Positions 1 to 63,967 of a stretch of DNA of 63,967 nucleotides are shown here, one piece after another. Both the position numbers and the translations under genes were made by a program. A model generated the notes under the pieces. That model made no database searches and was not told where the DNA came from. It worked only from the letters and a program-made list of their open reading frames with translations. The first letter of the stretch is position 1, and every line of letters begins with the position of its first letter. This DNA is from Chrysophaeum taylorii (taxonomy: Eukaryota; Sar; Pelagophyceae; Pelagomonadales; Pelagomonadaceae): positions 1 to 63,967 of the forward strand of contig JAQMWT010000543.1 of assembly GCA_029834535.1 (NCBI GenBank), written 5' to 3'.

Positions 1-89
1 TGTTGGTGTTTTGTTGTTTTGTTTTTTTTTTGCTGTATCAAGCCTCGAGAAGGGAGGGTAAGCCTTAGCGGTCAGGAGTTGCCGCCACA
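1..89 (-). repeat. LTR fragment of gypsy type
   Basis: Read on the minus strand this starts TGTGGCGGCAACTCC, the same start as the LTR next to the gypsy-1 polypurine tract (minus strand from 34738), and resembles the gypsy-2 LTR start at 42728 (TGTGGCAGTAACGCC). About the first 50 bases match gypsy-1, then a T-rich stretch follows to the window edge. It abuts CopA coding sequence at 90, so it is a gypsy LTR or element inserted in CopA. The other flank is outside the window, so the target duplication cannot be checked. Confidence 0.6.
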
Positions 90-647
90 AGCACGACTGG
101 ATACGCACTCTATCTGTATGGCTCCCTTGTTATGTGGAAGTCCAGACTGCGGCCTATCACTGCTACTTCCACGCATGAGAGTGATTTAATTGCACGCAAC
201 ACCTGTGCTGATGAGTTGGTTTGGTTGCGCAAGCTCATGACTGAGATGGCCCTCACTGTAAATCCCCGATACTATCTTCGTCAGCCTCCTGGGAAAGATC
301 TGCTGTTAGATTACGATGCCCACGACAATCCACTGCCGTCGGACATGTCCTTCATCCGCAACAGTCCTATCCTTGGAGATTCTGCCTCTGCTATCCATCT
401 CTCCAATAATCCGGATAGTGCGACCAAGGCTAAGGCCATCAGCACGCGCTGGTTTCGTATAAGAGACTATATTCAGCTCAAACGTATCCGGCTGCACCAT
501 ATTTCTGGCACCCATAATGTTGCCGATGGCTTCACTAAGCCCTTTGGTGCTCCCCTCTTCTCGACGTTTCGCAATTTGCTTGGTTTACATCAACCCATCG
601 TCCAAGTAGACGCTCAAACCTTACCCCCTTCTCTATGTCCGCAATGA
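90..647 (+). pseudogene. Ty1/copia RNase H, C-terminal part (CopA)
   Basis: The open frame starts inside the RNase H domain (STTGYA) and ends with a stop at 645-647. It contains the copia landmarks ATSTHESDLIA, LGDSASAIHLS, RWFRIRDY and the terminal signature HNVADGFTKPF. It aligns residue for residue with the RNase H of Cop2 (21350-21766) and Cop3 (56242-56880). RNase H removes the RNA strand after reverse transcription. The reverse transcriptase that should precede it is missing because a gypsy LTR interrupts the gene at 89/90. Confidence 0.85.
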
Positions 648-754
648 CATTAAACTAGCCCTCGCGGCAACGTACGTGTACAAGTTTCATCGCTCAACTC
701 ATGTCTGCTGTCACCTACTGATCTGTTTTCAGCCTTCCCGTCCATGAAGTAATC

Positions 755-1806
755 GTGAACTCCTCCCGGGATGTTGCTGCTGCCAACAGACGACACTCGT
801 ATGCTCGTGGCCGACCGTTATCATTAATGCCAACTTCGCCCGCAGTTCGCGAGCGTATCGCTGCCACAGCAATTAATCTTCGCAAAGCGACCTACTTGGC
901 TGCTGCTAAATCTCCGCCGCCGTCCACTGTGCCTGCATTAAAGACTGTCGCAGTAAGCCACTAGTGAATATTTTCTACGTGATCATACTAAGCTTGATCT
1001 GGTCGCTGTGTTGGAGGGCAAATCTCCGCCGCCGTCCACTGTGCCTGTATTAAAGACTGTCGCAGTAGGCCACTAGCGAATATTTTATACGTGACCATGC
1101 TAAGATTGATCTGGTCGCTATGTTGGAGGGTAATTCTATCTTCGAAGGCTTCAGTAACCTGAATTATCGGCAGCCTTTGCCCATAACAAATGAATTGGCA
1201 TATAAGTCTGCACAGGTTGTTGTGCAAGAATCATATGACACATGCGATGTTTCTAATATACATTTCATGTGCGGGTTTCAACTGGATACGATCCTTCAAT
1301 GATGTACCCGCTAACGAAGGCATTCGTGCCATGCATCTTCCCTTCCTGGGAGATGCTCCTAAAATCTCTCTTCTGTGTACCAAATGTCTCCTGGAGGATT
1401 CTTCTGCCCCTGGCACACCTTTTGTGATCGCTACAGGCTCTGAAGACGTTATAAAATCTGACGATACTATGGAGTTAGTTCGAACACATCTTGGTTCTGA
1501 TGATCACAAGAAACACAGGTTCAATGTCCCACGCCATATGTATTTGGCAATCTGTGCCATTTGCATGTTGTCCTTCCATGGCACTCCAAAACTTAAGTCT
1601 TGTTTAGACACACATCGATTGCCATGTTCAGAAGATCCCGCCGCTCATGTCCGCGATGCCATAATCAGGTTTAGCAAAGACATCATCGTAAACAAAGAGC
1701 TTAAGGGATCTCTCCTACGTCGCTTAGTCGCTCGAAACATTAGTAGCGATCACTTCTTGGCAGAACCTGTGATACTGGATCTATTTATCTCCAACTCCCG
1801 CAAATG
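755..1806 (+). pseudogene. ORF3 N-terminal half, accessory protein 3' of pol (CopA)
   Basis: This starts about 105 bases after the RNase H stop, with a GTG where Cop2 and Cop3 have ATG. The start (DVAAANRRHS, then RGRPLSL) matches the Cop2/Cop3 starts (KDAA.RR.S, NRGRGG). Frameshifts and a 112-bp tandem duplication (908-1131) break the frame. The YFLRDHTKLDLVA block matches YFLFKHCKFDALA of Cop3. From about 1300 an open stretch holds the conserved cysteine pairs (LCTKC, then AICAIC) and the block DPAAHVRDAIIRF. No known family was recognised. The three CxxC pairs suggest a zinc-binding fold, which is an inference. Confidence 0.65.
908..1131 (+). repeat. 112-bp tandem duplication inside ORF3 of CopA
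   Basis: Two adjacent copies, 908-1019 and 1020-1131, each begin AAATCTCCGCCGCCGTCC and end near GGTCGCT.TGTTGGAGGG, with scattered substitutions. Cop2 and Cop3 have one copy of this block. The unit length is not a multiple of three, so the duplication itself shifts the frame. Confidence 0.85.
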
Positions 1807-2760
1807 ACTGTAACAGGTCTGGTGCATCTCATCGCTTGTTGGTCGCTTCTCCATTCGACGCAGATCCAATGTTCTATCATCAACGATCCTAACGCTCTTC
1901 TTGATCTTCTGCTCGACCTATACGTGTCGTGCACACTCAAACAGCACGATTTGACATCCGCTTCCGACCCTTCAGCTTCGCCCACGTTTCTAGAATACTT
2001 CTCCGGATTATCCTCGGAGAATCAGAGCCAATTTGCTAGTGTCTTACGCAGGACCAAGCACCCATCTGCCGTAATCAAAGAGTTCTCCTCTAAGCTCAGC
2101 CAGAACACACAGGTGGTGTCTACTCCTCCTGTTAAGCCGACTGTCTCATTCTCTGATGATGTTTCTGATGGCTCTCTTAAACTTCAAGCCTTGGAAACCA
2201 AAGTGCTGGAATTATCCAACCAACTCGCAGCCACTCAACTGGCTTCGGCACAAGAAATCACCAATAAACTCACAACAAATTTGGAACGTCCAGAAAAACG
2301 CTGTGTTCGAAATACGAAGAGTCTAAGTCTACTGGACGATCGTCTAAAGACAGGCAAAATTTTCAGGACACTTATTTACCTGTGCTGTGCGAGCTTACTC
2401 AGCGGGTCTCCCAACTATTCGTGGGATCAATGCAAAATCTCGAAGAAGATGACCCTGAGCGACAAAGTAAGCTCGAGGAAACCATTCAAAATCTCCAGGA
2501 CACTATATCCGATGTTGATGGAGATATAATACCCGCATCTGAACTTCGCCAACTATCTGCCGCAGCTTCTGTTTCATACTTGTCTGCCCTCATGCCACCA
2601 TTAAGCACGTTGTTTAATTTTCATGCTGGAATGCGGATAATGACAGTGACAATGATGAAGCTCTTCACAATGCGACTAGCCAGCAATTAGAAGAAGAGAC
2701 GGCTGATGATGCTGATGGAGATGAAGACGAACTCGATTGCAGTTCACCTTCAAATGTGAA
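1804..2760 (+). pseudogene. ORF3 C-terminal half: coiled coil and acidic tail (CopA)
   Basis: Continuation of the accessory protein in broken frames (1804-2529, then 2382-2690, then an open stretch to about 2810). It matches Cop2 (18311-19434) and Cop3 (54111-55460): a WSLL-type block, a long heptad-like helix (LKLQALETKVLELSNQLA), a block with IPASELRQLSAAASVSYLS, and an acidic tail ending LRNITTR. The family looks like a multimerising structural or nucleic-acid-associated protein, but no function can be assigned. Confidence 0.6.
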
Positions 2761-2936
2761 TGAAACGTCTTTGCGCAATATCACCACACGTAACTCCGGT
2801 TCGGCGCAAACGCCTAAATCCTTGTTTCCTCCTGTTTGTTTGTTGTGTTTTGTTTATAATTGTTCGACGTTTCACGTCTGGTGTACGATCTGTGCACTCT
2901 CAAGAACGCCTGGAACATTTAAAGCATGTCCCACAC

Positions 2937-2946
2937 GTTGAGGGGG
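2937..2946 (+). other. Polypurine tract of CopA
   Basis: TTGAGGGGGT lies directly upstream of the 3' LTR. The same tract precedes the 3' LTRs of Cop2 (reverse complement of 17334-17345) and Cop3 (53993-54004). It is the expected plus-strand primer site. Confidence 0.7.
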
Positions 2947-3360
2947 TCGAGAGAGTTGGCTCCTATCGTATACGACTCTCTGGAGTTCTTCGTACCACAT
3001 ACTCCTTACCTCTTTCTCTTATGAGGGTTTTCTCTCCGAGTTAATACGGCTTTCCCTCATCCCTTACCCCCCCCCTTCCGCTTTCAACCTACCTAGCCAC
3101 GATGAGATCTCGTCCAGTGTTTTCTTTTATATAGGGGAAATCCGCCCTTGCGTGCCATAAGGTCCAGTGTCAATTGTTTATGTGGCATTAGCTCTGTTCC
3201 TCGTTGTCAGTGTGAAAGCTTCTCCGGGATCTATTGTCCCTGGGAAGTGAGGAGCTCAATACCTACCTTGTGTAGTAGCACGTGACGTGCGGGATGGTCT
3301 AGTCACACCTAAGACCGTACGCGGTCTCTACCATACACCCGGAGAGGGTCAAATCTCTCC
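2947..3360 (+). repeat. 3' LTR of CopA
   Basis: About 414 bp, homologous along its length to the Cop2 and Cop3 LTRs. Shared landmarks are GAGGGTTTTCTC, the AATACGGCTTTCCCT block, and the terminal GGAGAGGGTCAAATCTCTC. Ends are placed by comparison with Cop2, whose two LTRs and 5-bp target duplication define them. The ends are not the usual TG...CA. Confidence 0.75.
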
Positions 3361-5000
3361 AGTACCAGCAAAGTCTGTTCCCCCTCTGGGCAAATAGCTG
3401 TCCAATGGATGCCACCAGAGGTGTTGAGGGTGGAGAGTTCGGGAGATTCGAAATCGAGGAAGCGATGTTGAAGATCCCATCGAAAATCAGCGAGTTTGCC
3501 ACCAGCGGATTTGTAGGCGCCAACAGTAGAGGCTTGCAGCCGGGCAGTGATAGATGCCATGGAGGAGGCCTTGCGGTTGTTAGGGCGCCGGGAACCTGGG
3601 ACAAGTTCGAGGTTATTTTGTGAAAACAGGTCCTTGTAAGACGGTAGGATTGGCGGTGGCGAAATAGTGGTGTCGTCATCAGCTGGAGAAGCTGAGGGGT
3701 TGGTGTCTGGAGACTGAGTCTGAGACGAGGACGGAGCGGGAGCGGGTGAAGGGGGAGCAGGATTAGGGGTGTGCCCCCTCAGAGTTTGATTCCCCCTCTG
3801 CAACGCATCATCGGGGTCATCATCTCGATGGGGCGTAATTCTTAAAGGAACAGGTGGAGCATCAGGTGGAGGAGCATGTTCAGGATCAAGAGTGTAACGG
3901 TGAAGCATGAATGTGAAGGTAAGCTTGGAGGAGACGCGAAGTTGTCCGTTCTCCGGGTTGAGAACGACATCTGCCTGATGATCGACATGTGGAGAGATAA
4001 GTGGGTTTTGCGAGTTGGTGCAGCATAAGAAAAGATATCCGCGGCGTGACGGTTCGTACTTACGGTGTTCATGAGGTTCCAGGAGAAGGAAGAACTCACT
4101 ACCAAAGATTTTAAGAAAGCCAGGTTGAGGGGAGCTCGATTGGTTGTAAGGAAACTGTTGCGGGTGTGGATACGTTCTAGGGAGGCGCTAGGCAAGATAT
4201 TATAGGACTGGATGGTGTGGATCACAGCCCATGGAAAGTGAATTGCCGGCTCTACAATTTTGGCGCCACGGTAGTGTGCAATGATAAGACTACGAAGGCG
4301 AGTTGAGGAGGCAGAGGCAATGAAGCCTATACTTTGTTCGACCTCATGATTGAAATGGTGTAGGTAAGGCGGGAAAGCAACAAGGTTAATGCCTTTATCG
4401 ACACGGTAGGGTGTTGTCACATGCAAGCTGAAGTATGGACGACACGCGTCAGATTTGACTGTGCGCAAGCGGACATTAAGTTGGGTTCTGCAAAAGGCGT
4501 GCAGAAAGTCCAGGGCCTGCGCGAACTCAGTTGCGTTAGTAGTGCGCGTAAAATACGCCAGCAAGAATTTCGACAGCAGCTCCTCAAAGAGTATGATGTG
4601 AGTGTAGCCGCCCCATTCCGAAGGAATTGTCACGTAGCCTCCATCACAAGCCCAGACATCACCTGGTTAGTGAGTCTGTTCAAAGTTGGGCTTGGTTTGA
4701 TTATGAGGATCGTGGCGGTGACGTTCGTTATGGCAGATGCAGTCCATACAGATATCTCGATCGGGGATGTCGGATGCCGAAAAGCCAGGACGTGCAAGGA
4801 CGTCGGAGCTTTGGCTGCCACATTGTCAGGGAAATGGCGAACCTGCGGAAGCGGTTGGCGCGTTCTTTCGCGTTTTGGTATTCGACAGTGCCATGCGGGA
4901 GGGATTTGCGAGGAATCGACTTAACGGGTATGTGTCGTTTGCTCCGAACGCTAAATTTGAGCTCAGTAGCCGAGTCTAAGGAGGGGACGTTGCTGTCATC
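3361..5000 (-). pseudogene. Copia integrase core and C-terminal region (Cop1)
   Basis: On the minus strand the frame shows the catalytic ACDGGY aspartate (near 4650), a second aspartate in VKSDACRPYFS, and the glutamate helix FNHEVEQSIGFIASASSTRLR, followed by WAVIHTIQSYN. These align with Cop2 and Cop3. The C-terminal extension (3361-3908) is proline-rich and ends at GIHWTAICPEGEQ, where CopA interrupts it. Two frames are needed (3309-3908 and 3842-4633), so it is frameshifted. Integrase would join element cDNA to the chromosome. Confidence 0.75.
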
Positions 5001-6170
5001 GGACGAGGCAAGTGCTTCTTCAGGTGTATTTCATGAGGAGCGGTAGTTTAACAACATTTCGGTCCAGCTTCGGTGGGCGATATGGCTTATGAATGCGTCT
5101 GCCTGAGAAACCGTGTCAGAACTGTGACTGAAAGGGGACAGTTCGCGAGTGAGAAAAGTAGACACATAAGTCTTCTTCCGAATGGCAGTATCATGTTGAA
5201 AGGTAGGGTCCAATATGAGGGACTTCTTGTCGACAATTATGCGGCAGATATGCGTATAGAGCGCATGATAAGTGCCAGCCGGTAAAGCATTTCTGAGAAG
5301 ATCACAGCAAAGATCATTCTCCAGCGAAAGCAAGAAGGACTCTTGAGGGCGAGTGTGGTTGTTTGCTCTAATGAGCTCGGGGCGCGTTGGATATCGAAGT
5401 TGGCCATTACGTGGATCGAGTAGGATGATGTTGGCGTATTCCCGTAATGTGGGCAAGGGGGCAAGCATGGAGTGGGTTTTGGGGCCAAGTTTGCGATCGC
5501 TATCCCGTAAGTAGCCAAGATGCCGACTGTGGGGTAGATGATAATCTCATAGGGCAAAGTACCTGTCCTTAAACAAGAATCGGTCGCAAGCTGAGTCGTA
5601 GGCGACACAGTTTTGCATAACCAGTGCGCACGGAGTTAGTAGACTGTGGATGGCAGGAAGAGAGCCGTGAGCAGTGTCGACCTGAGGGTGCGCTTGTACT
5701 AGCCAACGGTAGCCTTGGAACGAGTCCAAGTGAATCGTTTTGTCGGCGGGGTTATCGGAAGCGGTGAGCGTGTAGGTAGATCCAAATGGATCAATCGAAG
5801 CCCTGTACTTACTAGCCGTGTTCTCAACTAGGAGGTTGCCTTCGGAGTGTTGGCCACTGGTACGGAAGTGGATGTTGTAGGTGGATGAAGACTTTGCAAG
5901 AACTAACCAGTGTGCAGATTGGTTAGTTTCGAAAATCGTGACACATAGGACACAGGAGTGGGTGTGCTAGGCGAAGGCCTGGCGAAGACATTGTAGAGAG
6001 TAACGAATGCCGTGAGGCGGATGGGATTAGACGATCCCTGCAGAGGCTGATTGGATGATCTCGTAAAGCCCAAGTTATGATAAGTGCATTGAGGATGCGA
6101 CGTTTGGGAGGATTGTTCGAGAGCTTGTTGGGAATGAAGCCTGAGGAACAGAAGATTTAAGGTTTCAAGT
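5001..6170 (-). pseudogene. Linker between methyltransferase and integrase (Cop1)
   Basis: About 1.2 kb of degenerate coding sequence corresponds to 24950-26230 of Cop2. Recognisable shared blocks are RANN.T..Q.SFLLSL..DLCCD and NA.PAGTYH..YTH.C, which sit N-terminal to the integrase. The role of this region is unknown. It may be a pre-integrase domain. Frameshifts split it into short stretches (5031-5468, 5237-5608, 5547-5729). Confidence 0.5.
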
Positions 6171-6180
6171 TCGCGAAGGC

Positions 6181-6840
6181 TTAGCGATCAGAGCCTGCGC
6201 GGGTGTGCAAAGGAAAGGTTTTAGGTAAAGGAACCAAAGGAGGATCAGGGTAGATGCGAATCCAGTCTTTAGCATGATCTTTGGAGAGCCAGAGGGACTT
6301 TGAGCTAGAGTTGATATCGTCAGCAATGTCCAAAAATCGTTTAGGGTGTTGATTGGGCCAGGAAAGCACATCAATGCTGCCTGTGTTATATCTACGAGCA
6401 ACACAGATCCATCTCTCTCTGGATTGGTAGTCGCCACAAACGAACGTTGGAGATCGATCGACCACATCGACCGTATAATTGAGTGTAGCGTGGATAAGGT
6501 TGACCACGGAAGTACGATCCCGGTGTACCTGCTTGTGTGGGGGAGTCATCTCTGCTAGAAGAACGAGGGGCTTGAGCAACTTAATAACGGTGAGCATGCT
6601 GTCAAATAGAGCATCGTCAAGTAAACTGATTAAGTCCGGGGTTTTGGTGTTCTTCGACAGATTGCGGTTCGTGCAAGGTGGTGTGAATTCTATGATGTCA
6701 CAATACAGTTTCCGTCTCTCCTCTTCAGTGATAGAGTGAAGGTGATTGATAAAGGAAGGGAGGGATTGGAAAATTAACACATATGGGAATCGTCTGCGTA
6801 ACATGCGCACAATAGTATCATCAGACTCGACAACAACTTT
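6181..6840 (-). pseudogene. C5-cytosine DNA methyltransferase-like domain (Cop1)
   Basis: The open frame 6181-6810 has C5-methyltransferase landmarks in order: TPPCTNRN (motif IV, candidate catalytic Cys, residue 46), LLAEMTPPHK (motif VI position, Glu 87, with EMT for the usual ENV) and GDYQSRERW (motif VIII QxRxR, Gln 129). Spacings Cys-Glu 41 and Glu-Gln 42 equal those in Cop2 and Cop4. A LDIADDI block near residue 170 resembles the Dcm region after motif VIII. The S-adenosylmethionine motif I is absent: the KVVVESDD strand (near 6826-6840) joins directly to protease-side sequence, so about 135 bp present in Cop4 are deleted. This copy should be inactive. Confidence 0.7.
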
Positions 6841-6844
6841 AAGA

Positions 6845-8349
6845 TCAGTGGTTTGGTATTGCTCCGTACGTAGTCATTACGCTTACGAAGGTTGAGTAGT
6901 AAAGGACGGAACCAAGGGCGCGAATGTAGTTTCTTGAGAAGGTAGGCATAGTAGTGACACAGGTCGCGATTTTCATTTTACCTTGTCAGAGGAAATGCAA
7001 GTGATCGTAATTCGATGTTTCTGTCGCGCGCAAGAACATAACGTAAACAAGGCAACGCTGGTAAAACGCGGACCACAAAATGAATGGGCGCCTTTACATC
7101 CGTGTCAACAAGGCTAGGTAGATTGGACGGACTTGGTTGTTCGCTATCGTCGAGGGTGACGGTTAGTTGGGCCTTGTTCCACTCGGGTGCACTCACAATG
7201 AAGAGACGTCGTCCTTGCACCGGTTTGAGGAACAGAGCATAATCAATTTTCACATAGCCGATTCCTGGGTGGTCTGGTATAGGTGTGAGGATGTTCTTTG
7301 TTAGCATGATGTGTGAAACTTGCTGTTGACCTGTAGCGGTTTGGACAACAGGGGCACTTTTGGGATCTATTGGGACAATGTGATTCGGGATTGCAAAGTC
7401 AAAAGTCGTCATGAGCGAAATGGATGCACAACTATCTAAGTAAAGAAAGTGAAAGTGATGGGGAGGGTTATGTTCCCTCATATATTTGGTTAGAAAGGCA
7501 TTTTCGCTGTGGACACTGGTAGAAGGGATGCTAGCTGCATACATATAGGTTGGTTTAACAGCACCCTTATCGCCGACTGCGGTTGCGATGGAGGACGGTG
7601 CCTCATGAATCCTGAGCCTTGCGAGGGCATCCGCCCTCCCGGCGTAGGTTGGCACCTATTCGCCTCCCGGGCGGGCCGGTTGGCAGCCGGAACGTTCGCA
7701 GTGGGGCGGGGTATGATGGCCGGGGGGCGAAGACGGAAGGTTATCGACGAGTTGGTTGTCAGTCACATCGCGGTCTCCTCGTCGCATGGCGACAAGCTTG
7801 ATGGTCACTCTCCGCCGACCGACCTTTCGGCGCTCCTCGTCTACAGGCCCGTGATTCCGGACTGGCTCCTGTCGGTCCGGCCTGGCTCCCATGCTCGGGA
7901 GAGGTCTGAAGTTAGTTAAGTTAGTTAGTTAGGTTTAACAGCTTGGACGTGACAATGAGTTGAGTAAATTTGATAGGGGCGACTGGGGGAGTAGGTTCCC
8001 CATTGTCGGCTCTTAAACCATTGTCGATGTCAACTGGTGACAGTCCAGTGTGCGTGGCTTGTATTGGTGACGAACTATTTGACTGCGCTGTAGACTGAGC
8101 AGTAATTTGACGGCACATGGCAGCAGTGACATGGGACGAGAGCAGGTTTAATTGCTCTGGAGAGAGCTGAGAGATAGCAGCCCCAGTTAGTTTGACTGAC
8201 TCGGCAGAGGTAGAAATGGCATTAGTAGGGCCATGACAATCGGAACCAGAGTGAGATGTAGAGTTGGGTCCAGACACAGTAGGTTGTTCTGGCCCATAGT
8301 TTAACGACGTTTCGGTCGAAAGCAGATGTAAGTCAACATCACGCATCAT
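6845..8349 (-). pseudogene. Gag C-terminus and aspartic protease (Cop1), split by SINE S1
   Basis: 7932-8349 encodes the serine/threonine-rich end of gag. 6978-7562 encodes the protease with LYLDSCASISLM, QTATGQQQVSHIML and GYVKIDYALFL, aligning with Cop4 62017-63126. The active-site triad reads D-S-C-A instead of D-[ST]-G-A. SINE S1 sits between the parts. After a stop at 6978 the same frame continues to about 6845 (ENRDLCHYY...LLLNLRKRN), as in Cop4. Confidence 0.7.
7563..7931 (+). mobile_element. SINE-like element S1, full length
   Basis: A 369-bp GC-rich repeat starts ACCCTTATCGCCGACTGCGG and ends in a GTTAGTTAAGTTAGTTAGTTA tail. It is flanked by an 11-bp target duplication GGTTTAACAGC (7552-7562 and 7932-7942) and interrupts the Cop1 gag-protease frame. 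No long ORF is credible. The variable TTAG tail, variable 5' truncation among copies and 8-13 bp duplications point to LINE-driven retroposition. I could not place convincing Pol III A and B boxes, so the origin of the head is unknown. Confidence 0.8.
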
Positions 8350-9200
8350 ATCTTCGGTATACTGAAGCTGATCATTAAGGCGGAGAACTTCAGTGTTAGC
8401 GTCAGAAGCAGTTGCGATGATGTCAGCAGACTGTAGGAGAGTCTCAAACTACTTGTTAATGTTGTCTTGCAGTTGCGACGTAGTCGCATTCTGCGAAGCA
8501 TGTTTAGAGAGTTCTCTACATTGATCTTAGAGGGCGTGCATCGTGTGCTTTGTACGATCCAGTAATTTCATATCAGATCGGGCAGATCGATCAAACGTGC
8601 GCGCGTACACTGGTCGGTCATTAGATTGACCAGGGCCACGTGTTCTGGTAACATAGCAGTCACCAGGGCGATAGTAGCCGAATCATTACGTGAGAATGGT
8701 TGACTAGCGTCCTTCGAGTTGCGGAGGCGTCTTGCATTAAACTGGGGTTTCGACGGTCCAGAGGCTGTGGTAGTAAGTGACACGAATGAGCGGCATGATC
8801 CTGCTCAGAGTCAGCGTTATCCGACAGCTGAGTTAAAAGTAACTTGGGTTTCTGGTGAGTAGAGAGACTTTCCACATAGGGGATCCAAGAGACAGGGGGC
8901 ACGAGGCGCCTTTCGTCTTCCGGATTGTTGGGAGCAGAGTTGTAGAGGTCCAGTGTGTATTCCAGGATGTGAGAGGAATCTGATGGATGACAAAGTCTGT
9001 CAGCCTCAGGCTGTGCTCTTGGAGACGTACGGGTCTCGTAAGTAAAGCACAAGTCAACCCAACCTCGGTCGTAGCGGTTGTTGCTATTATTGTTGGCGAT
9101 GTGCTTGTAGATCTCCTGGCAAACTTTCGACAAAGAGTGCCAGAGTGCCTTCGTCATGCAGAATATTCCGCAAGGCAGTGGTATTAAGTCACGGAGGGAC
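8350..9200 (-). pseudogene. Gag of Cop1, N-terminally truncated
   Basis: The minus-strand frame 8660-9157 matches Cop4 gag (60830-61885): NNRYDRGWVDLCFTYETR, ERLCHP-type block, PVSWIPYVESLS, KPKLLLT. A second frame (8568-8783) carries FNARRLRNSKDA.QPFSR. The frame is broken by frameshifts and ends near 9200, where homology to Cop4 stops. No zinc knuckle is visible in this part. Confidence 0.65.
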
Positions 9201-9867
9201 CATCCCGTCTCACCGTGTGAGTCTGGCAGGGCAGATTTCAGGGAACAAGGTTAGGTCCCCCTAGCCTCAGCACACGACAGACGATACAGAGAGACACACC
9301 TAGGTTAACATGTGATCCTACATACCTACGGGGCGCGCTAGACCATGATGAACGTGAGCACAAATCAGAGACTATTGATTTGGTGAAAAGGGAGAAGAAG
9401 GATAAGGAAGAGATCGCGTTCTCAACGGACGGAAATAGGGGTAGGAGTTAGCAGATTCCTCTGCACCCCCTCGAGATGTCTTGAAGCAGAGCAACATGAT
9501 ATCTCTTTCGAGAAATATGATAAGAAGGACGAGATCGGGATGAACCAGAGGTGCACCTCAGAGGTCACATAAAGTGGCACAACATTATCATCATCAGACA
9601 CGAGGGTGTCAGGACTTAGACGACTTGGTCAGAGCGGTACCTGTTATTCTCAAATAAGTGAAGGGGAAAATGCGAGCGAGCGGCGTACGAGCGATGTGCT
9701 CGGCCATTCGACCCGCAAAAAGTTCAAAACAACGACTCATGGTGCCCTTTCGAAGTCCTGAGAAGCTGGGGTCGAACGGCGTGGACGGTCATCCGAGTAA
9801 TCGGGCACGAAAATCATCACTCCGACGGTGATTTTTTGGGGGTTACGCGGGTTTATGAAGGAAAGTT
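9201..9867. other. No gene recognised
   Basis: About 670 bp between the truncated Cop1 gag and a GC-rich degenerate ORF region. There is no ORF over 60 codons, no obvious LTR or SINE, and no clear tandem array. It may be remnant transposon or ancestral DNA. Confidence 0.4.
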
Positions 9868-11270
9868 GTGAGCGGACTCCTACGAGTCCCCACGGACGCC
9901 CCGACTCCGGAACTTCTGGTGAGCTCTGCTATGCTTCCGGGTGGTCCGTCTGGGCTCCCAAATAACATAGAAGCAAAGGTTAGAGGAGTGTCTGCGAGCC
10001 TGAGGGCGACTCAGACACTTAAGGTGGTGTTGGAAGCTCGAATGGGGGAAAGCGGCACCCGATGGGCTTTCGAGGCGCGTTCGGACTTGGCTATGCACTC
10101 CTCGGCCTTGGCTTTGAGTTGGAAGGCGTCTATGTCGTCGGGCTTCTTTTTTTTCTTGCGTGGCGCCTCACACGCGTTCTCGCTGCCGGGGGCAAACTTT
10201 GCACGAAGGCTCTCGGGGAGCCAGGAGAGGAGGATTTTCATGCCAAACTGGGCTTCGAGGTGTCAAAGGAGGGCGATCTTCCCGGCGTCCTGGGTTGTGT
10301 AGGCTCCGAGGCGTGTTTGCCAAGCTGCTCCTCGATGGCCTTTGCCGAGTAGCCCTTGATGGCCGAGACACCTTGCTTGAGGTACGAGAGCCGGAGTTTC
10401 TCCGCGGAGTTGGCGGCGCCAGGACAGCTTTGGAGGTCAGCAGATGTCAGGCGAGCGCCGCCGGCGTTGGGAGCTTCGGATTCTGGGTCGGCGTCCGGGC
10501 TGGCGTTGGTGGCAGGTGTGGCGCGTTTCCGAGAAGGCGGGAACAGCGTCAGCGCAGACGTGTTCAGAACCGTGGAGAGTTCGCCCGCCGGCGCCACGCG
10601 GGCGGCGTCCTGCTGCTGCTCCTGGTAGAGCTGGATCCAATAGAGGGGCTGGTTGAAGGGGGAGAGGCCGGACTTGGACCAGGCCTTGCGGTGGACCTCG
10701 GGCTAGACCGCAGCCCGCCACGCCTGGCTTAAGCACTCGAGCGTCTCTAGGAGATTCAAGGCGACGCGGCGTAGATCCGATCCTCACCGAGTTTTTTCTC
10801 CGACCACTTCGCGTCCTCGCCGTAAAGCGCGCTGCAGCTGTCCATGATCTTCTTGAGGCCGCGAGACTGACCGTCAGCCAAGACGCCCGCCCCGTCCGCG
10901 CTCTCCTTTTTGATCCAGAGCTCCCGGCGCTCCTCGAGTGGCAGCTCCGTCGTCGTCGGCGGCGGTGGCGGCGGCGGCGGCACGTTTTCTTTGATGATCG
11001 CCGCAATTTGGGCTTCCTTTATCGCCGCAACGCGACCCGCGACCGCCCTGTAGCTGACGCTCGCCCAGGCCGCAGTGTGTGGCCTGCGCCTTCTTCAAAG
11101 CGCTCGCGACAGGCCCCCCGATGGCCACGACACGCATCGCCGCCTCACGGACGAGCTTGGCCTTGTCGCGGCAGGCCATAGGCACTGCCTGCGATTCCAT
11201 GCCGTCGAAGGTATCGGTCGCAACTTATCCTTCAGAAACTCAAGGCCTTCACTACTTGAGAACAACAGGT
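9868..11270 (-). pseudogene. Degenerate GC-rich ORF, possible DNA-transposon protein
   Basis: The minus strand has several open stretches in shifting frames: 10874-11200 (GMESQAVPMACRDKAKL), then IKEAQIAAIIKEN and a run of prolines near 10980, then LEERRELWIKKES and LKKIMDSCSALYGE (10756-10983), then HRKAWSKSGLSPFNQPLYW (about 10650-10700), then 10238-10597 and a KKKKKPDDIDAFQLKAKAEE stretch (10011-10241). The A.xK[ST]GL.P.N string recalls the C-terminal end of pogo/Tigger-like DDE transposases, but this is a weak resemblance. GC content is well above the copia neighbours. Function is not assigned. Confidence 0.35.
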
Positions 11271-11329
11271 AACACTCTGAATGCTTTTGGCAAGAGAAGC
11301 CTTGAGAGAAGGTGGCGAATGTGAAGTAG

Positions 11330-11833
11330 TTAACGGTAACGGTGAGGAGATGGCTTGATCCTCAGGGATCTCACATATAGCGGGAACGTCATCATCCTCA
11401 GGATGTTCAGAAGAAGAAGGACTGATGCTCTTGCAGAACAGTGTTAAGGTATAATGCGGTGAGTAAGCGCGAATGGTTGATTTAGGATCTGCGGGATGAG
11501 ACTGCTCGATTGCAGTTCATCGAGGTGATCTTCACTGAATTGAGGTGTAGTAAAAGGGTCTTGGAGTGACTCAGTCTGTTGCAAGGATGGATGATGAGTC
11601 GTGCGAATTAACTCATGCTGAAGTTGAATGAGAGCATCATCGGGCAAGCCAAACGTTACGTCATGTTGGTCGTTCAGAGCGAGAGTGAGCCCGTTGAGTA
11701 GTTCACACACTTTGAATAAGATCACCTGCAGAATATTGGTGTTGGAAGTGGCTGGGAATAGTCGATTCTCCATGTCACTAATATTTGTGACAACATTGCG
11801 CAAGCCAGACCGCAATTCGGTATTCTCAGTTGT
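11330..11833 (-). pseudogene. ORF3 C-terminal fragment of an unseen copia copy
   Basis: The minus-strand frame 11444-11863 (NTELRSGLRNVVTNISDMENRL, then LIQLQHELIRTTHH) and the following stretch with SSSEHPEDDDVPA resemble the coiled-coil and acidic-tail region of ORF3 in Cop2 and Cop3, but weakly. Its N-terminal side is cut by an LTR fragment in the opposite orientation at 11834. Confidence 0.4.
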
Positions 11834-11927
11834 CCAGAGCGTTACACTATTTGTGCACGACACGGAGCTCTTCGCACCACTCTTCTTACTCCTTATACAT
11901 GAGGGTTTTCTATCCGTAATACGGCTT
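11834..11927 (+). repeat. LTR fragment of the Cop2 family
   Basis: This starts CCAGAGCGTTACACTATTTG, the exact start of the Cop2 LTR, and continues through ATGAGGGTTTTCTATCCGTA to ACGGCTT, then is truncated. A short piece of the SINE head (CCCTGCGATCGCTAACCG, about 11932-11966) follows; it is the variant seen in S8. Confidence 0.75.
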
Positions 11928-12149
11928 ATAAACCTTAACCCTGCGATCGCTAACCGTTGGTTGCGAGATGAGGTATTCCCCCTATTGAACGGCGCTATAT
12001 TATATTGCCAAAAATATAATATCGTTTTTTTCCCGTTTTATATTGATATTATATAGAAGCCATTTTTAAATAAAAAACGCCTATACAAAATTAGACAAAC
12101 CAACGACCAACAGCCCACCTTATATCTCACATATCTCGGAAATGCTCTC

Positions 12150-13255
12150 GTCGTCGAGCACTGCGGCGACGAAGGGGGCGTCATCGGCGACTGCGGCTGG
12201 GTCTTCGTAGTCGGAGCGTGGCAGTTGCTCAGCGTCTGGATGAGGAAGTCGCCGAGCTCCTCAGTGCACTTGTTGAGGAGGCGGAAGTTGATGTAGGTAA
12301 AGAGAAGGCGATGGACGGTGAGGGTGTAGAGGCGGTTGCGCGTCTAGGTGTGGATGAGCTTGTGGGTCTTGCAGACTCGCTCGACGTCGGCAGACTGGAC
12401 AGCCATCTCGCCGATGCGGATGGCGATGGGGGTGATCTTTGGGAATTGCTTGATGCCGGTGATTTGCCAGTCGTCGGCGACAGACATCATCCGCGACTGC
12501 TTGAAGATCTCGCGCTCGGTGGACGTCTTGAGTCGCATGTCGGCGGGCGGTTTGATGAGGGACTGCTTGCGTTCGATGAGCGCGCCCCACTGGCCCCGGC
12601 GGAGAGCGATCTGCTTGAGCTCGGTGAAGGCCACCTCGCGATCAGTAGAGTCTGGGTAGAACCGCTCGATTATCTTGATGCCGTGGTCTTCCCAGTCTGT
12701 CACATTAAGAAGCTCATCTTACGTCGGCGTTGTGAACGGTCTACCAGCCAGGCGAAGATGTGCAGCGAGTCCAGGAGACCAACCTGTGGCGATGGAGAAC
12801 GGGAGAGCGCATCCGACAACGAACTCGGTGATCGTCGCGGTGATGCGCTGTGGACGCGCGTCATCACAACGGTCAAAGCAGCCAGTGACCCGGGCCTGCT
12901 TACTCTTACTGCTCGCGGCTGGCTCAGACTCGGCTGTTCGCTTAGAGGGGATGCAGATCGATTCAGACATGGCGCACGTCACCAGTTCCGTGGCCCTCTT
13001 CTCCATAGTGCTCAAAAAGGCCCGCGTCTTCGTCGTACTGGTGGACTTGGCGACGGCGATTTTGACCTCATCAGTAGTAAACTTGCACCCAACAATATGA
13101 TCCGCCCAGTACGACGCCGTCCATGTCTGCGTCTCCTTCGAATAGGTGCAGCCATGCGCCGCACAAGAATACGTCGTTTGATTCTCGCAATTCGTAGGTC
13201 CCTTGACGACGTAGTCCGCGACGATGCTCTTTTTGCGACCAACCTTCAGGGCCAT
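12150..13255 (-). pseudogene. hAT transposase, internally deleted
   Basis: The N-terminal part (12719-13255) has a BED-type zinc finger pattern: YSCAAHGC, then W and DHIVGC, followed by ITEFVVGCALPFSIATG, the conserved block before the hAT catalytic core. The C-terminal part (about 12150-12703) has ERVCKTHKLIHTKTRNRL and LLFTYINFRLLNKC, the hAT dimerisation region. The intervening RNase H-like DDE core is almost entirely missing, so this is a deletion derivative that could not catalyse transposition. Confidence 0.7.
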
Positions 13256-13365
13256 CGACGCAACCGCCTCTCAAAAGTACTGGACAGCCAAGTACTGACG
13301 CGCTGAGAGGGTTTTCAAAGCGAAAATTGAAAAAATACAAAGGAAACGATATAATATTAAAATAG

Positions 13366-14374
13366 TCCTAACTACTAATCGACAGATGTTTGTTTGTTTG
13401 TCTGTTTGTTTGTTTGTTTGTCCCTCGATTTAGGGTAAGGATCAGGTAGGCGCGCGAGCCAGGCAGTGATCCTCCAAGCCGTCTACGGCGACCTCGCAGA
13501 CTGTTTCCACGACCCGCGGCGGCTCTTTCGGCGCGACATTCTCACGCCCCGTCGAAACGATGTTGTCGATGCTGACAGCGCGCGCATGACCGCGGCCTTT
13601 TTTTCCCGGAGACGAGGCGTCGGAGTTCTTTTCGGCTGACTAGGCTGGGTCGGAAGACGACGCCTCGCTCTTTACAGTAGAGTTTTCGACTCCCTGACAA
13701 CCAGCGGCATGCTGACTTTGATCGCGAGCTTAATGTCTTCGCAACCTCGACCCGTCGCACGGCCACTGCAACGGTACCAGATACATGATCGATCGCGTCG
13801 TTGTCACCGAGGCTCCTCCAACCTGTATCGCTTAAGGCCCGCCTACGCCAAACGATCAACAAGAGCCAGGGCCAGACGTCCCGCGAGGTCGGCGTCCTCT
13901 TGGCGAAGCCCGTCTTCTGGCACGTCCAGCTCGACGTGGCTCTCTGTCGATCGGCAACCCCGAGGATATCCTCTTCTGGGTCAACGACTCCACCCTACCC
14001 CACACGTGCTGCGCAATGCCGATAAGCCCCCTCCCGGCGTCTACACGCGCACTATAGGTGAACTTACTGGGACCACGTGAACTTACTGGGGTTTGAGATT
14101 GGGACTAGGTGGACTGAGTGACCAGGTGAAACTGGGACCAGGTGAACATACGGGGGTTTTCAGAGTAAAGGGTTTTTAGAGTAAACTCAAAGGTTGGCGG
14201 CGCGTGCGGACCAAAGCAGCTTAGATTGGCGGAGGCGAGAGCGACGAGCTCAAAGGAGTTGGTTAGAGCTAGGTGAACTTACTGACCAGGTGAACTTAGA
14301 TGAAACTTACTGGGATTAGGTGAACTTACTGGGGTTAGAGATTGGGACTCGGTGAACTTACTGGCCTGCACTTG
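13366..14374 (+). mobile_element. Helitron H1 (1009 bp, helicase-bearing fragment family)
   Basis: The 5' end is TCCTAACTACTAATCGACAG followed by a TGTTTGTT repeat; the 3' end is GTGAACTTACTGGCCTGCACTTG. The interior encodes, in broken frames, the C-terminal part of a Helitron/Pif1-type helicase: CLRNLDPSHGHCNGTRYMI, RQTINKSQGQT (helicase motif VI) and the PVF.H.QL.VAL.R block. The 3' third is rich in a GGTGAACTTACTGGGACC unit of about 19 bp. H2-H4 share the same ends. The 5' TC fits Helitrons; the 3' CTTG departs from the usual CTRR. Confidence 0.8.
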
Positions 14375-14446
14375 TATCGATATAAAACGAAAATATATTT
14401 TGGCCCGTTGTAAAAAACGTTTTAAGCTGTTCAATATTGACAATAA

Positions 14447-14872
14447 TTCCTCCTCTCGTGTTCAGTGCCAGTGGACACGGCAATCCCCCTCTGCAACGCA
14501 TCACTGGTTTGAACAGAAAAGGGTACCCCAGGAGAAGGCGCAGGTGGGGGGGATTGTTCGTAATCGGGAGGAGATTTATAGGTTAGATTAGGAAAGGTAA
14601 GTGTAGATGAGACACGGAGTTGGCCGTTCTCAGGATTAAGAACAACATCAGCTAAGTGGTTAGCACGAGGTGTCACCAGCGAGTCGATAACGTTAGCGCC
14701 ACATAAGTAAATGTAGGGACGACAGCGGGGTTCGTATTTATGAAAATCGTTCGATTCCAAATGCAGATAACATACAGAACCGAAGGGTTTTAGGTAGTCT
14801 TGTTGGGGAACATTATTTGTCCAACAACACTTGTTGGGGACTTAACACCTTATTGTAAATGCGTAGCGAAGA
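14447..14872 (-). pseudogene. Copia integrase C-terminal fragment
   Basis: The minus-strand frame 14431-14760 contains FHKYEPRCRPYIYLCGANVI, NHLADVVLNPENGQ and SDALQRG, nearly identical to Cop2 (24050-24350) and Cop3. Homology stops near 14872, where the Cop2 sequence would continue into the integrase core. It is cut on the left by the hAT insertion. Confidence 0.75.
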
Positions 14873-15090
14873 GTAATTTCAACTGTGTTACCCTTCAGCA
14901 GAGCGGTGGGCAGTGGTAGTCTGCCCTCGAATCTGTCTCCTAAAACGAGGACAGCCGGTGCGAATAACACAGCGTTTTCTTAAATCGAAGAGTGCGAAAG
15001 TTAAGGGAACCAACCCTAGAATAGAAGGTACTAACCCTAGTTCAAATTTTCTATCTCTACGCCCTCACAGATTGAACTCGGTGAGCGAAA
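14873..15090. repeat. Repeat C, also seen near 44.1-44.3 kb
   Basis: Shares interrupted similarity with 44110-44280: a GGCA.TGGTAGT...GCC block, a GACACAGCG-like block, and CCTAACCCTA followed by AATTTTCTATCTCT. There is no ORF. It could be the terminal part of an unidentified DNA transposon or retroelement, but two copies are too few to set ends. Confidence 0.35.
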
Positions 15091-15101
15091 TCTGGATCAA
15101 A

Positions 15102-15806
15102 CTAAGCAGGAAGCGTCTTGCCATCGACAAGAACATAGAGAATGTTCTGGACGGAGTCGTACGGCGGAAGAGTAGCAGAAAGAGTGACTCGATGGGATGG
15201 TGGGGAAGAAGATGTAGAGTGAACACCATCGGCGTTTTTGAACTTGTGGAATAAGCTGCGTGGAAGAAGCTTGGGAAAATGATCAGCGACCTGGTAGTGA
15301 GTAGGACACCAGAGAGGACGAATGACCGAGTTGGCCTGGTAGTCACGAATGCGAAATTCTCGTAAGTTGATATGACGAGAGGGAGCACTGACTTTAGGGT
15401 GATTAGCGACATGTAGTGCGCTAGCGTTATCAATAAGCAGGGGAATAGCGTGAGCTTGATCACGTGAAAACAAATAAGGGTGAGAGGAGAAGAGTTTGTG
15501 GAACCACGGACATTCATCGGCGGCTGCGTTGGCGGCGATGAGTTCGGCTTCCATGGTGCTTTTGGCAGTAAGGGTTTGGCGTTTGCTAGACCAGAAGACG
15601 AGATTGCCAAAAACGAAAATACAGGCACCAGAATGAGATCTTAAGCGAGGGTCAGAACGGTCAGCGAAACTGGCATCAGTAAAACAAATAATGGGCGAAC
15701 GAAGATGATGCAGTTCAGAATATGTGCTGGTCAGATGCTGAATAAAGGGCGTAATAGAGAGGCTGTCGGATGAATAGTCGAGATAATCATGCGGAGTACC
15801 CTTCAA
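15102..15806 (-). pseudogene. Copia RNase H (CopE)
   Basis: 234 codons. It has the RNase H aspartate (CFTDASFADRSDPR), the S.SGACIFVFGNLVFWSSKRQ block, the catalytic glutamate in STMEAELIAA, an LLIDNASALHVA block, INLREFRIRDY and the C-terminal YQVADHFPK in the place of the copia ADxLTK signature. It differs clearly from the Cop1-Cop4 lineage. It ends at 15102 with DGKTLPA and a stop. CopE was split by the insertion of Cop2 at 16928. Confidence 0.8.
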
Positions 15807-16927
15807 ACCGCGAAGTAAAACATATAAGTGCAGAAGGTGGGTCTACTCAGGGTTGTGCATACCCCTGCAGCATTTGTTGCACAAAGCAGTAATATCTGGG
15901 CGACATGTGAGAGACAAGTAAATACTAGTGCCACAGTAGTGAGGGAAATATTTGCGTAGTATTTCTAAAGTGGGAGCCTAGTCAGAGAGAAGCTTAGCAG
16001 AAGGCTTTTGAGTGAGATGTCCGAGTAGGGGACGTCCATAGTATGGAGGTTGAGTTTATGCTCGGCGAGCATCTTGTTTATCTTCGCTACTACATTCATA
16101 GTGAGGTGACCAGCGGCGACATTGTAGAGTACATCGATACCAAGGAAGGATCTGATGTTATCATGCCACGTACCTTTGCCGTATTCCTTCTCCAGAGCGG
16201 TGCGAAGAGATGTAATTTTGGCAGTGTTGGTTCCAGTGATCAATCGGTCATCGACTGAGACGGATAGTATAACCCATCTGTTGATAGATCGATCCCAACT
16301 GATATAGAGGTAAGTATCGACTTGTGAGCGTTCGAATTCATGTTGTCGAAGAAAAGAGTCGAGCTTAATGTTCCACAACAAAGCTGACTGTTTGAGACCA
16401 TAGAGAGCCATGACGAGTCGGAGAGCTAACTTGGAAACTGGGTGGTTCTTCTGTATCTGATGGATAAGATTTTGCGAGACACGTATTCCTCGAGGTAAGT
16501 CAATTCATACCGGGCGGTCGAGTGCCGATTGGATGAATGCCTGGGGAATGTCCACATGCGCGACCGGGAGCTTGTGCTTGACAGCGATGGCGAGCAATAA
16601 CCGGTTGGTGGCGAGCATTGCGGTTGGTGAGGATGTGGCATAAAAGTCAATGTCTACACGTACCAAGAAACATCGGGCAACTAGACGAGCTTTGTAGCGG
16701 TCTGGGGTGCCGTCAGCAAAATACTTGATCTTCAGCACGAGTTTCGTCGAGATAGACGAACGGTCTGGCGGTAAAGGCTCAAGCTTAAAGACGCCGTTGG
16801 AGCACAATCCTTCAATTTCTTTGCGAATCGAAGCAATATGCTTTAACTTGTCTTCTTCACTGAGTCCTTTGAGTTCGACAATCTTCTCGGGCTCATAGAC
16901 AATATCTTCAGCAGCCACGAGTTGTTG
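15807..16927 (-). pseudogene. Copia reverse transcriptase (CopE)
   Basis: From 16920 leftwards: EDIVYEPEKIVELKGLSEEDK, LVLKIKYFADGTPDRYKARLV, the VAHVDIPQAFIQSAL aspartate motif, then in another frame MALYGLKQSALLWNIKLD and LSVSVDDRLITG, a variant of the YVDD catalytic motif. At least two frameshifts separate the parts (16505-17005, 15965-16411). The N-terminal edge is precisely where Cop2 inserted: the reading frame resumes on the far side at 32362. Confidence 0.8.
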
Positions 16928-17333
16928 GAGAGATTTGACCCTCTCCGGGTACATGGTAGAGACTGCGTGCAGTCTTAGGCGTGTACATACCATTCCGCTT
17001 GTCACATGCTACTACACAAGGTAGGGATTTAGGCCCTACCTCCTTAAGGAAATTAGGTCCCATAGAAGCGTTTACACTGACAACGAGGAACGAAGTCACT
17101 GTTAATTAAACAGAAAACCCCGTACCTAACGGTACGCACCTGGTGGCCTACTCCGTGTTGGAAGAGAGCTTCAGACTGTATTCTTCATAGTCATGAAATA
17201 AATAATTGCGGAAGGGTAAGGAAGGAGGAAGGTATAAGGGAAAGCCGTATTACGGATAGAAAACCCTCAGGTAGGAGTAAGGAAAGTGGTGCGAAGAACT
17301 CCAGTGTCGTACACAAATAGTGTAACGCTCTGG
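16928..17333 (-). repeat. 3' LTR of Cop2
   Basis: 406 bp. In element orientation it starts CCAGAGCGTTACACTATTTG and ends GGTCAAATCTCTC. It contains a near-perfect hairpin AGACTGCGTGCAGTCT and the palindrome-like CTGTTAATTAAACAG. A GAGGGGGT polypurine tract lies immediately upstream in element orientation. It holds the empty Helitron site corresponding to H3 (near 17198/17199). Confidence 0.85.
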
Positions 17334-17408
17334 ACCCCCTCAACGTGTGGGAACTGCTTTATGCATTCCAGACGTTCATGAGTGAGAAGCTTGTGTACGA
17401 TACATGAA

Positions 17409-17772
17409 CTAAACTAACTAACTTCAGACCTCTCCCGAGCATGGGAGCCAGGCCGGACCGACAGGTGCCAGTCCGGAATCACGGGCCTGTAGACGAGGAG
17501 CGCCGAAAGGTCGGTCGGCGGAGAGTGACCATCAAGCTTGTCGCCATACGACGAGGAGACCGCGATGTGACTGACAACCAACTCGTCGATAACCTTCCGT
17601 CTTCGCCCCCCGGCCATACCCCGTCCCACTGCGAACGTTCCGGCTGCCAACCGGCCCGCCCGGGAGGCGAATAGGTGCCAACCTACGCCGGGAGGGCGGA
17701 TGCCCTCGCAAGGCTCAGGATTCATGAGGCACCGTCCTCCATCGCAACCACAGTCGGCGATCAGGGTAAGGG
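17409..17772 (-). mobile_element. SINE-like element S2, left arm of an inverted pair
   Basis: A full-length copy in minus orientation (tail CTAAACTAACTAAC at the left, head at 17772). Its outer flank reads ATACATGAA and its inner flank AGACAATA. These do not match each other, but each matches the flank of S3. It lies in the 3' end of Cop2 ORF3. Confidence 0.8.
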
Positions 17773-17939
17773 ATATAAGACAATAGTGATGATGAATTGG
17801 ACCTTACATCTGACATTGTGGATGCTGATTCGTTACGTAATGTAACAACACGTCCAACCTCCTCCTAATGTTAATTGTAATGTAACCTCATCGTTTATGT
17901 TGTTGTTTTATGTTTATGTTACTCGATGCTTTCATGTAC
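17773..17939 (+). pseudogene. Inverted segment of the Cop2 ORF3 tail
   Basis: Read on the plus strand, opposite to Cop2, this encodes DNSDDELDLTSDIVDADSL and then RNVTTRPTS, which aligns with the Cop3 ORF3 tail (DNSEDGLDHTSDVVDTDT, LRNITTRSTS). The rest of Cop2 ORF3 is on the minus strand and stops at KKLEDNN at S3. The segment has therefore been turned round between S2 and S3. The target duplication AGACAATA now sits at its left edge and TTCATGTAC at its right edge. Confidence 0.8.
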
Positions 17940-18310
17940 CCTTACCCTGATCGCCGACTGCGGTTGCGATGGAGGACGGTGCCTCATGAATCCTGAGCCT
18001 TGCGAGGGCATCCGCCCTCCCGGCGTAGGTTGGCACCTATTCGCCTCCCGGGCGGGCCGGTTGGCAGCCGGAACGTTCGCAGTGGGACGGGGTATGGCTG
18101 GGGGGCGAAGACGGAAGGTTATCGACGAGTTGGTTGTCAGTCACATCGCGATCTCCTCGTCGCATGGCGACAAGCTTGATGGTCACTCTCCGCCGACCGA
18201 CCTTTCGGCGCTCCTCGTCTACAGGCCCGTGATTCCGGACTGGCACCTGTCGGTCCGGCCTGGCTCCCATGCTCGGGAGAGGTCTGAAGTTAGTAGTTAG
18301 TTAAGTTAGT
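17940..18310 (+). mobile_element. SINE-like element S3, right arm of an inverted pair
   Basis: Full-length copy, head CCCTTACCCTGATCGCCGAC, tail GTTAGTAGTTAGTTAAGTTAGT. The left flank is TTCATGTAC, matching (as reverse complement) the outer flank of S2. The right flank TATTGTCT matches the inner flank of S2. S2 and S3 are almost identical and opposed, giving a long inverted repeat with a spacer of about 167 bp. Confidence 0.8.
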
Positions 18311-19434
18311 TATTGTCTTCGAGTTTCTTTAATTCTGGAGAGGAAGCGCCATGATCTTCGAACCGGTCGTTAGTGGTAGTGTTGTTTATAGTAGTCGCGT
18401 CGCAGAGATCAGCAAGTGGTGACATGACAGAAGACAAGTAGGACATAGCAGCAGCAGGTGGTAGAGTGCGCAGTTCTGTAGCAGGAATAACACGATCCTG
18501 TGCATCAGACATAGCGGTGTGTAAACCAAAAGGTGTATTTTCGATTAGGAGTTGTTGTGTCTCCTCAAAGGTGTTTGGAGGAGACTGTTCATCTGAAGCA
18601 ATAATGGACTTGGAGATAAGGTGAGCTGAAACAGCAAGGGTGGGTAATGTAGCGTCCTGGTGCATCTGGTAGTTAGAAAACAAATCATGCAAGAGTGACA
18701 CATGTTTCGTGTTATCGGATAACTGTGCGGTGAGAGCATCGTTAGCACTCTGAAGTTGAGTGATAGTCTCCAAAGCATCGGAAATTCGTTGGTCACGTTC
18801 GGATAGTTGCATATCACGCTTAGCGATGTGCAAAGAAAGAGACTGGATTTCCTCATTTAGAAGTCGTGAAGTTTCTGGTACATCATCGAGAGTTTCATTA
18901 TCGAAAGGCTCAGCTGTGGGATTAAGCACAGCTTGTTCTCGCTCAACTTCAGACAATTTAGTATCGGAAAGGAGTCTATTATTACAGAAGGGTAACCAGT
19001 TTGGATAAGCACATTTTTGAATGCTGTCTGGTGGTCTGGGACTAAACTACGGAAGTAGTCCACCATCGGCGGCAACGTCTCACGATAAGAAGTATGAATC
19101 TGACGTGATACATCATTAACGAAACACTCAATGAGAACGGACAAGAGTTCGTCGGGGTTTGTGATGACACATACTTTGTCTTCGACGGACTGTAACAGTG
19201 ACCAAGACGTGATGAGTACTTCGAGATTGCGATTGAGATATGTGGAAGCTGTAAACGAAGAGGGAGATTATCCTCGTCGGGGCTGACTATTTTGTCAGAG
19301 CATTCGACATCGTGAGCAGTCAAATATTTTAGTAGCGCGTCTTTGAGTAGCTTGTTAAGCGGAATGGACTTTCCAAAGCGCAGAATAGCAGCTCGAATAT
19401 GAGCAGAGGGATCGTTATTGCATGATAAGCAGAA
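18311..19434 (-). pseudogene. ORF3 C-terminal half (Cop2)
   Basis: From the Helitron H2 edge leftwards: FCLSCNNDPSAHIRAAILRF (third cysteine pair), a WSLLQSVEDK block, NPDELLSVLIECFVND, then 18306-18956 with a predicted coiled coil (LLNEEIQSLSLHIAKRDMQL), then VIPATELRTLPPAAAMSYLS and an acidic tail ending KKLEDNN at SINE S3. Frames shift around 18857-19144. The domain order equals Cop3 and CopA. It has no recognised family. Confidence 0.65.
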
Positions 19435-20459
19435 CAAGTGCAGGCCAGTAAGTTCACCTACTCCCAATCTCTAAACCCAGTAAGTTCACCTGTTTCTGTT
19501 AAGTTCACCTGGTCAGTAAGTTCACCTAGCTCACACCAACTCCTTTGAGCTCGTCGCTCTCGCCTCCGCCAATCTAAGCTGCTTTGATCCGCACGCGCCG
19601 CCAACCTTTGAGTTTACTCTAAAAACCCTTTACTCTAAAAGCCCCAGTATGTTCACCTGGTCCCAGTTTCACCTGGTCACTCAGCTCACCTAGTCCCAAT
19701 CTCCAACCCCAGTAAGTTCACCTGGTCCCAGTAAGTTCACCTACAGTGCGCGTGTAGACGCCGTGAGGGGGCTTATCGGTATTGCGCAGCACGTGTGGGG
19801 TAGGGTGGAGTCGTCGACCCAGATGAGTATATCCTCGGGGATGCCGATCGACAGAGAGCCACGTAGAGCTGGACGTGGCAGAAGACGGGCTTGGGAAAGA
19901 GGACGCCGACCTCGCGGGGCGTCTGGCCCTGGCTCTTGTTGATCGTTTGGCGTAGGCGGGCCTTAAGCGATACAGGTTGGAGGAGCCTCGGTGACAACGA
20001 CACGATCGATCATGTATCTGGTACCGTTGCAGTGGCCGTGCGACGGGTCGAGGTTGCGAAGACATTAAGCTCGCGATCAAAGTCAGCATGCCGTTGGTTG
20101 TCAGGGAGTTGAAAACTCTACTGTAACGAGCGAGGCGTCGTCTTTCGACCCAGCCTAGTCAGCCGAAAAGAACTCCGACGCCTCGTCTCCGGGAAAAAAA
20201 GGCCGCGGTCATGCGCGCGTTGTCAGCATCGACAACATCGTTTCGACGGGGCGTGAGAATGGCGCGCTGAAAGAGCCGCCGCGGGTCGTGGAAATAGTCT
20301 GCGAGGTCGCCGTAGACGGCTTGGAGGATCACTATCTGGCTCTCGCGCCTACCTGATCCTTACTCTCGCGCCTACCTGATCCTTACCCTAAATCGAGGGA
20401 CAAACAAACAGACAGACAGACAGACAAACAGACAAACATCTGTCGATTAGTAGTTAAGA
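19435..20459 (-). mobile_element. Helitron H2 in ORF3 of Cop2
   Basis: 1025 bp with the same termini as H1 in minus orientation (5' TCTTAACTACTAATCGAC at 20459, 3' CCTGCACTTG at 19435). Removing it joins GACAAG to TTCTGC and restores the ORF3 frame as NRLDKFCLSCNNDP, which has the same length as SCLDTHRLPCSEDP in CopA. No target duplication is present, as expected for a Helitron. It carries the same decayed helicase remnant. Confidence 0.85.
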
Positions 20460-21245
20460 CTTGTCGAGACGATTTTTCATTAATGCGATACCATGTTGGG
20501 AAAGGTTGCACATAACACATAGCGAGAAATACACCAGGCGGGGGATGTCATAACAGTGCTCGGCATGTTGAGCCGAAGATAGGTGTTCTTCGATAAGCGT
20601 GGTGATTTCGTCTGTTTTTGTCTCGTCCTCCGTACATACATTCATAATCAATGGAGTACCAGGTGTATCAGTTTTATTGACACACTTGGTACAAAGTACA
20701 TGTACTTTGACTACTCCTTTGATTGGCGGAAATTTGTGCAAGCGAATGCCTTCGTTAACTGGTACATTCGGTGCGTTCCTGATCCTTTTTGTCTTTAAAC
20801 AGAGGAGCGAACTCCGGTAGTGAATATTGTCCACTTTGTTGTTAAGTTGTGCATAAGTAAGCAGCTGCTGCAGAGGCTGAGACCAGCATGATATATCGTT
20901 AGGAGGAGGTAGTAAGAAGTTGGGCGGGTGATGACCAAGCGAAAGAACGTTCCCAGACATCATCGCCATCACGTCAAACTTACAATTTTTTAACAAGAAG
21001 TACTCCGTGCTCTTAGCAGGGGTGACACCATCATGTCGAGTTGATCTTGACGTGGGGGTCACCTGTATTTTGGTTCTTTGAGCAACAGAGAGATACGACG
21101 GTCGTTTATGGTTGTTGGGTGATCCGGCAGGAACAAGTGTCGGATTCAAGGCATTAAAAGGTGATGATAAAGCGGATATTCCACCCCGTCCACGATTCAC
21201 TACTGAATATCGTCGTCGTGCTGCATCTTTATTCTTGGCAGGGTT
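20460..21245 (-). pseudogene. ORF3 N-terminal half (Cop2), interrupted by H2
   Basis: The start is chosen at the ATG giving MNPAKNKDAARRRYS, because Cop3 starts MNPTKNKDAASRRHS. It is open for about 262 codons up to the Helitron. It has a basic RG start (NRGRGG), then FNALNP, YFLLKNCKFDVMAMMSGN, PPNFLLPPP, LLCLKTKRIRNAP, NEGIRLHKFPPIKGVVKVH, the pair LCTKC and the pair LCVMC. The open frame and protein-level conservation between three copies suggest it was a functional protein. The gene lies about 105 bp after RNase H. Plant sireviruses also carry an extra ORF here, but I see no sequence resemblance. Confidence 0.75.
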
Positions 21246-21349
21246 CATCTTTTGTAAAAAAAGTATCAATGTTTTGTCAGCGAGCTGCAATTTTCGTTTC
21301 TGTAAGGGCTAGTTTAATATCATTGCGGACATAGTGACAAGGGTGATGA

Positions 21350-23423
21350 TTAAGCATCCTGCTGGACTATGGGTTGTTGTAGACCAAGTAACGTGCGAAA
21401 CCTAGCAAAGAATGGAGCACCGAAGGGCTTAGTGAATCCATCAGCAATATTTTGGGTGCCAGAAGCATGGTGCAAGCCAATACGTCTTAGGTGAACATAG
21501 TCACGAATACGAAACCAGCGTGTACTGATGGCTTTGGCTTTGGTTGCACTATCCGGATTATTCGATAAGTGGATGGCAGAAGCTGAATCTCCGAGTATGG
21601 GGCTGTTGCGTATGAATGACATGTCTGACGGGTGAGGATTGTCATGGGCATCGCAATCTAGTAGCAGATCTTTCCCTGGAGGTTGGCGAAGATAGTATTG
21701 CGGATTTATAGCAAAAGCCATTTCCGTCAGCAGTTTACGTAGCCAAACCACATCATCAGCACACATATTTAGGGCAATAAGCTCACTCTCATGTGTGGAA
21801 GTAGCCGTTATAGGCTGTAATTTGGATTTCCAAGTAATAAGGGAACCAAACAGAAAAATAGCATAACCAGTTGTGGATTAGGGATCTTGTTCGTATGAGG
21901 GCGCGTTATCAGCGTCGACGAACGCAACCAGTGGATCAAAATTACCTGAATCCACTTGTTCTTTAGTATAGTCCAACATGGTTGCCATATCAGTGCGATT
22001 GCCGATGATAGATCTAAGATGTTCCATTAGAGCGGAAGAACCAGAGTAGTACCATAATCGAAGATTGCGATTTTCTGGTTTGCGCAAGTAGCGAAGTACT
22101 CCTGTTAATACCTGGACGTGCAGATATTCTGGATTGTGCATTCCACGGGAGCAGCGACTGAGGCTTTGCGATAAATCAGGGCGACAGGCCAACTGTACAA
22201 AAGTGAGCTTGCCGAGTAGGGTGGAGAAGGTGTGCTGGATGAACTTGTCTATGTCGGAGGATGGTTCTCCAGTTTTAGATATAGTTGAAGGAGACATGGG
22301 GTAGATGTAGGACGTACATTTGCTAGTATAGGGTACTCTTCAAACAAGGCATTAATTTTAGCTTGGCAGTCGAGTGAGATGGAGCCATCGGTAGTGCGTG
22401 TTACTCGCATGCCTAGAAGAGTATGAACTTCTTCAAAGTCTTCAACGGAGTATTCTTTCTTTATGGCCTGTTGAAATTCACGACGTAGACTTTCCGCACA
22501 GATGACGACAGCATCATCCACTGGTAGAGTACAAAGTAAAAACGTAGCGTCGGTTTGGACTTTGGCATAGATCTAATTATCTGTTCGGAAGCGTCGATAT
22601 CCTAACGTGTCAAAGAAACCGTTTGTGGTTTGGTTCCAGTGTGCAGGGCTCTGTCGTAATCCACAAAGAGATTTGAGCAGTATTGGGAGACGTCGTCCCT
22701 GGTACTTTGCGTCTTCTGGGTCCAGTAGGTGAATACCTTGTGGCAATTTAACGTAGATATGAGAATCTATGGGGGCTTGGACAAACGCGTTGGGCACATC
22801 TATGTGATAGACAGGAAGTCTGAGGTGTGATGCGAGAGCTAGAACACAACGAATACCAGTGAGCTGCGCCATTGGACTGAATGTATTGAAGAAGTCGGTG
22901 CCAAGTGAAGCTAAAAATCCCCTCAGGACCAATCTCGCTTTATGTTTGATGTATTCGCCGTTGTCTTTATACGTAATACCAGCCGGGTATCAATAGGCTT
23001 GGAGTTGGCCATGGGCAACGATAACTTGAAGCAGTAAAATTGGACAATATCAAAAATCTCCTTGGAAATTGCGGAGATGTAAGCCTTGCGGTCAGCATCT
23101 GAAAGACATTTTAGGCAGGTCAACTCATATTCATCAATATCGATATCCTTGCCTTGAATTTTATATTTATATTCGTCCGGACCAACAGTGCTGGGATCTT
23201 GAGCGTGAGTTTGGTGGATGTTCTTGTAAGAATCAGCAATACCGGTAGTATGATCGGGATCGGGAGTTTCGACAAGTTGAATGACAAGTAGAGGATCATC
23301 TCCAAGGTGTGCATCGATGTAATGAGACTGCACAGTGATGTAGTCTTCAATGGCGGAGAGGTGGGGTTCTGAGGCGCCGTAAGAAGCATAGTTATGATCC
23401 ATAACAAAATGGGGCGTTAGCAA
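21350..23423 (-). pseudogene. Copia reverse transcriptase and RNase H (Cop2)
   Basis: RT N-terminus at 22923-23423 and 22573-22932: STPIDTRLVLRIKT-type block, GTDFFNTFSPMAQLTGIR, YHIDVPNAFVQAPI, SLCGLRQSPAHWNQ. 22249-22521 carries LPVDDAVVICAE in the YVDD position (Pro for Tyr). 21878-22297 is the connection region, and 21350-21766 is RNase H with LGDSASAIHLS and NIADGFTKPF. Four frames are needed, so it is inactive. It is followed by ORF3 after about 105 bp. Confidence 0.8.
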
Positions 23424-25830
23424 GCATTTTGAGCGGGAGGAACTTGAAAAGCTTGAGCGTGTTCAGAAATTAGATGAACAAGAGCACGAGGAAGGTGGAA
23501 GTCCGAGAGGCGGAAGTCGTCGAGGAGATGAACAGGGGTGGCAGCCGACGGATGGCTAAGGCTACTATGACACATACCAGAAGAAGACTGGAATAGCGCT
23601 TGATGAACATGATGATGAAGAGTTTGTGTAAATTCCCCCTCTGGAGGCATAGCCATCCAGTGGATGCCATGAGCAGCATGAAGGGAGTGGAGGGTGGGGT
23701 CGCAGAAGGTAATGTACTGCTTGGAGAGGTCATACTTGAAGTCAGCAAGCGCACCACCAGCTTGTTTATAAGCGGCAACGGTTGGCGAAGCAATGCGGGT
23801 GAGAACAGCATTGAGATTAGTCTTGCGACGAGGCTGAGGGTGATTAGGACCGCGGGTGAGACGAAGGACGTCTTGTGAGTATAGGGACCGATAGGATTGT
23901 AAAATGGGTAAAGCATTGGACGGCACTTCAGATGCCGTAGGTGTGGCGACAGAAGCAGCGGGAGCACAGGCTGGAACTGAAGTTGGAGCTGGTGCTGGAG
24001 GTGAGGTATTCCCCCTCTCGTGTTCAGTGTCGTGAGACACAGCATTCCCCCTCTGCAACGCATCACTGGGGGTGCTTTGAACAGAAAAGGGTATCTCAGG
24101 TGAAGGTGCGGGTGGGGGATGTTGTTCGTAATCGGGAGGAGAATTAGAAGTTAGATGAGGAAAGGTAAGTTTAGATGAGACACGGACTTGGCCGTTCTCA
24201 GGATTAAGGACAACATCAGCTAAGTGGTTAACATGGGGTGTAACCAGAGGGTTAATGACATTAGCGCCACATAAGTAAATGTAAGGACGACAACGAGGTT
24301 CATACTTGTGAAATTCATTAGATTCCAAATGCAAATAACAAACAGAACCGAAAGGTTTGAGGTAGTCTTGTTGGGGAACATTACATTGGTCCAACAAAAC
24401 TTGTTGGGGACTTAACACTTTATTATAAATGCGTTTGAGTGAGACATTACGGAGGAGATTGTACGACTGAATGGCATGTATAACAGCCCACGGATAGTGT
24501 GGGGCCGGATCTGTTAGGGGGTGACCTTTATAGGATACATTGAGCATATGCCGGAGTCGTGTAGACGCAGCAGTTGCAATATGGCCCACAGCGGCTTCTA
24601 CTTCGTGATTAAACACATGCAAGTAGGGAGGGAAAGCAGACATATTAATGCCATGCTCAACACGAAAGGGAGTAGTAATGTGTTGAGACAAATAGGGTTT
24701 AAAAGAGTCACAGTAAATTTGCTTTAATTGCACATGAACATAAGTGGAGCAAAAGTTACGAACAAACTCGAGGGCATTACAAAATTCGCTAGCATTAGTA
24801 GTACGACAAAAGTATACTAACAAAAATTTAGAGATGAGACATTTGAAAACTAAAAATGTGTCGAAAAGAACCCCATTCGGACAGGACAGATACGTAGCCA
24901 CCATCGCATGCCCAGGCTTCACCAGGTTGAAAGACTTTTTCAAAGGAAGGTTGCTTGGTAAGGTGATGTGGATGAGGAAAACGTTTTTTATGTAAGGTAC
25001 AATCCACACAAAACTTACGGTAGGGCACATCTGAAGGATGATGTCCCGGGCTGGCGATGACCTGAACAGCTTTTATAGCTTGAGAGTCGCTGGAATGGTG
25101 GGTGTTGTGGAAGTTCGTAGCACGTCTTTGGGCATCGCGAAAAGCAAGAGTACCTCTAGCATGGACTTTTCTGTCAAAAGAAGCATGTTTCTCGTGTAAC
25201 TGTCTTGGGGTTATGAGAGGAATAGGTTTCGTTTTTGTTTGAGATATATATGGTTCATCTAAGGATGAGACGTTAGACATGAATACATGTGCTACTGAGT
25301 CGACATGGAAAGAAGGAAAGTTCTGATTAGACGAGAGGTTGTCACAACATTGAAATATTTTATTGGAAACATATAACATTGTGATAGAACTCAGGTTTAG
25401 TTGTAGGGATGAGTCAGTTTGAAAAATGTTAGTGGAAAATGTTGACCTATAGTTTTTGGTTAGAGAAGTATGATCAGGGTCGATAGGTGGTGATAACGTT
25501 AATTTACGTAAATCATAGACAAGCTGACACAAATGTGTATAAATTACATGATAAGTCCCAGCCGGGATAGCATTAGCGATCATGTCACAACAAAGGTCCG
25601 GGGACAAAGACAACAGAAAATTAATCTGGTGCGCTGTGAAGTTATTGGCGCGTGCCAATTCGCGAGTTGAGTAGTGTCGGATGCGATCAAGTCGTGGATC
25701 GTAAAGGATCATGTTCGCAAATCCACGAATAGTCGGGGTTGGTGTATGGATAGGATGAACTTTAGCGCCCTTCTTTCTATCGCTAGATGTAATAAAGCCG
25801 AGGTACCTGCTTTGAGACAAATGCATGTCA
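23417..25830 (-). pseudogene. Copia integrase with long C-terminal extension (Cop2)
   Basis: 24828-25826 gives a linker with RANNFTAHQINFLLSL and NAIPAGTYHVIYTH, then the zinc-binding H-H-C-C region (GHHPSDVPYRKFCVDCTLH) and the catalytic ACDGGYVSVLSEWG. 23417-25030 gives a second aspartate (IYCDSFKPYLSQH), the glutamate helix FNHEVEAAVGHIATAASTR, YPWAVIHAIQSYN and then a proline/alanine-rich extension of about 250 residues with DALQRGN. A single frameshift near 24830-25030 separates the parts. Confidence 0.8.
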
Positions 25831-25871
25831 CTTAAAGAGAAAATTTTATCGATGAATTCAACGTGGTTGGA

Positions 25872-26228
25872 CTAAAAGATAAAAGAATCCTGAAGCACAT
25901 GTGAAGTGAAGGAGACAGGTGTTTGCACGAGGCGACGGGTGTCTTGGGTTTCATTACTGTGGTGGTAAGCTTGACACAACCAAAGAAAGCCGGTCACAGG
26001 ATCGAGAGTAGCTGTCTTGTCGATTCCGGATTCGTGCGTTTGGAAGGTACAAGTTTCACCAAATGAATTAATGTGTGCCTGGTATTTAGAAGAAGGATAG
26101 GTAACTGTGATGTCTCCACATGTATGTCTTCCGCCTGTGATGTAGATAATGGAAGAGCTCGAGGATTTATTCAAAAATAACCTGTGAGATGGTTGGTTAT
26201 ATTCGATAGTTGTAATACGAAAATACAC
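25872..26228 (-). pseudogene. Linker after the methyltransferase (Cop2)
   Basis: Open frame with NSFGETCTFQTHESGIDKTA and PVTGFLWLCQAYHHS, overlapping the end of the methyltransferase frame by 58 bases in another frame. Cop1 has a degenerate counterpart (5547-5940). I do not recognise the family. It could be a further part of the methyltransferase-integrase polyprotein. Confidence 0.4.
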
Positions 26229-27165
26229 AGGTAAGGTGGTAGAGTTTGGGAACAGCGTCCCATAATATTATTGAGGATGACAAACGCCTTCAGTTCAATG
26301 GGCGAAGTCATACACGTAAGGGGCTTCCTTGAATTCGTTAATAATCCCAAGCGAAAGTTAGAAATGCCCTCCATTTCGTCTTGAGATGGGTGTTCGGTCG
26401 TTTTATGCGAATGTAGGAACAGCATGGTTAGCGTTTCTAGCTCGGTAACAGTTAGGCGAACGGGCCCCGTGCGACTGAAGGTGCTGTAAGTTTTAGGTAT
26501 GGAAACAAATGGTACGTCAGAGAAGACTTGTGTCCATGGCTCATCGACAAGTAGCTTTCGACTTATGGTATTAGCGTGATCCGCAATGTCCAGGGAGGAA
26601 GTTACTCGCTTATTGGGCCAGTTATACTGGCGGGCAACGAGGATCCATCTTCCCCGTGCTTGGTAGTCTCCACACAAGTAACAGGGAAAGCGATCGCATA
26701 TATCCACCGTGTAATGCATTGTAGAGAAGATCAGATTGGCAACTCGTATATGATCTTCATAGGATGCAGAGTGTGGTGGTGTCATCTCCATAAAAAGAAC
26801 AAGGGGCTTTAAAAGCTCAAGTACACTTAGAGCACTTGGGAACAAGGAGTCATCCATATCTCGCTCGAAGGTTGATATAGATCTCCCGTTGATTATGTTG
26901 CGATTAGTACATGGGGAAGTCAATTCCACAATATCAGAGTAGTATCGAGCACGTTCTGCGTCTGATGCGCGATGCAAATAGGTTAGCAACTTTGGAGGGG
27001 ACGGAAACACTTCAATGGAATTGTCAAACCGTCTTCGAAGCATATGCGTAAGATTTTCATCAACAGGAACTTTAACGTTAATGTTGATTCGCAAGTCATT
27101 GGAGGCGCAAGCCAAGAATGCAGGAGTAGACAACCCTGAACAAAGTATTGTTACAGTGGGTGCGC
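26171..27165 (-). CDS. C5-cytosine DNA methyltransferase-like domain (Cop2)
   Basis: The open frame runs 26171-27241 (356 codons), but its first 12 codons are in SINE S4; the domain proper starts near 27165. Numbered from 27241: motif I-like ILCSGLSTPAF (residues 32-42, usual F.G.G replaced by C.G.S), a V-D-E position at 60-62, motif IV TSPCTNRN with candidate catalytic Cys 111, motif VI position FMEMTPP with Glu 152 (EMT for ENV), motif VIII GDYQARGRW (Gln 194, QxRxR), SLDIADHA near 215, then RLTVTELETLTMLF resembling the R.LTxxE block before motif IX. Such enzymes transfer methyl from S-adenosylmethionine to cytosine C5. The position between protease and integrase means it is part of the element. 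Whether it is catalytic is unknown. Confidence 0.7.
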
Positions 27166-27204
27166 GTGAGCTAGAGTTGGATGTTATGGTATGAAGCAAA
27201 CTTG

Positions 27205-27275
27205 AGCATGTCCGGCCTGGCTCCCATGCTCTGGCTCCCATGCCTCGGGGGTGGTCTGAAGTTAGTTAGCTAGTT
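27205..27275 (+). mobile_element. SINE-like element S4, strongly 5'-truncated
   Basis: About 71 bp of the 3' end of the SINE (TCCGGCCTGGCTCCCATGCT, with a short internal duplication, then AGTTAGTTAGCTAGTT), flanked by the 10-bp duplication AGCAAACTTG (27195-27204 and 27276-27285). Element plus duplication add 81 bp, a multiple of three, so the frame relation of protease and methyltransferase is kept. Confidence 0.75.
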
Positions 27276-27298
27276 AGCAAACTTGGGTTAAACTTGCG

Positions 27299-28321
27299 TC
27301 ATACAGGGGGTGAGAAATGCTTGCGAACATAAGGCAACTGTGAGTGCATGGAATCCAGAATAAGCCACGGGATATAGATTGCACGTTCTAGTAATTTGGA
27401 GTAGAGTTTCGGCATCTCACGTTGTTCGTTGATAGCACTTAATTTAAACTGTAATGAGCGAAGCTCCATCTTTCGAGCTTTACCTTGCTTTAGCGAATAG
27501 ATTGGGAGCGTAGGAAATAGGCTGTTTAAACTAAACAGAGTAATCTTGACGTTGTCGTCAATCTTGCTATGGATAGTTGACTGTCCTTTAAATTCAACCC
27601 CATAGAGATGTATACCAAGTTTATCTTCTCCCTGAGTCATGCTGATGATGTGCAAATCAGGATCGTTATACTGATTTTGCTTGGGTAGGAAAAGAGCAAC
27701 ATCTAGCTTGACGTAGCCGACGTTAGGATGCTTTGGGAGAGCAGGAATAACAGTTCTTATTATCATTGCGTGGGTGATGCTTTGAGTGTCCGTAGCCGTC
27801 TGGATGGCGGGCGACAAGGATTCGGGCAGCTTAACGATGTGTAGTGGGTCAGCATAACGTTTGAAGTTAACCACGTGTTGGGAGGCACATGTGTCTGCAT
27901 ACCCAGGTGTAGTCATTAATGGTAAGTTGTACTCATTATACAACTTAAGCATTGTTGCGTAACACGCATGTGTAGAGCTTTGACCAACGACATGCTGCGT
28001 CATAAAACTTTGCGTTTGTTCGGAAGGTACAACAACGAGTGTAAAACCATTATCTAATTTTGGAAGCAACCTAGGGGGCTCTGTGCCATCCTCGTTCTCT
28101 CCGTCATTTTGATTATTGGAAAGCTCAGAATTATGAGGAGTTTCCCGTGCTTGACGACGAACGATAGCATTCTGTGCTTTGGCATTTATGTGCTGCAGTA
28201 ATGGTTGAGGAATATTATCGATTTCTTCATCTTTGATAGAAAGAAAGGTATGAAAAATCTTTTCCGTTTCAGCAGTCCCCCTCTGCTCCGCATCACTACG
28301 CTGCAGGAGCAGATGTATCAA
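27299..28321 (-). CDS. Aspartic protease region (Cop2)
   Basis: An open frame of 340 codons with the active-site block GYADTCASQHVV, IQTATDTQSITHAMI, PNVGYVKLDVALFL and KMELRSLQFKLS, aligning with the Cop4 and Cop1 proteases. The triad reads D-T-C-A. It ends in a UGA codon; with SINE S4 removed, the methyltransferase follows in the same frame after about 30 codons and no other stop. It overlaps the upstream gag frame (28296-29270) by 26 bases, which could be a programmed or degenerate frameshift. Confidence 0.7.
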   Translation of the reverse strand: MIHLLLQRSDAEQRGTAETEKIFHTFLSIKDEEIDNIPQPLLQHINAKAQNAIVRRQARETPHNSELSNNQNDGENEDGTEPPRLLPKLDNGFTLVVVPSEQTQSFMTQHVVGQSSTHACYATMLKLYNEYNLPLMTTPGYADTCASQHVVNFKRYADPLHIVKLPESLSPAIQTATDTQSITHAMIIRTVIPALPKHPNVGYVKLDVALFLPKQNQYNDPDLHIISMTQGEDKLGIHLYGVEFKGQSTIHSKIDDNVKITLFSLNSLFPTLPIYSLKQGKARKMELRSLQFKLSAINEQREMPKLYSKLLERAIYIPWLILDSMHSQLPYVRKHFSPPV

Positions 28322-29472
28322 CTTGATCCTTTTCTTCTGCGATGTGAGACTCTTGAGACTCTTTATCTGTCTCTATAAAGTTCGAGATGGTGTTGGACAT
28401 TGTATCAACGCGTGATAGGTATAGGTGAACTTGAGTGGCTTCCTCAGGATCAAGAGTCTGCGCAGAGGCTTGAGAAGCGGTGGTCCAGAGGGTACTTAGT
28501 AGGCTCTTCAGTTCTTCTTGTACCATTCTATAGTCGGTAGAAGGATTGGGATTCGCTTCCTGTAATTTACCAAACAGATGGCGAAGACGGTCAACTTGAT
28601 AAGTAGCCCGATCCATTAATGACATATTGGAGCGTGAGTTGCGGTTAGTGGATTGTGAATAGACAGGACGGTCGAAACTGGTGCCTTTAACATTATAATT
28701 TGAAGGTGGACGATAGTAAGACGTGTCTCGAGGTGAGATTGTAGACGCTTTATCTTTAGCGTTACGCAGTTTACGAGCGTTGAAACCAGATTGTCCAGCG
28801 ACTGTAGCCAACAATGAGTAGGCATTGTTTAACGAGTCATGGGACTGGTGAATGGTATCCTTTTGCAGTACTTTAGGTGGCTTGGAGGCGGTAGTACCAG
28901 GGATGTGCGGAATCCAAGAGGCTGGTTTATCCAAGCGTCGGTTAGTTGAAAACTTCGTCTCATTATACACCTTCAATAAGAACTCCAGTAACGGGCGAAC
29001 ATCAGTAGGATCCACTAATTTCAAAACATCAGGATCACGAGTAGAGGTGTTGCTCGAACGTGACTCATATAGTTTACACCAGTCTAACAGAGATTGTGCG
29101 TTGCGTTCATGATCATTGGGGTTGGCATATAAACGATAAATCTCCTCGTGAGCCTTGAGGGCTATTATAGAGTCGTTAAACTGAACTGAACTGAATGAAG
29201 CTTCTTCTTTATTAAGTTGTTTGGCCTGAGTTTGAAAAGCAAGAAGTTGTTCTATACATGAGCGTGCCAATTAACATCTAAGGACATTCGATTGAATTGT
29301 GATTTATTTCACTAACATCTGTACAAGATACAGTATCGTAGTAATAATAGGACATTAACATTATTGCTCTGGTTTTGTTTGGGTGCGCAGTTATCGCATA
29401 AATTTCTTTGAGTTGTGCCCACATAGCGAGGGCGGGGCCATCTTGAGATTCCAAATCGAAAAACGTGTACAA
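28296..29472 (-). pseudogene. Gag, middle and C-terminal parts (Cop2)
   Basis: 29278-29472 (MYTFFDLESQDGPALAMW, PNKTRAIMLMSYYYYD) aligns with Cop4 gag near 60890-61040. 28296-29270 continues with IYEEI-like and YESRSSNT blocks, RLDKPASWIPHIPG, FNARKLRNAKDKAS, YRPPSNY and a C-terminal helix. A frameshift separates the two. Gag would form the particle. No CCHC zinc knuckle is visible. Confidence 0.7.
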
Positions 29473-29606
29473 GAACCCCGCGTAGGTCTCGGAATATTTA
29501 TACCAATCGGCATTAGAAAGACCTGAGAAGGATATATTGGTTAGAGATGGATCGCATACAATTGAATTAGGGAATTGGGCGTTTAAATTCTCAAGTACAA
29601 GTTTAA

Positions 29607-29968
29607 AAACTAACTAACTAACTTCAGACCTCTCCCGAGCATGGGAGCCAGGCCGGGCCGACAGGAGCCAGTCCGGAATCACGGGCCTGTAGACGAGGAG
29701 CGCCGAAAGGTCGGTCGGCGGAGAGTGACCATCAATCGCCATGCGACGAGGAGACCGCGATGTGACTGACAACGAACTCGTCGACAACCTTCCGTCTTCG
29801 CCCCCCGGCCATACACCGTCCCACTGCGAACGTTCCGGCTGCCAACCGGCCCGCCCGGGAGGCGAATAGGTGCCAACCTACGCCGGGAGGGCGGATGCCC
29901 TCGCAAGGCTCAGGATTCATGAGGCACCGTCCTCCATCGCAACCGCAGTCGGCGATCATGGTATGGTT
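29607..29968 (-). mobile_element. SINE-like element S5
   Basis: Near full-length copy, tail AACTAACTAAC at the left and head GTCGGCGATCATGG at the right, flanked by a perfect 13-bp duplication AGTACAAGTTTAA (29594-29606 and 29969-29981). It interrupts Cop2 gag. It lacks an 8-bp block (AAGCTTGT) present in S1-S3. Confidence 0.85.
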
Positions 29969-29981
29969 AGTACAAGTTTAA

Positions 29982-30414
29982 CATCGTCTTTTAATTCGGG
30001 ACGAACAAGATTAAAAGACTCTTGAAAGAAGAGTCGTTCAAGATCATTACGTTCATCGACAGATAGTCGATGGGTGTGATTTATATGCCACGTCTTGAGG
30101 TAGTCAGGGAGTGCGTCTTCATCTGGAAGATGAAGTTCGTTGACTTTCTATAATTTCCATCGGGAAAGAATGATATTAACTTCGTGGTCGATCAGTTGGT
30201 TGTACTCCGGGGCATTCCGCGTGTAAGCTTCATATGAATCGAAGCAAAACAACGCGTCCGCATATGGGCTTGTCATGTGCCTACGAAGCATTTCGAGTTG
30301 CAGACTGACCTTAGTTGAATTGTCTTGGAAACGAAGCCCTTCGTTTAATTTATCAACAAGAGGCTGTTCCTGCTTATAAATATCCGTGGTGGATATAGGT
30401 TTGAGCCTTGCCAT
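29982..30414 (-). pseudogene. Gag N-terminus (Cop2)
   Basis: The frame 30148-30414 starts MARLKPISTTDIYKQEQPLV, aligned with Cop4 MAEHAARAAPKAITGADILK, and has DALFCFDSYEAYTRNAPEYN against DAFLEYDSYEAYTRSCKDYE. A stop at 30148 ends the frame. Homologous sequence continues in another frame to SINE S5. Confidence 0.65.
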
Positions 30415-30429
30415 TGTTATGACCTACTC

Positions 30430-30882
30430 GAGGTAGGTTAGAGGCTTGATTGATAGGCTCGACACATAAGAATGAAGGGTTTCTTTAGTGCGGGTACATA
30501 TGTACAGTACGCTATATTTGAGCGTGGATTTATTCACAAGACTAAACAAAGCAACATGCCACTTAAACATGATGATTTGAGACCGAAGAATGGATTAATT
30601 CTCGAGCAGTCAGTCTTTTGTTGGGGAATGGAAGGGAAAACCCACACAAGTTTCCGCGGCTTGTGTAGGAAAATTTTAGTTTTATTAGTTATGCGAGTGC
30701 ACGTGACCAGTGACCGACCCAACTCGGTCATGAACCAACTTAACTGGTGGACACGCACCGTCACACAACAAATATGTACAGTAGACCACCGCCAAACACA
30801 TTGTCGCGTTGTACTCGTGATCAGGCGCAAACTGATCACTCCATTATACGCGCAACACAGTTGGGCTGACACACCTACGCAT
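30430..30882. other. Untranslated leader of Cop2
   Basis: About 450 bp between the PBS and gag. On the minus strand no frame matches gag of Cop4. It probably includes packaging signals, but none can be identified. Confidence 0.4.
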
Positions 30883-30896
30883 CTGGGCCCATAACC
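30883..30896 (-). other. Primer-binding site of Cop2 (initiator tRNA-Met anticodon half)
   Basis: On the minus strand GGTTATGGGCCCAG lies just after the 5' LTR. It is the complement of CTGGGCCCATAACC, the anticodon stem-loop of eukaryotic initiator tRNA-Met, as in Drosophila copia, where a half-tRNA primes reverse transcription. The same 14 bases follow the Cop4 LTR (59775-59788). Confidence 0.8.
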
Positions 30897-30897
30897 T

Positions 30898-32361
30898 GGA
30901 CAGATTTGACCCTCTCCGGGTACATGGTAGAGACTGCGCGCAGTCTTAGGCGTGTACAGACCATTCCGCTTGTCACATGCTACTACACAAGGTAGGGATT
31001 TAGGCCATAACTCCTTAAGGACATTAGGTCCCATATAAGCGTTTACACTGACAACGAGGAACGAAGCCTCTGTTAATTAAACAGAAAACCCCGTACCTAA
31101 CGGTAAGCACCTGGAGGCCTACTCCGTGTTGGAAGAGAGCTTCCGACTGTATTCTTCACAGTCATGAAACAAGTGCAGGCCAGTAAGTTCACCTACTCCC
31201 AATCTCTAACCCCAGCATTTTCACCCCGTTAAGTTCACCTAGTCCCAATCTCTATTCCCAGTAAATTCGGCAAAAACCCAATCTCTTTAGTTCGGCGTAA
31301 ACCCGCACCCACTCACCCCACTCTCCTTCGAGCTCGTCGCTCTCACCCCCGCCAATCTAAGCTGCTTTGATCCGCACACGCCGCTAAACTTTGAGTTTAC
31401 TATAAAAGCCCCAGTAAGTTCACACTTGGTCTCAGTAAGCTCACCTGGTCACTAAATTCACCTAGTCCCAATCTCTAACCCCAGTAAGTTCACCTGGTTC
31501 CAGTAAGTTCACCTGGTCCCAGTAAGTTAACCTATAGTGCGCGTGTAGACGCCGGGAGGGGGCTTATCGGTATTGCGCAGCACGTGTGGAGTAGGGTGGA
31601 GTCGTCGACCAAGAAGAGGATATCCTCGAGGTTGCCGATCGACAGAGAGCCACGTAGAGCTGGACGTGGCAGAAGACGGGCTTCGCCAAGAGGGCGCCGA
31701 CCTCGCGGGGCGTCTGGCCCTGGCTCTTGGTGATCGTTTGGCGTCGGCGGGCCTTAAGCCATACAGGTTGGAGGAGCCTCGGTGACAACGACACGATCGA
31801 TCATGTATCTGGTACCGTTGCACTGGCCGTGCGACGGGTCGAGGTTGCGAAGACTTTAAGCTCGCGATCAAAGTCAGCATGCCGTTGGTTGTTGAAAACT
31901 CTACTGTAAAGAGCGAGGCGTCGTCTTCCGACCCAGCCTAGTCAGCCGAAAAGAACTCCGACGCCTCGTCTCCGGGAAAAAAAGGCCGCGGTCATGCGCG
32001 CGTTGTCAGTATCGACAACATCGTTTCGACGGGGCGTGAGAATGGCGCGCTGAAAGAGCCGCCGCGGGTCGTGGAAACAGTCTGCGAGGTCGCCGTAGAC
32101 GGCTTGGGGGATCAATGCCTGCCTGGCTCGCGGGCCTACCTGACCCTTACCCTAAATCGGGGGACAAACAAACAGACAAACAAACAAACAAACAGACAAA
32201 CATCTGTCGATTAGTAGTTAGGATAAGTAATTGCGGAAGGGTACGGAATGAGGAGGGTATAAGGGAAAGCCGTATTACGGATAGAAAACCCTCATGTAGA
32301 AGGAGCAAGGAAAGTGGTGCGAAGAACTCCAGTGTCGTACACAAATAGTGTAACGCTCTGG
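30898..32361 (-). repeat. 5' LTR of Cop2, interrupted by Helitron H3
   Basis: The LTR parts are 30898-31169 and 32224-32361 (410 bp together against 406 bp for the 3' LTR). Aligning with the 3' LTR shows the Helitron lying exactly between A and T of the empty sequence. Confidence 0.85.
31170..32223 (-). mobile_element. Helitron H3 in the Cop2 5' LTR
   Basis: 1054 bp, 5' TCCTAACTACTAATCGAC at 32223 and 3' CCTGCACTTG at 31170. The empty site in the 3' LTR (GTCATGAAA then TAAATAATTGCGG, 17190-17211) matches the flanks GTCATGAAA and TAAGTAATTGCGG with no duplication. It encodes the same decayed Pif1-like helicase C-terminus (ITKSQGQT, PVFCHVQLYVALCRS). Confidence 0.9.
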
Positions 32362-34300
32362 TGTTGTAACACGACATTGTCGATGTGCTGCAAGTCATAG
32401 TCCATGACTTCTTGGAGAATGTCTTGATTCGGATCACTTTGGCTTAGAATCCGCCCTCCCGGCGTAGGTTGGCACCTATTCGCCTCCCGGGCGGGCCGGT
32501 TGGCAGCCGGGACGTTCGCAGTGGGACGGGGTATGGCCGGGGGGCGCAGACGGAAGGTTATCGACGAGTTGGTTGTCAGTCACATCGCGGTCTCCTCGTC
32601 GCATGGCGACAAGCTTGATGATCACTCTCCGCCGACCCACCTTTCGGCGCCCCTCGTCTACAGGCCCGTGATTCCGGACTGGCTCCTGTCGGTCCGGCCT
32701 GGCTCCCATGCTCGGGAGAGGTATGAAGTTAGTTAGTTAGTTGGCTTAGAAAGAGGTGTCCGATTTCGCCAGAATCATGCATGAAGGCATGTCTGCGACG
32801 GGAAGCTAAGTGGTAGTGCTGATGCGCTGAGATGTCCCATAAAAGAGAGGAGCTCGTACAACAGAATTCTTGGTTCCATTGACGCGCATAGTACTCTGCC
32901 GGTGACAGTTCGTCGTGGCACACATAGTTCTCGAGAACAGAATTGTCGCTGTCCAGGTGGTCGACCAATACAGATGAGTGGTACGGCTTCCTTGGGAAGT
33001 CAACGTACAAGAGTTCTGCGTCGGTTTCTCTCTGCAGGTCCAGTGCAGTGCCGCCCATGATACCATAGTCTTGTGTGGTATTTGCTAGGAGACATCCTTT
33101 CGGGACATCATTTGGCGGCTTAGCATCCCTTCTAATGTTGAGATCAGATGCGATGCTGACGGCATGGCCCTAGTGCAGAGCGCTGACACTGGTGAGGAAC
33201 ATCAATGTGCTGGACATGTTAGCTGTGGCGCGAGCCGTGGATTGCTCCTGCTGGTATTTCCAGTTGCGACCATACTCTGCAGCGATAGTACGTCTGGTGA
33301 AAAGTTTCCCATCGTCGACACGTTTCACGATATAGAGTTGGTCCATGGGAATACGGAATCCGCGTTCGTCCTTTGGATCTGCCTTGAGTTTGTCACTCTG
33401 GTTGCGATGCACGAGAACTGGGGTAAAACCTGAATCGTCGAGAAAAACCTCTAGGCGGTCCTTTCGTTTGGGCATCGGAATGCTACCATCCGGCGGAGGT
33501 GGCCGGTTGAGGAACGAAAGATCCTGTTCAGGTGTCTCGTCGCTGACGGGACTTGGATCAGCAGCGGAGGTTGGATCCGGTTTTTTGTGCTCGTCGTCAT
33601 CGTCGGGTTTGTCATCCTGGTCGTCATCACGAGTCTCGCCATCATTTTGCGATTCCTCTCTAGCTTCCGGCATTTGCTGTTCGCTTATAGCTGGGAGCGG
33701 GTCCTATTGCCGTGCCTCTGTTGGGATCTGCGTGAGTGCTTTGATCCGTTCGATCTCCTTGTTGCGGTTGACTGGCATGTCTGCATCAACGTGGAAGTCG
33801 TTAGAGGTGACGATTTTTCCATATCGCCCCTGATGTACGAGCAGGATAGAGCTATGAACATCACGGATAAATCGGTCCGTGCCGGGGAGGTTCGGGGCGT
33901 AATTGTTGCGGTTGAGATAGGAGGCGGAGACGCTGGAGGGTTCCAGCTTGTGACTTTGAGGGTAGACAAAGGTGACAGGTTCGCCAAAGGGAAGGAGCTT
34001 CAAGAGCGGTGCCATGGGTGACATGATGCGCCGGGGGACGGTGCAAGTCATGTTTGTGCGCGAGGGCAGTCCATGAGAGCGCTGATTGTCGGCTTGGATC
34101 TTATGCAGCAGAGCAAATGGGTGATAATACTCGGCGGCAATGGGCTTTCCTTCGATGCGGACACTGCGCAAGTTGAGGAGGCGAACTACAGTGCCTCGGG
34201 TGTTTTCCTTAATGATGTTTCGGCGAAGTTCCGCTGGTGTAGGTGGCGACCAATGATTTGAAACTGGATACCGAGCTGCACCTTGAGCGGGTGGTGTGGC
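32362..34300 (-). pseudogene. Copia integrase region and RT approach (CopE, upstream part)
   Basis: Reading leftwards from 34300: degenerate integrase C-terminal half with IPTSRTN-like, LLKLLPFGEPVTFVYP and RGTVVRLLNLRSVR blocks (33704-34171), then an acidic linker (33170-33673, runs of Asp, RPPPPDGSIPMPKRKDR), then 32729-33058. The last codons before Cop2 (QEVMDYDLQHIDNVVLQ) continue at 16922 as LVAAEDIVYEPEKI. SINE S6 interrupts it. Confidence 0.6.
32450..32740 (+). mobile_element. SINE-like element S6, 5'-truncated
   Basis: 291 bp starting at TCCGCCCTCCCGGCGTAGG (the first 80 or so bases of the family are missing) and ending AGTTAGTTAGTTAG, flanked by an 11-bp duplication TTGGCTTAGAA (32439-32449 and 32741-32751) in CopE. 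Confidence 0.85.
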
Positions 34301-34512
34301 GTAAGGAGAATTTTAGGGGCTACCTGGCGTGCCTTCGAATCCTGGCTCGCCGCTCGCGTCCGTGCCCTTGGTGGGGTCACTGGACGAGGATGGCCGTTCT
34401 CCCGCCGTAAGGAGAATTTTAGGGGCTACCTGGCGTGCCTTCGAATCCTGGCTCGCCGCTCGCGTCCGTGCCCTTGGTGGGGTCACTGGAGGAGGATGGC
34501 CGTTCTCCCGCC
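34301..34512 (+). repeat. 106-bp tandem duplication
   Basis: Two adjacent copies (34301-34406 and 34407-34512), each starting GTAAGGAGAATTTTAGGGGC and ending GGCCGTTCTCCCGCC, differing at about one base. It lies at the junction between CopE and the gypsy-1 LTR. The near identity means it is recent. Confidence 0.9.
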
Positions 34513-34738
34513 ACACGACCACAAACAACTTCCGTGCCTGGTCCTCACAACTTGAGGACCGGCTGTTGCTTTATGATCAAGGATATATCGAAAAACAGAA
34601 ATCAGGGTGACGCATGTCACGGAAAAGGAAGATGATGTCATAGAGAACACTGACATCATCAGAGCGGAGTAGGGTGCCCCTGATAAGGGGAGCCCTAGAA
34701 GAGGGGTAAGCCTTAGGAGGCGGGAGTTGCCGCCACAG
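34513..34738 (-). repeat. 3' LTR of gypsy-1 (left end approximate)
   Basis: On the minus strand the LTR starts TGTGGCGGCAACTCC just after a GGGGAGTCC purine tract and 40 bp after the integrase stop. The distal end cannot be fixed because no second LTR is seen. It may run into or through the 106-bp tandem copies. Confidence 0.55.
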
Positions 34739-34777
34739 GACTCCCCTGGTAAGAATTCGAGCTGCCCCAGCGAGGTG

Positions 34778-35791
34778 CTAGCGCGAGGAGCGCGGCTTCG
34801 CCTTACGAGCATCTCGTGCACGAATCTTCTGGTAAACGCGGGTGATGACCGGGTCAGGAACTCGGCCACTGCGCAAAGTAAACTTGGGTATCAACACATC
34901 AATCTCGTGCGGAGCGAAATCCGCGACACAAGGAGTTGTGTTGGAGGAAATTCGGGACTTGTCGGTGAAACTTCGACCTTCAACGTCCTTGAACTCGGGC
35001 TTGAGCTTGCGGTTGTAGCAAAACGCAATATAATGAGCAAAGTCAGGCCAATCCGTAACGTTCCGGCCCTGAAGGCAAGCACGGAGGAAGGCCTTGATAA
35101 ATCGGTTGACACGCTCAGCCGGGTTCGATTGGGCATGATAAGGAATCGTAGTTTGGTATCGTGTGTTAAAGAGATGGCAAAACTCGCGTATCAACTTGTT
35201 CACGAACTCTTTACCGTTGTCGGTACGAATCATCTGGGGCAAGTAGCCCTTGAGGAGGATGTTAATGACAAAAGACTCGAGGACAGACTCGGCAGTCTTA
35301 TCGTTCAAAACATCCAGAATCAAGAAATGCGAGAACGGACCAAAAAATACTAGAAGATACGTCTCGGGACCAGCGCTGGGCAAGGGTCCAAATAAACCCA
35401 TACAAAGAACACCACCATCACCATCGTATACGGGCTGCTGCAAGAGTCCAGCTCGTTTCGGCTCAGGCGTACGAGCTTTCTGGCAAACTAAACATTCCGA
35501 AATGAAAACTCCAACTTCGTTCGACATGCGAGGCCACCAAAATCGCTCTTGGATAGCCTGGACAGTACTGTGACGTCCCATATGACCACCGTTAACCGGA
35601 GTGTCATGGTAGAGTCGAATAATGCGCTTGCGCAACGTAGCAGGTGCAACAATCATCGGGTGCAAATCAGCAGAAATGCGGTAAAGAACGTCTTTGACGA
35701 CTTCGAATCGTTCGTTCGCTCGGGAACGTCGCGGCGTCTGACCTTGGGCCATTCGGTAGCGAATATCTACTAGCATCAGATTCTTGCTCAC
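34778..35791 (-). pseudogene. Ty3/gypsy integrase (gypsy-1)
   Basis: 338-codon frame with the HHCC zinc region (LYHDTPVNGGHMGRHS, then CLVCQ), GLLQQPV, then VLCMGLFGPLP where the first catalytic aspartate should be (gypsy-2 has LGMDLIGPL): the Asp is replaced by Gly. TDNGKEF and NPAERVNRFIKAF supply the other two acidic residues. After FCYNR the frame jumps to LKPEFKDVEG, which in gypsy-2 lies about 200 residues later, so the integrase C-terminus has an in-frame deletion. The protein should be inactive. Confidence 0.8.
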
Positions 35792-37430
35792 GTGCGATCT
35801 CAGCGAGCGTCATATTATCGGGTATCTTATCGATATAATCTTTGTAAGCGGCTGCGTCCTTGAAGATCTGTGGCTCATCGCGCGCACGGTTCTTCCGACG
35901 TTGTCTCGTAGCGTGAGACGTAGCCAATTTTATCGGATCCTTTCAGGATTTTCTTCCTCATCTTCCAGCAGTTCGGTCGTAATAAACGACATTATGAAGT
36001 GGCAGCCGGAGGCGGGAATTCCTCGGTCATCAACAGGTCGGGGAAGCTCTTGGAACACCAAATACGCGTGGTTCAAAGGTTCTCCAAACTCGTCAGTCTC
36101 GATGACATGATCTATCGGATTGCGGGAGAGACAGTCCGGGATACTCATTCCCGGTGACTTTCCCGGCTTGTAACCAAGTTCAGGGTCAAAATTGGCGAGG
36201 CGCATCGCCCACCGAGCAAGCTATCCAGACGAGTGCGTCGCCTTACGTAAAAACGTCAAATTTCGGTGATCGGTCTCCAAAACAGTACGGTACCCTTCGA
36301 TGTAGGCTCGAAAGTGCTCTAGAGAAAGTATAACTGCCAGCAGCTCTAGTCGACGGGGCTCATAGTTGCGTATCTCCTTCGGCACCGCTCGGCTCCGATA
36401 TTCAATCACTCGTTCTTCTCGAGTCACTCTTCCGGCATCGTCCTTGACTTCGACAATCTGGAAGAGATATGCTCCAAGTCCATCCTTGGAAGCATCGGAT
36501 CGGATCTGAAAAGGCAGATCACAATCGGGGTGGTAGACTCCACGGGAATCAACCAAAGCTTCAATAATCGTATCCCAAGCTTTCCGACACTCGGCCGTCC
36601 ACTCGAACTTTACACATTCGAGGCATAATCGTCTCAGCGGTTCCACAATCTTCGAGTAACCCTTCACATATCGCCGGCAATAATTACTCACGCCGATGAA
36701 AGAGCGTATCTGGGTCTTCGGGGAAGTATTCGGTAAAGTACCTGGAATCGGCATCTTCTGCAGTGCTTCCAGCGTCTTCGGATTCGGCTTCAAGCCTTTT
36801 GGGGTAGAAATGTGTCCCAGAAATTCTATATCATCCTTGAGAAGGTGGAACTTCGGGGTTCGACCGCTGTACCCTCTCTGTGCCAAATGACACATCACTT
36901 CGATCAAAACTTGTAAATGTCGATGAAGATCGTCGGATCCCATCATAATATCGTCAACAAACGCAACCAACTCTTGATACATCCATTTCGAAAGGTCGCT
37001 CGCCATTTGCTTGCAGAAAATAGCTCCGGCCGTCTTCACACCTAGAGGCAATCGCAAGAAACTATGAGCACCAAGTGGGCTAACCATCGTGACAGCGTCT
37101 TGCGCTGCCGGATCCAGACGAAGGTTGTGGTATCCCCATCTAATATCAATGCATGTCCGCCATCGTCGCATAGCGAGAAAAGCTAAAGCACCATCTTGTC
37201 GAATGTTCGGCCAACTGTCATTGACCAATTGATCGTTGAGCTGACGTAAGTCAACTGCAGCACGGGACGCGTTTGACGTTCCAATCTCAGCTCCTTTCTT
37301 CGGAAGCATCAACACAGGAAAGCCCCAAGGTGAGTTGGCCGGACGAATGACTCCATCCCGGCACCACTCGCTGATCTGCTTGCGGGGACAATCGAGCTTC
37401 GCAGGCGTCAATCGGTAGGGCGTCCGTCAT
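35667..37430 (-). pseudogene. Ty3/gypsy RT and RNase H (gypsy-1)
   Basis: 36221-37411 is a long open frame with VIRPANSPWGFPVLMLPKKG, the LRLPLGVKTAGAIFCKQM block, catalytic LVAFVDDIMMGSDD, GHISTPKGLKP, FIGVSNYCRRYVKGYS, and RNase H IRSDASKDGLGAYLF, LELLAVILSLEHFRAYIEG and LETDHRNLTFL. 35930-36205 (DPELGYKPGKSPGMSIPDCL) and 35667-35927 complete RNase H and the tether to integrase. Frames are separated by a stop or shift at 36206-36220 and near 35930. Confidence 0.85.
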
Positions 37431-38330
37431 CTTTATCGGTCGCGGATTCGCGTCTTTGAATCGTAGAGACACAGGAGGTGAGTCCACAGGTCTCATAATC
37501 GGGTCGAAAAAGGCCCAAGAATATTGCACACAGTGACGGAGCATCAGTTTCGCCTCGTCATCTAGGTGCGGATTGTCAGGAATTCCCAGCTCCTGAACAA
37601 CCTTGTCAACTTCTTCCTTCGTAGGAATTTTAACTTTCATTGCTTCGTTGTCCTTGACATGCTCGGGAGTTTGCGGCAGCGGTGCACCCTCGGCATCGCG
37701 CGGCGCATCTTTCCATGGCACATCCAACTTTTTCTCATATTTTAGTCTCACTTCCGGGTGGCTTTTGTTGATCCTCTCGCCTCTGACACGAACACTCGGC
37801 TCGCTCTTGATCTTCGGTTCCCGATCTCGCTCAGGATCTGGCGGAACGTTCAAATTTGGTTGTCGGGGGGGCCCAGCATAATAAGCATGAGACGTCCCCG
37901 GCTCATCTGTCGCAGGCGGAATCAACGGTACCTCTGGAGGTTTCCATTTGGTGCGATCTTGGAGATCATCGGTAGATACCCATCTTACGACACGTGTGCG
38001 CGTGTTTAACAGCGGAACTTGTACGTGACGAAGGGTGGTTTCATCAATTTGCAAATAATAATCAAACGGTCGGTCTGCAGGACTCAACGCCGACGGCAAA
38101 GCTTCGCCGCTCAAGTGAAAATCCTTGGTCACAGAGTTGTGCAGATCGAGAACTAACAAGGTCATCGTGTCTGGTGGCACGACGGACGCCAAGTGTTTCA
38201 ACGAGGTCGTCCTGGAGAATCCGGCCCAATCAAAGTCGAGGGGCATTGTCAGCAACTCCGAAGTCATCTTCAGATTCAGAGATCTGTAATCGGAACGGTG
38301 CGGTCCTACACGAAGCGGGACACGCGTAAC
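37431..38330 (-). pseudogene. Gag-pol N-terminal region (gypsy-1), truncated
   Basis: Within frame 37287-38654 the element-derived part shows LDVPWKDAPRDAEGAPLPQTP, ELGIPDNPHLDDEAKLMLRH, YSWAFFDPIMRPVDSPPVSL, SVVPPDTMTLLVLDLHNS, all with counterparts in gypsy-2. A shift near 37430 separates it from RT. Homology ends near 38330, where gypsy-2 begins in the opposite direction, so the 5' part and 5' LTR are missing. Confidence 0.7.
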
Positions 38331-38335
38331 GGTGT

Positions 38336-40226
38336 AAGCTGCGTCTGTCGCGGCTCGGTTACTGCCGCGGAAGAAGTGCCGACGGTCGTCACTCAAGGCG
38401 AAGTCCCTGCGATTGGCGATATCGTTCGGTACGAAGATGAGTTGAACGTTTATACGATCAACGAACTTACGAAAGAATGTGAAGAAGGATACGACAAGGG
38501 GAACCTTTCTTTCACCGTTTCCGTCGCTAGTCATTTGACGCATTGCGACGCGTCTCCCCCGCCGATGTTGCTGAGCACGGCGCAGAAGGACGCTACCCGT
38601 CCACTCACGTTGCAGATGCACCAGGAAATTATGACCGTTCCTGCTACGTGGCAATGGGGTGCGACAGTTTCAGAGTCAGCAGCTATGAAGATGCTTGGCA
38701 GTATGGTGCCACCCGCGACTATGACGCGGATTGCGCTAGCACTGCACAATTCGTTTGACCCTTCACTTCGAAATTTGGGTAAGTTGCGGAATATTGCGAC
38801 GACTACGCTAGCCCAACCTGATCACCATATTCTACGGTTTTTACCTTTTGCTGTAGAGTCGCGCATTCCAACGCTCGACCCTGCAACTCGAAGTGTGTCA
38901 TGGATTGCGCCTGATGAACTCTATTCTCCTGCGAGTCCTGCACCATCCGCTGCTGCCCCCACCACCCCGCCACCACCTTCAGTTACATCGCGTGGGACGG
39001 CTTCATATTTTGCAGGGGGCACCGTCGCCACTGCTGTTATGCAGAGCAGCCAAGTCGACAAAAAGCCCTCCGCAACTGCTGAAGAAGAAGGCACCGCGAA
39101 AGAGCGACCAGCGTATTTCAATAAGTACGACGTACCGTGGGCGGACGCGCCTCACGACGAACATGGTCAACCTTTACCGGTGATGCCTCCTCATTTAGCG
39201 GGTCAGGAGAGCATGCAGGTCATCCCTCCGGCCGTCGCGCAGGTCGAAGAGGTGATGACTGAGTTGGGTATTACAGAGCATCCTGCTTTAGATGATGACG
39301 AGAAGCTGATGATGAAGCATTTAATCTCGTATTCGTGGGCATTTTTCGATGATGTGACGAGACCTGTTGATTCACCTGAAGTGACGCTCCGGTTCAAAGA
39401 AGAGAACCCGACTCCCGTCAAACTCTCGCCATATCGGTTGTCGAAAGAAAAGATCGAATGTTTGCGGATGCAGTTTGAAGCGTGGACCCGATACGGAGTT
39501 ATTCGTCCCGCGAATTCTCCATGGGAGTTCCCTATTTTGATGTTTCCTAAGAAAGGTGCTGAGCCTGGCACTTCCAATGCTTACAGAGCAGCTGTCGACA
39601 TACGGCGCCTCAATGCATTGCTCAAGGATGATAGCTGGCCGAGTGTGAGCATGGCTGACGCGTTGATGTTTCTCATCGACAAGCTTTGTCGTTCCAGTTT
39701 GGATGTTCGTTGGGGCTATCACAATTTACGATTGTCGCTAGATGCACAAGATGTGGTCACCTTCACTAGTCCTCTGGGAGCGTACAGCTACATGCGTCTA
39801 CCTTTGGGAGTCAAACCAGCCGGAAGTTTGTTTTGCAAGCAGTTGAACACTGACTTGTCGAAATGGCTATATCGCAATCTCGTGGCATATATCGACGATA
39901 TTCTCGCCGGTCACGCAGATACAAAGAATCACTTGCAGTGCCCTGTTTAAGTTATTCCCCATCTCGCCTTGAAGGGGTACAGCGCCAAGATCAACAAGAT
40001 TCATTTTATGCAAGAAGTCATTGAGTTTTGGGGTCATTTATCTACCCCGAACGGACTTCTTCCATCACCAAGGTCTTTAGAAGCCATCAGACACATGCCA
40101 ATTCCTGGCACTTTGTCGGATGCTGACCCTAAGAAGCAAGTGCGATCTTTCCTTGGAATGGGGTGTTTTTGCCGGCGTTATGTAAGGAATTTTGCGAAAG
40201 TTGCAGAGCCATGAAGACAACTGACG
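38336..40226 (+). pseudogene. Gag-pol N-terminal region and RT (gypsy-2)
   Basis: Open to 39950: DIVRYEDELNVYTINEL, GSMVPPATMTRIALALHNSF, a proline/alanine-rich linker, KYDVPWADAPHDEHGQPLP, YSWAFFDDVTRPVDSPEV, then RT with GVIRPANSPWEFPILMFPKKG, YRAAVDIRRLN, YMRLPLGVKPAGSLFCKQL and YIDDILAGH. A TAA (39948-39950) replaces a Glu codon of gypsy-1, and a TGA (40212-40214) replaces a Leu codon. The frame is the same across 38336-42692, so these are two point nonsense mutations. Confidence 0.85.
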
Positions 40227-42692
40227 TTGCCGGACGTGAAATTCAAGTGGACGAAAGAGTGTCAGGCAGCTTGGGATGCCATCATCGAGGCTATTGTCAC
40301 TTCGAAGGGCGTCTATCATCCTGATTACTCGTTACCTTTTTACATTCGAACTGATGCTTCCGCGCATGGGTTGGGTGCTTACCTATTTCAAAAAGTACCA
40401 GTCGTTGACGACGATGGAAGAGAAAGAATCGAAGAGAGAGTTGTCGAGTACTGGAGTCAAACCGTGCCTAAGTCGATGAGGAAGTACGATCCTCGGCGCT
40501 TGGAACTCCTCGCAGTACTCTCTGCTCTCGAAAATTTCCGATTTTATATCGAAGGTCATCAGACGAAGTTAGAGATGGATCATCGTATTTTAACGTTTCT
40601 GCGGGATTCGAATCATACGTCTGGACAGCTAGCACGATGGGCTATGCGGCTTACTGCGTTCGACCGGGAGCTCGGATACAAGCCTGGAAGCTCCCCTGGC
40701 ATGCGTATTCCGGATTGTCGGTCGCGCAACCCTATCGACAAATTGATCGAGAAAGATGAAGACGGGGAACCGATCAATGAAGCTTTTTCGATTTTCCAAG
40801 AAATCCCCACCGATGTCCCTGGCACAGCTTGCTTCACCTTCTCATCGGTGACGATGCCTATGCTGACGGACAGCGGCCCCACCGCCGCTATGGTAGCAGG
40901 TAGTACGCGACAGAACGTACAACCGCCTCAATTCTCGTACGAGTCTGAGCCGGTCGACTCCGTCGAACGTCTCCCTTTTGCCGATCAAGCGGAGGATGAG
41001 ATTACTCTCGCTGAGATAGCGAAAGAACAAGCTGAGGATGAAACATGCAAGCGCATCAGACGAAAGCTCGACTCTGAACAGAAAGATCAAGACGAGCAGT
41101 CATCCGTACCATATGAGGTTGATGACAACGTGTTGTATAAGGTCGATGATTCAGATTCTCAACGTCTCATTGTGGTCCCTCAGTCTATGCGAAAGCGTGT
41201 GATCGCCATGCATCACCGAGGATTGTTCGGAGGCCATGTAGGACGAAACTCCACAGCGACTCGAATTTTAGAACGGTATTGGTGGCCAAACGTCTCATCA
41301 TCAGTTAATGAGTTCGTCAATGCTTGCATTATTTGCCAGCAGATTCGACCCACCATGCCTAGACGTCATGGCTTGCTGTGTCAACCGAATCGCGTCGGAG
41401 ATTGCTATGTCCTAGGTATGGATTTGATTGGACCTCTGCGAGGCGCTGACCTGTACACGTACATACTCGCAATGTACGATGCAGCATCGCATTTCTTGAA
41501 ATTAGCTCTGATCAACACAAAACACGACTATTCGATTTTGAACGCGTTTGTGGACAAGATTTTACTTGAGGGATGTCTCCCACGGTGCACAGTCACGGAT
41601 AATGGAAATGAGTTCGCGAACAGGTTATTTCGCACGTTTGTTCGTCAATTCAACGTACGTTATCGTACTACCCTCCCGTATCACCCTCAGAGTAATCATA
41701 CTGAGCGTGTCAATCTATTCATCAAAGCCTTCTTGCGAGCTGCGATCGATGAACAGCTTCAGCCAGATTGGTCGACTTTCCTCCCATATGTGTCATTCAT
41801 GTACAATAGGATGTACATTCCGGGAACGGAGATTTTAACTTTCATGATGCGTACTGGCAAGCAACCCCTGTTACCACCCGACCACAATCTTTCGAGTGAA
41901 CAGCGTGATCTACCGCAATCACGTCATCAGATTTTGGTGGACTTTAAGAACAAGTTTGAATTTTATAGTCGACTCGTTACACGAGCTCACCAGAAAGCAC
42001 AGGAGAGTCAAAAACTCAACTATGATGCCCACCAAATTGACATCCAGTTTCCCCCAGGTGATTATGTTCTGCGTTTCGTGCCTAAGACGCGCCACAAGCT
42101 ACGGCCCGTTTGGCGCGGACCTTACATGGTTACTAGAAATATCTCTCCCGTCGTTTACGAAATTAAAGACGTCAACGACGATGATGCTGAATCGGTTGTA
42201 GTATCTCTACAACAGATTGTGCCTTTGAAAGTGCCAACCATCGACACTTATTCCGCCCCTCTGCATTTACCTTCGGACCGCGGCCGGTTCAAACATGGTA
42301 ACTTCGTGATTTTCAGGGTGAAAGGACGATCCAACGCGTGGAAGGAGCGTCTCTATGTTGCCGAAGTCTACGAAGAATATGACCACGACAATGATACAGT
42401 TGCGCTTCACTACTATACCGATTTGGGACCGCGCGATGATCCTCGCGTCTTTGATCCTACTAAGCCTCTGGCTGAGCGACGCTTAAGACCAGAATACAAA
42501 GATGCTTTCGGAGGTAGCTTCACACGTTTACGACCAAACATGGAGGGCTGTGAACCCTGTGTGACTGATTTTCGCCCGGATGAAATCGATGTCCTCGTCA
42601 CTAACTTCGGTCTCCACAGCAACAAAGTTCCTGCCGATGTAGCTGACCGAGCTTATCGTACCATTCGTGAGCGTGACCTTCGTCACCCTTGA
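40227..42692 (+). CDS. Ty3/gypsy RNase H, integrase and C-terminal domain (gypsy-2)
   Basis: 821-codon open frame. RNase H has IRTDASAHGLGAYLF, LELLAVLSALENFRFYIEG and LEMDHRILTFL. A 120-residue tether follows (DEITLAEIAKEQAEDE). Integrase has HHRGLFGGHVGRNS with CIICQ (HHCC), LGMDLIGPLRG, VTDNGNEFANR and NHTERVNLFIKAFLR (D, D, E all present), and a GPY/F-type module (PVWRGPYMVTRN). A further 120-residue C-terminal domain (VALHYYTDLGPRDDP, LRPEYKDAF, CVTDFRPDEIDVL) is shared with gypsy-1. No chromodomain is obvious. The domain itself is intact, but upstream stops prevent normal pol expression. Confidence 0.85.
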   Translation: MPDVKFKWTKECQAAWDAIIEAIVTSKGVYHPDYSLPFYIRTDASAHGLGAYLFQKVPVVDDDGRERIEERVVEYWSQTVPKSMRKYDPRRLELLAVLSALENFRFYIEGHQTKLEMDHRILTFLRDSNHTSGQLARWAMRLTAFDRELGYKPGSSPGMRIPDCRSRNPIDKLIEKDEDGEPINEAFSIFQEIPTDVPGTACFTFSSVTMPMLTDSGPTAAMVAGSTRQNVQPPQFSYESEPVDSVERLPFADQAEDEITLAEIAKEQAEDETCKRIRRKLDSEQKDQDEQSSVPYEVDDNVLYKVDDSDSQRLIVVPQSMRKRVIAMHHRGLFGGHVGRNSTATRILERYWWPNVSSSVNEFVNACIICQQIRPTMPRRHGLLCQPNRVGDCYVLGMDLIGPLRGADLYTYILAMYDAASHFLKLALINTKHDYSILNAFVDKILLEGCLPRCTVTDNGNEFANRLFRTFVRQFNVRYRTTLPYHPQSNHTERVNLFIKAFLRAAIDEQLQPDWSTFLPYVSFMYNRMYIPGTEILTFMMRTGKQPLLPPDHNLSSEQRDLPQSRHQILVDFKNKFEFYSRLVTRAHQKAQESQKLNYDAHQIDIQFPPGDYVLRFVPKTRHKLRPVWRGPYMVTRNISPVVYEIKDVNDDDAESVVVSLQQIVPLKVPTIDTYSAPLHLPSDRGRFKHGNFVIFRVKGRSNAWKERLYVAEVYEEYDHDNDTVALHYYTDLGPRDDPRVFDPTKPLAERRLRPEYKDAFGGSFTRLRPNMEGCEPCVTDFRPDEIDVLVTNFGLHSNKVPADVADRAYRTIRERDLRHP

Positions 42693-42727
42693 AGTCGAGT
42701 ACGACTTCATCTCAAGTAGGGGGCTCC

Positions 42728-42974
42728 TGTGGCAGTAACGCCCATTTCCCCCACTTGCCTGCCTGCCACCTGACTTACCCTGGTTGTTGCCCTGGTACTG
42801 ACCTTGCAATTATGGCGGGGGTGTCATCTTGACATCCTCACCTGCGCTTCCACCGAACCCAATGTACCAGGCATTTGTATTGTTTTCTTGCTGTCTTCTT
42901 GCTATTACCCTCTTTTGATTGTCCGATTTCGAGATGGCGTAAGGTATTGCGCCGAGATCGGGCGTGTGGTGGTT
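42728..42974 (+). repeat. Start of the gypsy-2 3' LTR
   Basis: TGTGGCAGTAACGCCC follows a GTAGGGGGCTCC purine tract, 35 bp after the integrase stop. Only the first 15-20 bases match the gypsy-1 LTR start, so the length is unknown. There is no gene in this stretch. Confidence 0.5.
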
Positions 42975-43937
42975 TCACCCGCGGTTCGGGTTGGGAGAAA
43001 GGGTTGTTGAGGCCCCTGGTCCGGCCAGGAGGGGCGGGTATCTGAGAAAACCACTACAATCCGACAGTGGGGCGGCAGGAGCTTGAGCCGCGGTGGGGGC
43101 TTGGTCAGGGATGAAGGTGCCGGGGCCGTCATGGCCGTAGGTGGCATGATCATCAAGGAGATGAGTGGTGCAGAGAGGGGGTTGACGAGGATGTTGGGGA
43201 ACTTGTATAGGTGGTGTAGCGGGAGTCGCCGATAGTGGGGAGTTAGGCTCCAGTGAAGGAGGTGGAGGCTCCGGTGGGGTTGGTGGAGTGAAGGGAGTAG
43301 TGTTTATTGGTGGTGGTGTGTTCAACATTGCCGGTGCGATATTTCAACAAGGTGGAGTGTCTTCGTGAATGTGGGGTGTGTCAGGTTGTGGAGTAACCTT
43401 GGCTATGCCTGGGTCCGGAGGGAAGGCAGTGGGGTCTGAGACTTTGCCGTGGTGTGTTTGACATCCGGTGGGGTTGTCGGCATGAGAGGGGGTGACCATC
43501 GAGATGATCAGGTCTTGGGTCGCGACTTCGTGCGAAGTTTGCTTGTGCTTAAGGGGGGTTGCCGTAAGAACAGCTGGTTGGGGAGCTTGTTCAAGTTGCT
43601 CGTCTTGATCTAGTTGCACGTCTTGATCGAGTTGCTCGTCTTGAGCTTCGATTGCGGCAGTGATTTTGGCTCTTAGAACAGCGTACTCAGCGGCGTACTC
43701 AGCGGCGATTTTGGCTTTTAAGGCAGCGTTATCGGCGGCGAGTTGATCTAAAAAATTAGCTTTGAGCTGTTGCAACTTAGCTTGGAGCTGGTGCCAGCGA
43801 GCTTGCTGTGTAGTGAATTGCGTCGCTACTTTCTGACTCGGGACTTGTGGGTCGTGAGTCGCCATCGTTTTCGGGTTGCGTTTTGCGCGTTGTTGGTTGC
43901 CTTTCACACTATGTTCACACTTGTTCACCAGTAGCAA
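42975..43937 (-). pseudogene. Coiled-coil and proline-rich ORF with one internal stop
   Basis: Frame 43344-43937 then, after a single UGA, frame 42975-43328 in the same register (about 320 codons). The likely start is MATHDPQVPSQKV. Residues 20-100 are a helix-rich stretch (ARWHQLQAKLQQLKANFLDQ) with short internal duplications (AAEYAAEYA; LDQDVQLDQDEQLEQ). The C-terminal half is proline-rich (NTPPPINTTPFTPPTPPEPP). It looks like a retroelement gag or a low-complexity host protein; no family was recognised. Confidence 0.4.
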
Positions 43938-43947
43938 GCGATGAGAC

Positions 43948-44330
43948 TTGTCTACGGTCTTAAAACTTTCAGGAACTTCAGGAGATTGCTCTTTTCTGGA
44001 AATCCGGAGTCTTTGTCCGAGACGTCGATCGAGATCGATGTCTTTCGGAGGACGTTTCTCTGCCAGTACCGGACTGGGTCCAAACCTAGAGAACAGTAAA
44101 AATCACTGTGCCTCAGGTAGAGAATGGTGGCAATGGTAGTGCTGCCTTTCGTCCTGTCCTCTAGCGACACAAAGAGCAGCACGGTGTTCGACACAGCGAT
44201 TTTGGGGTTGTTAGGTGTGAAAGTGAGGTTAGGGGGGGGGGGTCCTAACCCTAAATGGAATTTTCTATCTCTAGAGCCATCCTCCCCTTCCTCATGCCTG
44301 GTAATTTTTAGTGTCAGGTACTGCTAGACA
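43948..44330. repeat. Repeat C second copy and flank
   Basis: 44110-44280 is the counterpart of the repeat at 14873-15090. It contains a run of nine G and CCTAACCCTAAATGGAATTT. No credible gene. Confidence 0.3.
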
Positions 44331-44536
44331 TTTCCCCACACCATGCCACGATCACGCTAAACTGGGGTGTGGCGTGCCCCATGTCCGAAAGGAGAGTGGT
44401 CGGGAGTAATCCTGAGCGTCTCACATCCCTCGTTGGTCGAGTTCGGTCCATGGTACGGCCCTCGCAACAAAACAGTAATTTTTAGTGTCGACCCGCCTGT
44501 ACTCCGATTTGGTGTGGGCCTTATTTCTTAATTTTA

Positions 44537-45110
44537 TTGAGTACCTCTGGTGGGCGTCGGCGACAAGTGTGTGGGCGTCATGGCGCGGACGCCGAACCCG
44601 AAGAATACGTTGAACGAGCGGATGAGGTACGGGACCGCCCGGTTGATCGTGAAGGGCGAGCAGTTCGACGGAGAGCTGCCGATCGTCGTGAAGAGGGGTC
44701 GAAAGGAGCATCGGACGCAGAAGAAGCACCTGATTTGGGAGATGCAGCAGCGTGACCCGGGTCAGCGGCCTACGCAGTCGCAACGCGGACACCTACGTCC
44801 GTGGCGCAGCGGTGGACGTCAGGTGCGACCGGCCGCGACAGCGTCGCGACTGCGCGCATCAAATTTCCGTCGTCAAGCTCGGCGGACACGGCGACCAGCT
44901 CCAGGTCGATGGCGAGGTCGCGCCAGGCCGCAGGGGGCAGCGAGTTCTGGAAGTCTCAGGCGAGGAGCTCGGCGCAGAGTCCCGCGAGCAGATGGTCTCT
45001 GCGCGCTTTGAGCGCGCCAAACCCCAGCCATCCCTCGGAGACCAGGCTCTCGTCATCTCACGCTCCCACCGCTGACGCGCTTCGGCGCGCGTAGCCTCAA
45101 CCCCGTATTG
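44537..45110 (+). other. GC-rich open region, unassigned
   Basis: Overlapping open frames on both strands at high GC, where chance ORFs are expected. The most protein-like stretch is 44550-44760 (ARTPNPKNTLNERMRYGTAR, then VVKRGRKEHRTQKKHLIWEM). No domain was recognised. An identical motif AGTAATTTTTAGTGTC-like occurs at about 44306 and 44469. 45111-45580 holds similar GC-rich sequence with no recognised gene. Confidence 0.3.
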
Positions 45111-45581
45111 GCGGCGAACATGCCCACGAACGACCGGAGGGCTTCGACGCCGACCTGGCTGGCGCTGGCGCACCACTCCACTTCCAACGCACCGCTCCAC
45201 CCCGCTCCGCCCGTCGAGCAACCTGCACATCCACACCAGAGCGTGCGCGCTGAGGGCCGCCTTCACTGCCGCCATTTTCCGCGCCATCTGGCACGTCCCC
45301 CACAGATACTCACGCGGCCCCACCCGGTCCACGGCCGCCCACCGTTACAGCCGGCGTCCCGCAACGCGGCGACGGCCTGCAACTGGGCGGCAGGCCGCGG
45401 ACTCCAGGAATAACCGATTGAGGTGTATTGCTGCATCCGCAGCAGCCCCGGCAACCACAAGTTGAACAACAGAAGCAGCCACCGTCATCCCAGCGCAGTT
45501 ACGTTTGCGACCGGCCTTCATCGCGTGATTCATCACGAATTAGGGCCGGTGCGGCAGGGGCTTTGGTTGAAATTTTAGAAA

Positions 45582-45696
45582 CTAAATATATATATCTACA
45601 TCTATATCTATGTCTATATCTATATAAGATAACAGCGTTCAAGTCAGAACTATATAACACAGCGTCGAGTTGAACTATATAACACAGCGACGAGTT
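45582..45696. repeat. AT-rich microsatellite and 25-bp tandem pair
   Basis: TATATCTA-type repeats (45582-45628) are followed by two copies of GAACTATATAACACAGCG.CGAGTT (45647-45671, 45672-45696). The second copy merges with the truncated SINE S7. Confidence 0.75.
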
Positions 45697-45873
45697 GGTT
45701 GTCAGTCACATCGCGGTCTCCTCGTCGCATGGCGACAAGCTTGATGATCACTCTCCGCCGACCCACCTTTCGGCGCCCCTCGTCTACAGGCCCGTGATTC
45801 CGGACTGGCTCCTGTCGGTCCGGCCTGGCTCCCATGCTCGGGAGAGGTCTCAAGTTAGTTAGTTAGTTAGTTC
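45689..45873 (+). mobile_element. SINE-like element S7, 5'-truncated
   Basis: About 185 bp of the 3' half of the family (from GACGAGTTGGTTGTCAGTCA) ending AGTTAGTTAGTTAGTT. It is closest to S6, sharing GATCACTCTCCGCCGACCCA. No clean target duplication was identified. Confidence 0.75.
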
Positions 45874-46480
45874 AAGCGAGGAAGCGCTTCGAGGTCAAGA
45901 TGCGGCTGCGCGGCCGATGGCGACGCCTTCGTCGAGTCGGCGCGCAAGCGGGACGGCGAGGCGCGGGTTCGGGAGGGCGATGGGCGGCGAGTGGTCTCCC
46001 GCCTCGCCGAGCGCCGGACGGTTTGTCTCGTCATCCCGGGCCGCGCGGCGGTCCGCCGTCGCTCTCCACGAAGGGGCGAGCCACGACGTGGTTTACCGCG
46101 AGAAAAACCGGAATACGTCCTAAGCAGTCTTGCGTCCTATAGGTAATTTCGCTTTCGAGCAGGCTACTTGCTTATCTTTTTTCTGCATCTTCTTTCTTTC
46201 CTGGTTTGGAAGCAGTCTTGCGTCTTATAGGCAATTTCTCTTTCTAGCACGCAAAAAAGAAAATACGGGAGACTGACAGGACAGACAGACACACTTCATG
46301 CTCCCCACACACACCCCCCTCTTAGCAGTCGACATTTAAAGACAGACAGACACACAGACAGACAGACGTGACGCACATTGAACTTCCCGTTTTTTGCGAT
46401 CCGTTCAGTATGCAATGTACTGATATACTGATCTGGCGACGACGGTTTCGCGCACGCATCAATCACCCGAAGAGCTTGCT
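45874..46480. repeat. Unassigned sequence with a direct and an inverted repeat
   Basis: A 45-bp direct repeat starting AAGCAGTCTTGCGTC (46122-46166 and 46210-46252). 46270-46375 (CATGCTCCCCACACAC, TCTTAGCAGTCGACATTTAAA, GACAGACAG) is the inverted counterpart of 46590-46815 inside Helitron H4. 46376-46480 is probably the remainder of the CopF LTR, because H4 is inserted in that LTR. Short GC-rich ORFs at 45900-46142 are not credible genes. Confidence 0.45.
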
Positions 46481-48052
<1,572 letters not shown>

Positions 48053-48171
48053 TGACCCTTATTTTTGGGGGTATGTGTTGATGGAAAGATGATTGAGCAG
48101 GTTAGGGGAAGCAATGTTGGTACATGGTACCGGACACACAGTCCGAGGTACCGGAACCAATATACCAACAC
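48053..48171 (-). repeat. CopF 3' LTR, proximal part
   Basis: On the minus strand TGTTGGTATATTGGTTCCGG starts right after a TTTAGGGGACGG purine tract, 14 bp after the pol stop. It contains the imperfect palindrome GGTACC...GGTACC. It is cut by Helitron H4. Confidence 0.6.
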
Positions 48172-48184
48172 CGTCCCCTAAAGT

Positions 48185-49346
48185 TTAAGGAGCAGGGGCA
48201 GGAGCAGCAGGCGTAGGTGTCTGAATGTCAGCAGAGAGATTCAAGAGAATGGCACGTTGCCGAACAAATATCTCATACTTGCTCGACTTGGTAAGGCAAT
48301 CGGAGGCATTCCAGTTGGAGTTGACTTTAACAGGAGCGATGATACCAGCATCAAGCATGTCAGTTGCAGAAAAGTGGCGTATCCCGATATGACGAGTGTG
48401 TTTAGTGATAGCAAACTCTTTCATTCGATGAATCACAGATTTGTTGTTGTCCATGTACAATGGCACGGGATCCGTTTGTAAACCTAGAACAGTCAATAAG
48501 CGGCGAAGCCATAGCAGATAGGCAGTGCAGACAAAAAGGGAAATGAGCTCTGATTCGAAACTATAACGAGCGACCAGATGTTGCACAGAAGAACACCAAG
48601 CGATAGCACAGCCACGCAGCATGTAAACATATCCAGATATAGAGCGGCGTGAATCAGGATTTGAAACCCAATCGGCGTCATAGTAGATATAAAATTGTTG
48701 CCATTTGGAGCCATCAATAGTCAAACACAAGTGGCGTGAGCCGTGCAGATACTTCAGAATATGACGAACATATGCCCAGTGCTTGCGACCAGGATTATTA
48801 CCAAAACGGCAAGCTTGAACGACTTGAAACAGAAAACCAGGTCTCGTCATAATAGCAATGAACAGTAAAACGCCAACCGTGCCTCGATAAGGTAAACGCT
48901 GCATATAATGCCATTCCGGAGAGTTGATTTGCGGACAAGAATCAGCTGACAGGTGAACACCTGGCTGTCCTGGTGTTGAAGCAACTTGAGAAGGGCCCAG
49001 ACGCGCTACCTTAAGCAGATCATTGATAGCTTTGGGCTGCTGTAATTGAATCGCGCGCGTGTGACGGTTGCGAAATATCTCAAAACCAATAAAGCCAGAA
49101 GCTGAACCCAGTTCTTTAACACCAGAAGGTGAATGAACACGAGTCCGAAGGAACACAACAAGACGCTGGTAATGATGAGAGTTAGCTCGATAAAAGACAC
49201 AAGCATATCACATACAATCACAATCAGCATGATGACAACCTGCATTTGAACGTAAACAAATATAAGCAGCGATCAGCGTCAGTTGCCACAGAACCAAAGT
49301 CAGTAAGCATCTTATGAAGGAGGATATTCCAGCTACGACTAGCTTG
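48185..49346 (-). pseudogene. Copia RT C-terminus and RNase H (CopF)
   Basis: 48185-49156 is open for 323 codons: SGFIGFEIFRNRHTRAIQL, PYRGTVGVLLFIAIMTRPG, WAYVRHILKYLHGSRHLCL, YYDADWVSNPDSRRSISGYV, ARYSFESELISL, YMDNNKSVIH, TRHIGIRHF and the end NWNASDCLTKS. Upstream (to 49346) the RT block HQASRSWNILLHKML is readable in another frame. This lineage resembles canonical copia more than Cop1-Cop4. Confidence 0.85.
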
Positions 49347-49351
49347 ATGAG

Positions 49352-49745
49352 TAACTAACTTAACTAACTTCAGACCTCTCCCGAGCATGGGAGCCAGGCC
49401 GGACAGGCAGGAGCCGATCCGGAATCACAGAGGAAAATCACGCAGTTGGGGCTGAGGCGAGGGACGAGGACTCGTTGATGACGGACCGCCACTGCGCGCG
49501 GTCTTGTGCGAAGTCGTGCAAAAGCGTCGCAGGCCGCAAACGTGTTGGTCCACGAACAATCGACCTGTCCGTCGCGTTCTGCCCAACCGAGCGAACCCCA
49601 TCCCAGCGCGGACTTTCCGGGTGCTAACCGGCCAGCCCGGGAGGCGAGCAGGCACCGTCTCACTCCGGGACGGCCGGGGCCGCCGCAGGGAGCAAGCGTG
49701 TTAGGCGCCGTCCTCCATCGCAACCAACGGTTAGCGATCGCAGGG
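49352..49745 (-). mobile_element. SINE-like element S8, divergent subfamily
   Basis: Tail AACTAACTTAACTAACTTCAG at the left, head CGGTTAGCGATCGCAGGG at the right. It shares the ends and the CCGGCCAGCCCGGGAGGCGA block with S1-S7, but the centre differs. It splits the CopF RT between WYGT and HQASRSWN. The flanking duplication is short and imperfect (around CTCATC). Confidence 0.7.
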
Positions 49746-50352
49746 TTAGGGGATGATTAGTACCATACCATGGCCGTTTGAGTTTCAAAACGTGATAGCC
49801 CGATGGTGGTTGTTGAGTAGGAAACCCATCTGCGGGCCAAACGTAAACGTTTTCAGAAAACGTAGCTTGTGTGAACGCATTCTTGATATCAAGTTTGACA
49901 AGTTCCCAATTGAGATGAGCGACACGACACTAAAATACTCTTACTGTAGTTGCCGTAGCAACTGGGGAATAAGTTGCGAAATAATCGACGCCATATACTT
50001 GGGTATAACCTAATACCACAAGACGAGCTTTATATCTATCAAATTCACCAGACTCATTATACTTCTTCTTCAAAAGCCACTTGGTGCCACAAATTTTGCC
50101 ACTAAAATTAGGTGGGAGCCAAACGACATCCCAAGTACCGAGACGTTCAAGTGTGCGATATTCATCATTCATCGCATTGATCCATGACTCACGTTCAGGG
50201 GATCCTAAAGCTTCGTGGACATCAACTTGAGTGATGTCAGATTCATCAAGAGTAGACAGGAAACATAAACCAACAGTAACAAAATAACAGAACGAACGAA
50301 GAACATTTGTAGCAGGAGTCATGGCAGTCATGATCGTTTGATGACAAGACAA
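49746..50352 (-). pseudogene. Copia RT N-terminal part (CopF)
   Basis: 49930-50352: ESWINAMNDEYRTLERLGTW, GTKWLLKKKYNESGEFDRYK, ARLVVLGYTQVYGVDYFATY, SPVATATTVRV, continuing in another frame as ELVKLDIKNAFTQATFSENV and the WYG before S8. It has classical copia RT order and spacing. One frameshift is visible near 49930. Confidence 0.85.
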
Positions 50353-50355
50353 AGG

Positions 50356-51557
50356 CTAGCGCATATAATGCGCAGTAAGTTGCCGTTGCTCCGCACGAGT
50401 GGCAACACGACGTGTGTGCCTTGTGTCGTCAAATTGTGACACTTGGGACGTTTGAGGGAAGTTAACGTCCCTGTGCGGTGAGTCAGTGGTACCATATAGA
50501 GAAAGCTGACTCATGGATTCCAGAGGCGTCCCCCCGGATCCGTTTTCAACGTCAGTTGCGGCAAAATTGGCAACAGATGGTGACGTGACGGTAATGTCAC
50601 ATTGCATGGACTCAACGTCCATTGCTGAAGATACAGAATCACAAGAAGCCACGTCAGAATGAGGCACAGTGGCAATAACTGAGTCAGCGGCCGGTACAGG
50701 AGCTGCCGCTAAGTCAACGCCCGTCGGATTATCATCGACTGTAGGAAGGCGAGACGCGACCGTTGTAGCAGGCGAAGATACAAAAAAATCTGTATAACGT
50801 CGCGTATCTGAGTCAGAGAGAGGATTCCTGAGAGCAAAACGCTCATCAAAGATAGTATTGCCCGACCATGAGGTAAAGATCCTGTCAGTGACGGCATCCA
50901 TGATGTAATAACCTGGGCCGTCACGAACATAGCCAAGAAAAATGCCACTGCAACGTATACGATGGTTTTTACCAGCTTTCTCGTTCGTGACGAGATATGC
51001 GGGACATCCCCAAACACGAAAATAGTACGCTATTGGACGCTCACCAAGAGAGTCCATGTGATCGCTTCATATGAGGTGATACAGCCAGGATTTGTAGACG
51101 TAGGAGAGCGACTTGAAACATAAGTGCACGTATCAAGCGCATACGGCCACAGCTCAATGGGTCTCTGTGCAAAGGTGAGTAGTGCACGACAATTTTCACC
51201 ATCAGTGCGGTTCTTGCGTTCGGCACGTCCATGCATGCCTTTGACATGGGCAGGAGAACGACGCAAGGCAATGCCGTTCTGATTGCAAATTTGTTGCCAT
51301 TCGCCAGCATACTCGCCAGCCCGATCAATGTAGATACACTCGACTCTTTAATTTTGACTGGAAACAAACTGTAAGAAGGCAGACAGAGCAGTAGAAGCTC
51401 GACGTTAGTGCTCTAACATATCACGACGAGCGTGCTGAGTGCAATCACACAAGAAAACACGACTATATTTGTAATTGCCGTACCTCGATCGCGCACGAAA
51501 TTCAAGAATGTCAGCATGTACTAGTTGAAATGGACGCGTAGCGTGTGTGCGCGTACT
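50356..51557 (-). pseudogene. Copia integrase (CopF)
   Basis: 50356-51057: SLGERPIAYYFRVWGCPAYL, GIFLGYVRDGPGYYIMD, then a variable linker. 51030-51367 carries the core in two frames (VKGMHGRAERKNRT with the catalytic Glu; YIDRAGEYAGEWQQICNQNG-like aspartate region readable near 51290). Frame changes near 51040 and 51350 make it inactive. Confidence 0.75.
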
Positions 51558-52214
51558 TTAAGTTGGGGAAACTTGGATCGCTTTGCCAAAAGCACAACCT
51601 GGACAATAGGTCGATAATGGTCCAGTGGTAAAGTCGACATCCTGCACAATGCGAGGAAGCACTTGCATATGCTGTGAATTGAGATGGTTGAAGCGACAGT
51701 GTAGGATATCCGAGTCGACACGACGCGGACCAACAGCGGGCACGATTGAAGAAAAAGGGGCTATAGCATGATCGGTCATATAAGCTTGATGATGATGCTG
51801 AGCTGGTATTATCCGCACAAAGATATATTCAACATGATTGCGAGCCACGACGGGTATGCGATGAGTTGTATGAAGATTCGGGAGAAACTCGCAGTCACTG
51901 GAAGAATCAGTGGAGACACTATATCCATGGGCTTTGATCGTAGCCTTACTGATGATAATCCTAGGTGCATTTGGAACAAAAAGAGCTTGAGGAAGTTCAA
52001 GAAGCAACATCTCAGTGCTTTGACGAATAGATGCAAAGTTCGGCCGGAGAGACCAGCGCGCTGGCAATAGAAGTTTCAAGGTGCCAGTAATTGCAGACTG
52101 AGATGAACCTCCAAAGCTGAAGAGCGGCGTAGATTCATTGTACAGATCATGAAGCAAGGATTGAGCAGGAACAACAGTCACAGAACTACAGCCATCCAGA
52201 AGAACAGCCTGCAT
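51558..52214 (-). pseudogene. Copia protease and pre-integrase zinc domain (CopF)
   Basis: The protease active site reads LLDGCSSVTVVP, a degenerate form of the copia DSG[AC]S. PRIIISKATIKAHGYSVS follows, then the pre-integrase domain LHCRFNHLNSQHMQVLPRIV with STYCPGCAFGKA (H..H..C..C type). It is open over 219 codons. Confidence 0.75.
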
Positions 52215-52238
52215 GTTGGCTTCACGAAAAACTTGTTG

Positions 52239-53588
52239 CTATGATGGGGGAAAATCAGACTGTGGCAACGTCAATGTCATAATCACAGGGCGAGGGTTGA
52301 GCATTAAATCAAAAGAAGAAGGGTTAGCAGCCTCAAATGCAGGAAAGGGACGTTGATTTTGCTGTTGAGGGCGTAGAGGGTAAGTATAAAACTGTTGGGT
52401 CGTTGGAGGACAAGGTTGAACCATTGGTTGAACCGTTGGAATCCCAGCCATGTTGGGAGCGTTGTCCCATTGACTCTGAACACTCAGCACCATCATGAAG
52501 GAAGGATTCGGCTGCTGCTGAACAGGTTGAGCAGCGGGAACAGCAACGAAGGGCGCATATGGTGGCGTACCATACGGCGATGGTCCATACACATGATGAT
52601 TTTGATGGTCACGACGAGAGTGTTGGCGTTGGGAACGGAATGGGCAGTATGCGGCGAAGTGCCCCAAGTTGTGACAGTCGTCACATTCGACGGAGTCGAG
52701 TCGGGTGTCACGCGGGTTGAACCGAATCAGTAACTGCTGTTGATCATGGTGACGATCGTTGTGGCGCGAACGGTCATCACGTCCACCACGTCCACGACCA
52801 CGGCCACGTCCACGTCCACGCGAAAACGGACGTTCTCTGCCTCGCCAGCGACCTCGGCCAGGAGAATCATGGTCACGGCCGCGGCCACGTCCACGATAGT
52901 AGGAACGGCCGCGGGCAGTATAGTTGGTGAGCGGAGGTGAGGCAGTAGAGAAGGGATATAGCGTCGTATTGTTGGTGGTCGGGTTCGGATGATGAAGCAA
53001 ATAGTTGCTCACTTGGGTATCTAAGTAATTTCGGAGCGAACGTAAATCCGAATAAGAAGCATCCGCAGCTTGGACTACATATGCGAAACTTGCATGAGTG
53101 AGTTGCTAAGGATATATTCCCGCATTTCTTGATCACTGAAAGGCACATCGGATTGCGCAGCATAATCACGTAGAAGAAGAACATAATGATCAACTTCGGT
53201 GAGGAATTTATCGAGCTCCTCCAAACCATAGGGGGCAGGAAGCTGATACAGCGCGATTTTGATAGCAAGCACACGTTGAGCTCCAAAGCCTTCAAACGAG
53301 CCTTCCAGATATTCCCGTAACTCGGCGATCTTACAAACTTGGCAACGAGCCATAGCACGTTTGCAATGTGGGCAAGAAGCATGCAATAAATATGCAACTG
53401 CCGAAAGCCACTCGCGTTGAGCATGCGCGTATTACTCTTGAGCTTCCGAGAGTTCCGTATTCTCCGGACGATACAGACGACGATGAACAGGGTCATCATC
53501 ATCATACTCGAGTTTGAGAGTCAGATGATCGACGTCGTTTGTTCCATAAACGCGACCATACGATGCTTCCAGACAGGCCAACCATCTG
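52239..53588 (-). pseudogene. Copia gag with RG-rich region and CCHC knuckle (CopF)
   Basis: The start near 53588 reads DGWPVWKHRMVAFMEQ, the typical copia gag N-terminal block. 53075-53386 continues (CPHCKRAMARCQVCKIAEL, LPAPYGLEELDKFLTEVDHY). 52239-53012 has an RGRGRGR-rich RNA-binding stretch and the zinc knuckle CDDCHNLGHFAAYC (C-x2-C-x4-H-x4-C). An in-frame stop lies near 53430 and a frameshift near 53060. Cop3 is inserted right at the gag start. Confidence 0.8.
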
Positions 53589-53992
53589 GAGAGATTCGAC
53601 CCTCTCCGGGTACATGGTAGAGACTGCGTGCAGTCTTAGGCGTGTACAGACCATTCCGCTTGTCATATGCTACTACACAAGGTAGGGATTTAAGCCGCCC
53701 TAACTCCTTAAGGGCATTAGGTCCCATAGAAGCGTTTACACTGACAACGATGAACGAAGCCTCTGTTAATTAAACAGACAACCCCGTACCTGACGGTACG
53801 AACCTGGAGGCCTACTCCATGTTGGAAAAGAGCTTCAGACTGGGTTCTTCATAGTCATGAAAATATATAATTGCGGAAGGGTAAGGAAGGACAGCAGGAA
53901 CGAGGGAAAGCCGCATTACCCGGAGAAAACCCTCGTGTAGAGATAGATGTGAAATGTTCCAGTGTCGCACACATAAAAGTGTAGCTCTCTGG
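53589..53992 (-). repeat. 3' LTR of Cop3
   Basis: 404 bp, GAGAGATTCGACCCTCTCC at the left to GTAGCTCTCTGG at the right, matching the Cop2 LTR end to end. CCCCCTCAACG follows at the right as the complement of the polypurine tract. The left flank is ATCTG. Confidence 0.85.
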
Positions 53993-54110
53993 ACCCCCTC
54001 AACGTGTGAAAACGGTTTATGCATTTCAGTCGTTCTTGAAGCGGAACTTGCGCAATATACATGAGAACAGCGAACAGTGGAACAAACAACAGCAGAACAG
54101 GACAAATTGA

Positions 54111-55460
54111 TTATGATGTCGAGCGTGTTGTGATGTTGCGCAAAACAGCTGTATCGGTATCCACAACATCAGATGTGTGGTCCAATCCATCCTCGCTATT
54201 ATCGTCCAGTTCCTTTAACTCTGGGGAAGACGAATTATGATCATCAGAGGATAGGTCGCTTGCAGTGTTGGTATTGTGTGTAGTCATTGCATCACTCGAG
54301 GTGACCAAGGGTGACATGACAGACGAAAGGAAAGACATAGCAGCATCTGGTGTAAGAGCGTGTAGACCCAACGCAGGAATAACACGATCATGTGCATCAG
54401 ACATAGCTGTGTGGAGGTGATGAGCTGCTGCGTCGATTTGAACTCGCTGTGCCCAATTATACGTATCTGGAGGGAGCTGTCCAATAGACGAGATAAGCGA
54501 CCGAGAAATGATTTGGACAAATACAGCCGAGGTCGGTATTATGGTGTTCTGATGCATTTGAAGACCTGACAAAATGTTATCTAACAAAGAGACATGTTTA
54601 ATGTTCTCGGTCACTTGAGTATTAAGGGTCTCGTAGGTTTCTTGCATCTGTGTGAGAGACGTTAGAGCAAGCGATAGTTGATGTTCTCGTGCCATCAATT
54701 GCTGTTCGGTGTTAGTGAGACGTAGAGATAAAGACCGAATCTCTTCTTTTAATTGGCGTAGGGATTCAGCCATATTGTCGTTAGCTTTATCTGGCGTGGG
54801 CTCAGCGGGTGGATTATCGATTGGCGCTGATGACACATCTTCAGAAGGGGTATTATTAGTGAAAGTGTCAATGATATGGGATGGGTTGCCAATTTGAATT
54901 AACGCATTTTAAAATGCTAGTTGTTGATTAGGTGGAAGTTGGTGAAAGTAGTGTAGCGTTGGCGGTACCGTCTCGGAAGAAGTTGCGTCAAGTTGATGAA
55001 GACATATCGTTAACAAAGCGTTCGATGAGCACGCTAAGTAACTCCTCAGGATTGGTAACTACGCAGGTTTTATCTTCCACCGATTGTAACAAAGACCAAG
55101 CTGCCACAAGAATCTCAAGCTTTACACTCGAAATGAAGGGCAGCTGCAGTAAGAGCATGGTGTTAGCGTCAGGGTTGACGAGAATTTCAGAAGCATCAAC
55201 GTTATGGGATGTTGCAGTCTGCATGATTGCCTCTTTGAGCAGCTTGTGAATAGCAATGGACTTTCCAAGGCGGAGGACTATAGCGTGGTTATGTGGGCAG
55301 CTGGATCATTATAACAAGAGAGTTGGAAGGGCTGCTGATTATTGCGAATTAACGCTATCCCATGATTCGACAAGTTACACATCACACAAATCAACAAAAA
55401 GAAAGGGCGCGGTACATCGAAGCAATGCGATGCATGTTGCTCAGACGCGAGATGATCCTC
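54111..55460 (-). pseudogene. ORF3 C-terminal half (Cop3)
   Basis: 54111-54836 is an open frame of 241 codons: LRQLKEEIRSLSLRLTNTEQ with heptad repeats (coiled coil, residues about 20-90), IPTSAVFVQIISRSLISS, VIPALGLHALTPDAAMSFLS and an acidic Ser/Asp tail ending LRNITTRSTS. 54988-55224 supplies the preceding block (KLEILVAAWSLLQSVEDK, NPEELLSVLIERFVND). Frames change near 54840-54990 and 55225-55460. Confidence 0.7.
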
Positions 55461-55466
55461 AATAAC

Positions 55467-56126
55467 TTAGCGAATCCTGTCCGTTTTAAGCTCATCTTCA
55501 GTACAGATGATGACACGAGGGGTGTGCCCGGCCGGCATCTCAGTTTTGTTGTAGCACTTTGTACACGCCACATGCACTTTGACAACCCCTTTAATATGTG
55601 GAAAGCGGTGAAAGCGAATGCCTTCATAAGGAGATATAGCGGGGGCATTCCGAATGCGCTTTGTTTTGACGCACAGCAGTGAACTAAGATATTGGATATC
55701 GTCCACAAAGTCTGTCTGTTGTGCTTCGGTAAGCAGCTGCTGCACAGACTTAAGCCAACACTGAGGATTCTTATGCTGAGGGATGAGGAAGTTTGGCGGG
55801 GATGCACCAAGGGCGGATGTGTTCCCTGACATCATCGCAAGTGCGTCAAATTTGCAATGTTTAAACAGGAAATACTCAGACTTTGATGGTTGCGATTTAT
55901 ACGGTTGTTGGACAGTTGCCTTGGGTGCCTTAGGCGCAACGGGCGTAGATTGATGTCCTTGAGCCACCGACAAATAGGTTTGATGTTTCCGATTAGGGGA
56001 ACTAGTCGGTGCAGCGCTTGGAGTTAGAGCATTAAAAGGTGGGGATAGTGACAGTGCACCACCACGACCACGGTTCTGGGTAGAATGGCGCCGGCTCGCA
56101 GCATCTTTGTTTTTAGTGGGATTCAT
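55467..56126 (-). pseudogene. ORF3 N-terminal half (Cop3)
   Basis: 219 codons from ATG: MNPTKNKDAASRRHSTQNRG, FNALTPS, YFLFKHCKFDALAMMSGN, PPNFLIPQHKNPQCW, LLCVKTKRIRNAP, YEGIRFHRFPHIKGVVKVH, ACTKC. It stops at DELKTDRIR and homology resumes in another frame. It sits 115 bp after the RNase H stop, the same spacing as CopA and Cop2. Confidence 0.75.
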
Positions 56127-56241
56127 CGTGAAAGAATATCCACATCACATCTTTCATTGCATTTCACATTGTAGCGAGTCAGTATTCCTTTGCATAGCAG
56201 GGTTAGTTTAAAGTCATTTCGGACATAACGAAGGGTAAGGA

Positions 56242-56990
56242 TTAACCATCTTGTTGAGCTATGGGTTGTTGTAAGCCGAGTAACGTGCGAAATCGGCTGA
56301 AGAGCGGAGCTCTAAAGGGTTTAGTAAATCCATCGGCGATATTGTGGGTACCGGAAACATGATGTTGACGTATACGTTCTAACTGTACGTAGTCGCGAAT
56401 ACGGAACCAGCGTGTGCTGATAACTTTGGCCTTAGTCGCACTGTCGGGATGGTTGGGAAGATGAATAGCAGAGGCAGAGTCTCCCAGTATAGGACTGTTA
56501 CGTATGAACGACATGTCCGATGGGAGGGAATTGTCATGAGCATCATAATCTAGTAGCAAGTCTTTCCCTGAAGGTTGGCGGAGATAGAAGTGAGGATTCA
56601 TGGCGAATGCCATTTCTGTTAACAATTTGCGTAACCAGACCACATCATCGGCACACATATTAAGGGCGATAAGTTCACTCTCATGCGTAGAAGTAGCTGT
56701 AATAGGCTGCAACTTAGACTTCCAAGTGATGAGAGAACCAAACAAAAAGATAGCGTAACCGGTTGTAGATTTGCGGTCTTGTTCATAAGAGGGTGCATTA
56801 TCGGCATCTACGAACGCGACCAGTGGATCAAAATTACCTGAATTTACTTGTTCTTTAGTGTAATCCAACACGGTGGCCATGTCAGTACGATTACAGATAA
56901 GAAGTGGTCCATTAGAGCGGAAGAACCAGAGTAGTACCAGAGGCGAAGATTGCGATTTTCAGGCTTGCGCGAGTAGCGGAGCGTTCCTGT
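56242..56990 (-). pseudogene. Copia RNase H (Cop3)
   Basis: 212-codon frame: DPLVAFVDADNAPSYEQD, KSTTGYAIFLFGSLITWK, ATSTHESELIALNMC, LGDSASAIHLPN, RWFRIRDYVQLERI and HNIADGFTKPF. It is intact as a domain. Upstream (56881-56990) KPENRNLRLWYYSGSSALM joins directly to RT sequence, so the region with the YVDD-type motif is deleted. Confidence 0.85.
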
Positions 56991-58494
56991 TAGTACTTAC
57001 ACATGTGTCTGTTCGAAATCGTGTATAGCCTAATGAATCAAAGAAGCCGTTTATGGTTTGATTCCAAAGGGCAGGGCCCTGACGTAAGCCATAGAGAGAT
57101 TTAAGTAGCTTTGGGAGACGACGGCCTAGGTATTTAGTGTCTTCGGGATCAAGAAGGTAAATGCCTGGTGGCAGTTTGACATAGACATGAGAATCGATGG
57201 GAGCTTGAACAAAAGCGTTAGGGACGTCGACATGGTAGACTGGAAGTCGCAGATGAGCTGCTAGCGCCATAACACAACGGATGCCAGTAAGCTGTGCCAT
57301 AGGGCTGAATGTGTTGAAAAAATCGGTGCCCAGAGAGGCTACGAATCCTCGTAAGACTAGGCGTGCTTTATGTTTAATGTACTGACCAGCAGCGTTGGTT
57401 TTTATACGTAGGACGAGGCGGGTGTCAATAGGCTTTGAGTTGACCATTGGCAACGCTAGTTTAAAGCAGCCAAACTTAACAATATCAAAAATCTCCTTGG
57501 AGATGGCAGCAACATAAGCTTTGCGATCAGCGTCGGAGAGACCTTTGAGGGAGCTCAACTCATATTCATCAATTTTGATATCTTTGGCTAGAATCTTGTA
57601 CTCGTCCGAACCAACCGTGCTGGGATCATGAGTCGTCGTCAGATGAGTAATCGCGTAAGAAGCGACATTATCGTGCAGATGAGTGTGATCGGAATCTTCG
57701 ACGAGTTGAACAACTAGTAGAGGAGCATCACCAAGGTGGGCCTCAATGTAATGCGATTGCACGGTGATATAGTCTTCGATGGCGGAGATATGAGGCTCGG
57801 AGGCACCATAAGAAGCGTCATTATGATCCAAAATGGAGTGGGGCGTGAACAAAGCATAAACATATTGAGCGGGAGGAACTTGAAAGGCGTGAGCATGTTC
57901 AGAAATTAAATGAACGAGAGCTCGAGGGAGGTGAAAGTCTGCAAGGTTGGTGTCGTCGCAGAAGTGAACACGACGAGCATCAGGCGATGGGTGGCTATGG
58001 CTCCTATGACACATAACTGAAGAGGACTGTGAGATCGCTTGGTGCACATGGTGATGAAGGGATGGTGTAAATTCCCCCTCTGGAGGTATAGCCGTCAAGT
58101 GGATGCCAGGAGCAAGATGAAGGGAGTGGAGGGTGGGGTCGCAGAAGGTTGTGTACTGCTTCGAGAGGTCATACTTGAAGTCGGCAAGCGTACCACCGGC
58201 GTGTTTATAAGCGGCAACAGTAGGCGAGGCAATGCGAGTAAGAACATCCGTGAGATTGGTTTTGCGACGAGGCTGAGGGTGATGAGGACCACGGGTGAGA
58301 CGTAGGACATCCTGGGAATAGAGAGACCGATAAGATGGGAAAAGTGGCAAAGTGTTGGAAGACACGTCAGATGTAGGTGTGGTGACGGAAGCAGCGGCGG
58401 GTGCAGAAGCAGCTGGAGCACATGCGGGAGCGGGAGAAGGAGCATGGAAATGAGAAGAAGAGGTCCCCCTCGCATCGTCAGTGTCGGTCGGCAT
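56959..58494 (-). pseudogene. Integrase extension and RT N-terminal half (Cop3)
   Basis: 511-codon open frame: proline/alanine-rich extension, RALVHLISEHAHAFQVPPAQ, DEYELSSLKGLSDADRKAYV, PIDTRLVLRIKTNAAGQY, LGTDFFNTFSPMAQLTGIR, YHVDVPNAFVQAPIDSHVYV, SLYGLRQGPALWNQTINGFF. It ends at DTCVST, where the deletion begins. This is the longest pol frame in the Cop1-Cop4 lineage here. Confidence 0.85.
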
Positions 58495-59460
58495 AGCATT
58501 CCCCCTCTGTGCCGCATCATGGGGGGTGCTGTGAACAGAGAAGGGAATGTCGGGTGAAGGTGCGGGAGGTGGATGCTGTTCATAATCGGGTGAAGATTTA
58601 GAAATAAGATGAGGAAAAGTCTCAGGGTAGAGGAAATGCGGACTTGACCATTCTCGGGATTAAGGACAACATCGGCTAAATGATTAACATGGGGTGTTAT
58701 TAAAGGGCTTATAACGTTAGCACCACATAAGTAGATGTAGGGACGACATCGGGGTTCATATTTATGAAATTCGTTAGGTTCCAAATGCAGATAACAAACA
58801 GAACCAAAAGGTTTGAGGTAGTTCTGTTGGGGAACATTACATGGGTATAACAAAACTTGTTGGGGGCTTAGGACTTTATTGTAAATACGTTCGAGGGAAA
58901 CGTTAGGGAGGAGATTATACGATTGGATGGCATGTATAACAGCCCACGGGTAGTGTGGTGCCGGATCTGTTAGGGGGTGACCTTTATAGGATACATTAAG
59001 CATATGCCGGTGTCGTGTAGACGCGGCAGTGGCTATGTGACCAACAGCGGCTTCTACTTCATGATTAAAGACATGTAAGTAAGGGGGGAACGCGGACATG
59101 TTAATACCATGCTCCACACGAAAGGGGATTGTAACATGCTGAGATAAATAGGGTTTAAAGGAATCACAATATATTTGTTTGAGTTGTACATGAACATAAG
59201 TAGAGCAAAAATTGCGGACAAACTCAAGGGCGTTACAAAATTCGCTGGAGTTAGTGCTACGACAAAAGTACACTAACAAAAATTTAGAAATGAGACATTT
59301 AAAAACAATGATATGTCGAAAGGATCCCCATTCTGAGAGAACGGATACGTAACCACCGTCACATGCCCAGGCTTCACCAGGTTGAAAAACTTTTTCGAAT
59401 GATGGTTGCTTGGTAAGGTGATGTGGATGAGGAAATCGTATTTTATGAATCGTACAATCC
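58495..59460 (-). pseudogene. Copia integrase core (Cop3)
   Basis: 58095-59279 covers IYCDSFKPYLSQH, FNHEVEAAVGHIATAASTR, YPWAVIHAIQSYNLLPNVSL and FHKYEPRCRPYIYLCGANVI, with a frameshift near 58640. The first catalytic Asp block (ACDGGYVSVLSEWG) lies near 59330-59370 in another frame. Cop4 interrupts it at 59460 within the zinc-binding region. Confidence 0.8.
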
Positions 59461-59774
59461 TGCAGAGAAATCTGCTGCCTCTTACCCTTATCCGTCCGTT
59501 GAGAGCGTGATCTCTTCCTTACCCTTCTTCTTCCTTTCTACACAATCAAATAGTCCTCTGATTTGTGCCTACACTCATCATCACGGTCTAGCGCGTCCCG
59601 AGGTATGTGTCACTATACACTTTACCTTTCTCGTGTAGTTCTAGATGCCGCCTGTCGTGTTCTGAGGATGTAGGGAACATACCTTTTCATTCCCCGAGTT
59701 AAATACTCCCAGAAGTTCATGATGAGACGGGATGGTTTCCCAGGTGACTTACTACTGCTTGCTAATGCTCTGCA
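59461..59774 (+). repeat. 5' LTR of Cop4
   Basis: 314 bp from TGCAGAG to CTCTGCA, a 7-bp terminal inverted repeat with standard TG...CA ends, followed at once by the PBS. The sequence differs from the Cop2 LTR family although the coding regions are related. The candidate target duplication is AATCC (59456-59460); the other side is outside the window. Confidence 0.8.
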
Positions 59775-59788
59775 GGTTATGGGCCCAG
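59775..59788 (+). other. Primer-binding site of Cop4
   Basis: GGTTATGGGCCCAG, adjacent to the LTR end, is complementary to the initiator tRNA-Met anticodon stem-loop. It is identical to the Cop2 PBS. 59789-60295 is a leader without a recognised gene. Confidence 0.85.
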
Positions 59789-60295
59789 GCGGGTCCCTGA
59801 GAAGCCATGTGTTAAAACGTGCACGTAACCTATGGGTATTGGGTCGTTACCGCGCCGACACAGCCTCGCCACGAAAACACACTTGTAAATACAACGCCAT
59901 TACCATTGGGCTGTATATAATACTTTTTTGCACACGTGATCGTGTAACCTTGTGTGCACCTGTTCGTAGCATCGTATTGTCATGTCAATGTTGATGTGTG
60001 TGTAATTGGCTAACCTGTACTTTTGCACACATGTTATGGAATATTTTGGTTACGTCCACTCGTACATTCCATGGCAATGCACTTAACAAGCTCCTTGCGA
60101 GCACCAAAAATAACCAGCTGCCTGAGTGACTACGCTTAGCGACACTACTCTGGACTCACAGCTTGCACAGTCGTCAAATAGACATCTCTCCATCGAAAAC
60201 GATGAATGTACATAGACACCGATAGACAGACCCCCTTAGAATGTCTAGACAGTGTCAACTGCGTGACTGGACCCACAGGTTCCCCGTCAACTGCT

Positions 60296-61960
60296 ATGGC
60301 AGAACACGCAGCACGAGCCGCACCCAAGGCGATCACAGGTGCGGATATACTGAAGCTCGAAGCTCCTGTAGTTGAGTTTCTTAACAAAGGAAATCGATTT
60401 CGGCTTCAGACTCGCAAGGTATCCTTGCAAATCAAACACATTAAGCAATTATTACGGTCCAGTCATGCCGATGCTTTCCTCGAGTACGACTCATACGAAG
60501 CATATACTCGGTCATGCAAGGACTACGAGATCATCCGGAATCAAATTCTCGATCGCGTTTTCCTGGAATGGAAGACCGATAGGGCTGCTGATCTCCGTTT
60601 AGCTGTTGATGAATTGCCCCCGGAGTATCAGGAATGGCATTTCACCAACGAAGCTTTCCCCCACTTACCTGATGCAGAAGTAGCTCAGCTAGCTACTGTC
60701 TGTTACGACTATGAAGTCAAGGCATTACGTCTTGAAATCGACGCTCGTTTCTTATAAGAGGAACGAATTTTAAATCGCGCGCACCCGAAGGCACTAGCTT
60801 TCGACACCCGTGTTCGTGCCCCTGTTACCATGTTTTTGTTAACTGCTGCTGACTGGCACACTTATCAGAACACGTACGCTACATTCTTGCATACTTACTT
60901 CAATCTTGAAAGTGTTGGAAAACCGGCACTTGCGGCCTGGCCCGCCATCAGTGAGGTATACAACAAAAGTTATTTACCCAACAAGGCTCGAGCTATTATG
61001 CTCATCGCCTTTAGTCACTACGAGTCTGTTACGACTACTGACGTGTCCTATTTGAAACAGCAATTTAACTCTGTTGTTTATAATCCTAACTGGTATGTCC
61101 ATGTATTTATCGAAGCTGTCCTAGCATTTAGGCAACTCTCTTACCAACTTAACCAGGAAGAGACTGACCTTCAATTCGACTTTGGCACTCTTTGTATAAA
61201 AATCTATGAAGAGATACATCGGCATTATGCCGATAATACCAGCAACAACCGTTACGATCGTGGTTGGGTAGATTGGTGTTATATGTACGAAACCCGATCT
61301 TCATCTCGGCCTGTGCCAGAAGCTGAACGATTGTGTCACCCTACCAACCCTAGCTACATTTTAGAATACGCATTAGACCTTTACAGTGTCGTATCAAGTG
61401 GGTCGAACAAAAGACGTTTAGAACGCCCTGTTTCTTGGCAACCCTATGTCGAAGGTTTATCATCTCAACCAAAGCCAAAGTTACTACTTACAAACACTTT
61501 GGACTCATCAGACAAAAGTCTGACTCAAACTGCTAACACACTCGCCTTCATCACTCCGTCCCAACCTGGTACATCTTCCACGTTTAATGCTAGACGCTTG
61601 CGTAACTCTAATGGTGCTCGCCAGCCTTTCTCTCGCAGCGATTTATCGTATTATCGTCCTGGTTATTCTTACGTCACCAAGAAAACTGCCGGACAGTCCC
61701 ATGACCGTCCAATTTACCCCCGCACTTTTGACAGGTCCTCTCGGTCTAACATGAAATTATTAGATCGAACAAACCACACCTTAAACACCCTGCGAGAACC
61801 GTGTAGTGAACTTATACTCCCTGAAAACCAAAAACATCAGATTCCTCCAAAATCTTCTTTTCCGAAACCAAAGCGACTCTCCTAGATAATGATACCACGG
61901 CTCAGCTACAACAGAATATCGACAAGTTATTCGAGACTCTATTACAATCAGCTGACATTC
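60296..61960 (+). pseudogene. Gag of Cop4
   Basis: The ATG at 60296 (MAEHAARAAPKAITGAD) is chosen over 60206 because Cop2 gag starts at the matching place. DAFLEYDSYEAYTR and PEYQEWHFTNEAFPHLPD follow. A single TAA at 60755-60757 interrupts an otherwise continuous frame that goes on with MFLLTAADWHTYQNTYATFL, PNKARAIMLIAFSHYES, NNRYDRGWVDWCYMYETR, RLERPVSWQPYVEGLS and FNARRLRNSNGARQPFSR. The frame shifts near 61800. No zinc knuckle is visible. Structural particle protein by position. Confidence 0.75.
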
Positions 61961-63126
61961 TGTCAACGAAATCTACTGAGGACAACCGTAGTTTACTTCG
62001 TCTAAACGAACAGCTCATGTTTGCAGAAGACATCATTTATGATGCAGACGTTCATCTATCCTCGACCGAAAAGTCGTTAAACTACGTGGAGCCACAACAC
62101 CATACTGTTGTTACTGCACCCACCCCAAAGGCAACTCCTCCTACTACAAACACGCAGGGTGATTCTTCCAATACAGTGTCTAACCTCATTACCGCTTCCG
62201 CCATCTCGGCTTCACCACCAGCATTATTGTCCTCGCTATCTTCACAGGTCCAATCTGCCCTCAACCTACCATCACAAGCCGAAACCAAAAGGGATGCCGA
62301 TCATACTTCGCTATCGTCATTTGATGAAAAGCACGGCATGGCTGATGAGGCTGACGAACCATCACCACCTGTTCAACCGATCATTATTCCAACGAACCTG
62401 TTAATGCTGGAGAATTTCTTTACCGCTAGTCTCTCCACTGCTTGCCCACATTCGGAAAACGCCTTCCTCACCAACTACATGAAGGTAAACAGCGTCCCTC
62501 CACATTGCTCTTTCCTATATTTTGACTCTTGTGCTACCATCTCATTGATGTCCACCTGCGATTTCGCTATACCCAATCATATAATACCATTGGACTCTAA
62601 GTACGCTCCGATTGTTATTCAGACGGCAACAGGACAACAACGGGCATCACACATGATGTTAACACGTAACATTGTTGTTCCCCTACCAGATCATCCACAA
62701 GTTGGCTATGTTAAGATCGACTTCGCTTTATGTCTTCAGCCAGTGCATGACCGACATCTCGATATCCTGAGCATGCTCGAGTGGAACCATACGAATCTGA
62801 CCACTGTGTTCAATGATCGAGCTGAGCCAAAGCTCAGCGCTGTCACGAGCCGCATAGACAAAGATGTACGTATACCCATATATTATGTAGCAGCTAATTT
62901 ACCTGCTCTCCCTTGTCTCACTTACAACATCGCGCGCGACAAGCGGCTGGAACTTCGCTCTCTCGCATTTCCCCTCAAGCGATACCATGAAAACAGGGAT
63001 CTACTGGCATACTACAACTACCTACTCCAAAGAGTTTTACCAGATCGGCCGTGGATTTGCCCTTTGGTTCTCAATCTTCGGAAACAGAACAAATTTGTTC
63101 AGCAAAATACGCAGCCATTAACTTGA
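61961..63126 (+). CDS. Gag C-terminus and aspartic protease (Cop4)
   Basis: Open from about 61830 in this frame; the first ATG is at 62017. A Ser/Thr-rich stretch is followed by HSENAFLTNYMK, LYFDSCATISLMSTCDFAIP (active site D-S-C-A), QTATGQQRASHMMLTRNIV, GYVKIDFALCL and LELRSLAFPLKRY. It ends LVLNLRKQNKFVQQNTQPLT and UGA, followed by CUA. The methyltransferase is in the same frame 57 bases on, after a further UAG at 63157-63159. Confidence 0.75.
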
Positions 63127-63159
63127 CTACTCTCACGCCCAGTGTTTCTCTCACAATAG

Positions 63160-63967
63160 TCCAATCTCCGCAAACCCTCTGTCATGTTACTTTGCTCTGG
63201 TTTGTCAACTCCGGCGTTCCTGTCTCAAGCCACTAATGACTTAGGCTTAAATATCAATGTAAAGGTTGTTGTTGAGTCTGATGATACGCTTGTTCGTATG
63301 TTACGCCACCGTATTCCTACTGTATTACTATTTGAATCTCTCCCCGCCTTTATTAACCACCTTCACCTAATCTCACCAGAGGAGAGGCGCACATTCTATT
63401 GTGATATAATTGAGATCACTCCTCCCTGCACAAACAGGAATTTACTAAAACAGCAAAAGACAGCAGAATTACACAGCCTGCTGGACGACTCTCTTTTCGA
63501 CAGCATGTTGTCAGTCATCAAGCTACTCCAGCCCTTGGTACTACTGGCTGAGATGACGCCTCCGCATAAGTACTGTCATCAAGACCACATCACAGTGGCC
63601 AACCTTATCCATACTACACTTGATTACTGTGTCGATGTTGTTGATAGGTTCCCGACCTACCTCTGTGGCGACTACCAATCTAGAGAAAGATGGATATGCA
63701 TCGCACGCAGATATTCTACTGGACCAATTAAACTATTATCGTGGCCCATCCTCCACGCCCCTTCCTAAAGATCGTGGATGATCTACAAGCTATTCCCAAG
63801 CGCCTTTGGCTACCTAACAACGTATCCAAAGACTGGATCCAGGTGTTCCCCGATCCTCCATATGTCCCCGTTCCTAAAACTTTTGCACCTTACTCTCGCA
63901 CAGGTTCTGCTCAGCTTACTATGGCTGTCCTTGCATCCCTCAATATGTTACTGCTTCGCCTTCACAA
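63160..63967 (+). pseudogene. C5-cytosine DNA methyltransferase-like domain (Cop4), runs off the window
   Basis: Numbered from the ATG at 63184: motif I-like LLCSGLSTPAF (2-12), VVVESDD (Glu 31, position of the cofactor-binding acidic residue), ITPPCTNRN (motif IV, Cys 82), LLAEMTPPHK (Glu 123), GDYQSRERWICIARR (motif VIII, Gln 165). A stop at 63766 reflects a one-base shift; the next frame continues LKIVDDLQAIPKRLWLPNNV, like the Dcm region after motif VIII, and AQLTMAVLASLNML. Spacings Cys-Glu 41 and Glu-Gln 42 are identical to Cop1 and Cop2. Confidence 0.75.

Follow-up and report, generated by a model that had tools for sequence, protein, structure and literature searches.

A divergent C5-cytosine methyltransferase-like domain between protease and integrase in two Copia retrotransposon families of Chrysophaeum taylorii

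Two related families of Ty1/Copia retrotransposons in Chrysophaeum taylorii probably carry a divergent C5-cytosine methyltransferase (MTase) in Pol, which would be made and packaged with Pol and would likely act on cytosine in DNA. The window analyzed here is a stretch of 63,967 nucleotides (contig JAQMWT010000543.1, C543), and the assembly searched comprises 70.8 Mb in 697 contigs, its eukaryotic nature being evident from Copia elements and from DNMT2- and DNMT5-like genes. Judged from its sequence, the C5-MTase-like block is genuine in all three window copies, Cop1, Cop2, and Cop4. A sequence-only reading had described these copies as independent; they are in fact homologous, with 70% and 55% identity to Cop4. 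It had also placed the block between protease and integrase, which is so in Cop1 and Cop2 but could not be followed in Cop4, where the contig ends before any integrase. Motifs were located by motif scan, and the window elements were delimited as follows.

60206..63123, plus strand: Cop4 gag-protease region, in more than one frame (tblastn with natural L035 ORF1, 93% and 86% identity)
62518-62535, plus strand: Cop4 protease DSC motif
63124..63126, plus strand: Cop4 TGA separating protease from MTase, with CTA after it; a candidate for readthrough, conserved in relatives
63157-63159, plus strand: Cop4 additional in-frame TAG (sequence)
63130..63967, plus strand: Cop4 MTase, ended by the contig end (tblastn match in two pieces with a break at about 63753; motif scan)
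63193-63210, 63271-63291, and 63418-63438, plus strand: Cop4 motifs I, II, and IV (TPPC)
63550-63567 and 63667-63693, plus strand: Cop4 motifs VI (EMT) and VIII (QSRER)
27302..28372, minus strand: end of Cop2 ORF1, including the protease (ORF list, tblastn)
27299..27301, minus strand: Cop2 TGA after the protease, followed by CGC (sequence, motif scan)
25551..27202, minus strand: Cop2 MTase, with a frame break near 26.19-26.26 kb (tblastn, motif scan)
27125-27142, 27050-27064, and 26900-26920, minus strand: Cop2 motifs I, II, and IV (TSPC)
26771-26788 and 26645-26671, minus strand: Cop2 motifs VI and VIII
25656-25679 and 25551-25574, minus strand: Cop2 motifs IX and X (NAIPAGTY)
23819..25109, minus strand: Cop2 integrase region (HNTHH at 25095-25109, ACDGGY at 24894-24911; tblastn; SH3_retrovirus 24.5 bits, below that profile's cut-off of 27)
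22273..23420, minus strand: Cop2 reverse transcriptase (RT) region (tblastn with the L035 RT frame, RVT_2 E 8.4e-42)
5268..6846, minus strand: Cop1 MTase, without motif I and with a broken frame (tblastn, motif scan)
6811-6831, 6664-6684, 6535-6552, and 6409-6435, minus strand: Cop1 motifs II, IV (TPPC), VI, and VIII
5373-5396 and 5268-5291, minus strand: Cop1 motifs IX and X (NALPAGTY)
3376..4831, minus strand: Cop1 integrase and following pol region (tblastn)
56998..59465, minus strand: Cop3, a related integrase-RT copy (tblastn)

Alignment and motif scan revealed the Cys-Glu-Gln register in all three MTase copies: the Cys of PPC/SPC (motif IV), a Glu 41 residues later (motif VI), and the Gln of QxR 42 residues after that (motif VIII). 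These distances, previously taken as exact, are so in the window copies but not in all relatives, since the IV-VI distance is two residues shorter in P0003 and P0004 and the VI-VIII distance is one residue longer in L034. The order of C5-MTase motifs is kept, and motifs IX and X could be added for Cop1 (RYPTRPEL, NALPAGTY) and Cop2 (RHYSTREL, NAIPAGTY). In both copies they lie 0.5 to 0.9 kb further on; the end formerly assigned to the Cop2 domain, position 26171, was thus set too early and is merely the end of one frame, with motifs IX and X following in another. The motif I-like loop (CSGLST/CSGMST, which aligns with an FSG motif I) was recovered in Cop2 and Cop4 but is missing from Cop1, where the protease match ends and the MTase match starts, from residue 44, at the same position (6846), so that stop codon and motif I are both lacking. 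Cop2 has a motif II two residues short. Extra sequence, with another stop of its own (27266-27268), moves the TGA of this copy to 52 codons ahead of motif I. Cop3 looks truncated: no MTase match was found by tblastn upstream of its integrase part, where Cop4 starts in the opposite direction.

Among genomic loci of family 1, which we divided into subfamilies A and B, the Pro-Cys of motif IV was present in 29/30 A and 20/20 B loci, as well as in the three window copies, and motif VI read EMT in the same proportions (29/30 and 20/20). QxRxR was found in motif VIII, with a stop inside the motif in one A locus and the variant QARGR in two of the 20 B loci, one of them Cop2; motifs IV, VI, and VIII were found together in 28/30 A and 20/20 B loci. 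Relatives came from one MMETSP transcriptome and one ENA contig. P0003 and P0004 (39% and 33% identical to Cop2) share with the three window copies an invariant Cys of motif IV, Glu of motif VI, and Gln-Arg-Arg of motif VIII.

The likeness might in principle be accidental, with another Rossmann-like domain showing the Cys-Glu-Gln spacing by chance. We consider this very improbable, even though the window copies stay below the PF00145 cut-off of 22 bits (Cop1, 16.4; Cop4, 11.2; Cop2, no match). Relatives exceed it: three family-2 copies scored 38.9, 29.9, and 32.2 bits and P0004, from ENA, scored 23.0 bits, just over the cut-off, and family 2 includes a single 1868-residue frame in which PF00145 and the Copia RT domain are each above cut-off. 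In profile-profile alignments (hhalign) against six C5-MTases (A5), family 1, family 2, and the joint profile scored 47.0, 94.9, and 95.4, whereas the highest scores among 60 column shuffles per profile were 23.2, 26.6, and 18.4. Because the four phage sequences in A5 had been chosen from family-2 tblastn hits, the scores of family 2 and of the joint profile are favored, while that of family 1 is not. Blocks for motifs IX and X occurred in the expected order, and their joint alignment with real MTases scored 24.6 versus 17.5 for the best of 25 shuffles, the single families not rising above shuffles. Together with reversal, the shuffle controls made accidental resemblance unlikely. Direct sequence searches of the PDB with Cop4, the family-1 and family-2 profiles, and P0004 gave nothing significant (best C5-MTase, HhaI at E 0.32; lowest E overall 0.11, an unrelated dioxygenase), a protein database search with P0002 gave no match at E ≤ 10 among 7705 candidates, and none of 143 pattern matches in viral contigs compared with A6 was confirmed.

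A modest AlphaFold model pointed to a class I SAM-MTase fold of the C5 type (a single-sequence prediction of Cop4, with a pLDDT of 35.5, had been set aside). All 50 of the 50 listed PDB entries re-aligned with VIA-align were C5-MTases by title, which again speaks against a chance likeness, while many Rossmann oxidoreductases in the Foldseek list, from rank 3 on, are what such a likeness would lead one to expect. The top two Foldseek hits were DNMT2 structures, as might be the case if the enzyme, like DNMT2, methylated RNA, either that of the element or the tRNA primer, instead of DNA; RNA methylation has been raised for LINE-borne enzymes by de Mendoza et al. (PMC5890265). In contrast, VIA-align ranked DNMT1 and DNMT5 first, with DNMT1, DNMT5, DNMT3, HhaI, and DNMT2 all within about 2 Z units, so that the fold does not separate substrates. 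Motifs VIII and X are 376 to 384 residues apart in five family-1 copies and 354 to 355 in two family-2 copies of the same genome, implying an enzyme of roughly 550 to 600 residues with a long recognition region, unlike the compact DNMT2-like frame of the host (C634; 360 amino acids in total; E 3.9e-39 to PDB 1g55). On balance, an RNA substrate appears unlikely.

The element copies themselves showed no clear CpG footprint, either in CpG observed/expected ratios (0.84 to 0.99 in eight copies) or in C/T differences by context, which is a further point in favor of RNA. Difference rates were 0.064 (CG), 0.062 (CT), 0.038 (CA), and 0.052 (CC) in A and 0.163, 0.155, 0.125, and 0.119, respectively, in B. 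Since lasting CpG methylation should lead to CpG decay, a CG rate that tops the four contexts but only just exceeds that of CT argues against heavy, lasting CpG methylation. Methylation in another sequence context, transient marking of cDNA, and an RNA substrate would all be compatible with this result.

Alternatively, the domain might be a degenerate MTase that no longer catalyzes and persists in Pol for nucleic-acid binding or as a structural module. The change of motif VI from ENV to EMT in family 1 and a motif I without the double glycine would fit such a role, as would the lack of the motif VIII Gln in the family-2 copies read. However, the same CSG motif I without double glycine occurs in the DNMT5-like frame of the host (C621; E 3.4e-129 to PDB 7r76) and in 7r76 itself, the Cys, Glu, and Gln-Arg-Arg positions are invariant as described above, and dN/dS is low (see below); we therefore regard loss of catalysis as improbable. 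In the family-2 copies read (L063, L064, L065, L070, and L071), Ile replaces the motif VIII Gln, and motifs IV (LPCQ) and VI (ENV) are canonical.

Outside the MTase, the elements follow the Ty1/Copia order of protease, integrase, and RT, with RVT_2 over cut-off in L035, L070, and L071; in L070, integrase precedes RT (rve at 1016-1110, below cut-off; RVT_2 from 1686). The protease was assigned by eye from its D-S/G-C/G-A motif. In family 1, a Gag-protease frame of 960 (L035) or 892 amino acids (L034) ends at an in-frame stop, beyond which lie MTase-integrase (ORF2 of L034, 1230 amino acids) and RT (L035). Of 37 subfamily-A loci, 29 have this stop as a TGA placed 23 residues ahead of the Cys of motif I and one more has it at 21, with the hexamer TGACTA in 25 of these 30; two loci have TAA at 24 instead, and the count left out three loci that lack a stop within 40 residues and two that lack the anchor motif. 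In subfamily B, TGA stands 26 residues before motif I in 18/20 loci, one locus without a stop within 40 residues and one without the anchor motif being left out, and the hexamer was TGACGC in 17 of 19 TGA seen. In L014, L019, and L026, no in-frame stop occurs within 40 residues before motif I, reflecting either decay or an alternative mode of expression. Such conservation of an in-frame TGA before the MTase suggests that it is read through in family 1; a UGA with CUA (G) after it has been described as a context of high readthrough (PMC12233894).

Family 2 is arranged differently: protease, MTase, integrase, and RT share one frame that starts after TGA-CTA, and the preceding long ORF (578 amino acids in L070; 391, open, in L071) lies in another frame, with an equal offset in both. 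This makes a frameshift or a separate start likelier than readthrough and hints at programmed frameshifting. Readthrough as a rule common to both families was therefore dropped for family 2.

Our preferred reading, a DNA-directed enzyme delivered with Pol, would work as follows. Pol is ordered as protease, MTase with motifs I to X and the long VIII-IX region, integrase, and RT. In family 1, Gag-protease would end at the in-frame TGA, and a minority of ribosomes reading through would yield Gag-Pol with the MTase first; in family 2, Pol would be reached by another mechanism, such as a frameshift. Made within Pol, the MTase would enter the virus-like particle along with integrase and RT. It would likely act on cytosine, either in cDNA of the element itself or in insertion-site DNA, and the host DNMT5 could propagate the mark. 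More tentatively, and with considerable doubt, we suggest that the element brings a de novo cytosine MTase in its particle and premethylates its cDNA, the mark being copied by DNMT5, which belongs to a maintenance class (PMC10538959), after integration. If so, methylation would be split into an element-written and a host-maintained part, and new methylation could stem chiefly from the elements, which sit at no fewer than 300 genomic places. Because the host has a DNMT5-like gene and the seven PF00145 matches read, out of 57, showed no obvious DNMT3, this division is directly checkable.

These 57 genomic matches were above the PF00145 cut-off; the seven read comprised one DNMT2-like gene, one DNMT5-like gene, and five family-2 copies. 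Family 1 occupies at least 300 genomic places: the best 150 of 925 candidates were scored for the Cop4 query and the best 150 of 854 for Cop2, and the two lists should not overlap, since they end at 78 to 80% identity and the queries are about 57% identical to each other. Separate insertions may be a little fewer owing to possible duplicate contigs (C25/C521 and C10/C297). No internal stop was present in 128/150 (Cop4) and 123/150 (Cop2) among the matches listed. Median pairwise dN/dS of the catalytic part was 0.097 for 40 A sequences (including 3 duplicates of copies already in the set) and 0.022 for B, where 19 of the 20 loci were used and the window copy was excluded, values in which dN is biased down since loci were best protein matches; pooled pN/pS in A was 0.25. 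Mean dS of 0.16 and 0.36 indicated that the loci were more than identical copies, and between A and B, synonymous sites were saturated (dN, 0.18 to 0.46). The catalytic part thus looks to be under purifying selection.

In an unrooted tree of 16 sequences, with long branches and a small reference set lacking DNMT3, families 1 and 2, P0003, and P0004 were split from four phage and two host MTases (97/99), family 2 standing beside the remaining element MTases (91/90). This separate grouping does not indicate a recent capture of either host gene. When the recognition region of family 1 was aligned with that of family 2, the score was 31.3 versus 19.7 for 25 shuffles, which favors a single capture before the families split.

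C5-MTases borne by retrotransposons are already known; what looks new is the Copia carrier, the place within Pol, the arrangement around the TGA, and the divergent enzyme. De Mendoza et al. (2018) described C5-MTases from Symbiodinium, carried by LINE and DIRS elements, and from Klebsormidium, carried by a Gypsy element, and SymbioDIRS enzymes methylate CG in yeast (PMC5890265). As presented there, SymbioDIRS-Dnmt3, SymbioLINE-Dnmt, and KnitGypsy-Dnmt3 resemble the present elements in having a C5-MTase in retrotransposon coding sequence, many copies, and purifying selection, and SymbioDIRS-Dnmt3 and KnitGypsy-Dnmt3 also in its location in Pol. They differ in their LINE, DIRS, and Gypsy carriers and in their DNMT3-type or Symbiodinium-specific enzymes, whereas here the carrier is Copia, the MTase lies between protease and integrase with a long VIII-IX region, family 1 has the in-frame TGA, and no DNMT class was resolved. 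One sentence of a 2025 paper, comparable by its description only, likewise places C5-MTases in LTR Copia elements, stating for streptophytes and dinoflagellates that elements of the LTR Copia and DIRS types contain DNMT3 members (PMC12344493); it cites the 2018 work, whose charophyte section names the LTR element as Gypsy (PMC5890265). Judged by titles and the beginnings of abstracts, no open-licence paper was found that describes Copia with an MTase between protease and integrase. Dcm-like phage and bacterial C5-MTases, including M.HhaI, share the motif order I, IV, VI, VIII, IX, X but only weak sequence similarity, and the VIII-IX region spans about 105 residues in M.HhaI compared to about 350 here. 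The DNMT5-like and DNMT2-like host genes belong to the same superfamily, the former also sharing the CSG motif I, but fall outside the element group in the small unrooted tree. The present elements extend retrotransposon-borne cytosine MTases to abundant Copia elements, to a defined place in Pol, and to two related families in one genome. They may place marks on their own DNA ahead of insertion and pose a testable question: for what reason would an element bring along a class of enzyme with which hosts silence it?

The window contains further repeats and ORFs. A repeat of ∼0.9 kb occurs in four copies, two per orientation (13.4-14.3, 19.5-20.5, 31.3-32.2, and 47.0-47.9 kb), with 88 to 90% identity to the 31.3-32.2 kb copy; these are possibly LTRs or another element. 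The copies at 19.5-20.5 and 31.3-32.2 kb (88% identical) were considered as Cop2 LTRs but not assigned: similar repeats occur in the opposite orientation (13.4 and 47.0 kb), and one of the candidate repeats has a Cop2-type ORF (18306-19046) beyond it. Inspection by eye revealed a further gene with CTKC-like Cys pairs downstream of RNase H (20454-21308 and 55467-56144, minus strand; 1187-1807, plus strand), followed by a coiled-coil-like ORF (18306-19046 and 54111-54908, minus strand). MTase-type Copia elements thus seem to have an extra gene and a coiled-coil-like ORF where some retroelements have env. A Copia-like element at 48185-53105 (minus strand), with protease-like and integrase-like ORFs close together, had no MTase match, which suggests that not all Copia elements here carry the domain. 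Family-2 Pol fragments consisting of the integrase-RT part, without the MTase part, were located at 32334-34293 and 16307-16924 (minus strand), and Gypsy-like Pol ORFs in both orientations, including ones of 597 and 825 codons, were recognized by eye at 34778-42692.
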